From contig JAGLYV010000037.1 of NCBI GenBank assembly GCA_023131975.1, forward strand, positions 1 through 44,560: a stretch of 44,560 nt of DNA, given 5' to 3'. This document shows, piece after piece, positions 1-44,560 of this stretch. A model generated the notes under the pieces. That model was not told where the DNA came from. It worked only from the letters and a program-made list of their open reading frames with translations, and did not search any database. Position 1 is the first letter of the stretch. Every line of letters begins with the position of its first letter. Made by a program: the position numbers and the translations under genes. Source of the stretch: Candidatus Krumholzibacteriia bacterium (GTDB lineage: Bacteria > Krumholzibacteriota > Krumholzibacteriia > Krumholzibacteriales > Krumholzibacteriaceae).

Positions 1-13
1 GGATAAGAAATCG

Positions 14-490
14 ATGGGTAGAAAAATAGTAAAGAGACCCAGCTGGGATGAGTATTTCATGAAGATCACTCATCTTGTCGCCGAGCGTTCGACATGTCTC
101 AGGCGAAGGGTTGGAGCGGTGATCGTGAAGGACAAGAAGATCTTGTCGACGGGATACAACGGGGCGCCGAAGGGATTGGCGCATTGTCTGGAGATAGGCT
201 GTCTGAGAGACGAGCTGGGGATACCCTCAGGGGAGAGACACGAACTCTGCCGGGGTGCCCATGCCGAACAGAACGCCCTTATCCAGGCGGCCAGCAGCGG
301 ATCCACGATGGATGGCGCGACTATGTACTGTACCAATTCCCCATGTTCGACATGTACCAAGATGATAATCAACGCGGGAATCAGAAGGCTTGTGCTGGGC
401 GCGGAATATCCCGATCAGCTCGGCAAGGACCTTATAGGTGAATCAGGGATTGAAACCATTTACATCTCGCTCGAACCCGGGGACGGATAG
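14..490 (+). CDS. dCMP/cytidine deaminase family protein
   Basis: A 158-residue zinc-dependent deoxycytidylate deaminase (ComEB/dCMP deaminase family), which makes dUMP from dCMP for dTMP synthesis. The zinc site is plain: HAEQNAL at residues 83-89 (His ligand plus catalytic Glu) and PCSTC at 110-114 (two Cys ligands). Extra Cys and His residues around 58-80 fit the second metal site of dCMP deaminases. Length is normal for the family. The ATG at 14 is taken because WDEYFM, typical of the family N-terminus, lies only 10 residues in; upstream sequence is cut by the window edge. It is followed 26 bp later by nrdR, a deoxynucleotide-supply regulator, so the pairing makes metabolic sense. Function within the family is firm; substrate (dCMP rather than another cytidine compound) is inferred from similarity. 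Confidence 0.9.
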
Positions 491-516
491 TCCCGGAAAA
501 CTGAAAAGGGGGCATC

Positions 517-975
517 ATGCGTTGTCCCGCCTGTGGTCATGAAGAGGACAAGGTGGTCGACAGCAGGTCGACCAAAGAGAATTCCGCCATACGAAGGCGC
601 AGGGAATGCATCGCCTGCGGCCACCGTTTTACCACCTACGAATATGTCGAACACCGGCCCGTGATGGTCGTCAAGAAAGACGGCCGGCGGGAGCACTACT
701 CACGTGACAAGATCATGAACGGACTTCTGCGGGCATGTGAGAAGCGATCGGTCCCGACCGAGACACTGGAAAAACTGGTCGACGAAGTCGAAAAAGCAGT
801 TGCCGGCAGAGTGCGGGACGAGATCCCCACGCAGGAGCTCGGCAACGAAGTGATGACAAGACTTGCCGGGATAGACCAGGTGGCGTACGTCCGTTTCGCT
901 TCGGTCTACCGCGATTTCAAGGATATCAACCAGTTTCTTGCTGAACTAAAGGGTCTTCTCGAGGCGAAGGAATAA
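517..975 (+). CDS. nrdR: Transcriptional repressor NrdR
   Basis: A 152-residue NrdR, the ATP/dATP-sensing repressor of ribonucleotide reductase genes. It has the N-terminal zinc ribbon with C3-x2-C6 and C31-x2-C34 (CPAC and CIAC, the second followed by GHRFTTYE), then an ATP-cone domain from about residue 49 to 139 starting at VVKKDGRREHYSRDKI. The C-terminal YVRFASVYRDFKD signature is complete. Length matches the family. The start is supported by a G-rich stretch just upstream and by the zinc ribbon beginning at residue 3. It sits between the deaminase gene and a secreted-protein gene on the same strand with short gaps, probably one operon. No ribonucleotide reductase gene or NrdR box was recognised in the window. 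Confidence 0.96.
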   Translation: MRCPACGHEEDKVVDSRSTKENSAIRRRRECIACGHRFTTYEYVEHRPVMVVKKDGRREHYSRDKIMNGLLRACEKRSVPTETLEKLVDEVEKAVAGRVRDEIPTQELGNEVMTRLAGIDQVAYVRFASVYRDFKDINQFLAELKGLLEAKE

Positions 976-999
976 TCAAAGAAATACAGGAGGAATCCG

Positions 1000-1860
1000 A
1001 TGGCATCTCGATCCCGTACTTATCGTAACATGATTTCTGCCGTTCTGTTTATGAGCATCATATTGATGTGTGGCTCTGTTTCTGCTGACGATGACAGGGA
1101 AGTTACCATCAGGTTCTCCCTCGAAGAGGGAACGGTGCTGAAATACAAGGGCTCAACGACGACGGAGATGAACTGGAAAGGCATCGCTTTCAGCACTGTG
1201 CATGGTGATGAAGTCGAGATGTCCTGGATGGAGCAACTGGAAGATGGGAAACAGAGGGTGGAAATAAAATATATCAGCTGTTCGGACAGGCGAGCGATGG
1301 GTGGGGCGGCGGCTATGGACTTCGATGCCCCCGTAAAACCTGAAGGCCGAGCGGTAAAGGTTGTAGTCGGGGCGGACGGACGGCCGACCGAAGTTGCCGG
1401 CTTTATTCTGGGAATAAAGGGCAGCGAGGCGCTCAAGGGTTATGTGAATAATTGGTTTTTTGATCTGCCCGAGGGACCTGTGAAAAAAGGTTCTACATGG
1501 ACTGTCAATGTTCCTCGTGAAGATGAAGAGAAGGATGAAGAGAAAGAATTCGTGAGCGATGTCAAAGGCACTATTGATCTGGAATTGAAAAAGTTTGATA
1601 AAAAGAACGATATCGAGGTGGCTGTGATCAAATTCAAGGGAAAGCTCAATATCCATAACGAGTCAGAGCAGGGAGTCATGGATGGAGAGGCGAAGAGTGA
1701 TGGTGAAGTCATGGTAGCCTTGGACGGTGGGTATATTGTCGAGTACAAGAATTCTTCGGAGATGAAAGGCAAACTGGTCAGTTTGGACGAACTCAGTGGT
1801 AAAGAGAGTTCCTCTGATGTCGTGCAGGTGAGGAACACCGAGAAAAAGCTGCAGAAATAG
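1000..1860 (+). CDS. Secreted protein of unknown function (DUF6263-like)
   Basis: 286 residues with an N-terminal signal peptide (hydrophobic stretch at about 10-28, cleavage after SVSA), so it is exported. The mature part starts with a strand-rich region (VTIRFSLEEGTVLKYKGSTT) of the type found in DUF6263-like periplasmic proteins. A very acidic and basic stretch (EDEEKDEEKEF) lies around residues 173-183. No catalytic motif is visible. The start is supported by AGGAGGA at about 989-995. It lies 24 bp after nrdR and 4 bp before the tatC start, probably in the same transcript. The family assignment is a resemblance only; secretion is clear. Confidence 0.6.
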   Translation: MASRSRTYRNMISAVLFMSIILMCGSVSADDDREVTIRFSLEEGTVLKYKGSTTTEMNWKGIAFSTVHGDEVEMSWMEQLEDGKQRVEIKYISCSDRRAMGGAAAMDFDAPVKPEGRAVKVVVGADGRPTEVAGFILGIKGSEALKGYVNNWFFDLPEGPVKKGSTWTVNVPREDEEKDEEKEFVSDVKGTIDLELKKFDKKNDIEVAVIKFKGKLNIHNESEQGVMDGEAKSDGEVMVALDGGYIVEYKNSSEMKGKLVSLDELSGKESSSDVVQVRNTEKKLQK

Positions 1861-1864
1861 GGCG

Positions 1865-2650
1865 GTGAATCATTTGCCCGAAGCGGAAGAACCATTGGCA
1901 GAAGAAAAATTGAAAGAGATGGGTTTTCTCGACCATCTCGAAGACCTCAGGTCCATGTTGATATGGGTGCTTGCCACATGGCTCGGGACCTCGATCGTCC
2001 TGTGGTTCTTTTCAAAATATGTCCTCGACTTTCTGCTGGCGGGGATCCCCGTCGACAGTCTCTATTTTCATGCCCCCGTGGAAGCCTTCATGGTGCGGCT
2101 GAAACTCAGCTTCATAAGCGGTTTTCTCGTCTCATTCCCATTTGTCCTGTTCAGGGTGTGGTCCTTTATCTCTCCCGGCCTGTTCAAGAGTGAAAAAAAA
2201 GTTATCGTTCCCCTGATCCTGCCGGCCAGCGTGCTCTTTTACACGGGCGCGGCCTTCGCCTACTGGATAATGATCCCGGTCGTGCTGGAATTTCTTATCC
2301 AGTTCGGCACAGAGATGCTGTCTCCATTGATCTCCGTCGATAGATATTTCGAATTCGTCGCGCGGCTCTGTTTCGCTTTCGGTATAGTCTTTCAACTGCC
2401 CCTGGTGATCATATCCCTTACTTCTCTGGGGGTAATATCTCCGAAAGCCCTGCTCCGGCAATGGAGATGGGTGATCCTTCTGATCTTTGTCACGGGCGCG
2501 GTCCTGACACCGCCCGACCCCGCGTCACAGCTGCTTATGGCCCTGCCGCTTGTTCTTCTATTCCTGGTAAGCGCCACCCTGTCGCTTTTGATCGAGAAGC
2601 GCAGGCTGAGGGAAGGTGATGAGGAGGACGACGATGACGGGGCGCCTTGA
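1865..2650 (+). CDS. tatC: Sec-independent protein translocase subunit TatC
   Basis: 261 residues, the inner-membrane core of the twin-arginine translocase that exports folded proteins. The TatC signature is present near the N-terminus (MGFLDHLEDLRSMLIW, where HLEDLR is the conserved cytoplasmic motif), followed by six hydrophobic segments and the conserved FxFG-like region (RLCFAFGIVFQLPLV). The C-terminus is strongly acidic. The start is GTG at 1865, with an alternative TTG at 1874; the spacing to the preceding stop is 4 bp, so translation is probably coupled. No tatA or tatB gene is visible nearby. Family assignment is firm. Confidence 0.95.
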   Translation: MNHLPEAEEPLAEEKLKEMGFLDHLEDLRSMLIWVLATWLGTSIVLWFFSKYVLDFLLAGIPVDSLYFHAPVEAFMVRLKLSFISGFLVSFPFVLFRVWSFISPGLFKSEKKVIVPLILPASVLFYTGAAFAYWIMIPVVLEFLIQFGTEMLSPLISVDRYFEFVARLCFAFGIVFQLPLVIISLTSLGVISPKALLRQWRWVILLIFVTGAVLTPPDPASQLLMALPLVLLFLVSATLSLLIEKRRLREGDEEDDDDGAP

Positions 2651-2676
2651 CATTGGCGCCTGGAAAGTGCTAGTTT
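2641..2676 (+). promoter_or_regulatory. Possible promoter inside a GGCGCC inverted repeat
   Basis: TTGACA (2647-2652) followed 18 bp later by TAGTTT (2671-2676) could be a sigma-70 type promoter for the polyprenyl synthase gene. The -35 box lies between two GGCGCC hexamers (2641-2646 and 2655-2660), a dyad that could also form a hairpin at the end of tatC. The -10 match is weak. Confidence 0.35.
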
Positions 2677-2705
2677 CCCCTGTGACTTTTATGTAAAGAA
2701 AGGAA

Positions 2706-3728
2706 TTGTGCGATCTGATGGAGCCGACTGACAAGGATAGATGTAATATTTTTCAGGATCCGGTACGGAGCGAGCTCGACATCCTGGAAGACCGGCTTCG
2801 GGACACACTTCATTCCGATATCCCCCTGATCGATGACATCTGCAGACATATCAACAGGATCCCCGGGAAACGGCTTCGTCCGAACATCCTCTTTCTGGCT
2901 TCCCGAAGTACCGGAGGAGAGAAATCGGCGGCGCTGACAGCCGGGATGGCGGTAGAACTGATCCACACCGCCACATTGATACACGACGATATCATAGATA
3001 ATCATCTCGTGCGGCGCGGTCAGGAGACGGTATTCGCGAAATGGGGAAACAACATCGCGACGATCATGGGCGATTTCCTGTATTCAAGGGCGTTCACCAG
3101 CCTCAGCGAGACAGGACTGCACGAGTTGATGACGATCCTGGCCAGGGCGACCAATATAATGAGTGTCGGAGAGATGCTCCAGTTCCAGCAGGCCGGGCAG
3201 ATAGACATAGACGAGGCCCGGTACATGGATATGATCTACGGCAAGACGGCTTCTCTGTTCGCCGCCTCAAGCGAGTGCGGCGCTGTGATCGGTACGGACG
3301 ACAACGGCAACGAAACAAGAGAGTCGTATTCGGGTTTTGGAAAGAATATCGGGCTTGCCTTTCAGATCACCGACGATCTGTTCGACTATATCGCGGTGGA
3401 CGAGTTGATAGGCAAACCGGTCGCTTCGGATTTCACGGACGGCAGGGTGACTCTACCATTTATAACGGCCTTCAGGAACGCTCCGGACCTCAAAAAGAAA
3501 CGTGTCAGCGAGCTTTTTCACGTGGGGGTCAAGGAAGAAGGCGACTGGGGCGAGATAGTCTCATTCGTTCAGAGTTATGGAGGAGTGGAGTATTCCCTTA
3601 ATAAGGCCCGGGAACTTGGTGAAAAGGCCAAGGATTCACTAAGTTCTATTTCTCCCTCGCGTGAAAGGGACGCGCTCTGTTACGCGGCAGACTATATCAC
3701 CGAGCGGGTCCTTCCCTTTTCCGCGTAG
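2706..3728 (+). CDS. Polyprenyl (all-trans) diphosphate synthase
   Basis: 340 residues, an isoprenoid chain-elongation enzyme of the IspB/HepT/IspA superfamily, making quinone side-chain or carrier-lipid precursors from IPP. The first aspartate-rich motif is DDIID at residues 94-98 in LIHDDIIDNHLVRRG and the second is DDLFD at about 223-227 in AFQITDDLFDY. GKRLRP at about 54-59 is the conserved N-terminal substrate-binding segment. Small residues upstream of the first motif (HTATLIHDD) fit a long-chain synthase, but chain length cannot be fixed by eye. The start is uncertain: TTG at 2706, or ATG at 2718 with AGGA 13 bp upstream. The gene stands alone in the sense that no menaquinone genes are adjacent. 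Confidence 0.92.
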   Translation: MCDLMEPTDKDRCNIFQDPVRSELDILEDRLRDTLHSDIPLIDDICRHINRIPGKRLRPNILFLASRSTGGEKSAALTAGMAVELIHTATLIHDDIIDNHLVRRGQETVFAKWGNNIATIMGDFLYSRAFTSLSETGLHELMTILARATNIMSVGEMLQFQQAGQIDIDEARYMDMIYGKTASLFAASSECGAVIGTDDNGNETRESYSGFGKNIGLAFQITDDLFDYIAVDELIGKPVASDFTDGRVTLPFITAFRNAPDLKKKRVSELFHVGVKEEGDWGEIVSFVQSYGGVEYSLNKARELGEKAKDSLSSISPSRERDALCYAADYITERVLPFSA

Positions 3729-3773
3729 GATTCCAGCAGATCATCCCTGGGCAGGCATGTCTTTAATCATATC

Positions 3774-4769
3774 GTGGTAGAGGTCATGGAAGCTCTTTTT
3801 TACGAAAAACTTCCAAAAAACAGGGTCCGATGCCTTCTTTGTCCCAATCTGTGCGTGATAGAAGCGGGTGGGAAGGGGCGGTGCAGGCTGAGGGTGAATG
3901 ACGGGGGAGTCCTTCAGGCGCGTTCATACGGGATGACCGTGACCGCCGCTGTCGATCCGATCGAGAAGAAACCACTCTATCATTTTATGCCGGGCAGCGA
4001 GATCCTCTCCATCGGTCCCAACGGCTGCACGCTGACCTGCGAACATTGCCAGAACTGGAACATCTCGCAGGAGGATTGTCCGGTGACATATATCCCTCCG
4101 GAGGAGCTTGCCGCCGTTGCTCGTTCCAGAGGGTCGGTCGGTGTCGCCTTCACATATACCGAGCCTCTTCTATGGTACGAGTATCTCATAGATGTGCTTC
4201 CGCTTCTGAGGGACGATGGGCTCAAATCGGTCCTGGTGACGAACGGGTATTTAAACGATGAGCCGGCAGAGCGGATCGTCCCGATGGTGGACGGGTTCAA
4301 TATCGATATGAAGAGTTTCAACGACGATTTCTACAGAAAATACTGTGGCGGTTCGCTGGAGCCTGTAAAAAGATTTATCGAGATTGCCGCGGATCTGGCG
4401 CATGTCGAGGTCACGACCCTGCTTATTCCCGGCCTCAACGATTCTCCATCCGAAATAGAGGCCCTCGCGCGCTGGCTCGGCGGGATCTCGAAAGATATTC
4501 CACTGCACCTGTCGCGGTTTTTCCCAAGATACAGGATGAAGGATATACCGCCTACCCCTTCTTCCACCTTGAAGGATTCCTGGGAAACGGCCAGAAGATT
4601 CCTTGATTATGTCTATATTGGTAATATATTCATCGAAGGTACAGAAAACACGTTATGCCCCGGTTGCGGGGAAAATCTGATAATGAGATCCGGTTATTCC
4701 ACAACGGCTGCGATCAAGGGCGATAGTTGCCCGTCCTGCGGAAAACGGATCAAGGGGGTATGGAAGTAA
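3774..4769 (+). CDS. amrS: AmmeMemoRadiSam-system radical SAM enzyme (AmrS-like)
   Basis: 331-residue radical SAM protein. The cluster motif CTLTCEHC (CX3CX2C) lies near residue 85 in SIGPNGCTLTCEHCQNWNIS, a sequence typical of the PflA-like members of the AmmeMemoRadiSam gene set. The N-terminus has CLLCPNLC and the C-terminus has CPGCGE...CPSCGK, probably a zinc ribbon. In other genomes this enzyme co-occurs with Memo and AMMECR1 proteins; neither is in this window, so the system may be split. The reaction is not established. The start could be GTG 3774 or ATG 3786. It is immediately followed by rsfS (stop and next start abut). Confidence 0.85.
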   Translation: MVEVMEALFYEKLPKNRVRCLLCPNLCVIEAGGKGRCRLRVNDGGVLQARSYGMTVTAAVDPIEKKPLYHFMPGSEILSIGPNGCTLTCEHCQNWNISQEDCPVTYIPPEELAAVARSRGSVGVAFTYTEPLLWYEYLIDVLPLLRDDGLKSVLVTNGYLNDEPAERIVPMVDGFNIDMKSFNDDFYRKYCGGSLEPVKRFIEIAADLAHVEVTTLLIPGLNDSPSEIEALARWLGGISKDIPLHLSRFFPRYRMKDIPPTPSSTLKDSWETARRFLDYVYIGNIFIEGTENTLCPGCGENLIMRSGYSTTAAIKGDSCPSCGKRIKGVWK

Positions 4770-5123
4770 TTGGCTACAGCACCCAAGACACTGGCCAAGA
4801 TGATGATCAGGGCCGCGTATGACAAGATGGCTGAGGACATTGTCCTTCTCAATCTGAAAAAAATATCGAGCTACACCGACTATCTCGTGATCCTCAGCGC
4901 GGGAAGCGATACCCATGCGCGTACTATCGCGGATCATCTGCAGGACCGTTTCAAGAAAAAAGATGTCATCCTTCATGTAGAGGGTTACCAGTCCGGCAAA
5001 TGGATATTGATAGACTGCTTCACTGTGGTCGTTCATATTTTCCGGCCGGAAGTCAGAGAGTTCTACGGGCTGGAGAAGTTCTGGGGTGACGCTGAAAGGG
5101 AGGAGTTCCCCGATGGCCTATAG
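4770..5123 (+). CDS. rsfS: Ribosome silencing factor RsfS
   Basis: 117 residues of the RsfS/Iojap family, which binds ribosomal protein uL14 and blocks 50S-30S joining in starvation. Family landmarks are present: ISSYTDYLVILSAGSDTHARTIADHL, then the GYQSGKWILIDCFTVVVHIFRPEVREFYGLEKFWGD block. Length is typical. The start is TTG at 4770, directly after the amrS stop, with AAGGGGG upstream; an internal ATG at 4800 would cut the first conserved helix. Its 3' end overlaps the chosen argS start by 11 bp, so the three genes are probably translated from one message. Confidence 0.93.
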   Translation: MATAPKTLAKMMIRAAYDKMAEDIVLLNLKKISSYTDYLVILSAGSDTHARTIADHLQDRFKKKDVILHVEGYQSGKWILIDCFTVVVHIFRPEVREFYGLEKFWGDAEREEFPDGL

Positions 5124-6798
5124 CCCCGATGAGACCACCTCGCTTTCCGCTAGAAGCAGGATCCGGACCGCGATCGAAGCTGCTCTGACAAAAGCCGGTA
5201 TCGAAGGCGGGACCGATATGGTCCATCTGGAACGTCCTGCCAATCCGGAGAACGGAGACATCAGCTGCAATGTGGCGCTTGTCGCCGCGAAGAAGCTGAG
5301 AAGAAATCCGCGCGAACTGGCTGGAATGATCAGGGACGCTCTTGAACTCGAAAAAGATTTTGTCGATGGTGTAGAAGTAGCGGGTCCCGGTTTTCTCAAC
5401 TTCACTTTCTCAAGAGAATATCTCTCAAGTCAGGTCGCGACGATCAACACTCTGGGAAGCTCCTATGGCGCGTCTGATATTGGAAAGGACAGGAAGGTAC
5501 AGGTCGAATATGTCTCGGCCAATCCGACCGGTCCCCTGGTGATAGTGGCGGCCCGTGCCGCCGCGGTCGGTTCCTCGCTCGTTAACATACTCAGGAAGAC
5601 AGGGCACGAGGTCGAGGCGGAGTATTATCTCAACGATGCTGGAAGCCAGGTCAGGAAGCTCGGCCTGTCACTGATGGCCCGGTTCAGGCAGAGGCTCGGA
5701 GAGGACGTCGAATTTCCTGAGGACGGGTATCCCGGTGATTACCTTGTAGACATAGCGGCGGAAATACCGGAGGAGACGGGGCGCGAATGGCTTGGCTCTG
5801 GAGACGAAAGTGCCCGGGAGGCCTTTGGCTCACTTGCTCTGGAGAAGATAATAGTGTGGATCAGGGAGGACCTGGAAAAGTTCGGCGTACATTTCGATAC
5901 GTTTTTTAACGAATCCACACTCCATCGTGAAGGTGGAGAGGTGGCCGAGGCACTCGAATTTTATAAGAATAAGGGAGTAGTATACGAAAAAGAGGGCGCG
6001 TCCTGGTTCAGATCGACCGATTTCGGTGATGAGAAGGACAGAGTCCTCGTCAGGTCAGACGGGACTCCCACATATTTCCTTGCCGACGCGGCGTACCATC
6101 TCAACAAATTCAGGCGCGGATACGATCATGTTATAGATATCTTCGGCCCCGACCACCATGGCCATATAAGCAGACTTAAGGCAGCTTCGGTGGTCTTTGG
6201 CGCGAATGAAGACTGGCTCGACGTTATGACTGTTCAGTGGGTCAGGTTGATAGAGGACGGACAGCAGGTAAAGATGTCCAAACGCGGCGGGGTTTTTGAA
6301 ACGCTGGCAAGCCTCGTCGAAGATGTGGGAAGCGACGCTTCGAAATTTTTCTTTCTCATGAGAAAGACGAACGCGCATCTCGATTTCAACCTTACTCTGG
6401 CCAGGAAATCCACCGATGAGAACCCGGTCTATTACGTCCAGTATGCTCACGCGAGGATATGCAGCGTAATAGCGTTCGCGGCTGATGAAGGCGTGAAATT
6501 TCCGGAAGATCTTGATTGCGTAGATAAGCTGGTAGAACCCGAGGAGATCGGCCTGATAAGGCACCTGGTGGTCTTCCCACAGTTGATAGAAGGAGCCGCG
6601 GAGGCATGTGAACCGCACAGGCTTACGACTTACGCGCAGGAGCTGGCGGCATCCTTTCACCGGTTCTACCATATCTGCAGGATAGTCTCGAACGATACGC
6701 GCCTCAGCCAGGCCAGGCTTCTTCTTGCTGAAGCCACGAGGATCGTACTGGCGGAGACCTTGAATCTGCTCGGTATATCGGCCCCCGAGAGGATGTAG
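5113..6798 (+). CDS. argS: Arginyl-tRNA synthetase with degenerate HIGH motif
   Basis: 561 residues, class I synthetase charging tRNA-Arg. The N-terminal Arg-tRNA synthetase domain (tRNA D-loop binding) occupies about the first 90 residues. The nucleotide-binding entry is YVSANPTGPLVIVAARAAAVG: the place where HVGH or HIGH normally follows PTGPL reads VIVA, so both histidines are absent. The second motif is intact (KMSKR), and the anticodon-binding DALR domain follows (YVQYAHARICSV to the end). The ATG at 5113 is preferred over the longer GTG at 5086 because GGGAGGAG lies 7 bp before it and the protein N-terminus fits. It overlaps rsfS by 11 bp. The enzyme identity is firm; the missing HIGH is discussed as a finding. 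Confidence 0.95.
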   Translation: MAYSPDETTSLSARSRIRTAIEAALTKAGIEGGTDMVHLERPANPENGDISCNVALVAAKKLRRNPRELAGMIRDALELEKDFVDGVEVAGPGFLNFTFSREYLSSQVATINTLGSSYGASDIGKDRKVQVEYVSANPTGPLVIVAARAAAVGSSLVNILRKTGHEVEAEYYLNDAGSQVRKLGLSLMARFRQRLGEDVEFPEDGYPGDYLVDIAAEIPEETGREWLGSGDESAREAFGSLALEKIIVWIREDLEKFGVHFDTFFNESTLHREGGEVAEALEFYKNKGVVYEKEGASWFRSTDFGDEKDRVLVRSDGTPTYFLADAAYHLNKFRRGYDHVIDIFGPDHHGHISRLKAASVVFGANEDWLDVMTVQWVRLIEDGQQVKMSKRGGVFETLASLVEDVGSDASKFFFLMRKTNAHLDFNLTLARKSTDENPVYYVQYAHARICSVIAFAADEGVKFPEDLDCVDKLVEPEEIGLIRHLVVFPQLIEGAAEACEPHRLTTYAQELAASFHRFYHICRIVSNDTRLSQARLLLAEATRIVLAETLNLLGISAPERM

Positions 6799-6848
6799 AT
6801 GTCCTCAGGAGCGCCATTGACAGAATCCCGACCATCAGGAGGAGACAG

Positions 6849-7769
6849 ATGAGCATAGTAATAGTAGGTTCGGTCGCGTTTGATACTATCGAGACGCCAC
6901 AGGAGAGAGTGGAAAGAGCGATAGGCGGTTCCGCCACATATTCCTCGATGATAGCGTCATTATTCTGTCCTGTTAAGCTCGTCGGTGTGGTCGGTGAGGA
7001 TTTCAGGGCGGAACATCGCGCCGTTCTCGAGGCGAAAGGTATCGACCTGGAGGGACTCGAGACAGTCGAGGGAGGGAAGACCTTCTTCTGGGAGGGGCGT
7101 TACGGGGCCGATCCCAACGAGCGGGACACCCTGGTCACAGAACTTAACGTATTCGAGACATTCAAGCCTGTCCTGCCGGAATCCTGGCGCGGGAGCGGCT
7201 TTCTATTTCTGGGTAACATCGATCCGGACCTTCAGATCGATGTGCTTGACCAGATGAAGGAGGGGACCGTATCGGGTTGCGATACGATGAACTTCTGGAT
7301 CGAGGGCAAACCGGAGAGTCTCAGGAGACTTCTTTCGAAAGTCGATATCCTGTTCGTCAATGATGGGGAAGCACGTCAGATCAGCGGTGAAAGCAATCTT
7401 CTCCACGCGGGGAAGGCCATCCTGGAGATGGGTCCTTCGGTCGTCGTCATAAAGAAGGGCGAGCATGGCGCGATGCTGATGACCGGCGACATGAAGTTCA
7501 TCACTCCCGCGTTCCCACTCGAATCGGTCATGGACCCGACCGGAGCGGGAGACACATTCGCGGGCGGGTTCATGGCCTGTCTGGCGGCAGCGGGAAAGGT
7601 CGACAGTGAGAGCTTGAAGCGGGCCATGGTATACGGTACCGTATCGGCCAGTTTCACCTGTGAGCAGTTCTCTGTGGAGCGGCTGAAAAATCTTTCGTCC
7701 GACGATATCAAAAAACGTTTCAACGAGCTGATGGCGATGGTCAGGGTCGATGACGAGGCCCAGGATTGA
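6849..7769 (+). CDS. PfkB-family carbohydrate/nucleoside kinase
   Basis: 306 residues of the ribokinase/PfkB superfamily, which phosphorylates sugars or nucleosides with ATP. The N-terminal GG motif is seen in AIGGSATYSSM (about residue 25) and the C-terminal catalytic signature DPTGAGDTFAGGF lies near residues 231-243, its Asp in GAGD being the base. The loop VFEPKP-like substrate lid is not obvious, and the substrate cannot be named from sequence. AGGAGGAG just before the ATG fixes the start. It is 50 bp after argS. A promoter for the next gene starts 40 bp after its stop, so this gene probably ends the transcript. Confidence 0.87.
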   Translation: MSIVIVGSVAFDTIETPQERVERAIGGSATYSSMIASLFCPVKLVGVVGEDFRAEHRAVLEAKGIDLEGLETVEGGKTFFWEGRYGADPNERDTLVTELNVFETFKPVLPESWRGSGFLFLGNIDPDLQIDVLDQMKEGTVSGCDTMNFWIEGKPESLRRLLSKVDILFVNDGEARQISGESNLLHAGKAILEMGPSVVVIKKGEHGAMLMTGDMKFITPAFPLESVMDPTGAGDTFAGGFMACLAAAGKVDSESLKRAMVYGTVSASFTCEQFSVERLKNLSSDDIKKRFNELMAMVRVDDEAQD

Positions 7770-7809
7770 TTTTTATAGTCTAAAACGACGTTAATCTGCT
7801 TCCCCCATA

Positions 7810-7838
7810 TTGAGTTTTTCGGCGATTCGTGCTATAAT
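7810..7838 (+). promoter_or_regulatory. Sigma-70 type promoter
   Basis: TTGAGT (7810-7815), a 17-bp spacer, then a perfect TATAAT (7833-7838), 42 bp before the start of the unknown 290-residue protein. Good match to the housekeeping consensus. Confidence 0.7.
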
Positions 7839-7879
7839 GGGCGAAGACGTGTGAATGGTGGGAAATAAGGAGAGAGTGA

Positions 7880-8752
7880 TTGTTGGAAGAGTTCCCCGAG
7901 CGGGATGTTATAGATAAGGCGGAGACCCTTATTCTCCAGATCCGGGACGTCCAGTCCTGCCGGATTGCTACTGACGATTCGGGACGGATCAGCGAGATAC
8001 ATGTGGTAGCCGCTACAGACAGGCAACCAAAGATGATTGCCCGCGATGTCGATGCGTGTCTCAAGGCGCAGATGGGACTGGCTGTCGATTACAGGAAGAT
8101 CGGGGTTGTTCTCATCGACGTTGCTCCCGGGGACGAACCTGATGGACCAGACGACGATGATGTCGAGGTTGAGCAGGAGCTCAACGAGGATGATATTGAG
8201 GTCCAGCGGGAGTTGGACAACATCATCGAACGGCGATTCAGGAAAAGATCGAAAATTGGAGAGACTACAGTGCAGACACATCCTTCAGACGACGATCCGG
8301 TAATCGATGATCCGGTCCAGCTCGAATTTCTGGAAGAGGATAACAGGGCCCGTTTTCGCGGACTCAGCCTCAATATCAACGAGAGCAGTATAAGCGTCGA
8401 AGTGAAGCTCGAAAGAAATGGTATCGAGGTCATCGGTTGTCTCGAAGCTGTCAGGAAGTCCGGACCTGTCTACGAGACGATCGCGGGAGCCACCATTCAT
8501 GCTCTGACGGAGCTGATAGAGGAAGATTTCCAGATATGCCTTGCCGGGATCGATGAAGTCGAACTGGCGGGGAAGAACGCGATGGTCGCCGCTGTGGATA
8601 TCGTCGATGGCAGGTCAGTGCGAAGCTACGCGGGCAGCGTCTTCGTCGGGCGCGATCCGAACGAGGCCACGGTCCTGGCCGTCCTTGACGCTATTAACAG
8701 GCCGTTCGGTAGATGGAAATCGATCAGTGAGATCCATTACAGGATCCGTTGA
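7880..8752 (+). CDS. Conserved-looking protein of unknown function
   Basis: 290 residues, no signal peptide or membrane segment. Residues about 8-80 form a compact alpha/beta unit (RDVQSCRIATDDSGRISEIHVVAATDRQPKMIARDVDACL...YRKIGVVLID) of a kind I associate with small ferredoxin-like domains, but I cannot name the family. The middle (about 90-135) is very acidic and probably disordered. The C-terminal part (about 150-290) has an alternating strand/helix pattern ending in VGRDPNEATVLAVLDAINR. The start is the TTG at 7880 (a second TTG follows directly), with AAGGAGAGAG 6-13 bp upstream. It has its own sigma-70 promoter and precedes the HD-GYP gene, whose sigma-54 promoter lies in between. Function unknown. 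Confidence 0.7.
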   Translation: MLEEFPERDVIDKAETLILQIRDVQSCRIATDDSGRISEIHVVAATDRQPKMIARDVDACLKAQMGLAVDYRKIGVVLIDVAPGDEPDGPDDDDVEVEQELNEDDIEVQRELDNIIERRFRKRSKIGETTVQTHPSDDDPVIDDPVQLEFLEEDNRARFRGLSLNINESSISVEVKLERNGIEVIGCLEAVRKSGPVYETIAGATIHALTELIEEDFQICLAGIDEVELAGKNAMVAAVDIVDGRSVRSYAGSVFVGRDPNEATVLAVLDAINRPFGRWKSISEIHYRIR

Positions 8753-8843
8753 TGTTGCTTTCCGCTGAGGAAAAAAGCTAACCAGACACATTTCATGTTC
8801 CATTATATTTCGGGTTGTGGTAATTTCTGCGATAGTAAGAGGT

Positions 8844-8859
8844 TGGCACGTATGCTGCA
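8844..8859 (+). promoter_or_regulatory. Sigma-54 promoter upstream of HD-GYP gene
   Basis: TGGCACGTATGCTGCA, preceded by GT: the -24 GG (8845-8846) and -12 GC (8857-8858) are exactly 10 bp apart, and TTGGCACG-N4-cTGCA differs from the sigma-54 consensus (YTGGCACG-N4-TTGCW) at one base. Transcription would start near 8870, giving a leader of about 70 nt before the ATG at 8941. Confidence 0.75.
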
Positions 8860-8861
8860 AC

Positions 8862-8926
8862 CAGCGGGGTGGGGATGGCCCCGTGTGGCTGCAAACACGT
8901 TTGAGGTTCTCGCGTAACCAGGTGTC
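8862..8926 (+). other. Potential hairpins in the HD-GYP leader
   Basis: Several short stems can form: CAGCGGGG with CCCC...GCTG (about 8863-8892), an alternative CGTGT...ACACG stem (about 8884-8901) that competes with it, and GGTT...AACC (about 8907-8921). It does not match any riboswitch I know, including the c-di-GMP classes. Folding is by eye only. Confidence 0.25.
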
Positions 8927-8940
8927 AGGCAGGCAGTTAA

Positions 8941-10251
8941 ATGAACAGCAAAGAATCGGGTATTGGCTTTAAGATTTTCTATACTGCCTTTATCATCGCG
9001 GGTTTTGCTTTCCTTGCATATTTCATCAGGGAGCTTCCCACAGATCGCTGGCGGGATATTCTTCTTTTTCTGGTCCTGATAATTATCGCTGATTCGGTAC
9101 AGATATCCCTGCCAAAGGGCGGAGCTTCGATATACGCGTCGTCTCCGATCGATCTGGCGGGCATAGTCCTGTTCGGGCCGGCAGTGATGGCTGTCATCGA
9201 AGCTGTGGCCACCCTTATTACCGAAGGATTGTTTCAGCGGCGTCCCCTGATAAAAGTCATGTTCAACATTCCTCTGCTCGTTATGACGGTCGGGATATCG
9301 GGGCTGGTCTACCGATCGTTCGGCAGCCTCACATCGATGGATTCACCGCTTTTCCTGATACCGCTTTTTACGGCGGGAATCGTTTACTACCTGTTCAATA
9401 CATGGTCGGTCAGCCTGATTATTTCGCTGACCAGCATGAGGAATCCGGTGACCGTGTGGAGACAGAACTACATGTGGAATTTCTTCCATATCCTGGCCTT
9501 TTTCCCTGTCGCGGCGGTCATTGCGCTCCTGTACAGCAAGGCGGGAGTCTGGACGATAGCCCTCTTTATCATACCCCTGTTTCTGGCGCGGTATTCTTTC
9601 CAGCTCTATCTGGACATGCGCGAGACGCATATCAATACGATCGCCGCGCTGACTTCCGCGATCGACGCGTCCGATCCGTTCACTCACGGTCATTCGTTCA
9701 GGGTGTCGAGGTACGCGCTCAGGGTAGCGAGGGGAATGGGAATGTCGTCGAAAGAGATGGAGAAGCTCGAATACGCTGCTCTGCTGCATGATATCGGCAA
9801 GATATCGGTGCAGAACGATATCCTTCTCAAGGTCGGCCCTCTGACCGATGAGGAGTGGAAGGCACTCAGGTCGCATCCCGATATCGGGGCAGATATAGTC
9901 GAACAGCTCAAGTTTCTCAAGGAAGCCGGCAATGTGATACGCTCGCATCACGAGAGACCGGACGGTACCGGGTATCCGAGGGGCCTTACAGAGGACGAGA
10001 TCCCGATGGCCGCCCACATCCTTCAGGTAGTAGACGCTTTCGACGCGATGACTTCCGACAGGCCCTACAGGAAAGCTCTTCCGATCGAGAGGGTGATAGA
10101 GGAACTGGAGACTTACAATGGCACGCAGTTCCATAGAGGGGTCACTGAAATCCTTCTGGATCTTTACCACAAGGGTGAATTTCCTCTCATCGTAGAAGCT
10201 GACGCGACCACGGAGATATACAACTCCCTCTCAGAGCACATCCAGCTCTAA
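8941..10251 (+). CDS. Membrane-anchored HD-GYP phosphodiesterase
   Basis: 436 residues. About the first 215 residues hold seven or eight hydrophobic segments, a membrane sensor module without a recognised name. The rest is an HD-GYP domain, which hydrolyses cyclic di-GMP: GHSFRVSRYALRVA, the HD pair at about residues 283-284 in LLHDIGK, IRSHHERPDGTGYPRGL with the GYP motif near 344, and AFDAMTSDRPYRKAL. All expected metal ligands and the GYP signature appear intact, so catalytic activity is likely. It stands behind a sigma-54 promoter, which suggests activation by one of the enhancer-binding proteins of this region. No GGDEF partner is in the window. What the membrane part senses is unknown. 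Confidence 0.92.
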   Translation: MNSKESGIGFKIFYTAFIIAGFAFLAYFIRELPTDRWRDILLFLVLIIIADSVQISLPKGGASIYASSPIDLAGIVLFGPAVMAVIEAVATLITEGLFQRRPLIKVMFNIPLLVMTVGISGLVYRSFGSLTSMDSPLFLIPLFTAGIVYYLFNTWSVSLIISLTSMRNPVTVWRQNYMWNFFHILAFFPVAAVIALLYSKAGVWTIALFIIPLFLARYSFQLYLDMRETHINTIAALTSAIDASDPFTHGHSFRVSRYALRVARGMGMSSKEMEKLEYAALLHDIGKISVQNDILLKVGPLTDEEWKALRSHPDIGADIVEQLKFLKEAGNVIRSHHERPDGTGYPRGLTEDEIPMAAHILQVVDAFDAMTSDRPYRKALPIERVIEELETYNGTQFHRGVTEILLDLYHKGEFPLIVEADATTEIYNSLSEHIQL

Positions 10252-10419
10252 AAATGACCCTTCCCTGAACAGCCAGCTATGGAAATCCATATTCCTTGAA
10301 CAGTTGTCTCTGAAAACTCATTTTCCTTCTGGATTCAAAGGTGGTATAGGTTTATTATTCCGCGTAGCGCCGTCTGAGCGCGTTGGATATGACTGCTCTT
10401 ATCGGGAAGGATCTGGATC

Positions 10420-11439
10420 TTGAGTTCAAAATACAGCGAATCGGGTGTCGATATAGATGCCGCGGGAAAAGCCATGAAAGGTATCAGCAGGCTGGTCAAG
10501 GCGACCTGGGGAAAGGAAGTGCTCTCGGAGGTAGGAAATTTTGGGGGATTGTTCGCGCTTCCGGCCGGATACAACGAACCAGTGCTTGTCTCCAGCGCGG
10601 ATGGAGTGGGAACAAAGCTCAAGTTGGCCTTTATGACCGGCCGGCATAATACTGTCGGAGAGGACCTGGTGAACCACTGTGTCAACGATATCCTTGTGCA
10701 GGGCGCGGAACCCCTGTTTTTTCTCGATTACTTCGGATGTGGCAGACTCGAACCCGGTATAGTGGAGGCTGTCGTGGAAGGGTTGGCCAGAGGGTGTGAG
10801 AACAACGGCTGCGCGCTGATCGGTGGAGAGACGGCTGAGATGCCGGGATTCTACAATGAGGGTGAGTACGATATCGCGGGATGTATCGTCGGAATAATCG
10901 AGAAAGAGAAAGTCATAGACGGCAAAAAGATCGAACCGGGTGATTCGGTCTGGGCATTTCCCTCGAGTGGCCTGCATACTAATGGCTACAGCCTTGCCAG
11001 GAAGATCGTCTTCGAGGATGAAAAACTTGGCGTGGATGACGAGATCCCCGGAACAGGCGGTACGGTAGCGGATCTGCTGCTGCAGGTGCACAGGAGTTAT
11101 CTGCCCGAGATCCGGTCGATGAGGGAGATAGTAGAAATCAGAGGGCTGGCACACATAACGGGCGGCGGTCTCGTCGATAATATTCCCCGGGTGCTTCCCG
11201 AAGGTTGTAGCGTGCGGATCGATAGATCTTCCTGGGATGTCCCTCCGTTGTTTGAGTATTTCCGTGAGAAGGGCGGAGTCGACGACAGAGAGATGCACAG
11301 AGTCTTCAATATGGGGATCGGAATGGTCGTGATCATCCCCGCGGGCAGCAATGTTCTCGTGGAAAAGGGCGATTACCGGTGGAAGCCGTTTCTAATAGGT
11401 GAGATAACAGAAGGTTCCGGAGATGTGGTCCTTGCATAG
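10420..11439 (+). CDS. purM: Phosphoribosylformylglycinamidine cyclo-ligase
   Basis: 339 residues, AIR synthetase of purine biosynthesis (FGAM + ATP to AIR). Landmarks: SADGVGTKLKLAF, NHCVNDILVQGAEPLFFLDYFGCG, GGETAEMPGFY, and the C-terminal GGGLVDNIPRVLP plus FNMGIGMVVIIP. These are the PurM/AIRS nucleotide-binding motifs in order and full length. The start is TTG at 10420 with GGGAAGG 9 bp upstream; a nearby ATG at 10383 is in another frame. No other purine genes are adjacent. The 168 bp before it contain no convincing promoter. Confidence 0.95.
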   Translation: MSSKYSESGVDIDAAGKAMKGISRLVKATWGKEVLSEVGNFGGLFALPAGYNEPVLVSSADGVGTKLKLAFMTGRHNTVGEDLVNHCVNDILVQGAEPLFFLDYFGCGRLEPGIVEAVVEGLARGCENNGCALIGGETAEMPGFYNEGEYDIAGCIVGIIEKEKVIDGKKIEPGDSVWAFPSSGLHTNGYSLARKIVFEDEKLGVDDEIPGTGGTVADLLLQVHRSYLPEIRSMREIVEIRGLAHITGGGLVDNIPRVLPEGCSVRIDRSSWDVPPLFEYFREKGGVDDREMHRVFNMGIGMVVIIPAGSNVLVEKGDYRWKPFLIGEITEGSGDVVLA

Positions 11440-11472
11440 GAGGTCCTTCCTCCATTGTGATGACGACAATAC

Positions 11473-11501
11473 TTGACACCCGCGGAAGCCGATGATACGA
11501 T
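11473..11501 (+). promoter_or_regulatory. Sigma-70 type promoter for the STAS pair
   Basis: Perfect TTGACA (11473-11478), 17-bp spacer, TACGAT (11496-11501). It lies 115 bp before the first STAS-domain gene. Confidence 0.7.
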
Positions 11502-11615
11502 TCGATCTGGGATGATATTCTGTTTGGCTGTAGAGCCGACAGGCCTTATCATTAGACAATAGTGCGATAACAAAAAGAAAAAAGCGACCATCGTGCGCAA
11601 AGAGAGGAGTCAGGT

Positions 11616-11957
11616 ATGCTGACGATCACTAACAGGGATGCCGGCGGAGTGGTTATACTGGATTTGGAAGGTCAGATCGACGGCGGACCGAAGTCTGAAA
11701 GAATACACGAGATCATCAAGGAAGGGATCGAGAAGGGGCAGAAGAAATTCGTGCTTAACCTCAGCGAAGTCAAATGGCTCAACTCGCTTGGGGCGGGCGT
11801 GCTTATTGCCGCTTATGCTTCGGCCAAGAGGGAAGAAGCCGCACTGAAGCTACACAGCGTATCGGACAGGGTCGGCTCCGTACTGAAGACCTGTGGGCTC
11901 ATTCCTGAAGTATTCGATGTCTATGACGATGAAGATGGCGCACTTTCCAGCTTTTAA
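11616..11957 (+). CDS. STAS-domain protein, anti-sigma antagonist-like
   Basis: 113 residues, a single STAS domain like SpoIIAA/RsbV anti-sigma factor antagonists, which normally bind a partner kinase when a Ser or Thr is unphosphorylated. The core VLNLSEVKWLNSLGAGVLIAA aligns with the family's switch loop (usually DSSG or DSTG). Here it reads NSLG, so the usual Asp and the usual phospho-acceptor position are replaced. The start has GAGGAG upstream. It forms a pair with the next gene, 33 bp away and the same length. No RsbW-type kinase or PP2C phosphatase is nearby, so partner and role are open. Confidence 0.85.
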   Translation: MLTITNRDAGGVVILDLEGQIDGGPKSERIHEIIKEGIEKGQKKFVLNLSEVKWLNSLGAGVLIAAYASAKREEAALKLHSVSDRVGSVLKTCGLIPEVFDVYDDEDGALSSF

Positions 11958-11990
11958 ACCGGGGTTTTTCAGCTGTAAACAGGAGAGAAA

Positions 11991-12332
11991 ATGAAGATTA
12001 AGAAAAAAGAGATAGATGGGATTGCGGTCCTCGAGCTTTCCGGTGAGATGTATGGCGGACCGGATAATATGAAGCTGGTCGACGTCGTATCCGAACTGGC
12101 CGAGGAAAAAAAGCTTGATCTCGTTATCAATCTTGCGAAAGTCAAGTGGATCTCCAGTACCGGCCTGGGTATTCTCGTGTCTGCCAGATCGAGATACGCG
12201 AAGGAGGGCGGAGTGATCAAGCTTTGCCAGCCTAATGACAGGGTGCTGGGCATCCTTCAGGTCACTCGTCTGAACCTTATTTTTGATGTATTCAATTCGG
12301 CGCAGGAAGCAGTCGATAGCCTGAAAAAATAG
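11991..12332 (+). CDS. STAS-domain protein, anti-sigma antagonist-like (second copy)
   Basis: 113 residues, paralogue of the preceding gene: both share the G-Q/E-hydrophobic-x-GGP motif near residues 18-25 and the VKW core. The switch loop here reads SSTG (VKWISSTGLGILVSA), so a Thr sits where the family's phospho-acceptor lies, unlike the first copy. AGGAGAG precedes the ATG. It is the last gene before a strong terminator, so the two STAS genes form one short transcript. They may form a regulated/unregulated pair, which is inference. Confidence 0.86.
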   Translation: MKIKKKEIDGIAVLELSGEMYGGPDNMKLVDVVSELAEEKKLDLVINLAKVKWISSTGLGILVSARSRYAKEGGVIKLCQPNDRVLGILQVTRLNLIFDVFNSAQEAVDSLKK

Positions 12333-12356
12333 CCTGGATACTGAAATAGAATACCG

Positions 12357-12404
12357 AAAGCGTCGGAACGTCAGCTACTCAGCATGGACTTCCGGCGCTT
12401 TTTT
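12357..12404 (+). terminator. Rho-independent terminator after the STAS pair
   Basis: Left arm AAAGCGTCGGAACGTC (12357-12372) pairs with GACTTCCGGCGCTTT (12387-12401) apart from one G-T pair and one bulged base; a run of six T ends the structure. It lies 25 bp after the second STAS gene and could also slow the converging lipoprotein gene. Confidence 0.85.
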
Positions 12405-12426
12405 CATTGGCAGACGATAGTTGATA

Positions 12427-13710
12427 TTATTCGTCGCAGATGATCATCGGCGAGGCCGCGATCCCGTATCTTTCGTCATAGCCGAAGGTTTCCGAGAAAT
12501 CAGTACTGTCATAAGACCCGATGTAATCACCTTCTGTAGAAATTACCAACAGGCTGTTATTCCATTTATCGATCAGGTAGAGGCTTCCGTTTGAGTAAGC
12601 GATATCGCCCCACCTGCCAGTCTTGGTGTAGTCGTACAGGTCGAAGAAAGTTTCCGTCCACGTCTCGTCAGCCATCCTGCCGATGCTTCTTTCGCTTCCG
12701 CTACCGTCAAGCACGACATAGAGGCTTCCCGTGTTGTCGGTACACATCCCTTTCGGTGTGGCTGAGCCGGTGTTGATGATCTTGGAATCCGCAATGGACC
12801 CGAAGTCGTTTCGACCGTCCCAGGCGAAACGTGAAAATGTGAACGAAGGGTTGTTCCCAGTGATGATCCATGCGTCGCGTGACAGGGGGTCCACAGCCAG
12901 ACATTCCGTGCTGATGCTGCTTCCAGTTATGTCGGCAGTGAGTTCCGACGAGGGACAGAAGATGCCATAGAGGCTGGTCGAATTGACCGCGGTCAGGACG
13001 CTGCCGTAGTTCGGTTCTATCTCGACCCGTTCCGGAGAATCGAATGTATACCAGGATGTGAGTTCTTTTGTGCCGGGATCGACCTTGAATATCTCCGTGT
13101 TGGTAGAGAGAAAGAGATCGCCCCTCGGGTTGAAAGCGAGGTCGATGATGGTCTCTGTAGTCTCAAGGACTTTTTCGTGCGTCTCAGTAAGCGGATCGAA
13201 TTCTATCAGTACCGATCCGCTTCCCGTTATCAGGTCGGAGCTGGTAGTCGTTATATATATCCGGCCGGCCGGCCAGGTGCAGGCAGGAGCGAGAGATTCC
13301 TCATTGCATTCGGGGGTTGTTGCCGTCGCTGTGAACGCCGTGCCGTCATCTGTAATAGTGGCTGTAACAGTCTGCAGGCCATCGGTCGATCCGAGTGTGA
13401 GTTCGGCGGACGCGTGTCCGGCAGCATCCGTCACAGCGGAGGGCGTGACATACGCGCCGGTGGCCGGGGCGGAAAAGTCGACGGTTACTCCCTCGCGGGG
13501 GTCGCCGAGCAGGTCAGCCACCAGGACGACGAGGGGGTCAGGCAGAGCCGCGCCCATCCTCTCCGTCTGATTGTCGCCGGAGTAGACTGAGACGCGCAGC
13601 AGGGCATCTTCGTTATCCACAGGATCATCGCTGCAGGAGACGGAAAGAACTAGGACCAGCAGGATACAGATTCCGGAGATATTCCAGCATATTTCTCTAA
13701 TATTCCTCAT
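12427..13710 (-). CDS. Surface lipoprotein with Big-1-like Ig domain
   Basis: 427 residues. The N-terminus is a lipoprotein signal (ICILLVLVLSVSC, Cys at 26, then SDDP). Residues about 40-135 resemble a bacterial Ig-like (Big-1/invasin) domain: DPLVVLVADLLGDPREGVTVDFSAP...TDAAGHASAELTLGS...VTATI. The remaining 290 residues have repeated short strands (ITTTSSDLITGSGSVLIEFDPLTE, LAFNPRGDLFLSTNTEIFKVDPGTK, GMCTDNTGSLYVVLD), which look like beta-propeller blades. GGAGGAATG precedes the ATG. It is transcribed away from the large tandem paralogues. No enzymatic motif is seen; a role in surface binding is a guess. Confidence 0.75.
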   Translation of the reverse strand: MRNIREICWNISGICILLVLVLSVSCSDDPVDNEDALLRVSVYSGDNQTERMGAALPDPLVVLVADLLGDPREGVTVDFSAPATGAYVTPSAVTDAAGHASAELTLGSTDGLQTVTATITDDGTAFTATATTPECNEESLAPACTWPAGRIYITTTSSDLITGSGSVLIEFDPLTETHEKVLETTETIIDLAFNPRGDLFLSTNTEIFKVDPGTKELTSWYTFDSPERVEIEPNYGSVLTAVNSTSLYGIFCPSSELTADITGSSISTECLAVDPLSRDAWIITGNNPSFTFSRFAWDGRNDFGSIADSKIINTGSATPKGMCTDNTGSLYVVLDGSGSERSIGRMADETWTETFFDLYDYTKTGRWGDIAYSNGSLYLIDKWNNSLLVISTEGDYIGSYDSTDFSETFGYDERYGIAASPMIICDE

Positions 13711-13763
13711 CGATCATTCCTCCAGGCCGGAAGTGTCATTCTTTTTATAATCATAGTCGACTC

Positions 13764-13792
13764 AGTCTATTCCAAAGTGGAGAAAGGGTCAA
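13764..13792 (-). promoter_or_regulatory. Sigma-70 type promoter for the Ig-domain lipoprotein
   Basis: On the minus strand TTGACC, 17-bp spacer, TAGACT, 54 bp before the lipoprotein start. Only about 40 bp separates it from the divergent promoter of the large secreted protein. Confidence 0.55.
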
Positions 13793-13834
13793 TGCATGAA
13801 TGAAAGTCACCCTATTTTGTTAAGAAGCAACTAG

Positions 13835-13863
13835 TTGACGAGAGTTCTATTCTATGGTATGAT
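13835..13863 (+). promoter_or_regulatory. Sigma-70 type promoter of the tandem paralogue locus
   Basis: TTGACG (13835-13840), exactly 17 bp, TATGAT (13858-13863). The expected transcription start is near 13869-13871. The longest reading frame of the next gene could be opened at the TTG of this -35 box, which is another reason to reject that start. Confidence 0.75.
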
Positions 13864-13867
13864 GCAA

Positions 13868-16800
13868 TCGAATCAGGTAGAACTTATAGCGCTTGAAATT
13901 ATCTTCACGTTGGGGGGAAGAATAATGCGAAAAGCGAAAGTATGCCTGTTGGTAGCCCTGTCTGCATTCTTCATCGTAGCTACAGTTTCAGCCAGGGAGA
14001 TCGACAAGCGCGGTCTTCGTCTCATGAAATCACTGCACGAAAACGAAAACCAGGAGTTCATCGACCAGGGAGCGAGAGGCCTGATGACGGCAAGTGCTGT
14101 CGACTCCTATTGCCTCGTCTGGTACGATTTCGAATCGATGAACTGGCAGGGTTGGACGACATTGGATAATACTGCAGATATCGATACTTTCTTTCATGTC
14201 GATGATTTCGCGGGGCTCGGTGGTGGAGATTATGGGGGACTCTACGCCCTGGAAGGCTCGAAATCGATGTGGTGCGGGACCCGGCCGGCAGAGGACGCGC
14301 GCGCCAAGGCGCCGTTCTGGTATCTCTGCAACTGGAACAACTTGCCCGGTTATGGGAACCAATGGAGACAGATGCTTACGACTGGGGCCTTTCCGATAGC
14401 GGGAATACTGACTCTTTCATATAAGGGGTATTTCGATTCAGAACCCGATTACGATCAGACTTACATTGAGTATGATTCAGGCGACGACAACTGGGTAGAG
14501 CTGGCGATGTATGACGGTACAGTCGATACTGTTGCTACACACACACTGCTTCTCAGCCAGGTCGCCACTAAGCTTCGTTTTCACTTTGTGGCTGACGGCG
14601 CATGGTCGGATCAGGATGGTCTGTGGGATACAGACGGTGCCTGTATTATAGACAGTATCAGGGTCGCAGATTCATCGGGACTGATTAATTTTGAGGATTG
14701 GGAAGGTGAGAGCCTCGACGTGCTTTCATCGGACGATGGATTCTGGTATGCCACTACGGAAGATGCATATGGCAGCTTTGCCGGCCTGGCTTCCGGTCTG
14801 ATATCCAAGGATCCCTGCGGTAATAACTTCAGGACCCAGGTCGTATTCTTCCAGGGCTCATCATACCCCAGCGCCGATTATCCCGGCCTGTTTGACACTC
14901 CGTTCTGCACGGGTCCCGGGGGAACATCGGCTCCCTGTCAGAACGAGTCTCTCCTGTCGCCGATTATCGAGGTAGACATGTACAGCAGCAACCGGGACGA
15001 ATTCCAGGACACCGCGATTCCTCCATCGGTGTTGCCGAATCTCGGAGGAACCGTTTTCAAATTCTGTGTAATGCGCGACCTGCCAGTTCAAAACCTTGTC
15101 TTCTATACATGGAGTGTCCGTGATGTGATCGATGGATGTCCCAGTCAGTGGATGGACCGTTCATTCGTCTATTACGGGTCCGATAAGGACTATATTCAGG
15201 CTTCCGCCGATATCAGCGATCTGGTGGGGGGACATCCCCTGCAGGTGGTGCTGGGAGTTGCCGATATGTGCGACGTCTGGTTCAACAGCTATGGAGACTG
15301 CGCTAACCATACCCCATCTCCCTGGTTCGACTCGGTGAGACTTTATAAATACGATACATCGGGACCCCAGTGGGCGCATCGTAACCTCGATATCTTCCAG
15401 GACAACTTCCCGACTGGACTCGATGTCGAGGGCTATATACGAATCGATATGGCCATGGATCTGAGGGCCAACGATGACCCCATCATCGACCCGGGTGATT
15501 CGGCCGTAGTCACCTGCTCAGCTCCTCTTGCTGGTGGACTTGATACCATACCTACGGGTGAGGAAATGGTCTACTGTCACGTATGGGCCGAGTATGTCGG
15601 TAACGATCTTGCCAAGCCGGACCTCTTCGGTTCGACTCTTGAAGGTACCTATGGTAGTTACGTCAGTGACGACGGTGCGCAGTGGACGATATTCCACATG
15701 CCGACGGCCATTACGAGTGCCGGCAATGAGGCTCAGGGCAAGTATATGATCGATCTCAACGACTCCCTGTTCACCAGGGGTTATGTGATTCATTATTACT
15801 TCAAGGCCTTCGATATCAACGGAGTGCCATCGACTCTACCCGCGGATGCCGAGATTGGTGGCAACATGTTTGAGATAACCTGTCTGCCTACGCTCAACAC
15901 CGGTATCCTCTACGTGGACGATTTCCACGGACGTGGAACGTTCGACGGAACGGTTCAGACCTATTTCGATCCCACGTTCTCTGCTGTAGTACCTGGCTCG
16001 ATGCCGGATCGTTATGACGTCAACAGCCCTTCCTCGGTCGTAGCCAACGGTCTTGGAAGCCGAGTAGGGTACGTCCTTCTTGGAGAGGTCTATGAGAAGA
16101 TCATCTGGGATTCGGGTAACCTGAGCATCGGAACCATCACCAATGGTATCGCGCATGGCGACAAGGTCGACGATGCTCAGTTGCTGGTCGACTGGCTGGA
16201 CAATTCAAGCCATAAGGTCGGTCTGTGGGTACTTGGTGACGATGTTGCGTACGATCTCTGGACGTCGCCTACCGCTTCAGCGCTGGCGCTTCTGAACGCT
16301 TGCGGTGTTACAATGGCGAGCCACGTGAACGACAGTTACTTTGAGCTCACCGGTGGCCGTGTGGCCGGCGGTGTCGTCACTCCTCTGGTAACTGGTCTTG
16401 GGATATATGCGGGTATTTCGTACTACGTGTTTGGTGGTTGCCCGATCATCAATGGTTTCGACGTGATCGAGATCACTGGTACCGGTGCCTATTCGCTGCA
16501 GTTGCCTGATTATCTTGGTACGCAGTACTATATCGGTATATCGAACAGCCAGCTGAACGCAGTTGCTGAGCCGATGCGCACATCGTGGATCGGCCATAGC
16601 TTCATGTATATCCGTAATGGTGACGGTGGCACGCTTGCCAGAAACGAATTGTTAAACGCTACCTGGGAGTTCTTCGTGAACGATGTCAATATTGGCATCA
16701 CTGGTGACGATCCTGTACCTGCGAAGTACGCGCTTATGCAGAACTATCCGAACCCGTTCAACCCGACTACGCGTATTCAGTTCAACCTGAAGGCCAAGGG

Positions 16801-16999
16801 CCAGGTCAGTCTGAAGATCTACAACGTAGCGGGCCAGCTGGTCAGAAGCCTGACCAACGAAGTCTGGGAAGCCGGATCGCATACGATAGACTGGAATGGC
16901 AGGAACGATCTCGGTTCGAGTGTGGCAAGTGGAGTATACTTCTACAGGATCGAGGCGGGCGAGTTCGAGAGTACTCGAAAGATGGTTCTTTTGAGGTAG
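13868..16999 (+). repeat. Tandem duplication, copy 1 (leader plus gene)
   Basis: Starts at TCGAATCAGGTAGAACTTAT, which recurs at 17000, and runs to the stop codon. The offset of leader and ATG is the same 3132 bp. The promoter (13835-13863) is not part of the repeat. Confidence 0.9.
13925..16999 (+). CDS. Large secreted protein with FlgD-like/type IX C-terminal sorting module (copy 1)
   Basis: 1024 residues. Signal peptide at about 1-23 (KVCLLVALSAFFIVATVSA). The first third contains a segment typical of secreted proteins of these phyla (YDFESMNWQGWTTLDNT...FHVDDFAGLGGGDYGGLYALEG) followed by jelly-roll-like strands with Asp-rich turns. The last roughly 85 residues are the sorting module: YALMQNYPNPFNPTTRIQFNL...VSLKIYNVAGQLVRSL...HTIDWNGRNDLGSSVASGVYFYRIEAGEFESTRKMVLLR. 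In Bacteroidota-like groups this module directs export through the type IX system and surface attachment. The ATG at 13925 is chosen because GGGGGGAAG precedes it and the signal peptide starts there; a longer frame would begin inside the -35 box. No catalytic residues recognised. It is nearly identical at both ends to the next gene. Confidence 0.85.
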   Translation: MRKAKVCLLVALSAFFIVATVSAREIDKRGLRLMKSLHENENQEFIDQGARGLMTASAVDSYCLVWYDFESMNWQGWTTLDNTADIDTFFHVDDFAGLGGGDYGGLYALEGSKSMWCGTRPAEDARAKAPFWYLCNWNNLPGYGNQWRQMLTTGAFPIAGILTLSYKGYFDSEPDYDQTYIEYDSGDDNWVELAMYDGTVDTVATHTLLLSQVATKLRFHFVADGAWSDQDGLWDTDGACIIDSIRVADSSGLINFEDWEGESLDVLSSDDGFWYATTEDAYGSFAGLASGLISKDPCGNNFRTQVVFFQGSSYPSADYPGLFDTPFCTGPGGTSAPCQNESLLSPIIEVDMYSSNRDEFQDTAIPPSVLPNLGGTVFKFCVMRDLPVQNLVFYTWSVRDVIDGCPSQWMDRSFVYYGSDKDYIQASADISDLVGGHPLQVVLGVADMCDVWFNSYGDCANHTPSPWFDSVRLYKYDTSGPQWAHRNLDIFQDNFPTGLDVEGYIRIDMAMDLRANDDPIIDPGDSAVVTCSAPLAGGLDTIPTGEEMVYCHVWAEYVGNDLAKPDLFGSTLEGTYGSYVSDDGAQWTIFHMPTAITSAGNEAQGKYMIDLNDSLFTRGYVIHYYFKAFDINGVPSTLPADAEIGGNMFEITCLPTLNTGILYVDDFHGRGTFDGTVQTYFDPTFSAVVPGSMPDRYDVNSPSSVVANGLGSRVGYVLLGEVYEKIIWDSGNLSIGTITNGIAHGDKVDDAQLLVDWLDNSSHKVGLWVLGDDVAYDLWTSPTASALALLNACGVTMASHVNDSYFELTGGRVAGGVVTPLVTGLGIYAGISYYVFGGCPIINGFDVIEITGTGAYSLQLPDYLGTQYYIGISNSQLNAVAEPMRTSWIGHSFMYIRNGDGGTLARNELLNATWEFFVNDVNIGITGDDPVPAKYALMQNYPNPFNPTTRIQFNLKAKGQVSLKIYNVAGQLVRSLTNEVWEAGSHTIDWNGRNDLGSSVASGVYFYRIEAGEFESTRKMVLLR

Positions 17000-19900
17000 T
17001 CGAATCAGGTAGAACTTATTGATGCTGGAAATTATCTTCACGTTGGGGGAGAGATAATGCTGAAAGCGAAAGTATGCCTGTTGGTAGCCCTGTCTGCATT
17101 TTTCATCATAGCTACAGTTTCAGCCAGGGAGATCGACAAGCGCGGTCTTCGTCTCATGAAATCACTGCACGAAAACGAAAACCAGGAGTTCATCGACCAG
17201 GGAGCGAGAGGCCTGGTGACGGCAAGTGCTGTCGACTCCTATTGCCTCGTCTGGTACGATTTCGAAACGATGAACTGGCAGGGTTGGACGACATTGGATA
17301 ATACGGCAGATATCGACACTTTCTTTCATGTCGATGATTTCGCGGGGCTCGGTGGTGGAGATTATGGGGGACTCTACGCCCTGGAAGGTACGAAATCGAT
17401 GTGGTGCGGGACCCGTCCTGCTGAAGACGCACGGGCCAAAGCGGCTTTCTGGTATCTTTGTGGCTGGAGCGATTCGCCCGGTTATGGGAACAAATGGAGA
17501 CAGATGCTGACGACTGGGGCCTTTCCGATAGCGGGAATGTTGACTTTTTCATACAAAGGATATTTCGATTCAGAACCCGATTACGACCAGACTTTTGTGG
17601 AGTATGACCGGGGCGACGGTGTCTGGGAAGAACTGGCCATGTATGGAGGACAGGTAGATACTGTAGCCACGCACACTATGCCGCTTTCTCAGGTAGCGAC
17701 AAAACTGCGGTTCCATTTTGTCTCGGACGGTGCCTGGTCGGACCAGGATGGCCTCTGGGATACAGACGGTGCCTGTATCATCGATGATATTCTTGTCGTC
17801 GATGGAACCGGTCAGATCAATGCTGAAGACTGGGAAGGCGAGAGCCTCGACGCGCTTTCATCGGACGATGGATTCTGGGTTGCGACCACAGAAGATGCAT
17901 ATGGCAGCTTCGCCGGTCTGGCTTCCGGGCTGATAGACAAAGATCCTTGCGGTGATAACATCGGGGCCCAGGTCGTCTTTTTCCAGGGATCCTCATATCC
18001 GAGTGCCGATTATCCCGGGCTGTTCGACACTCCGTTCTGCGCGGGACCCTTTGGAAATCATCCTCCCTGTCAGAACGAGTCTGTTATGTCGCCGATTATC
18101 GAGGTAGACATGTACAGCAGTAACCGGGACGAAGTCCAGGATACTGCGATTCCTTCTGCAGTGTTGCCGAATCTCGGAGGAACCGTTTTAAGGTTCTGTG
18201 TATATCGCGACCTGCCTCTCCTAAACTTCGTATTCTACACGTGGAGTATCCGTTCGATCGTTGATGGATGCCCCGGACAGTGGATGGATCGTAACTATGT
18301 CTACTATGGTGGAGACAAGGATTACATCCAGGTCAGCCAGGATGTCAGCGATCTCGTGGGGGTAAATTCCCTGCAGGTTGTAGTAAGCATTATTGACATG
18401 TGTGGTGACTGGGGAGGGTGGATCGGCTGTTCCACCCATACTCCTTCTCCCTGGTTCGATTCGGTGAGGCTTTACAAATATGACACGTCGGGGCCTCAAT
18501 GGTCGCACCGTGACCTCGATATCTTCCAGGATAACTTCCCTTCGGAAGAGTTCAATATCGAGAGCTGGGTACGCATCGACGCGGCCAACGATCTGAGGGC
18601 CAACGGTGATCCTGTCATCGATCCGGGCGACTCAGCCGTAGTCACCTGCTCAGCTCCTCTTGCCGGTGGACTTGATACTCTCGTTACTGGCGAGGAACAG
18701 GTCTATTGCCATGTCTGGGGCGAGTATGTTGGTTACGACCTTGCCAAGCCCGACCTCTTTGGTCCGACGCTTGAAGGTACCTACGGTACTTATGTAAGTG
18801 ACGACGGTTTCCAGTGGACGATTTTCCACATGCCGACGGCCATCACAGGCGCCGGTAACGAAGCCGAAGGCAAGTACATGATCGATCTCAATGACTCCCT
18901 GTTCACCAGGGGTTATATGGTCCATTACTACTTCAAGGCCTTCGATTTTGATGGTGCTTCGTCGACTCTGCCTGCGGACGCTGAGACAGATGGTAATATT
19001 TTCGAGGTCACCTGTCTGCCTTCGCTGAACAGCGGTACCCTTTACGTAGACGATTTCCATGGTCGTGGAACGTTTGACGGAACGGTTCAGACTTATTTCG
19101 ATCCTGCATTCGCTGCTGTACTACCTGGCTCGATGCCTGACCGTTATGACGTCAACAGCCCTTCCTCGCTCGTATCCAATGGTCCTGGAAGCCGAGCGTA
19201 TAACTTCCAGATGAACACCTACGAGAAGGTCGTCTGGGATTCAGGTAACCTGAACTCCGGAACGATCACCGAAGGTTCAGACTATAGCGACAAGAGCAAC
19301 GATTGCCAGTTGCTTCTTGACTGGATGAACCTTTCGGAGCATAAGGTCCGCCTGTGGGTACTCGGTGATGATGTTGCAGCCGATCTGGACGGATCGTTTG
19401 CTTCTTCGGCTCTCGGTCTTTTGAACGCCTGTGGTGTTGATCACGTGAACGACAGTTACTATGAGCTTACCGGTGGCCGTGTAGCTGGCGGTGTTGTCAC
19501 TCCCCTGGTGACCGGTGTCGGTATCTATGCCGGTATTTCGTACTACGCGTTTGCGGGTTGCCCGATCATCAATGGTTTCGACGTGCTCGAGATCACTGGT
19601 ACCGGTACCTATTCGCTGCAGTTGCCCGATTATCTCGGCACGCAGTACTACATGGGTGTATCGAACAGTCAGCTGAACTCAGTTGGCCAGTCGATGCGCA
19701 CATCATGGGTCGGGCACAGCCTGATGTATATTCGCAATGGCGACGGTGCCACGTTGGACAGGAACGCTCTTGTCTGCGCCACCTGGGAATTTTTTGGAGG
19801 CGCTGTCCAAGAAGACATCACTGGTGACGATCCAGTAGCGAAGTACGCGCTTATACAGAACTATCCGAACCCGTTCAACCCGAATACGACGATCAGGTTT

Positions 19901-20116
19901 AACCTTAAGGCCAAGGGCCAGGTCAGTCTGAAGATCTACAACGTAGCGGGTCAGCTGGTCAGAAGCCTGACCAACGAAGTCTGGGAAGCCGGATCGCATA
20001 CGATAGACTGGAACGGCAGGAACGATCTCGGTTCGAGTGTGGCAAGTGGAGTATATTTCTACAGGATCGAGGCGGGCGAGTTCGAAAGTACCCGAAAGAT
20101 GGTTCTTTTACGGTAG
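17000..20116 (+). repeat. Tandem duplication, copy 2 (leader plus gene)
   Basis: Begins one base after the stop of copy 1 with the same 20-bp leader sequence. It is 15 bp shorter overall, matching the five-residue difference of the proteins. Sequence after its stop codon is unlike that after copy 1. Confidence 0.9.
17057..20116 (+). CDS. Large secreted protein with FlgD-like/type IX C-terminal sorting module (copy 2)
   Basis: 1019 residues, paralogue of the preceding gene with the same signal peptide, domain order and sorting module (YALIQNYPNPFNPNTTIRFNL to KMVLLR). The first about 120 residues and the last about 80 differ from copy 1 at only a few positions, while the middle differs often (for example around residues 370-450 and 720-790). 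A two- to three-residue gap falls in LLNACGVDHVND (copy 1: LLNACGVTMASHVND). It has no promoter of its own type: only the transcribed leader was duplicated, so it is probably co-transcribed with copy 1 by read-through across the 57-bp gap. GGGGGAGAG precedes the ATG. Function unknown; surface exposure is inferred from the sorting module. Confidence 0.85.
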   Translation: MLKAKVCLLVALSAFFIIATVSAREIDKRGLRLMKSLHENENQEFIDQGARGLVTASAVDSYCLVWYDFETMNWQGWTTLDNTADIDTFFHVDDFAGLGGGDYGGLYALEGTKSMWCGTRPAEDARAKAAFWYLCGWSDSPGYGNKWRQMLTTGAFPIAGMLTFSYKGYFDSEPDYDQTFVEYDRGDGVWEELAMYGGQVDTVATHTMPLSQVATKLRFHFVSDGAWSDQDGLWDTDGACIIDDILVVDGTGQINAEDWEGESLDALSSDDGFWVATTEDAYGSFAGLASGLIDKDPCGDNIGAQVVFFQGSSYPSADYPGLFDTPFCAGPFGNHPPCQNESVMSPIIEVDMYSSNRDEVQDTAIPSAVLPNLGGTVLRFCVYRDLPLLNFVFYTWSIRSIVDGCPGQWMDRNYVYYGGDKDYIQVSQDVSDLVGVNSLQVVVSIIDMCGDWGGWIGCSTHTPSPWFDSVRLYKYDTSGPQWSHRDLDIFQDNFPSEEFNIESWVRIDAANDLRANGDPVIDPGDSAVVTCSAPLAGGLDTLVTGEEQVYCHVWGEYVGYDLAKPDLFGPTLEGTYGTYVSDDGFQWTIFHMPTAITGAGNEAEGKYMIDLNDSLFTRGYMVHYYFKAFDFDGASSTLPADAETDGNIFEVTCLPSLNSGTLYVDDFHGRGTFDGTVQTYFDPAFAAVLPGSMPDRYDVNSPSSLVSNGPGSRAYNFQMNTYEKVVWDSGNLNSGTITEGSDYSDKSNDCQLLLDWMNLSEHKVRLWVLGDDVAADLDGSFASSALGLLNACGVDHVNDSYYELTGGRVAGGVVTPLVTGVGIYAGISYYAFAGCPIINGFDVLEITGTGTYSLQLPDYLGTQYYMGVSNSQLNSVGQSMRTSWVGHSLMYIRNGDGATLDRNALVCATWEFFGGAVQEDITGDDPVAKYALIQNYPNPFNPNTTIRFNLKAKGQVSLKIYNVAGQLVRSLTNEVWEAGSHTIDWNGRNDLGSSVASGVYFYRIEAGEFESTRKMVLLR

Positions 20117-20123
20117 GGGCGAT

Positions 20124-20153
20124 TTGACATCGGGCTTATCGTTGGTGTATAAT
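20124..20153 (+). promoter_or_regulatory. Strong sigma-70 type promoter
   Basis: Perfect TTGACA (20124-20129), 18-bp spacer, perfect TATAAT (20148-20153), 44 bp before the next start codon. The best sigma-70 match in the window. Confidence 0.85.
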
Positions 20154-20197
20154 GGATCGGTACTGAACGGTAACTGATTTCCACTCGAGAGGAAGCT

Positions 20198-22123
20198 ATG
20201 TTGAGAGTTCCTTCTGAGTTGGAGAGACAGTACCGCCGATTCTTGAATGGCTGGGGGGACGCAGCCGTTCTCCTGTTTTCATTTCTAAAGGAGGGCTGTC
20301 CGGAGCGGGCCGATTATCAGGCCTGGGCGGCGCTCGTACTCTCCCGAATATTTATTGTAAAGGGCAGCCTCGATCTTGCCAGAGCGTATATCGGACTATC
20401 CACACAACTTTTCAGAACATGTGGTGACGGATCAGTGCCGGCAGGGTTGCTGGTAAACAGGGCAGTGATCGACAGGTTGCAGGGAAGGTACAAAGACTCG
20501 AAATACCTGCTCAGACGGGCGCACCGATTGTCGCTGGAGAGAAATGACCCGCTTTCCGCCGCGAAAGCTTCCGTGAATCTTGCCGTAGTTATGTCGGGTC
20601 GCGATGGTGACGCCATGGAAGTCTCCGAATTGCTCGGATTCGCCATCACTACCTACAGGACTCTGGGACTTGATTCCGATCTTGTAAATGCCAGGATAGC
20701 CCTTGCTTTCACCATCCTGAGAGCTGGCCGTCACGACGAGTCGTTCGATCATGTATCCAGCATGATCGGAGATAATGCGCTGCATGACAGGCAGAGGATC
20801 AATGCTTTGCTGATAGGAGCGGAAGGATTGCTTGCGATGGAGGAATTCTCCAGAGGATCGAGCCTTCTGGAAGAATCCGGCAGGCTCATCGGCAGCGGGA
20901 GAGTCTTTCATTCCGAAAAGATCAGGTGGCTGAACCTTATGTCCAGACATGAACATCTCGTGGGCAGGGCAGGGGCGGCTGAAAAGTATGAGATGAGCGC
21001 CGATCTGCTCTCGCGGGAGAAAGGTCTGGTTCATCCGCCTTACGGGGATCCGGTACGGGAAGTCCACTCTGAAAGTGACGGGGATATATATTCGGGCAAG
21101 ACGGTTTTTGTTACCAGAGACAGAAGGACCAGAACTATCCTGTCCCGGATCAGGAAGGCCTCTGTCATACCGATGCCTGTTCTTATCGAAGGCGAATCGG
21201 GTACGGGAAAGGAGATACTCGGCAGGATGGTACATCACTGGAGTGGGCGGGGAGACCTTCCATTTCTTACAGTGAATATTGCCGCTCTCCCGGCTGATCT
21301 CTTTGAAAGTTCTCTTTTTGGTTATGTGAAGGGGGCTTTCACCGGGGCGGAGCAGTCAAGGGTTGGGATCTTTGAAGCTGCCGGTAATGGGACAGTCTTT
21401 CTGGACGAGATCGGAGAGCTGGCGCCACGACTGCAGTCCAGATTGCTCAGGTTCCTTGACTGTGGTGAGTATATCCCAGTGGGTGGCACGAAAATCATGG
21501 TCTCCGGGGCCAGGATCATCGCGGCGACAAACAGGCGGCTTGCGGAATCGGTGAAGGAGGGGGGCTTCCGGAAGGACCTCTATTTCAGGTTGAATGTCCT
21601 CAGTTGCGAGTTGCCTCCGCTTCGGGAAAGATGCAGCGACCTTATCCCGCTCAGCAGGTATTTTCTGGGACTCTTTGCCAACACATATGGTATAGGGCCT
21701 TTCTCGCTTGGAAAAGGCGCGGAAAAAATCATCCTGCGATATGACTGGCCGGGAAATGTCAGGGAACTCAGGAACGAGCTTCTCTCCGCCGCCGTGAAGC
21801 GGGGGAAGGGGACGATCCGTGTTGCCGACCTGTCTGAACGGCTTGTCGGATTTATATTTCGGGATGGAAGCCTGGTCAGGGCAGGATCGAACGGTCGGGC
21901 TCAAGATACAAGGGTCGATGTTCAAGGTATTCTGGGCTATAATCCATCCCCCGATGATCATTCCTGCCTTGAACTCAGACTCCGGGAAATCGAACGACGT
22001 GAGATAGAAGGCGCCCTGGTACGGGCCAGAGGCAACCGCAGCAGGGCCGCAATGGCTCTGGGGCTGAAAAGAACCACACTTCTTTACAGGATGCGCAGGT
22101 GCGGATTGACCACAGAGGATTAG
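20198..22123 (+). CDS. Sigma-54 activator with TPR-like N-terminus
   Basis: 641 residues. Residues about 1-290 are helical with repeat-like spacing (TPR-like; AGLLVNRAVIDRLQGRYKDSKYLLRRAHRLS, AKASVNLAVV, NARIALAFTILRAGRHDES), probably a protein or peptide sensor. The AAA+ sigma-54 interaction domain spans about 305-535: Walker A GESGTGKE 332-339, canonical GAFTGA 379-384, Walker B FLDEIGE 401-407, ATNR, and GNVREL near 520. A Fis-type helix-turn-helix closes the protein (RGNRSRAAMALGLKRTTLLYRMRRCGL, about 612-638). There is no receiver domain, so control must come through the TPR-like part. It has its own sigma-70 promoter, which implies constitutive expression. Target unknown. Confidence 0.92.
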   Translation: MLRVPSELERQYRRFLNGWGDAAVLLFSFLKEGCPERADYQAWAALVLSRIFIVKGSLDLARAYIGLSTQLFRTCGDGSVPAGLLVNRAVIDRLQGRYKDSKYLLRRAHRLSLERNDPLSAAKASVNLAVVMSGRDGDAMEVSELLGFAITTYRTLGLDSDLVNARIALAFTILRAGRHDESFDHVSSMIGDNALHDRQRINALLIGAEGLLAMEEFSRGSSLLEESGRLIGSGRVFHSEKIRWLNLMSRHEHLVGRAGAAEKYEMSADLLSREKGLVHPPYGDPVREVHSESDGDIYSGKTVFVTRDRRTRTILSRIRKASVIPMPVLIEGESGTGKEILGRMVHHWSGRGDLPFLTVNIAALPADLFESSLFGYVKGAFTGAEQSRVGIFEAAGNGTVFLDEIGELAPRLQSRLLRFLDCGEYIPVGGTKIMVSGARIIAATNRRLAESVKEGGFRKDLYFRLNVLSCELPPLRERCSDLIPLSRYFLGLFANTYGIGPFSLGKGAEKIILRYDWPGNVRELRNELLSAAVKRGKGTIRVADLSERLVGFIFRDGSLVRAGSNGRAQDTRVDVQGILGYNPSPDDHSCLELRLREIERREIEGALVRARGNRSRAAMALGLKRTTLLYRMRRCGLTTED

Positions 22124-22602
22124 AGCTTGTATCCGAATTTCCTCAGGATATCATGACGCCATTTCTTTCCGTCCTCATCCTCGATGCCGGCAGGCATGTT
22201 TCCGTCGATCACACCGAGCACTCCGCGGCCGCTTCCGTTATTGGCCAGGATCACTTCGACCGGATTGGCCGTGGCGCAGAAGATTCCGCAGACTTCCGGT
22301 ACCATCTTTATGGCGTTGAGAAGGTGTATCGGGAATGTGTTTTTCAGAAAGATTATGAATGTATGTCCCGCTCCGATAGCCAGCGCGTTCTTTTTCGCCA
22401 GTTCGATCATTTCCTCATCGTTTCCGGAATAACGGATAAGGCAATCTCCGGACGCCTCGCAGAAGGCCAGCCCGAATTTGATTCCCGGGACGGAGTTGAT
22501 CGCCGTTTCATGAAGGTCCTCTACAGTCTTGATGAAATGAGACTGTCCGAAGATGAAATTGATGTCATCCGGTTTTTCGACCGTAACAGTCAAGAATTCC
22601 AT
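22120..22602 (-). CDS. Adenosine-specific kinase family protein
   Basis: 160 residues matching the small archaeal/bacterial 'adenosine-specific kinase' family (PF04008): KPDDINFIFGQSHFIKTVEDLHE, GIKFGLAFCEASGDCLIRYSGND, GHTFIIFLKNTFPIHLLNAIKMVPEVCGIFCATANPVEVILA, GVLGVIDGNMPAGIE. Length is full. The family name comes from structural genomics and the reaction is weakly established. GGGAGGATGAG precedes the ATG. It is 18 bp downstream of the GAF-type activator gene on the same strand, so it is probably the last gene of a kinase-activator operon. It overlaps the end of the preceding convergent activator gene by four bases. Confidence 0.85.
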   Translation of the reverse strand: MEFLTVTVEKPDDINFIFGQSHFIKTVEDLHETAINSVPGIKFGLAFCEASGDCLIRYSGNDEEMIELAKKNALAIGAGHTFIIFLKNTFPIHLLNAIKMVPEVCGIFCATANPVEVILANNGSGRGVLGVIDGNMPAGIEDEDGKKWRHDILRKFGYKL

Positions 22603-22620
22603 GATCTCATCCTCCCGGAT

Positions 22621-24264
22621 CTATCCTTCTCTCGATATCTCATGCGACTTTATCTTGTTGTGCAGATGTTGCCTCGTTACTCCCAGAAGACCGGCAGTCT
22701 TTGTTATCTTCCAGCCGTTCTTCAGAAGAGCCTCGGTGATCAACTGTTTCTCCATAACGCCAAGCTTCTGTTTCAGTGTGGCCTCTTCTGTGAAGTTGCC
22801 GAGGAACTTGCTTTCGTCCAGAAGCTGGGGAAAGAACTCTTTCGACAGGATAGTCGATTCTCCGCAGAGGACAAGAGATCTTTCGATGGTATTTTCCAGT
22901 TCCCTTACGTTGCCGGGCCAGTCACCGGACATAAGAAGCTGCATGGTCTCGGGTACTATTCGCAACTCCTTCTTGTTCATCTGTTTGGAATATTTTTTTA
23001 TGAAATGTTCAGTCAGTGGAATGATATCGTCTTTTCTGTCCCTGAGGGGAGGGATGTTGATCGGTATGACGTTTAGCCTGTAAAAGAGATCCTGACGAAA
23101 CCGGCCGTTATTGATGTCTTCCGTGAGGTCGCGGTTTGTGGCGGCAATGATCCTTACGTCCACCTTTATCGTATTATTGCCACCGACCCTGCGGAATTCA
23201 CCCTCCTGAAGGGCGCGAAGCAGTTTGACCTGTAGTGGCAAAGGCATGTCACCGATCTCATCGAGAAATATCGTTCCCCCGTGAGCCGTCTCGAATAATC
23301 CTGCCTTGTCATTGATTGCGCCTGTAAAGGACCCCTTTTTATGTCCGAACAGCTCGCTCTCGAGAAGCTCGAGTGGAAGAGCGCCGCAGTTGATCGTCAC
23401 GATGGCTTTGTCCTTGCGCGTACTATGATGATGAATGGCCTTTGCGATCAGTTCCTTCCCGGTTCCCGTCTCTCCACGTATAAGGACGGTGGAGTCGATC
23501 GGCGCCACCTTATCGATCAGCCTGAATATTTCGTCCATCAATTTGCTTTTTCCGATGATCCCGGAATATTCGTATTGTCCTGAGAGTTCCTGCTTAAGCA
23601 TCAAGTTTTCTTTTGCAAGGTTTTCTCTGGAGAGGATCAGTTCGCCGTGGAGCCTGGCGTTTTCTACGGCTACCGCCGCCTGGGAAGCGAATGCGGTGAT
23701 GATAGACATATCGTCCTGGGTGAGTTCGATCGTCAGTCTGCTGGAGTCGGTATAGATGACGCCTATGACCCTGTCCTCGAGAATCAGAGGAACGCAGGCG
23801 GCGGTGTGCAGCCTTAGATCGATGACACTCTGTTGATTCTTGTAACGATCATCGTCAGTGAAATTCGAAAAAACTGTTTTCCCGTTCTTAAAGACATCAT
23901 TGATAATCGTCCTGCTGAGTTCAAAGTCGTCTTCGGCCAGCGGCTGTTCCTTCCTGTCCCGCGCGATCCGAAACTGGAGTTCGTTACTCTGGTCCGCGAG
24001 CATCAGGAATCCGCGGTCCGTGTCCGCCAGATTGATGACAGAATCTACTATACCTGCCAGGAGCTCGTTGAGATTCAGTGTGGAATTAAGGTTTTTCGAG
24101 ATCTCTATAAGCATCTCAAGCTTGTTAAGCCGGCGTTTAGCCTTGCTCAGTTCTCTAGCCGTGTTCTTCCCCTTTTCTATCGATTCTGAAGCTTCAATAG
24201 TGTTCAGGGTGTTTTCCGCTTCGGCAAAGAAATCGTTGGCACTGCCGAGATTATCCTTATCCAT
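22621..24264 (-). CDS. Sigma-54 activator with GAF domain
   Basis: 547 residues from the ATG at 24264. An N-terminal coiled region (about 1-50) is followed by a GAF domain at about 45-200 (LNLNELLAGIVDSVINLADTDRGFLMLADQ...ACVPLILEDRVIGVIYTDS...FASQAAVAVENARL), a small-molecule sensor fold. The AAA+ domain has Walker A GETGTGKE (about 263-270), the L1 loop as GSFTGA (about 309-314) and FLDEIGD. The Fis-type helix-turn-helix is at the end (NGWKITKTAGLLGVTRQHLHNKI). AAGGAG lies 11 bp before the chosen ATG; a longer frame to 24348 has no ribosome site. Upstream is the histidine-kinase-like gene and downstream the adenosine-specific kinase gene. No receiver domain is present, so classical phosphotransfer from that kinase is not expected. 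Confidence 0.92.
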   Translation of the reverse strand: MDKDNLGSANDFFAEAENTLNTIEASESIEKGKNTARELSKAKRRLNKLEMLIEISKNLNSTLNLNELLAGIVDSVINLADTDRGFLMLADQSNELQFRIARDRKEQPLAEDDFELSRTIINDVFKNGKTVFSNFTDDDRYKNQQSVIDLRLHTAACVPLILEDRVIGVIYTDSSRLTIELTQDDMSIITAFASQAAVAVENARLHGELILSRENLAKENLMLKQELSGQYEYSGIIGKSKLMDEIFRLIDKVAPIDSTVLIRGETGTGKELIAKAIHHHSTRKDKAIVTINCGALPLELLESELFGHKKGSFTGAINDKAGLFETAHGGTIFLDEIGDMPLPLQVKLLRALQEGEFRRVGGNNTIKVDVRIIAATNRDLTEDINNGRFRQDLFYRLNVIPINIPPLRDRKDDIIPLTEHFIKKYSKQMNKKELRIVPETMQLLMSGDWPGNVRELENTIERSLVLCGESTILSKEFFPQLLDESKFLGNFTEEATLKQKLGVMEKQLITEALLKNGWKITKTAGLLGVTRQHLHNKIKSHEISREG

Positions 24265-24310
24265 TTCCCCAACATCTCCTTCCAGGAACATTCTTAAAAG
24301 TGTATTCGGA

Positions 24311-24340
24311 CGTATAATGCGTTCCGGGAATACAGCACAA
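24311..24340 (-). promoter_or_regulatory. Weak sigma-70 type promoter candidate
   Basis: Minus strand TTGTGC, 18-bp spacer, TATACG, about 47 bp before the GAF-type activator start. Both boxes are poor matches. It may allow the activator to be made independently of the upstream kinase-like gene. Confidence 0.3.
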
Positions 24341-24473
24341 TTGAACAACCGTGTTGTATCCGCTTGAGTGATTCTTCGAAGACCGATTCTGCATACGTGC
24401 TCGTAACAGCAGCAGTCGCAGGTGATTCGATAGATCTCGATCCTCGATCGGTATGGTCCTTATGTTTTCGTTA

Positions 24474-25457
24474 TCAAGGTACATTTCTTGTTACGTCTGT
24501 CTCCTGAGGTGATTCGTTCATGCTATTGATTTGCGATCCTGACGACCTGTACTCGTTTTCGGTGACAGGCAGGAAAATGCTTATAACCGTTCCGATGCCT
24601 TCTTCGCTGTGAAGTTCGATGCGACCTCCGTACGATCGCACTACCTGTTCAGCGATATAGAGTCCCAGCCCCGGATGAGGTTTGCCCGAACTGCTGTGGT
24701 TCTTGGTCGAGTAAAATTGGTCGAATACCTTCTGCCTTATTTCTCTCTGAATGCCATAACCATCATCCATTACTTCGAATATCACAGTCCTGTTCGAGCT
24801 GTCCGTCTTGTCCGAGATGTCCGTTTTTATGGTCACGTTTCCGCCTCTGCTCGATGGTATGGCCTCAACGGCATTTTTCAGGACATGATAGACTATCTGG
24901 AAAAGCTCACTTTCACGTATCGGCAAATCGGGGATATTTCGGTTGAGCTTGAGAGTGAGTCGTACGCCCGGGTCGATATGCCCCTCGTCCCTGATCCTGT
25001 CGGCCCAATGCGTGATCACCCTGTTCAGATCTGTCATATCTTCGGTGTCTGCCCTGGACCATTTCTTACTCACGATGCTGTCGACAAGTTCTCCGACGAG
25101 CGATGTGTGATAGGTCAGCTGTTCCATGAGGGATGTGAGGTGTTCGAATAGTCGCGACCTTCCCGATGTCTCGACTTTCTTTATGGAGTCAGGTATGTCG
25201 TAAATGGAGCGCAGTTCCTTTTCAAGGTGCGAGGCATCCTTCATTATCTGTGAAACCGGGCAGGACATGCTGTAAGCAACACATCTGGAATAATTGTCGA
25301 TTCCTGTATTCATCTTCATCGATTCTATCTTCTTGTTCTTCCCAGGCTGAAAGGACCCTCCAGCCGTCGTTGATTTATACCTTACTCGCAACTGACAGAC
25401 CCCCCACTCTGACGCTGGCAGCGATTCCGGCTGGCCTGCGGCCGGGCTGGCAGTCAT
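24474..25457 (-). CDS. Histidine-kinase-like ATPase without a recognisable H-box
   Basis: 327 residues from the ATG at 25457. The C-terminal HATPase domain is complete: N box ELFQIVYHVLKNAVEAI, G1 DDGYGIQ, F box DQFYSTKNH, G2 PGLGLYIAEQVV, then GGRIELHSEEGIGTVISIFLPV. In front of it, the helical region FEHLTSLMEQLTYHTSLVGELVDSIV has no normal HExxNP/HExRTP phospho-acceptor motif, and there is no membrane segment. A Cys-containing segment (CVAYSMSCPVS) lies near residue 60. The start is uncertain: a longer frame opens at 25550, but a sigma-54 promoter candidate (25521-25536) overlaps it; ATG 25457 has GGGAG 8 bp upstream, and ATG 25319 is also possible. The GAF-type activator gene follows on the same strand. 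ATP binding is firm, kinase activity is not. Confidence 0.8.
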   Translation of the reverse strand: MTASPAAGQPESLPASEWGVCQLRVRYKSTTAGGSFQPGKNKKIESMKMNTGIDNYSRCVAYSMSCPVSQIMKDASHLEKELRSIYDIPDSIKKVETSGRSRLFEHLTSLMEQLTYHTSLVGELVDSIVSKKWSRADTEDMTDLNRVITHWADRIRDEGHIDPGVRLTLKLNRNIPDLPIRESELFQIVYHVLKNAVEAIPSSRGGNVTIKTDISDKTDSSNRTVIFEVMDDGYGIQREIRQKVFDQFYSTKNHSSSGKPHPGLGLYIAEQVVRSYGGRIELHSEEGIGTVISIFLPVTENEYRSSGSQINSMNESPQETDVTRNVP

Positions 25458-25520
25458 CAATAGTACTCCCACACAAGACAATGTTTCATATCGACTGATC
25501 GTAGTGGCTCCTATTGTCAG

Positions 25521-25536
25521 CGCATACCCCATGCCA
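25521..25536 (-). promoter_or_regulatory. Sigma-54 promoter candidate upstream of the kinase-like gene
   Basis: Minus strand TGGCATGGGGTATGCG: GG and GC are exactly 10 bp apart, the -24 element is perfect (TGGCAT) and the -12 element reads ATGC instead of TTGC. The start would be near 25510, giving about 53 nt of leader to the ATG at 25457. Confidence 0.5.
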
Positions 25537-25641
25537 TAAGTCCTCTGCATTTATAGTGATGTGTAACTGTCGATAAACAAATGAGATATAAGCGCAACTC
25601 ACCTTCTTTGGCTTGCGCGGGGTCAATAAACACAACCCCTT

Positions 25642-25750
25642 TTGTAAACAATATTTTACGCCGCGGGCGATGACTATTGCGTATCATGCTGTAATACAAC
25701 AAGATAAGTTATTGTAACATATAATTTACGATTGTAAAGTAATTTTTCCG
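25642..25750. repeat. Three 19-bp TTGTAA repeats in AT-rich DNA
   Basis: TTGTAAACAATATTTTACG (25642-25660), TTGTAACATATAATTTACG (25712-25730) and TTGTAAAGTAATTTTTCCG (25732-25750) are imperfect direct copies, the last two 20 bp apart. The junction also gives an inverted repeat TTTAC-N4-GTAAA. The block is markedly more AT-rich than its surroundings and lies 106-230 bp upstream of the sigma-54 site at 25521-25536, a place where activator-binding sites are expected. The rest of 25551-25987 holds no convincing gene. Confidence 0.6.
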
Positions 25751-25987
25751 AAATTTAACTCTTAAGTGGATTATCCAGATGATGTGTCATGAAAATAGAC
25801 GAACACTGAGACGGGAAGGATGATGAAAACAGATCATTGATAACCCCGAAATATCGTTTCAGAATGACGGGTTTCGACAACTGCCCCGAATTGCCCGCGA
25901 GGGTTTTGAAAATAATTTGTAAGTGCTTAACATCTGTGATGACAACGATTTTCCACCTGTTCAAAGGGCTTCTTTGGGGTGGCTGAC

Positions 25988-26017
25988 TTGACGGGGCGGA
26001 CCGAAATCTGGTACAAT
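25988..26017 (+). promoter_or_regulatory. Sigma-70 type promoter
   Basis: TTGACG (25988-25993), 18-bp spacer, TACAAT (26012-26017), 92 bp before the small secreted-protein gene and its downstream activator gene. Confidence 0.7.
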
Positions 26018-26108
26018 ATGACTCAAGCGATTCTGATTAGGCGGATGACATACAGGGTAAATCAATTTACGTGAAGATCCGTGCGTATGGACGTACCGGA
26101 AGGTGTTT

Positions 26109-26477
26109 ATGAAACGTATTTACCGTGGTGTCATTTTCTTTTTCCTGCCGGTCATGGCCGCCGTCATCGCAGTCTGTTCTCTGTCGGTTGCCGTAATGGC
26201 GGGAGATCCTGGACAGGCCGACTACAATTTCTCAGATTACATGGTTAACGCGGATCCAGGGGAAGATCCTCATCTGAAGATCGATCCAGGCACCAGTGAA
26301 TTTACCTTATATGACATCAGGACGGAATCCGCGCCGCCCGCTTCAAGTGGAAGTGGCCAGGATGCTATGCTCCGGGGGCAAGACAGAGCAGAAATGACGA
26401 CTGGCAGATGGTATTCCCGCGTGAACCCTAAATTCAGGATGGTCATTATGATGATCAGCTTGACGCTGACTCGCTAA
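26109..26477 (+). CDS. Small secreted protein of unknown function, possibly frameshifted
   Basis: 122 residues from the ATG at 26109 (GGAAGG is 5 bp upstream). It has a long signal peptide or membrane anchor (VIFFFLPVMAAVIAVCSLSVAVMA, about 8-32), then a polar, Asp/Gly/Pro-rich chain with no recognised domain. The last about 25 residues change character to a hydrophobic tail (RMVIMMISLTLTR), while the next frame reads NDDWQMVFPREP and then stops, which looks more like native sequence; a frameshift near 26380-26400 is possible. It is the first gene after a sigma-70 promoter and 20 bp before a TPR-containing sigma-54 activator, so it might be a peptide or envelope signal for that activator. That link is inference. 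Confidence 0.5.
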   Translation: MKRIYRGVIFFFLPVMAAVIAVCSLSVAVMAGDPGQADYNFSDYMVNADPGEDPHLKIDPGTSEFTLYDIRTESAPPASSGSGQDAMLRGQDRAEMTTGRWYSRVNPKFRMVIMMISLTLTR

Positions 26478-26497
26478 TTCAGCCGGGACCCGGAGTA

Positions 26498-28996
26498 ATG
26501 CAGGTTCAAAAAGACGTACTGGAAAAATTACTGGTCGATATATACCATCTCAATGAGAGGTGCGACCACAGGCAGGCCTACCAGTGTTCCCTGGAAGCGG
26601 TCAGTCTGGCTGGGGAACCGGGCGTGGAAAGACCGCTCAGGTACCGGGTCGCGCTTGCCGCGGCGCGTTGTGCCTATTACCTCTCGCTTTTTGATGAATG
26701 TCTCAGCCATATCGATATGGTTCCTGATGTAGATGGAACTATAACGGATGTCAAACATTCCGATCCTGCCGGCACTCTGGATATTCCCGCGGCAGCCGTT
26801 ATTTTCGAAGCGCGAGTCATACGGGCCAATGTCGCGAGGAGACGCGGAGAGTTCGAGGACGCGATATCGATCCTTGACCGGGTGATTGAAGATGACGGGA
26901 ACGGGATTTCCTCAAGGTTGATCACCGACAGACTTCTTTCGAAAGGATCATGCCTGTACCTGCTCGGGAGACACAGTGAAGCCAGAGAGTACCTTGAAAC
27001 GGCATTGGGACTAGCCACCCATAATGACGATATTAGAGCCCGGTCGAGAGTCCTTGTAATGATGGGGCTGGTTTCGAGGACCATGGGATTTATGGATAAG
27101 GCTCTCGATTATTTCAAGCGGGCGAAAGATCTTTGCAGACAATATAACGATAATTACGCGGAAGCTGCAGCCTGGTTGAATGAAGGGGTGGCCCTGTATC
27201 ATCTTGGCAGGTTTGATGAATCAGAGAAAGCTGCCGTTCGCGCAAGAAGACTGTTCGGTAAAGTCGAATGGGTGCTTGGTGTATGCAGGACGCTGATCCT
27301 CCAGGGTAATGACAAGAGAAAATGCGGTGAATATTCGGGAGCCATCCGATGTTACGGGAAGGCCGGCGAGATAGCGGAAGCTAATGGTTTCAAGAGAGAG
27401 CTGGCTCTGACGCTGAACCTGATGGGAGCGATATCTGGCTCGCGGGGAGATCTCCCAGCCGCTTTGAAGTATCTGTCCAGAGCTCTGGGGACAATTTCCA
27501 GCGTAGCTCCCAATGGGGACGTCGCGTGTGACATCAGGCGCAGGCTGGGACTTGTTTTCCTTCTTCAGGAAAAATTTACGGAAGCTGAAAAGTATTTTGA
27601 ATCCGCCTTGAAAGATGCTGTCAAAGCGGATGATAAATGGTCTTCCGGCCTGATTCTAAGGGCCCGAGGGAGTAAAGAGTTCAGAATGGGAGACAGAGAT
27701 AAGGGGAAAGCTCTCTTTAATGACGCGATCGATCACCTGAGGGCTGGTGGATGCGTTCACGAGCTGGCCAGGACACACCTGATATTTGCGAACGAGCTTT
27801 ATAGTCTGGAAGGAAACGGATTCATGTCTCCTGACCCAGGCAATGGGCCGGATGTCGATAAAGCTCTGCATAGCCTCATCGAGGCCAGCCATCTCTTTTC
27901 GGGGACCGATGATGATAACAACAGGAAGATGACTGATCTCCAGTTGAAGAAGGTCCTTCGGTATAAGAGGAATTCAGATCTGATAAAAGTAGATCCGACG
28001 AGAGACAGGGATGTTCTGATTCTCGAAAAATCGCGGGATCTGTTTATCTCTGAAAAACTGGTCGCCGTGTCGGATAGTATGGTGGAGGTATGGAAGAAAG
28101 TGTCTTTCGCCTCCTCGTTCTCCCGGCCGGTCCTCATAACGGGAGAGACAGGGACGGGGAAGGAATTGATCGCGAGATTGATCCATGACAAAAGCGACAG
28201 GGTACACAAGCCGTTTGTCGCCGTCAATTGCGCCGCAATTCCGGATCACCTGTTCGAAAGCGAGTTTTTTGGTCACAAAAAGGGATGTTTCACAGGGGCG
28301 TTGACTGACAGGAAGGGATTCTTTGAGGAAGCTGACGGTGGAACGATATTCCTTGATGAGATCGGAGAGTTGACGCTGATTCAGCAGGTAAAACTTCTGA
28401 GAGTATTGCAGGAGAAGAAGATCAGAAAAATCGGTGAGAATATGGAGAAGCCGGTAGATTTCAGAGTCATATCTGCTACGAACAGGAGTGTCGAAGAGAT
28501 GGTCGGCCTTTCCGAATTCAGACAGGACCTGTATTACAGGATCAATATCGAGCATATTCATCTTCCCCCGCTGAGAACACGTCCTGAGGATGTGGTAGCC
28601 CTTCTGACCTGGCGTGTATGTGGTAACGGTAATGGTTCATCACGTAGAGTAAGGATAGAAAAGCTTGCCCTTGAGCGGCTGCAGAATTATATGTGGCCCG
28701 GTAATGTCAGGGAATTGATCTCGGTCGCCGACAGGGTAAATCATATGATCGACTCAGAGCTGATAACTGCCGATATGCTGCCCGAGAAAATAATGGGTGG
28801 TCCCGAGGTGTTCCCTGTCGGGGATTCAACTACCGCAAAGGTCGGAACAGAACATAGTTCCCTCAAAGAAAAGCTGAACAGAGTCATGTCTATATGCAGA
28901 GGCAACAAGTCTGCCGCCGCGAAATGGCTGGGAATATCGAGGGGAACACTCTACAAGGAACTCAGGCGAGCAGGGCTTGGACATTATATAAAATAA
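26498..28996 (+). CDS. Sigma-54 activator with long TPR N-terminus
   Basis: 832 residues. About the first 460 residues are tetratricopeptide repeats (for example SRVLVMMGLVSRTMGFMDKALDYFKRAKDLCR, AAWLNEGVALYHLGRFDESEKAAVRARRLF, ALTLNLMGAISGSRGDLPAALKYLSRAL, RLGLVFLLQEKFTEAEKYFESAL). The AAA+ sigma-54 domain follows: Walker A GETGTGKE at about 548-555, L1 loop GCFTGA at about 596-601 (Ala replaced by Cys), FLDEIGE, and GNVREL. A Fis-type helix-turn-helix ends the protein (CRGNKSAAAKWLGISRGTLYKELRRAGL). There is no receiver or GAF domain. GGAG is only 2 bp before the ATG, so initiation may depend on coupling to the small secreted-protein gene 20 bp upstream. Confidence 0.91.
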   Translation: MQVQKDVLEKLLVDIYHLNERCDHRQAYQCSLEAVSLAGEPGVERPLRYRVALAAARCAYYLSLFDECLSHIDMVPDVDGTITDVKHSDPAGTLDIPAAAVIFEARVIRANVARRRGEFEDAISILDRVIEDDGNGISSRLITDRLLSKGSCLYLLGRHSEAREYLETALGLATHNDDIRARSRVLVMMGLVSRTMGFMDKALDYFKRAKDLCRQYNDNYAEAAAWLNEGVALYHLGRFDESEKAAVRARRLFGKVEWVLGVCRTLILQGNDKRKCGEYSGAIRCYGKAGEIAEANGFKRELALTLNLMGAISGSRGDLPAALKYLSRALGTISSVAPNGDVACDIRRRLGLVFLLQEKFTEAEKYFESALKDAVKADDKWSSGLILRARGSKEFRMGDRDKGKALFNDAIDHLRAGGCVHELARTHLIFANELYSLEGNGFMSPDPGNGPDVDKALHSLIEASHLFSGTDDDNNRKMTDLQLKKVLRYKRNSDLIKVDPTRDRDVLILEKSRDLFISEKLVAVSDSMVEVWKKVSFASSFSRPVLITGETGTGKELIARLIHDKSDRVHKPFVAVNCAAIPDHLFESEFFGHKKGCFTGALTDRKGFFEEADGGTIFLDEIGELTLIQQVKLLRVLQEKKIRKIGENMEKPVDFRVISATNRSVEEMVGLSEFRQDLYYRINIEHIHLPPLRTRPEDVVALLTWRVCGNGNGSSRRVRIEKLALERLQNYMWPGNVRELISVADRVNHMIDSELITADMLPEKIMGGPEVFPVGDSTTAKVGTEHSSLKEKLNRVMSICRGNKSAAAKWLGISRGTLYKELRRAGLGHYIK

Positions 28997-29058
28997 TTCT
29001 CGGAATAATCATCCCTTACAGACTATCAATCTCACAAGAACAGGAATTCATTGTATAG

Positions 29059-29088
29059 TGTGTTCACAGTGTACACTGGATAAACACA
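29059..29088. promoter_or_regulatory. Nested palindrome, operator-like
   Basis: Perfect 12-bp palindrome CAGTGTACACTG (29067-29078) inside a second pair of arms TGTGTT (29059-29064) and AACACA (29083-29088). A related sequence, CCGTGTACAGTGTA, lies about 80 bp downstream (29148-29161). The pattern suits a dimeric repressor or activator; which gene it serves is unclear. Confidence 0.5.
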
Positions 29089-29360
29089 ATTAGATATATA
29101 GGTAACTACTTGTTTCTATGTATCTAATGGAATATGTCCGATATCACCGTGTACAGTGTAGACAGTCGCACAGCTTTTCGGAAAGATCCTCAACCCCCAG
29201 GATTATCGATTGCCATAAAGTGTTGATTCGTAAGACGCTGTCGTGTCACAACTTAAGTCTGTGAGAGGGGGGTTTCCTCATAATTGCAGGATATTGCAGG
29301 TCAGTGGCACAGATCGTGATATATATGTCTGATGTCAATCGCTTATCAGAATCGTTTTCC

Positions 29361-29469
29361 TGGAACGCCCAGCCGGTATGGGGGGCGTTCCAGACAAAGA
29401 ACCATCGGGTTTCTACGGCGCCGCTCTGAGTCCCCCCATCGCAACAGCCGTAGACAGGGATGGTTCTTT
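29361..29469. other. Candidate structured non-coding RNA or regulatory element
   Basis: Three perfect inverted repeats lie in 109 bp: TGGAACGCCC (29361-29370) with GGGCGTTCCA (29383-29392); AAAGAACCATC (29396-29406) with GATGGTTCTTT (29459-29469); and inside it CTACGGC (29413-29419) with GCCGTAG (29447-29453). ATGGGGGG (29378-29385) can also pair with CCCCCCAT (29432-29439), which would break the first stem, so two alternative folds exist. The last stem ends in a T run. No known RNA family was recognised and the strand is unknown. Confidence 0.45.
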
Positions 29470-29784
29470 TGTTATCTGCCGCGTGGCACCTGTTCATCCT
29501 GTACATAACTGTCCAATCCTTTCAGATCTTCGTTATTCGTTATATGACCCATGATTGAGCGGGTTCGGAGAACATCCGAGAATTACATATATACAAAGCA
29601 TATATAAAATGATGCTTATTACTATCTAATTCAGCACTTAATTGCGCCTGTAATCCTCGCGTAGTCGCCGTAATATCAATTATAACACTGAGTTCTGGCG
29701 CACGGCGCTGCCGCAGGTATTTGCTTGCTGTTTTCGGCAAGGTTCCGGGTGCTGGACCCATTCTTGTAATACATATCATCAGGG

Positions 29785-29806
29785 AAGGAGGTGAGCAGGT
29801 TCAGTG
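29785..29806 (+). promoter_or_regulatory. Ideal ribosome-binding site before a GTG
   Basis: AAGGAGGTGA (29785-29794) is a full anti-16S match, 9 bp before GTG 29804. It is much stronger than the site of the downstream lipoprotein gene (GGAGG at 29852-29856, ATG 29862). Confidence 0.6.
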
Positions 29807-30010
29807 TTGTTCATAAATGAGAATGGGGGAGTAGCGTTGGAAAAATGTTATGGAGGAAAAGATGAAAGTAGCACAAGCTGTCTTTACAGCAATTACGATC
29901 GCATGCCTGGTGGTCATTTACTCATGTGGCGAGAATACGACTTCAATAGAGACCGAACCGCCTGGTGCGGAAATCGACGGCTATACTGTCACTGTCGAGG
30001 AGAGAGGTGA
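29804..30010 (+). CDS. Possible upstream ORF overlapping the lipoprotein gene
   Basis: A 68-codon frame opened by GTG behind a perfect ribosome site. It overlaps the first 149 bp of the lipoprotein gene in another frame, so most of its residues (Cys-, Arg- and Trp-rich, no domain) are forced by that gene. It is either a translated regulatory leader or chance. Only the ribosome site supports it. Confidence 0.2.
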   Translation: MLFINENGGVALEKCYGGKDESSTSCLYSNYDRMPGGHLLMWREYDFNRDRTAWCGNRRLYCHCRGER

Positions 30011-30542
30011 AACATATCTTTCTGATCGTATTGAGAGCAGGGTATCCTATCCATTCTTCAGCCATGTGATAATCGAAAAGGGTTATCGGGTGTTTCCATC
30101 AGAGGCAGGTAGTTTCAGGGTGATCGATGATGCGTCTGGTGAGTTTTCAGATGTGACGATGATACCCTGCAGGCTGCCAGATGACGACAGTCGTGTTGCG
30201 ATGATCTATTACGTTGAAAATGGCGATGACTATCTGGTGTCTTCCGCGGAATATTTCAAGGATGAGGGATATGAGATCTCCCATCCGATCGATGATGAGG
30301 TCGAGGCGCTTATGAGAGCGAATGACATTCCGTATCCATGGAAAATGCCCATGGACAGAGATGAATCGACATCATCAAAATACTGGAAATGCGTCGGGAA
30401 ATACTCCGCCGCGGGATGTCTGGGTTGTGCTCTGAGGTGTTATCTCACCGGTCCCGGGTGGGCAGCATGCGTTACTGCATGCTGTTCGTCTGTGGTCGTG
30501 GTCGCGCTGGCAGCTTGTGCTTTCACCGTGTATGGGGGGTGA
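29862..30542 (+). CDS. Lipoprotein with Cys-rich halocin C8-like C-terminus
   Basis: 226 residues from ATG 29862 (GGAGG 5 bp upstream; an ATG at 29850 has no site). The N-terminus is a probable lipoprotein signal (VFTAITIACLVVIYSC, Cys 22; Tyr in the lipobox is unusual). Residues about 25-170 are a polar, strand-rich domain of no known family. The last 54 residues (173-226) are different: eight Cys with the spacing CLGCALRC...ACVTACC...AAC, embedded in Gly/Ala/Val-rich hydrophobic sequence and ending in YGG. This layout, a soluble N-terminal domain plus a small Cys-rich hydrophobic C-terminal peptide, is that of halocin C8-type precursors, where the N-terminal part can act as immunity protein. 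The next gene, 6 bp downstream, encodes a small membrane protein. The resemblance is by eye; it could also be a simple membrane-inserted Cys-rich tail. Confidence 0.6.
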   Translation: MKVAQAVFTAITIACLVVIYSCGENTTSIETEPPGAEIDGYTVTVEERGETYLSDRIESRVSYPFFSHVIIEKGYRVFPSEAGSFRVIDDASGEFSDVTMIPCRLPDDDSRVAMIYYVENGDDYLVSSAEYFKDEGYEISHPIDDEVEALMRANDIPYPWKMPMDRDESTSSKYWKCVGKYSAAGCLGCALRCYLTGPGWAACVTACCSSVVVVALAACAFTVYGG

Positions 30543-30548
30543 TCGGAT

Positions 30549-30902
30549 ATGTCCAGAAGCGGAAAACTATTTCTAGTGCTCTATCTGGTCGGGATACTGA
30601 TCATCTATTCCGGGTACGAGTTGGGTAGACGGGGGGTGAGTGAAATATATGCCGGTATGGTCCTGATACCTCTCTATGGGATAGTATCTGGATATATAGA
30701 ATTGTTGTTGAAAGGCGGTGGACAATCCAGAGAGACGGGCCGGCTGTTTATCGCCCTGTTTGTCGCTGGCATCTTCATCACTATGACGATAATTCTGGAA
30801 AAAAGCGGAGTATCGTTCTATTGGACCGGATTACCAGCATTGGCAGTAACTCTTGCTGTGATGTACAGATTGAGCAAGAAAGCCGGTCGGGGAGATACCT
30901 GA
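30549..30902 (+). CDS. Small four-helix membrane protein
   Basis: 117 residues with four hydrophobic segments (about 7-24, 34-54, 66-84 and 88-106), short basic loops and a basic C-terminus (RLSKKAGRGD). No family recognised. It starts 6 bp after the Cys-rich lipoprotein gene, so the two are surely co-transcribed; G-rich sequence before the ATG (GGGGGTGATCGG) serves as ribosome site. A role in immunity to, or export and membrane placement of, the Cys-rich product would fit the context, but nothing in the sequence proves it. It ends in front of a 26-bp palindrome that separates it from the convergent kinase gene. Confidence 0.65.
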   Translation: MSRSGKLFLVLYLVGILIIYSGYELGRRGVSEIYAGMVLIPLYGIVSGYIELLLKGGGQSRETGRLFIALFVAGIFITMTIILEKSGVSFYWTGLPALAVTLAVMYRLSKKAGRGDT

Positions 30903-30917
30903 TCGATTCATTGGAAA

Positions 30918-30943
30918 GGTGTGCCGGATCGATCCGGCACACC
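30918..30943. terminator. 26-bp perfect palindrome between convergent genes
   Basis: GGTGTGCCGGATC followed directly by its reverse complement (30918-30943), between the stop of the membrane protein gene (30902) and the stop of the kinase gene (30956). There is no good T run on either side, so it is a stem that may terminate weakly or protect 3' ends of both transcripts. Confidence 0.55.
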
Positions 30944-30955
30944 ATCATAAACAGT

Positions 30956-33900
30956 CTATTGCTTCAGTGCCCTGATCTCATCAAATACTCTTTTGCGGAA
31001 TGGAAGGGAAAGATATGACATCTTCATCTCTTCATCTGAGATCGATTCTGTGATCTGCTTGATAGTCTCGATAGCGTCCCTGTAATACATGGTGGCTGAA
31101 CTTATATCTTTTAAATCATGGTGCAGGATCGCCAGTTCTCTCTGAGCCTGCCAGGTGAACTCTCTCGTTCCCATCTTTCTGCTGGTCTTGAGGGCTTTCT
31201 GCAGGAGATCTTCCGCGTCATCCCGGTTTGTGATCCTGGCGAAACTCCCCTCCGCGAATAGGAGGAGGGGCTTGAGATAGTTACAATTGATCGTATCGAA
31301 GATATTGCGGGCCTCTTTGATGTGTTCGGCCGCCTTGTCGATCTGCCCGGCCTCGAGTTCGTATATCGTCAGGTTGGATAGAGCGTCGACGATATCATCC
31401 CTGTCATCGGATTTTCTGAACTGGGTGACTGCATCTTTGACATTACTGATCGCTGCGACAAAATCAAATTTCTGGAAGTGGAATCGTGACAGAATGAGGC
31501 TTCTATGCCCCAGCATGATTGAGTTTTCTTCAAGATCGCAGCCAGTTTTGAGCTTCTCAGAATATTCAATAATTTTGCCTGTGAAGTAGTCTCCCAATAA
31601 TACATAGATAATCAGTGGTTTCAGGTAAAAAGTCAGATGAAGGTCCTGTGCATCTTTTTCCGAGGCGATAGTATGAGCTTTCCCTAAATATTCAAGAGAA
31701 AAGCTGTAATTGGCGAGAGCGCAGTAACCACTTGATAAGTTCAACAAGGTTAATATTGAATAAGCGGACATTTTTAGTCTCTCAGAGAGAGCCAATGCGT
31801 CATTAAGGGTAGAGATCATATCGAAGTATTCACCCTGTATATAGTGGAACCCGCCGATCTTCTGAAGGTCATGAACGATGTTGATACTGCTGGATGTGGA
31901 TCTTGATAATTCTATTGTGGAGTACATAAATTTCTTTGCGTTATCGTAATCACCATTATAAAAGGATATTGCGTAAAGTTTGTGCAGGGCAGACCTTCTG
32001 GCCCATGGCGCCAGGTCTTCCCTTTTCAAATAGTCTCGTAATGTCTCTATATTAGAATCCAGTTTGTCGATATTTCCGGCGAGCTTCTGAAAATATATAT
32101 AATTTGAAAGCGCAAAAACATATAAGTCATTATTTGTGGAGTTGGAGAGTGCCATCGCCTGTTCAAACAGACTGCTGCGATCTTGCATTTTTTCAGTACC
32201 AGCCATCAATATCATAAGTTCCGCTATGAGGTCATTGTCTTCTATCTCTTTTGCTAGAGTAAGGGCCTTTTCATAGTTCTTGATGCCATCTTTTTGTTTT
32301 GAAAGGTAGAGGTCATAGATATATCCCATATCTTTTAAGTATGTAGCTTTCTTTTTTACATCTGATGTTCCGGGGATAAGAATCTTGTAATGTTCAATCA
32401 CTTCGGTAAATAAACCAATCGATTTCTCGGTGAGAACGAGTCGTTCCAGGACCATGTCAGAATTGCTTTCATCCACGGAGCGAGACACAAGCGAATACAG
32501 CGATGATAGAAGTTCGTACGCTTCGTAGAAGTTCAGGGACGTAATCAGGCGGTCAGCGGCGTCGAGTCCAAATTTCAGACTCTCTTTAATCGATTCAGCC
32601 TCGATATAATGGGCTGCGATATCTCTAAGACTATCGGGGTTGTTAGTCTCGAGATATGACGCGATGGATCTATTTATTCTGACAATCTCCTCGCGTGAAG
32701 CGCCGACCCTCGCTTGCGCCCTGAGAGAGGGACTGATAAAGTCGATTACCCCGCCTGTGTCAGTAAGAATATTGTCGTTTATCATGGAATCGATCGAGGG
32801 CTTGACTATATCAGCGGACAGGTCAGATACGGTCGATAGAGTCTCAGCGGAGACGGGGTTGTTGAAGTATGCGAAGTACAATAATACTTCTCTCTCGTGA
32901 GGTTTGAATCTGTCGATATCAAAACTGGTCATATCGGTGAAAGAGAGCGACACGCTGTCAGTCTTGAACCTGTTATGATCGATCAGCCAGCTTTTGTTGT
33001 TATGATAGATAACGTTCGAAGCGATCATATGGCGTAGTAACTTGTCCAAGTATAAAGGTAGCCCTCGGGTCGCATCGTATATGATCCCGTATTCTCTTTC
33101 GGTGAACAACTCGTTCCCCAGCATCTCTTCATAGAACTCTTTTGTCTGGTCCTTCGTCAATGGGGCGAGGGTTTGCTGTTCGAGGCATGGCAGAGCCATG
33201 AGCTGATCGAGAGACTCTTTCTTCAGAGCGGGGACAGAAATATCATTGCCGTGTGAAATCATGATTAAAACACGGGACCCGAGCAGGTCCGTTTCATACA
33301 CCAAGTGAGATACGAACCTGATAAAGTATATGTCGAAAGAGGAGATATCGGGAATAGAGATCAATATTACCTGTTTCTCCGACAGCTTATGAAGAAATTG
33401 CACGATATTGTCGAAGATGATGACTGACTGGTCGACCGTCGATGCCGATCCGGGGCCTTCGTCGAGAGATAAAGATTGTACGATCTGTTCGTGTGAGGAG
33501 AGTAATCTGTCTTTTTCATCTCCGAACAGGTTATTCCCCAGCAATTTGATGAATACATCCAACGATCCGTCCGCGGATAAGGTTTTTGAGCAATTTATCG
33601 TGATCAGATTCAGGGTCTGCGCGTGGGTCGATATCCTGTCGATTATTGTCCTTTTGCCGACACCTGTACTTCCATCTATCAGTATAGAGTTGGAGTCATC
33701 GCTGTCAGGAGTGATGAATTTTTCCAGAAAGGCCATATCATCATCACGGCCGATAAACACATTGCTTTTTATTATTGGAACGGTGTCTGAAGATTTTGAG
33801 ATATCCTGTATCAATCGGATACAGTGGCCAGCATTTTCGGGTCTCATGCCAGGGTCCGATTGAATCAGGGAGATGATCATCGAGGTCAGCGATGAGGGGC

Positions 33901-34600
33901 TGGGGATTCCCGATTCCATCAGCCTCGAGATCATGGAGTCGGAGATCTCTCTTCTGAGGTCGTCGTCTATGTTCATTGCCATAGGGATATCGATTCCGGA
34001 AAGACATTCTGCGATAGTAATGCCTAATGCGTATAGATCGCTCTTGATCGAGTACGAATGATCTTCGAGTATCTCGGGGGCGATGTATCTCGGAGTGCCG
34101 GAGATTTTCGTGATGATGTCACTTTTCATCATGGCCATTCCGAAATCCAGCAGAAGGGGCCTTGGGGTATTTTCGTCGGTTTCTGAGATCATGATGTTCT
34201 CGGGTTTTATATCGGCGTGGATGATATCCTTCTCATGAAGATATTCCATGGCAGAGAATATCGAAGAGAGGATATCATGAAGATACACATACTTTTTCTG
34301 ATCAGAAAAGAAATCCCTGATATTCTTCCCCTCGACATAATCCATCGAGTAATAGGGAGTATCATTCTGTATAAAGCCGAAATTATGGACCTTGATAAGA
34401 TTCGTGTGGTCCAGGTCAGCTAGGATCTTGAACTCAGCCTTGAATGTTTCGTCCGTGATATCATCAGCAGACAGAAGCAGCTTTACGGCGACTTCCCGGT
34501 TCAGAATAGAGTCGTGGACCCTGAATACCCTGCCGCTCACTCCGGACCCAAGTGTTTCCAGTATTTTGTATCGGCCGGGAAGATTGATCTTTTCTATCAT
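30956..34600 (-). CDS. Ser/Thr protein kinase fused to AAA ATPase and TPR array
   Basis: 1214 residues. The N-terminal Hanks-type kinase domain is about 8-265: Gly loop GSGVSGRVF (18-26), VAVK with Lys 40, HADIKPEN (catalytic Asp 130; the usual HRD Arg is Ala), DFG at 152-154 in LLLDFGMAM, and GTPRYIAPE (168-176). An AAA-type ATPase follows: Walker A DGSTGVGKRT near 309-318 (Arg where Ser/Thr is usual) and a Walker B-like SVIIFDN near 390. From about 640 to the end there are many TPR-like helices. This kinase-ATPase-TPR order is known from large bacterial signalling kinases. No membrane segment. It has a near-leaderless promoter directly before the ATG and is preceded by a terminator. Substrates are unknown; the neighbouring sigma-54 activators are possible targets. 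Confidence 0.9.
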   Translation of the reverse strand: MIEKINLPGRYKILETLGSGVSGRVFRVHDSILNREVAVKLLLSADDITDETFKAEFKILADLDHTNLIKVHNFGFIQNDTPYYSMDYVEGKNIRDFFSDQKKYVYLHDILSSIFSAMEYLHEKDIIHADIKPENIMISETDENTPRPLLLDFGMAMMKSDIITKISGTPRYIAPEILEDHSYSIKSDLYALGITIAECLSGIDIPMAMNIDDDLRREISDSMISRLMESGIPSPSSLTSMIISLIQSDPGMRPENAGHCIRLIQDISKSSDTVPIIKSNVFIGRDDDMAFLEKFITPDSDDSNSILIDGSTGVGKRTIIDRISTHAQTLNLITINCSKTLSADGSLDVFIKLLGNNLFGDEKDRLLSSHEQIVQSLSLDEGPGSASTVDQSVIIFDNIVQFLHKLSEKQVILISIPDISSFDIYFIRFVSHLVYETDLLGSRVLIMISHGNDISVPALKKESLDQLMALPCLEQQTLAPLTKDQTKEFYEEMLGNELFTEREYGIIYDATRGLPLYLDKLLRHMIASNVIYHNNKSWLIDHNRFKTDSVSLSFTDMTSFDIDRFKPHEREVLLYFAYFNNPVSAETLSTVSDLSADIVKPSIDSMINDNILTDTGGVIDFISPSLRAQARVGASREEIVRINRSIASYLETNNPDSLRDIAAHYIEAESIKESLKFGLDAADRLITSLNFYEAYELLSSLYSLVSRSVDESNSDMVLERLVLTEKSIGLFTEVIEHYKILIPGTSDVKKKATYLKDMGYIYDLYLSKQKDGIKNYEKALTLAKEIEDNDLIAELMILMAGTEKMQDRSSLFEQAMALSNSTNNDLYVFALSNYIYFQKLAGNIDKLDSNIETLRDYLKREDLAPWARRSALHKLYAISFYNGDYDNAKKFMYSTIELSRSTSSSINIVHDLQKIGGFHYIQGEYFDMISTLNDALALSERLKMSAYSILTLLNLSSGYCALANYSFSLEYLGKAHTIASEKDAQDLHLTFYLKPLIIYVLLGDYFTGKIIEYSEKLKTGCDLEENSIMLGHRSLILSRFHFQKFDFVAAISNVKDAVTQFRKSDDRDDIVDALSNLTIYELEAGQIDKAAEHIKEARNIFDTINCNYLKPLLLFAEGSFARITNRDDAEDLLQKALKTSRKMGTREFTWQAQRELAILHHDLKDISSATMYYRDAIETIKQITESISDEEMKMSYLSLPFRKRVFDEIRALKQ

Positions 34601-34608
34601 AGTGCGGG

Positions 34609-34638
34609 ATTATAATTCGAACCCGATCGTCAGGACAA
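34609..34638 (-). promoter_or_regulatory. Promoter with -10 box 8 bp before the kinase ATG (leaderless)
   Basis: Minus strand TTGTCC, 18-bp spacer, TATAAT (34614-34609). Only 8 bp separate the -10 box from the ATG at 34600, so transcription would start at or next to the start codon. No ribosome-binding site is present. Confidence 0.6.
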
Positions 34639-34639
34639 C

Positions 34640-34670
34640 AAAAAAGCCCCCGGAGGCAGGGGGCTTTTTT
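34640..34670. terminator. Bidirectional Rho-independent terminator
   Basis: AAAAAAGCCCCC (34640-34651) pairs perfectly with GGGGGCTTTTTT (34659-34670) around a 7-base loop, with T runs on both strands. It ends the ZU5-like lipoprotein transcript (minus strand) just before the kinase promoter. Confidence 0.9.
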
Positions 34671-34691
34671 CGAAAGCAAGTAGGGATTGGA

Positions 34692-35225
34692 TCATCCACC
34701 TCGTCCAATACCATAGTCACTAAAGTGCTCAAGGTCAACGCTGGCGGCGCCATCAGCGGTATAGCCACCGATGTTCTCCCAAAGCGCTGTGTCTTCGTTG
34801 AACCAGTAGACTCTGAATGAGGTTGCGGCAGAGTCTACCTTATCGAGGTCAAGGGAAAGGGTAACAGGTTTGTTGAACTGGATTCCGTGCGGTCCGAGTT
34901 CAACGACGGCTTCCGGATAGCGGGGCATCTCTATGGTTATCTCTGTATCTTCACTCAACGCGCCAGGAGGGAAGTAGAGACTGTAATAGCCATTACTGAC
35001 TATTCCACCTTCATCTGCGGAGATCAGCGCTGATCCTGCCGATCCCAGCATATCTCTGGATGAACCCGAGGAGGTGACAAGCTGGACGAAAAGGGGACTC
35101 TCGACACCGGGCATGGTGCTGTCCTGTGAGGGGGTAACAGGTGAGTTGGTCCCACAGCCCATTGCAGCCAGTACACTGAGGAAGGTAATTGTGGTGAGGA
35201 ATTTATGGGCTACGGTTCTTTTCAT
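34692..35225 (-). CDS. Lipoprotein with ZU5-like domain
   Basis: 177 residues. Lipoprotein signal with FLSVLAAMGC (Cys 24), then a polar linker. Residues about 75-135 resemble a ZU5-type beta domain: SNGYYSLYFPPGALSEDTEITIEMPRYPEAVVELGPHGIQFNKPVTLSLDL, where 'hP.GAL...T.I' and 'GP.GhxFxxPVTLxhxh' are the recognisable parts. The C-terminus is YWFNEDTALWENIGGYTADGAASVDLEHFSDYGIG. Such modules occur in surface proteins of these phyla and may be self-processing in other contexts; that is not shown here. GGAGGTG precedes the ATG. It has a sigma-54 promoter 63 bp upstream, lies downstream of a sigma-54 activator gene on the same strand, and ends at a strong terminator, so it is a single-gene transcript that the activator probably controls. 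Confidence 0.8.
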   Translation of the reverse strand: MKRTVAHKFLTTITFLSVLAAMGCGTNSPVTPSQDSTMPGVESPLFVQLVTSSGSSRDMLGSAGSALISADEGGIVSNGYYSLYFPPGALSEDTEITIEMPRYPEAVVELGPHGIQFNKPVTLSLDLDKVDSAATSFRVYWFNEDTALWENIGGYTADGAASVDLEHFSDYGIGRGG

Positions 35226-35287
35226 GCCTGCACCTCCATTAGCGGGCTCATCTGGAAACTACATAACAAAATCTGTATATATGCTAA

Positions 35288-35303
35288 GGCAACGAAGGTG
35301 CCA
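35288..35303 (-). promoter_or_regulatory. Sigma-54 promoter of the ZU5-like lipoprotein gene
   Basis: Minus strand TGGCACCTTCGTTGCC: perfect TGGCAC at -24 and TTGC at -12, GG and GC exactly 10 bp apart. The best-matching sigma-54 site of the window. Start expected near 35276, leader about 50 nt. Confidence 0.85.
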
Positions 35304-35376
35304 TGGGTCGGGATGTGGGAATCTGCTACCCTGGGGGACAGTTGGATGCGGAACTCAAACGGATGAAACGAAGGCG

Positions 35377-35394
35377 TGTAATCAATTCATTACA
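35377..35394. promoter_or_regulatory. Dyad, probable activator-binding site
   Basis: TGTAATCAATTCATTACA, an 18-bp dyad with one mismatched pair, centred about 90 bp upstream of the sigma-54 -24 element. Distance and symmetry suit an enhancer-type site for the Fis-like helix-turn-helix of the activator encoded next door. The rest of 35226-35565 shows no gene. Confidence 0.55.
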
Positions 35395-35565
35395 AAGCAG
35401 ATGAGGGAATATGGCAGTCGGCTTGAAGAGAGTATTTTTGATCGTAAACAGCCGAATAATGTCTCCGAATCACCATGCCTGCCGGATCGGGGATTGGGGA
35501 TATTCCCTAATAAATGGGGGAGATTTTCGTATAAACAGGGGGTGTGACACGTAACGCTAATGATA

Positions 35566-37020
35566 TTAATCGAATACGAGAACTGGCTCATATTCGCCAG
35601 TTTCGGGTTTTTCCTTAAATGATGAAGGGACGATTCCGTGTTTCTTCATCTTGTATCTCAATGTTCCCCGTTCTACCCTCAGAAGGTCTGCCGCTTGCGT
35701 GACATTTCCCCCGGTCCGCTTCAACGCGGCCGAGATCACACCTTTTTCGATTTCATCCAGGGATACTCCGTGCGGTGGAAGATCGACCTCTATCGTTCCC
35801 TGTCGTTCCGAGATCGTCGTTATGGTTTCTTCCGGGCGACTGTCAATCGGTAGATCATCCGTTTTCAACTCTCCATCTGTATTGAGGAGGACCGCGCGCT
35901 CAAGCATGTTGATCAGTTCCCTGATATTTCCCGGCCACGAATATGATTCGAGCAGGTCTATGGCATCTTCATGAATAACGATTTTGCCTTTGCCCATCGT
36001 TTTTCCGAATTTTTTAAGGTAGTTCATGATGAGTGGCCGGATATCCTCTCTCCTGGATCGCAGTGGAGGAATATCTATTTCGATCACGTTCAGCCTGTAA
36101 AAAAGATCCACTCTGAAACGATTCGATTCGATCTCGTCTTTAAGGACCCTGTTGGTCGCCGAGATTATCCTGACATCGACCGGAAGGAACTGTGTCCCGC
36201 TCACTCGTCTGATCGTTCTCGAGTCGAGGAATTTCAGCAGTTTGGCCTGAAGCCCGTAATCGATCTCACCGATCTCGTCCAGAAAGATTGTACCGCCGTT
36301 AGCCAGCTCGAACAGCCCCAATTTTCGTTCTTTAGCGTCTGTGAAAGCGCCTTTCTCGTAACCGAAGAACTCGCTTTCGAGCAGGTTCTTCGGGATGGCA
36401 GCACAATTGACTTCGATGAACGGTCCGTCAGCCCTGTCGCTTATCTTGTGGATCGCCTGGGCAAGGACACCTTTGCCGGTGCCGTTCTCGCCGGTTATCA
36501 TAAGAGAAGTAAAATTGCTTCGCCCGACTTTCCGCGCAAGCTCGATCACACTTTTCATACGGTCGCTGACGCCAATGATCTCCTCGAAGCCTTCACGCTT
36601 AAGGAGTCGTTTGTTGACTTCGTCTAACTGTCGTCTTTTTCCGAAGCTCTGGGCAATTGTCGACAGGAGACTTATAAAGTCCCTGCTCTCGTATGGAGAG
36701 TAGAGAGTATGTCTGGCGCCAAGCTTGAGGGCAAGACGGTCGCCGTCCTCCAGTTCCTCGGGGATGATTAATATCAATTGAAGTGTAGCGTGGTTGTCCC
36801 GCCAGTTCTTCAGGGCAGATAAGTCCTCACCGGCGTTGCTTTTTTCAAGGTCATCAGGGAGTGAGAGTATCATGACAGGAGGCGATGTATCTTCCCGCGC
36901 GTCGATGAATTGATTTATCGAAGTAAAGCTGGAAGCATCCCATCCCGCATCTTCGCAATCTTTCGATATAGAAGAGCAAGCTTCCGATTCATAACATATT
37001 AGATCGATTTCAAATGACAT
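35566..37020 (-). CDS. Sigma-54 activator with pseudo-receiver domain
   Basis: 484 residues from ATG 37020 (a longer frame starts at 37056, within about 8 nt of the predicted transcription start). Residues about 1-120 look like a response-regulator fold (IDLICYESEACSSIS...PPVMILSLPDDL...LQLILIIPE...GARHTLYSPYESRDFISLL), but the phospho-acceptor Asp at the end of the third strand is Ser. The AAA+ domain has Walker A GENGTGKG (about 176-183), an L1 loop reading GAFTDA instead of GAFTGA (about 222-227), and FLDEIGE. The C-terminal helix-turn-helix is TGGNVTQAADLLRVERGTLRYKMKKHGI. It is preceded by a sigma-54 promoter and followed by the ZU5-like lipoprotein gene with its own sigma-54 promoter and dyad. 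It probably activates both. Confidence 0.9.
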   Translation of the reverse strand: MSFEIDLICYESEACSSISKDCEDAGWDASSFTSINQFIDAREDTSPPVMILSLPDDLEKSNAGEDLSALKNWRDNHATLQLILIIPEELEDGDRLALKLGARHTLYSPYESRDFISLLSTIAQSFGKRRQLDEVNKRLLKREGFEEIIGVSDRMKSVIELARKVGRSNFTSLMITGENGTGKGVLAQAIHKISDRADGPFIEVNCAAIPKNLLESEFFGYEKGAFTDAKERKLGLFELANGGTIFLDEIGEIDYGLQAKLLKFLDSRTIRRVSGTQFLPVDVRIISATNRVLKDEIESNRFRVDLFYRLNVIEIDIPPLRSRREDIRPLIMNYLKKFGKTMGKGKIVIHEDAIDLLESYSWPGNIRELINMLERAVLLNTDGELKTDDLPIDSRPEETITTISERQGTIEVDLPPHGVSLDEIEKGVISAALKRTGGNVTQAADLLRVERGTLRYKMKKHGIVPSSFKEKPETGEYEPVLVFD

Positions 37021-37074
37021 CTGTCTTACTTTTCTGATTGTTCCGACCTGCCGCATTAGTCATTTGAGGATTGC

Positions 37075-37090
37075 TGCAAAAAATATGCCT
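37075..37090 (-). promoter_or_regulatory. Sigma-54 promoter of the pseudo-receiver activator gene
   Basis: Minus strand AGGCATATTTTTTGCA: GGCAT at -24 and TTGCA at -12, GG-N10-GC exact; only the first T of TGGCAT is changed. Start near 37064, about 44 nt before the ATG at 37020. Confidence 0.7.
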
Positions 37091-37152
37091 CGAAAAGAGC
37101 TTGATGAGTGGGCAATAAAAAAAGTGACTTATCGAGCGATTAAATGTATTTT

Positions 37153-37180
37153 TTTACGGGAAAGGACTGTATGCTATAAA
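37153..37180 (+). promoter_or_regulatory. Weak sigma-70 type promoter candidate
   Basis: TTTACG, 16-bp spacer, TATAAA (37175-37180), 24 bp before ATG 37205. It implies that the longer frame upstream of the metalloprotease lipoprotein is not translated. Confidence 0.4.
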
Positions 37181-37204
37181 GATACAAGAGGATGGATCAG
37201 CAAT

Positions 37205-39178
37205 ATGGTGGACAACAGACAGAATCTTTCCAGAAAGAGATCGATCGGCGTCGTGATATTGTCTCTTGTTGCAACGAATATGATGATCGGTTCGTGCAGC
37301 GACGAGATCACGTATCCTGATTTTCCGACTATCCACAGTGTCGAACCTGCGACATCGGAAGTGGGGGATACTGTCATTATTTCAGGCCGGGATCTTGATA
37401 GCGGACTGGAAGGGTTTTCTGTTGCTTTCTCTGCCAGCGGATTTAAGGGGATTCGTTCTTTCCGCACATCGATGCCATTTGACGTGGCGGCCGACCAGAT
37501 GAAGGTCGTAGTCCCGGATGGGTCGTTTTCCGGACAGCTCAGGATCCAGTGGGACAATCCTTTCGGCATATCGGGGCCTTTCGATCAGAACCTTCCTCCC
37601 GCTCCGGGAGATCTGCTGGATTTTAGTGTAGATCAGAAATCAGGAGAAGTAGCGAAAGTATTCTACAGCGGGTCGCAGCTGGAATTCTGTCTCGGTTCTT
37701 CCGAAACGGCCTCTGACTACATCCTCATTCTTTTCAGCGGCGCTGATCCTGTTTCGCCATCTACATATTACTCATACATGGTAAATAACGGTATCGAGAC
37801 TATCCATGGAAGTGGCGCGTTGGAACGATCTCACGCGGCATTATCTGGATCGGTGGTAGCTTCTGGATCAACGGCCCTGTCTGGATCAGCAGGAGGATCT
37901 GGATCAGATGGAAGGCACGACACTGCGGAGCTTCGATTCGAGAAGAAACGCAGAGACGAGATCAGAGAGGCTATCGGCCGGGAAAGAATACAGAAGAACG
38001 AGCCAGGCGATCGGCAATCCGATTCCAGCGTCTTGCAGACGAGGGTATTTAATGTTTACTCGGATATCGATGGAAGTACGATAGCCCCGGCGTCATTTAC
38101 CGAGGTCACTGCCGATCTGAAATATGAAGGTACACACACACTGCTCTATGTCGATCAGCTTACCGCTCCGGCATGCATTACCGATGCCGAGGCTCAATGG
38201 CTCGGTGACGCTTTCGAATCGGGTATCTATCAGACGGACCGGACAGCTTTCGGCGACGAATCGGATATCAATGGTGACGGCAAGGTGGTCATTCTGTTAT
38301 CTCCGGTGATAAATCGGCTTACAGAGCAGGGTACTGCTTCAACAGAAGGGTTTATCGCGGGTTTCTTTCTTCCCGGCGATCTGATCCCGTCCTATCTGGA
38401 TCATCGCTGCACGAACGGAATGGAGATATGCTATACGATGGTGCCGGATCCTGGTGGACTGTACGGGAACACATATGAGAAATCCAGAGCCCTGGAAGTG
38501 ATCCGGGGAGTCATTGCTCACGAATTTATGCATATGATCATGTTTAACTACAGGATACTTCAGTATGGCGGTGGCATTTACGCGACGTACTCCGCGGAGA
38601 CCTGGGTGAATGAAGGACTCGCGCACATAGCGGAAGACCTCAACAACCATGAAGAAAGCAACATCGGCAGAGCGAATATTTTTCTTGAGGACCCAGGTGA
38701 CGTCTCGCTGATACATGGCGGAGACGCTCTGGACGAGCGCGGAGCGGCCTTTCTGTTCTTCCGTTATCTGGGCGACCGGTTCGGTGAGCAGGTGTACAGG
38801 GATATCGTCCAGACAAAGGCCGTCGGAGTGGACAATATCGAACGCGTGACCGGCCTTGATTTTTATGAATTGTTCGCGGACTGGTCGGCCGCGGTTTATC
38901 TGGACGGACTCGAGATTTCTTCTGACGAAAGGTTTTCGTATTCCTCGATCGATCTCAGATCGGATTTCGAACCTCTGGCGGTCAAGTTCTTCGATCATAA
39001 TCTCTGGGGGCTGTTCGGCGCGCTCAAGTCGATGGGGCCGGAATATATTCGGATCTCTCTGCCTCTGGAGAGTGAATGTGTTTTCATTATCAGTTCCGAT
39101 CCCGGCAGCAGGATGAATGTCATTATCATCAGGACCGACGATTATCAGGCTGCCCGGAAACGGGTCTGTCGGGAGTGA
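37205..39178 (+). CDS. Lipoprotein metalloprotease, M30-like, with IPT/TIG domain
   Basis: 657 residues from ATG 37205, which is preceded by AGAGGATGG and begins a clear lipoprotein signal (VVILSLVATNMMIGSC, Cys 31). Residues about 40-125 form an IPT/TIG domain (PTIHSVEPATSEVGDTVIISGRDL...VVVPDG). A linker of four SGSxxx units follows (about 214-237). The peptidase part has NGDGKVVILLSPVINRLTEQGTAS...GFFLPGDL, the zinc motif HEFMH at about 439-443 in VIAHEFMHMIMFNY, and WVNEGLAHIAEDL about 30 residues later, whose Glu is the probable third ligand. This arrangement fits M30 (hyicolysin-like) metallopeptidases. It would act on the cell surface or in the periplasm. The next lipoprotein gene follows after 1 bp. 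Confidence 0.83.
   Translation: MVDNRQNLSRKRSIGVVILSLVATNMMIGSCSDEITYPDFPTIHSVEPATSEVGDTVIISGRDLDSGLEGFSVAFSASGFKGIRSFRTSMPFDVAADQMKVVVPDGSFSGQLRIQWDNPFGISGPFDQNLPPAPGDLLDFSVDQKSGEVAKVFYSGSQLEFCLGSSETASDYILILFSGADPVSPSTYYSYMVNNGIETIHGSGALERSHAALSGSVVASGSTALSGSAGGSGSDGRHDTAELRFEKKRRDEIREAIGRERIQKNEPGDRQSDSSVLQTRVFNVYSDIDGSTIAPASFTEVTADLKYEGTHTLLYVDQLTAPACITDAEAQWLGDAFESGIYQTDRTAFGDESDINGDGKVVILLSPVINRLTEQGTASTEGFIAGFFLPGDLIPSYLDHRCTNGMEICYTMVPDPGGLYGNTYEKSRALEVIRGVIAHEFMHMIMFNYRILQYGGGIYATYSAETWVNEGLAHIAEDLNNHEESNIGRANIFLEDPGDVSLIHGGDALDERGAAFLFFRYLGDRFGEQVYRDIVQTKAVGVDNIERVTGLDFYELFADWSAAVYLDGLEISSDERFSYSSIDLRSDFEPLAVKFFDHNLWGLFGALKSMGPEYIRISLPLESECVFIISSDPGSRMNVIIIRTDDYQAARKRVCRE
37844..37915 (+). 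repeat. 18-bp tandem repeat, four units, coding SGSxxx
   Basis: TCTGGATC recurs at 37844, 37862, 37880 and 37898, exactly 18 bp apart, within the metalloprotease linker (SGSVVA SGSTAL SGSAGG SGSDGR). The first eight bases of each unit are identical, while the rest varies. Confidence 0.85.
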
Positions 39179-39179
39179 T

Positions 39180-39779
39180 ATGATAGTTGCCGGTACAGTA
39201 TTGATCCGCAGATTTTCTTTTTCCATCATCCGGGCCTCGATTTTATGTGTCTGTCTGGTTATTCTGATCGGGTGCGCAGCGGCTCCTCCGGCAGAGAGAG
39301 TAACGGATGAGAAGTCTACCCTTGAAGGCTGTTTGAAGGTCGAGGGGAGTAATCCTTTTGACCGCTCCGTCACTATCGAGGACAGTGATGGAATTGAATG
39401 GAAGCTGCTGAACCCGGGACTTGAGATCGAGCTTGCCCGCCTCGAGGAGTTCAGGGTAAGGGTCCGCTATCCTGTGTCCGGCCTGAACGACATCGAACAT
39501 ACTCTGAACATCGAAAGTTACGAGATCATTCCGCCAGAAGGAACGATCGCGATCGAGGGAGTACTTGATCACATCGACGGCCGGTTGTCTATGACCATGA
39601 AGTCGGGCAAAAGGTTCCTGATGTCTGGAGCCCTGGCGGTCGCGCTGTCGAATTATTCAGGGTACAGAGCCTGGGTATGGGGAACCGTCCACGCCGCATC
39701 ATCGGCATCGGAGCCTGATCTCATGCAGGTTGAAGGTTACGAAGTGATGAGTAATGGAGTGGTCGGTGATGGTCGCTGA
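39180..39779 (+). CDS. Lipoprotein of unknown function
   Basis: 199 residues from ATG 39180, one base after the stop of the metalloprotease gene, with GGGAG 4 bp upstream; a longer frame to 39117 would overlap that gene without a ribosome site. Lipoprotein signal ASILCVCLVILIGC (Cys 32). The rest is strand-rich (TLEGCLKVEGSNPFDRSVTIEDSDGIEWKLLN; EGTIAIEGVLDHIDGRLSMTMKSGKRFLMSG), two similar small barrel-like units that might be OB-type folds, but no family was recognised. It is clearly co-transcribed with the metalloprotease and may assist or modulate it. Confidence 0.7.
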   Translation: MIVAGTVLIRRFSFSIIRASILCVCLVILIGCAAAPPAERVTDEKSTLEGCLKVEGSNPFDRSVTIEDSDGIEWKLLNPGLEIELARLEEFRVRVRYPVSGLNDIEHTLNIESYEIIPPEGTIAIEGVLDHIDGRLSMTMKSGKRFLMSGALAVALSNYSGYRAWVWGTVHAASSASEPDLMQVEGYEVMSNGVVGDGR

Positions 39780-39791
39780 TCGACCTTTTCC

Positions 39792-40166
39792 CTATTCCTT
39801 TTCTTTCAAGGCTTCGAGGTTTCGATATTCCATGTAGCGGGCACCTTCCAGCTGTCCGAAGAACAGGGCCAGCCGGTCGAAACATGGTTCGATCCTTTCA
39901 CCGAAATCTTCCTTCATGATCTCGCCTATGCGCCCGACAGTTCTTTCTCCGTCGCACAGGGTCCATACCGCGCTGCCAATATCGTCAAGAACCCACCTTG
40001 TGACCTTCTTTTTTGCCCTGCTACCGAGGAGAGCTTTCATTATCCTGCCGACCTTTCTCGGCGCGATGATCGTCACAAGCCCGTCGTCTCCGGTCTCATA
40101 TTCCATGAGCCGGCTCGGGATCAGTTCCAGAAGGTTGACTTCGGTGGGCTTATCTTTCTTCTTCAT
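39792..40166 (-). CDS. PqqD-like protein (RiPP recognition element fold)
   Basis: 124 residues. The central part RWVLDDIGSAVWTLCDGERTVGRIGEIMKEDFGERIEPCFDRLALFFGQLEGARYMEY matches the PqqD family (PF05402), the winged-helix fold that binds leader peptides of ribosomally made, modified peptides. An N-terminal extension of about 55 residues (NLLELIPSRLMEYETGDDGLVTIIAPRKVGRIMKALLGSR) is also typical of stand-alone members in FCB-type bacteria. No radical SAM enzyme or precursor peptide is next to it. It converges on the 39180 lipoprotein gene with a 12-bp gap. Fold assignment is good, a role in peptide maturation is open. Confidence 0.8.
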   Translation of the reverse strand: MKKKDKPTEVNLLELIPSRLMEYETGDDGLVTIIAPRKVGRIMKALLGSRAKKKVTRWVLDDIGSAVWTLCDGERTVGRIGEIMKEDFGERIEPCFDRLALFFGQLEGARYMEYRNLEALKEKE

Positions 40167-40273
40167 TTCGTTCCTGTCATAAAGGTCATTTCGGTACCAG
40201 TTTTATCTTCGGGCCAGTATCGCTCATGCATTGCTTCCGCATCAAGGGTTTTTCAGTAAGGCGCAGGCGGGAC

Positions 40274-40363
40274 CGACAGGTGTCGAGATACTGACAGCGC
40301 GAGCGGTTGGCCGACCCCCCGTCGATGAACGACTTACCACTTTGACACCGACACGGTCTCCGT
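40274..40363. promoter_or_regulatory. Dyads upstream of a sigma-54 promoter
   Basis: CGACA-GG-TGTCG (40274-40285) and ACGG-TCT-CCGT (40353-40363) lie about 170 and 90 bp before the -24 element at 40453, and TGACA occurs three times nearby (about 40291, 40343, 40372). These are possible activator sites. The remainder of 40167-40451 shows no gene. Confidence 0.35.
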
Positions 40364-40451
40364 CAGGATCTTGACAGAACCTGAATTTTACTCCTGCGCG
40401 GTTATCTTTGTAACGCTAGCGATCGTAGCTGGTTAAAGCTGCTATCGAGGG

Positions 40452-40467
40452 AGGCATGTTGCTTGCC
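40452..40467 (+). promoter_or_regulatory. Sigma-54 promoter of the last activator gene
   Basis: AGGCATGTTGCTTGCC: GGCAT at -24, TTGC at -12, GG-N10-GC exact. It covers the ATG of the longest frame (40456). Start expected near 40478, about 53 nt before ATG 40531. Confidence 0.7.
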
Positions 40468-40530
40468 ATAGTCTGCCTGTGTGAGCAGGATATAATCATC
40501 GCGGGAAACATGAGAGGGAGAATCGTTGTA

Positions 40531-42048
40531 ATGAATGTTGAAGAACGTTTGATGAAAGTCCTTTGTGAAATGTACAACGCTATCAGGGCAAGGTTCCAGG
40601 GTTTTGCGAGGACAGAAAATGGTCTTGTCAGGGTATTTGCGCTGCAACATTGTTCTTCTGCTGAAAGGCGAGCTCCGATAGCGCAGCAGATGTCTCTTCT
40701 CAATGAGGAGCATCATCTTCTCGATGTGGATGACAGGACGACCGGTCAGCCGAGGGCTGAGGTAAACGGTATGCCGGCCTATCGCGGCGAACCGGGGATA
40801 GTCCGCGTCTCACTCCGGAACGGATGGGGTCTGTTCAAAACGGGAGAGAACAAGTGGAGTTTTCTCAGGTCCGGTCCCGAATTCGAGTTGGAATTGTCGT
40901 TGTGGTTCGATTCTGGCAATCTTGAAAACGGTCCGATGATCTCTTCCGCGCACACCGATCTTTTTCTGACATTACTCGACTCGATCGCGCCGTATGTCAA
41001 GTCACCGGATTCAGGTTCCTGTGACCTGGATCAGGCTGGCACCGGAACAGTTTTGATCAGGAAAGATGAACCAGTTCCAGTAGACGATATGGTGCCCCCT
41101 TTTCATGGGCGTTCCCGAAAGATACTCAGATTAAAAAAAGATATCCGCATGCTGGCGAAATCCGGTGTCCCGGTCCTTATCGAAGGTGAAAACGGGACCG
41201 GTAAAGAGATCGTGGCGAAAAATATCCACAATTGTGGGCCGAGAAAAGATAAGCCGCTTGTGATAGTAAACTGTATGGAGATGCCGGAGACACTTCTCCA
41301 GGGTGAGTTGTTCGGTCACGCGAGGGGTTCTTTTACGGGAGCTTTTGTTGACAGGAAAGGCCTCATGGAAAGCGCGGCGGGAGGCACCTTCTTTCTCGAC
41401 GAGATCGGCGAATTGTCGCTGAACCTTCAGGCGGCTCTTCTCCGGGCAATTCAGGAAAAAGAAATAAGAAGGCTCGGTGAAACGGAAAGGCGGAATATCG
41501 ATGTGAGGTTCGTTTTTGCTACGAACAGGAAGCTGGCCGCACTCGTCAAGGAAGAGAAGTTCAGGGAGGATCTGTATTTTCGGATCAAGGGAGTGCGGCT
41601 CTGGATCCCGCCGCTGCGGGAAAGACGCGCGGACATCATGAGCCTTGCAAGGAGGTTTCTCCATTCCGCGACATCGGAAACAGGGATCACCGTTCCCGGG
41701 ATCTCTGCGGATACTGCCAGACTGCTGGTCTCGTTCCCATGGCCCGGCAATGTCCGGGAGTTGAAGAACGAGATAGAGAGGATCGTCGCGCTTTATCCTG
41801 ATACCTCTGTAATAGAACCGGGCATGCTGTCGCCTGCTATCAGGGATAACTACCTGGATGCGTTCTCAAGTATCGACAGAGGAGAGGATACTCTCCGGGC
41901 GGCAGTCAAAAAACTCGAATGCCTGATGATAGAGAAGGCTCTCGACAGGTTCGATAACAACAGGACCAGGAGTGCCGGGTGTCTGGGGATAACCCGGCAG
42001 GGCCTTTTGAAGAAAATGAAACGATACGGCATCAGAGATGCCCGATGA
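40531..42048 (+). CDS. Sigma-54 activator with unknown N-terminal domain
   Basis: 505 residues from ATG 40531 (AGAGGGAG about 10 bp upstream); the longest frame starts at 40456, but that ATG lies inside a sigma-54 promoter. Residues about 1-185 form an unrecognised sensor domain, mostly strands (NGLVRVFALQHC, GIVRVSLRNGWGLFKTGENKWSFLRSGPEFELELSLWFDSGNL), ending in a helix; it might be a GAF- or PAS-like fold. The AAA+ part has Walker A GENGTGKE (about 219-226), L1 loop GSFTGA (about 266-271), FLDEIGE and GNVREL. The Fis-type helix-turn-helix is DNNRTRSAGCLGITRQGLLKKMKRYGI. It converges on the cytochrome gene with a 16-bp gap. Autoactivation is suggested by its promoter. Confidence 0.88.
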   Translation: MNVEERLMKVLCEMYNAIRARFQGFARTENGLVRVFALQHCSSAERRAPIAQQMSLLNEEHHLLDVDDRTTGQPRAEVNGMPAYRGEPGIVRVSLRNGWGLFKTGENKWSFLRSGPEFELELSLWFDSGNLENGPMISSAHTDLFLTLLDSIAPYVKSPDSGSCDLDQAGTGTVLIRKDEPVPVDDMVPPFHGRSRKILRLKKDIRMLAKSGVPVLIEGENGTGKEIVAKNIHNCGPRKDKPLVIVNCMEMPETLLQGELFGHARGSFTGAFVDRKGLMESAAGGTFFLDEIGELSLNLQAALLRAIQEKEIRRLGETERRNIDVRFVFATNRKLAALVKEEKFREDLYFRIKGVRLWIPPLRERRADIMSLARRFLHSATSETGITVPGISADTARLLVSFPWPGNVRELKNEIERIVALYPDTSVIEPGMLSPAIRDNYLDAFSSIDRGEDTLRAAVKKLECLMIEKALDRFDNNRTRSAGCLGITRQGLLKKMKRYGIRDAR

Positions 42049-42064
42049 CAACCCTGGCGTCAGA

Positions 42065-44560
42065 TCATTTCAACAGGACGGCTTTTCTCGTGAATGTGTA
42101 TTCTCCGGCCGTGTACCTTATGAAGTACATCCCTGAAGAAACAGCTCCACCACTTTCGTTTTTTCCGTCCCATTTGACCGTATATCGGGACGGTTCGTGC
42201 ATCCTGTCCATGATCGTCTTCACTCTCTGGCCACTGGCGTTATAGACGGCGATCCTTACGTGAGTCCGTTCGGCCACAGAATAGCTTATCGTGGTGATGG
42301 GGTTGAACGGGTTCGGGTAGTTCTGCTCAAGGTTGAATATCAACGGAGGAGTGTCACCTGCGTCAGTCACGGTCACATTGACAGGGGCCCGGACCGAGAT
42401 CATGGGTTCAGGAGCGGACTTTCCGTTGTTGACCCACGAGTTGTAGAGGTCCTGTCCCATACTGTTCGTCACGTTTTCGTCACGCAAGAATTCCACGTAT
42501 TCCCTGGTCGTGGTCTGGTAGAACAGAGTCACTATCACAGAATCGCTTTCGGCCGGTAGGGCATAGGGAGTCGTGTCCCAGTACTGGCCGTCTTCATAGA
42601 TATAATCGATTACAGGAGACTGTATCTCTTCGAAGGCAGCATTGGTGAAGCCTCTCGGCGGGATACGGTTGTCCAGGTATATCGTGTCGTTAAGGACGAA
42701 GTGGAACGTCTTGCCCGCGGTGAGTCCCAGAGCGGCAGCAAGTGGCGGGCTTACTCCGGGCTCGATCTCGTAGATCTTGATCTGTGGATCTTTGAGAAGC
42801 AGGGCCTCAGTATAGTCGTATTGTCCCGATTCGTAAATGACCTGTCCGTTCACGTCCAGCGCCTTGATATTGAGCCATATCCTTCTTCCCTCGGGATATC
42901 CGGAAGGCAGTTTGTGCGCGGTCTCGTTCGTCACCTTGACAGAGACACCAAAATCTTCGGGGATCACTTCGAGGCTGGCAGCCTTCTGCAGCATCGACCT
43001 GGCTCTCAATATGGCGTCGTTCAACTGAGCCTCGTCGACCTCGTCGGGGAAGAATTCAGAGATCATCTTCGGGATGAAAGTGTTGCCACCGGTGAGGTCG
43101 TGAATCGCCAGGTCGGCACGGTCGTTGACGCCCGTCACGTTTGCACCCTTGGCGTAGGTGTCCCTCATGTGGCAGTCCTGGCAGGAAGACACTATCCCGT
43201 CCGCCTTGTTGCCCGCGAACTGGGGAGCATAGACGCCGGATACCGCGTATTCGCTTCTGGTCCATTCACTGTAGGTCCGTTCGACCGGCAACATATTTCT
43301 GATCTCCATGTCGGGATGTTCCGCGTCGAAAGCGGAAGGAGCGTAGTCATTCGGTGAGATCTTGATGAAAACGGGGTTGCTCACATCATGACAGGTACCG
43401 CACAGGTCTCCCGACTTGTGAATAGGCGACTCGACGAAAGCGTGACTGGCTTCGGCGTCCGAATATGGGCCCCTCTTGACGGGGCCGGGATCGTTGATGA
43501 ACTGGCCGTTGGCGTACTGAAGAGGCAGCGGATTCACCGTTGCGAGCACTGCCGGGTCACCCGTGGGACTGACGCCCTCGACATAGTCGAAATCGACTAT
43601 GCGGTGGCAGAAGTCACACTGGACTCCGTGCCTGTCAAGAACGGTAAGCATCTCACCGCTTGTATCGACAGATCTTCCTTCCTGCCATCCTCCGGGAAAA
43701 TGACACTTGATGCAGATGTCGCCAACCGAAGGAACGTCCTGTTCCGCTATGGCCATACATGCAAGAAAGAGAGGGTCACGGGCCGCTTGACCCATCATGC
43801 TTCCACGCCAGTTGTACCAGGGTTCGGCAGCCTCGTCGTAATTACCGTGGCATGTGGCGCAGGAGACATCAGGGTCTTCCAGGATAGCTCCCTCGTGAGG
43901 CTGAGTGCCGGTCATGTCCATATCTCTGAGCGTGGAGGGAACGTATCCAGCCGGAGTAGCAGTGATCGAAAAGTCGGAGAGGCTGACGTCGGAACCGGGA
44001 TTGCTCGCGTTGTCAACAGCTTCGACCTTTATTCTGTTGGATGTTCCCGGATAATTCGGTACGAACCAGGAAAAGCCGGTGCCCGCAGGTTCGTTCTTTC
44101 CTACCTGCTTGAAGTTCGCGCCTCCATCATCCGAAAGGTAGATGTTTATATGCGATATGCCGCTGGCGTCGTCAGCCGTGTAGTTGATCGAGTAGTATGA
44201 CTCGGCTGAGAGGATCTCCCCTCCATCGGGGTCGGTCATATCAACGGTCGGAGCGATGGTATCGGTCGCGCCCGCGGGAGTGAGATAGGGTTCTATATCC
44301 ACGATGTCTACATTGACCGCATTGTTCTTGTTTCCCTCATACAGTCCGGGAAATGTCGGGGTGTTGGAGAAGTTCACAACATCGGTCACCTCGATGTAAT
44401 TCTTGTATCCGTCCGAGTCCGAGTCGAGGTCGTGCGCCGCGAGGATCGCATCGTCATTACTCAGCCCATTGTTTAGGCCGATCTCGATAGCGAGGCCGTA
44501 GGGATTTCTCTGCCCTCCTCCATCGAAATCGAAATGGCAGACTCCGCAATGTCCGCTGTT
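42065..44560 (-). CDS. Multihaem cytochrome c with FlgD-like/type IX C-terminal module (partial)
   Basis: 831 residues visible; the frame stays open to the window edge, so the N-terminus is missing. Six CxxCH haem-binding motifs are seen: CGVCH at the very edge, CATCH, CIKCH, CDFCH, CGTCH and CQDCH, as in cytochrome c554-like electron carriers. Before the haem cluster there is an Ig-like domain (PTVDMTDPDGGEILSAESYYSINYTADDASGISHINIYLSDDGG). After it comes a strand-rich domain of about 200 residues, then the sorting module FNLEQNYPNPFNPITTISYSV...VRIAVYNASGQRVKTI...KWDGKNESGGAVSSGMYFIRYTAGEYTFTRKAVLLK. It is thus probably exported and surface-attached, with a role in extracellular or outer-membrane electron transfer. 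A terminator before its convergent neighbour is not seen. Confidence 0.88.
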   Translation of the reverse strand, partial: NSGHCGVCHFDFDGGGQRNPYGLAIEIGLNNGLSNDDAILAAHDLDSDSDGYKNYIEVTDVVNFSNTPTFPGLYEGNKNNAVNVDIVDIEPYLTPAGATDTIAPTVDMTDPDGGEILSAESYYSINYTADDASGISHINIYLSDDGGANFKQVGKNEPAGTGFSWFVPNYPGTSNRIKVEAVDNASNPGSDVSLSDFSITATPAGYVPSTLRDMDMTGTQPHEGAILEDPDVSCATCHGNYDEAAEPWYNWRGSMMGQAARDPLFLACMAIAEQDVPSVGDICIKCHFPGGWQEGRSVDTSGEMLTVLDRHGVQCDFCHRIVDFDYVEGVSPTGDPAVLATVNPLPLQYANGQFINDPGPVKRGPYSDAEASHAFVESPIHKSGDLCGTCHDVSNPVFIKISPNDYAPSAFDAEHPDMEIRNMLPVERTYSEWTRSEYAVSGVYAPQFAGNKADGIVSSCQDCHMRDTYAKGANVTGVNDRADLAIHDLTGGNTFIPKMISEFFPDEVDEAQLNDAILRARSMLQKAASLEVIPEDFGVSVKVTNETAHKLPSGYPEGRRIWLNIKALDVNGQVIYESGQYDYTEALLLKDPQIKIYEIEPGVSPPLAAALGLTAGKTFHFVLNDTIYLDNRIPPRGFTNAAFEEIQSPVIDYIYEDGQYWDTTPYALPAESDSVIVTLFYQTTTREYVEFLRDENVTNSMGQDLYNSWVNNGKSAPEPMISVRAPVNVTVTDAGDTPPLIFNLEQNYPNPFNPITTISYSVAERTHVRIAVYNASGQRVKTIMDRMHEPSRYTVKWDGKNESGGAVSSGMYFIRYTAGEYTFTRKAVLLK

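Follow-up and report, generated by a model that had tools for sequence, protein, structure and literature searches.

A lipoprotein with a cysteine-rich hydrophobic tail and a small membrane partner in an exchangeable slot of Krumholzibacteriota: a candidate peptide toxin and immunity pair

The Krumholzibacteriota are a little-studied, mostly uncultured bacterial phylum. The stretch of DNA analysed here (the window) comprises 44,560 nucleotides of contig JAGLYV010000037.1, part of the metagenome-assembled genome of a Candidatus Krumholzibacteriia bacterium, and its central features, listed in Table 1, are the gene for a lipoprotein precursor and that for a small polytopic membrane protein behind it. 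The initial annotation had described a lipoprotein with eight Cys in its last 54 residues, followed after 6 bp by a membrane gene. Translation bears out the coordinates, the number and the spacing of the Cys (residues 177, 186, 189, 193, 203, 207, 208, and 219), and the gap, since the lipoprotein stop codon ends at 30542 and the next ORF runs from 30549.

Table 1. Features of the locus and related loci elsewhere; coordinates without a locus label are those of the window.
Feature	Position	Strand	Basis
Small secreted protein directly preceding the regulator; ADPGEDPHL motif invariant	26103..26477	+	alignment; conserved SRV..K near C-terminus
Regulator (TPR, sigma-54 activator, Fis HTH); borders the slot in the family	26498..28996	+	Pfam; synteny
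Conserved structured RNA element between regulator and lipoprotein	29397..29470	+	alignment, pair counts, model search
Likely ribosome-binding site GGAGG for start at 29862	29852..29856	+	read from sequence
Lipoprotein precursor CDS, 226 aa, 8-Cys hydrophobic C-terminal tail	29862..30542	+	translation; orthologues in G008, G010, G012, G013
Lipoprotein signal peptide, residues 1-22, to lipobox Cys22	29862..29927	+	S21-C22 invariant in five orthologues
N-terminal (periplasmic) domain, residues about 60-145	30039..30296	+	alignment; no known family
Predicted hairpin helix 1, residues 170-194	30369..30443	+	AlphaFold of tail and full-length model
Cys-rich hydrophobic tail, residues 173-226	30378..30539	+	alignments; tail profile
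Predicted hairpin helix 2, residues 200-225, hydrophobic	30459..30536	+	AlphaFold of tail and full-length model
Small polytopic membrane protein CDS, 117 aa, putative immunity partner	30549..30902	+	translation; hydrophobic segments; positional counterparts
Ser/Thr kinase, ATPase and TPR protein; closes the slot	30956..34600	-	Pfam; synteny
Other RNA element copies (and others)	L014:7052-7138, L015:7307-7392, L082:3749-3836		
Other RNA element copies, continued	L084:10887-10972	-	
Gly-tail lipoprotein loci	L085:3862-5159	+	
Gly-tail lipoprotein loci, continued	L084:9465-10488, L104:1013-2313, L105:1168-2325, L108:496-1722, L110:1203-2289	-	
Gly-tail lipoprotein loci, continued	L102:1471-2662, L103:1480-2625, L107:784-2115		

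The signal peptide ends in a lipobox, which reads VVIYSC22 in the window protein and GSC, ISC, VSC, and VSC in the aligned orthologues. The N-terminal domain finds no match in Pfam or NCBIfam and adopts an alpha/beta arrangement in a low-confidence AlphaFold model of the full-length protein (mean pLDDT 51, poor outside the C-terminal hairpin described below). The gene is present in 5 of the 20 genomes of the Krumholzibacteriota family (window, G008, G010, G012, and G013). Alignment of these five orthologues reveals that all eight tail Cys, the YW ahead of the first Cys and a GP.W turn are invariant; neither loss of the Cys pattern nor absence of the tail was encountered. Between genera, identity amounts to 45-60% in the tail, 31-44% in the N-terminal domain, 18-49% in the membrane partner and 42-51% in the neighbouring regulator; the tail is thus the best conserved part of the lipoprotein.

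Four remoter homologues are found in another family of the class. A full-length profile recovered those of G075 (4.1e-6) and G079 (1.6e-4), and a tail profile that included these two then recovered G074 (1.6e-14) and G078 (2.9e-6). They too are lipoproteins, wherever the start is visible, and they possess a six-Cys core of the form C-x(9-11)-CxxxC-x9-CxxxC-x(10-11)-C, from which the counterparts of Cys186 and Cys208 are both absent. Between the two groups, the N-terminal domains show a weak relationship (hhalign E 5e-4, probability 31%). No further genome among 387 sampled carries the tail at E≤0.001. There is one significant tail-profile match per genome, and in the window genome this single match is the present locus.

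AlphaFold modelling of the tail, carried out with four sequences, predicts two helices with a mean pLDDT of 87, connected by a turn at residues 195-199; the same hairpin appears in the full-length model. The Kyte-Doolittle maximum (2.33, residues 203-221) falls in helix 2. In the window protein the core Cys are arranged with mirror symmetry, the residue numbers 177 and 219, 189 and 207, and 193 and 203 each adding up to 396, and the axis falls on residue 198, a Pro within the predicted turn. Such symmetry is required of a hairpin held by three nested disulfides, from which we surmise the pairs 177-219, 189-207, and 193-203; the structure prediction itself provides the helical hairpin, and the pairing is read from the Cys positions. 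The joint absence of Cys186 and Cys208 from the distant proteins fits a fourth, lineage-specific pair, so that a disulfide 186-208 is probable. No match to VKOR was found in the window genome.

The membrane partner was originally described as a four-helix protein. It is polytopic, and four helices are plausible, with four hydrophobic segments in the G010 partner by the Kyte-Doolittle method; the fourth helix is uncertain in the window protein, where three segments exceed the threshold. A search for the gene pair in other genomes recovered positional counterparts at four other loci of the window family and at three of the four loci of the distant family, in which a hydrophobic protein of 64-70 aa is encoded right behind the tail gene. 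In G078 no small membrane ORF follows the tail gene, and the partner in G079 has just one clear segment. Between orthologous loci, partner identity falls to about 20%. As a control, 90 ORFs of at least 200 residues from the fetched loci, some of them perhaps spurious, were scored for a following ORF of 50-130 residues with two or more membrane segments and a start between -20 and +120 nt from the stop codon: such a partner stands behind 8 of 10 tail proteins and behind 0 of the 80 other ORFs, where two Gly-rich tails missed by the script pattern were added by hand and the one-segment partner of G079 was scored as absent. The occurrence of a lipoprotein with an eight-Cys tail beside a small membrane gene is confirmed as real, and exceeds chance because the eight Cys are invariant among orthologues, six recur in distant homologues and no control ORF is paired.

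The place of the Cys-tail gene, with the regulator on one side and the kinase on the other, is an exchangeable slot, which is a new observation. The Cys-tail lipoprotein and membrane gene fill this slot in the window, G008, G010, and G012, while the contig of G013 breaks off within the membrane gene. G014, where a CorA-like gene lies on the other strand, and G015 have no such pair, and the contigs of G006 and G007 end too early to show the content. In G005, and in G004 directly behind the regulator, the slot is taken by a different lipoprotein, whose hydrophobic tail is rich in Gly and Ala and which is accompanied by one or two small membrane genes. The G004 and G005 proteins are homologous to each other (E 1e-13), unrelated to the Cys-tail lipoprotein, and matched by nothing in Pfam or NCBIfam. 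A profile of this family finds more relatives across the phylum, and at the loci read, a membrane ORF of 80-125 residues stands behind the full-tail copies in G010, G014, G012, G034, G027, G029, and G025. Both kinds of cassette are present in G010 and G012. The Gly-tail lipoproteins listed in Table 1 carry a G.LHNE-like motif, and each has a small polytopic membrane protein behind it.

All 13 near-complete genomes of the family contain a match to the small protein with the ADPGEDPHL motif, which is found together with the TPR-sigma-54 regulator. The structured RNA element spans about 75-80 nt and consists of a terminator-like outer stem (AAGAACCAUC / GAUGGUUCUU) with a U-run and an inner stem (CUACGG/CCGUAG) that shows compensatory changes; its CCCCCC-TCGC loop (CCCCCCAUCGCGCAAC) is invariant. 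The element is single-copy in the window genome, and a model search places it in 14 of 20 genomes of the window family and 5 of 5 of the sister family; no Rfam family matches it. Since it is kept where the lipoprotein is absent, the element is a neighbour and not part of the cassette; it may be a small RNA, or a terminator whose loop is conserved. No convincing sigma-54 promoter was seen 5′ of the lipoprotein gene at any of the five loci.

Family profile searches matched the pair to no known toxin or immunity family, PADLOC defence models matched neither window protein, and searches of defence and phage families with the pair found nothing. No relatives were detected among viral contigs and phages, and Foldseek returned no significant match to the full model or the tail in the PDB or among viral structures. 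No dedicated exporter or protease adjoins the two genes. A RiPP cluster was considered and rejected, as there is no modifying enzyme nearby and genomes that lack the lipoprotein retain the PqqD-like gene (39792 in the window) as well.

The initial annotation had compared the lipoprotein, by eye, with halocin C8 precursors. Judged from the sequences, this resemblance is real at the level of plan, with one sequence intermediate: like the halocin C8 precursor (TIGR04449, NF040679), the window protein is a single secreted polypeptide with an N-terminal domain and a C-terminal hydrophobic, Cys-rich peptide. It differs in being bacterial, in having a lipobox instead of a Tat signal, in carrying eight Cys (six in the distant relatives) in about 54 aa versus ten in about 70-76 aa, and perhaps in its N-terminal domain, for which no relation was detected. 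In halocin C8 the C-terminal peptide is freed by proteolysis and is antimicrobial, and immunity comes from the N-terminal part. The ten-Cys pattern extends over about 69 positions of TIGR04449, and the window tail shows another spacing. Tat export is a trait of the halocin C8 precursor, ProC8 (PMC11509114); the window signal peptide contains no twin arginine. A profile search of residues 173-226 against TIGR04449 (halocin_C8_dom) gave no match, for tail or whole protein, at E≤10, nor was there one anywhere in the window genome. Alignment of window-type tails with true halocin C8-like tails by hhalign failed (E 0.33-0.44), and the N-terminal domain compared with that of the halocin C8 precursor (HalI) yielded E values of 0.37 and 0.14 from shallow alignments.

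The intermediate is a 211-residue protein encoded on the Natrinema plasmid NZ_CP082247.1 (L090:1707-3663), which shares the six-Cys core spacing and the GPGW turn with the window protein. Searches by tblastn reach it at E 3 with the window tail and at E 0.009 with the G013 tail, 82% of which is covered, and it is the sole plasmid record that recurs with two different tails. The tail HMM gives it 28.9 bits, a score attained by 0 of 1000 shuffles; shuffles in which the Cys stayed in place reach 23.2 bits, and thus Cys spacing carries most of the signal. Against TIGR04449 the same tail aligns over positions 1-69 of 69 with 22.7 bits, just below the membership cut-off of 24 bits. Small membrane ORFs that lack annotation and an S8 peptidase flank the Natrinema gene, itself halocin C8-like. 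In several annotated halocin C8-like loci, too, a small membrane gene follows directly; in Halobacterium salinarum and Haloferax larsenii it is a hydrophobic 68-aa ORF about 20 nt downstream. The combination of lipid anchor and membrane partner had been thought new: the anchor is a real difference, but the partner is also seen behind halocin C8-like genes. At the Halobacterium salinarum (L092:1533-3010) and Haloferax larsenii (L093:1526-3005) loci a divergent 75-aa ORF upstream and the 68-aa ORF downstream are both conserved and hydrophobic. The halocin C8 query sequence used was one that we take to be correct, its matches to annotated halocin C8-like genes supporting it, though not every letter. 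Weak TIGR04449 matches in other Krumholzibacteriota were rejected: the two that were read are due to chance (an ORF antisense to another gene and an unrelated large protein), and several others contain internal stops. A match on a Pseudarthrobacter plasmid was discarded, the annotated protein being without a Cys tail. To say that the window protein works like a halocin C8 precursor is reasonable on its architecture, Cys conservation and the Natrinema intermediate; given the TIGR04449, hhalign and Tat results, that it is one is at most a candidate identity.

A patchily distributed, exchangeable pair that joins a lipid-anchored protein bearing a Cys-rich or Gly-rich hydrophobic hairpin to a fast-changing small membrane protein is most simply accounted for by a membrane-active peptide with its immunity protein. 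We put at about even probability that the two genes are a cassette of the toxin-and-immunity type, encoding the lipid-anchored precursor of such a peptide and the protein that protects against it. The lipoprotein would be exported by Sec and, judging from the signal, anchored through Cys22; in the oxidising envelope its last approximately 54 residues would form a pair of hydrophobic helices, joined by nested disulfides. Proteolytic cleavage in the variable linker may then free the hairpin, or the cell may present it at its surface; it may act on the membranes of competitor cells, with the membrane protein encoded 6 bp downstream protecting the producer. The producing cell would in this manner retain the peptide until it is released or employed on contact. 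It counts against a toxin that the Cys-type tail is better conserved than the sequence around it; toxins engaged in arms races often vary. More tentatively, and with a probability clearly below even, the Krumholzibacteriota may harbour a phylum-wide set of two-gene cassettes that can replace one another. Each would combine a small membrane immunity protein of its own with a lipid-anchored protein whose end is a short membrane-active peptide, and these peptides would be of several unrelated types (a Cys-laddered or a Gly-rich hairpin); the cassettes would constitute a bacteriocin-like weapon, surface-displayed and not secreted, that is partly common to haloarchaea.

The main rival is a non-toxic envelope complex in which the stapled hairpin is an assembly or membrane-association domain, the membrane protein a permanent partner, and the lipoprotein held at both ends. 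The hydrophobicity of helix 2 suffices for a membrane segment, the tail is strictly conserved and its pairing with a membrane protein regular; we nevertheless regard this complex as rather unlikely, in view of the patchy presence (5 of 20 family genomes), a slot also used by unrelated tail lipoproteins, partners diverging to about 20% identity, and the recurrence of the same core in a haloarchaeal protein near the halocin C8-like family. That last protein, which matches both sides, is also what speaks for a true but very divergent halocin C8 family member shared with bacteria, the precursor plan and peptide fold being the same and the Cys register changed, as does the order of N-terminal domain, Cys peptide and downstream small membrane gene in Halobacterium and Haloferax. 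With no TIGR04449 match, hhalign failing for tails and giving E 0.37 for N-terminal domains, ten Cys in halocin C8 as opposed to eight or six, and no Tat signal, such membership is improbable.

Conserved neighbours on both sides might instead indicate a signalling pair in which the lipoprotein, or the peptide once released, reports the state of the envelope to the TPR-sigma-54 activator or the Ser/Thr kinase. The regulator, the small secreted protein and the kinase remain in G014 and G015 without the lipoprotein, however, and the distant family has the tail pair without that regulator, which makes signalling decidedly improbable. Finally, the C-terminal position and the hydrophobic segment are reminiscent of a sorting signal such as PEP-CTERM, a reading that is highly unlikely and largely refuted by the single copy: sorting tails occur on many proteins, versus one significant match per genome here, and the end of the tail has no basic cluster.

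Among other systems, plant alpha-hairpinins (CX3C-Xn-CX3C) are hydrophilic four-Cys defence peptides with two helices stapled by nested CXXXC disulfides; the likeness to the window tail is convergence at most. A resemblance also exists between Gly-rich class II bacteriocins, which are leader-processed free peptides, and the hydrophobic tails, rich in Gly and Ala, on the alternative slot lipoproteins (G004, G005, and others), for which no family match was found. The polymorphic lipoprotein toxins SitA of myxobacteria, with the cognate immunity gene (SitI) in the operon, likewise form exchangeable cassettes (PMC8546572, PMC5562445), and the window pair is similar to them in its lipid-anchored precursor, marked as such by lipobox Cys22, its variable C-terminal part and its exchangeability. 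SitA combines a conserved escort domain of approximately 375 aa with a C-terminal toxin domain (PMC8546572), longer than the whole window protein of 226 aa; its toxin domains are of the nuclease type and are delivered by outer-membrane exchange, with TraA/TraB as the machinery (PMC8546572, PMC5562445), whereas the window tail is a short hydrophobic hairpin with a polytopic partner, and no sequence relation is claimed. A word search of the open-access literature found no paper on bacteriocins or lipoprotein toxins in Krumholzibacteriota. If the preferred toxin-and-immunity reading is true, lipid-anchored peptide weapons and small membrane immunity proteins exist that Pfam and NCBIfam miss, and they would be a source of short, disulfide-stapled peptide scaffolds; the Natrinema match would join a bacterial and an archaeal peptide lineage.

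Several further features of the window deserve mention. Five sigma-54 activators of different architecture lie within 22 kb (20198-42048), beginning at 20198, 22621, 26498, 35566, and 40456, the last recognised by eye. Two tandem, very similar secreted proteins of approximately 1020-1050 aa (13835-16999 and 17057-20116) appear by eye to end in a FlgD-like, sorting-type domain. The PqqD-family protein (39792-40166, minus strand; Pfam E 7.6e-7) has no evident radical SAM partner in the window, and ORFs similar to it are kept in G014 and G015. Between the convergent membrane and kinase genes lies a perfect 26-bp palindrome, GGTGTGCCGGATCGATCCGGCACACC, at 30918-30943.
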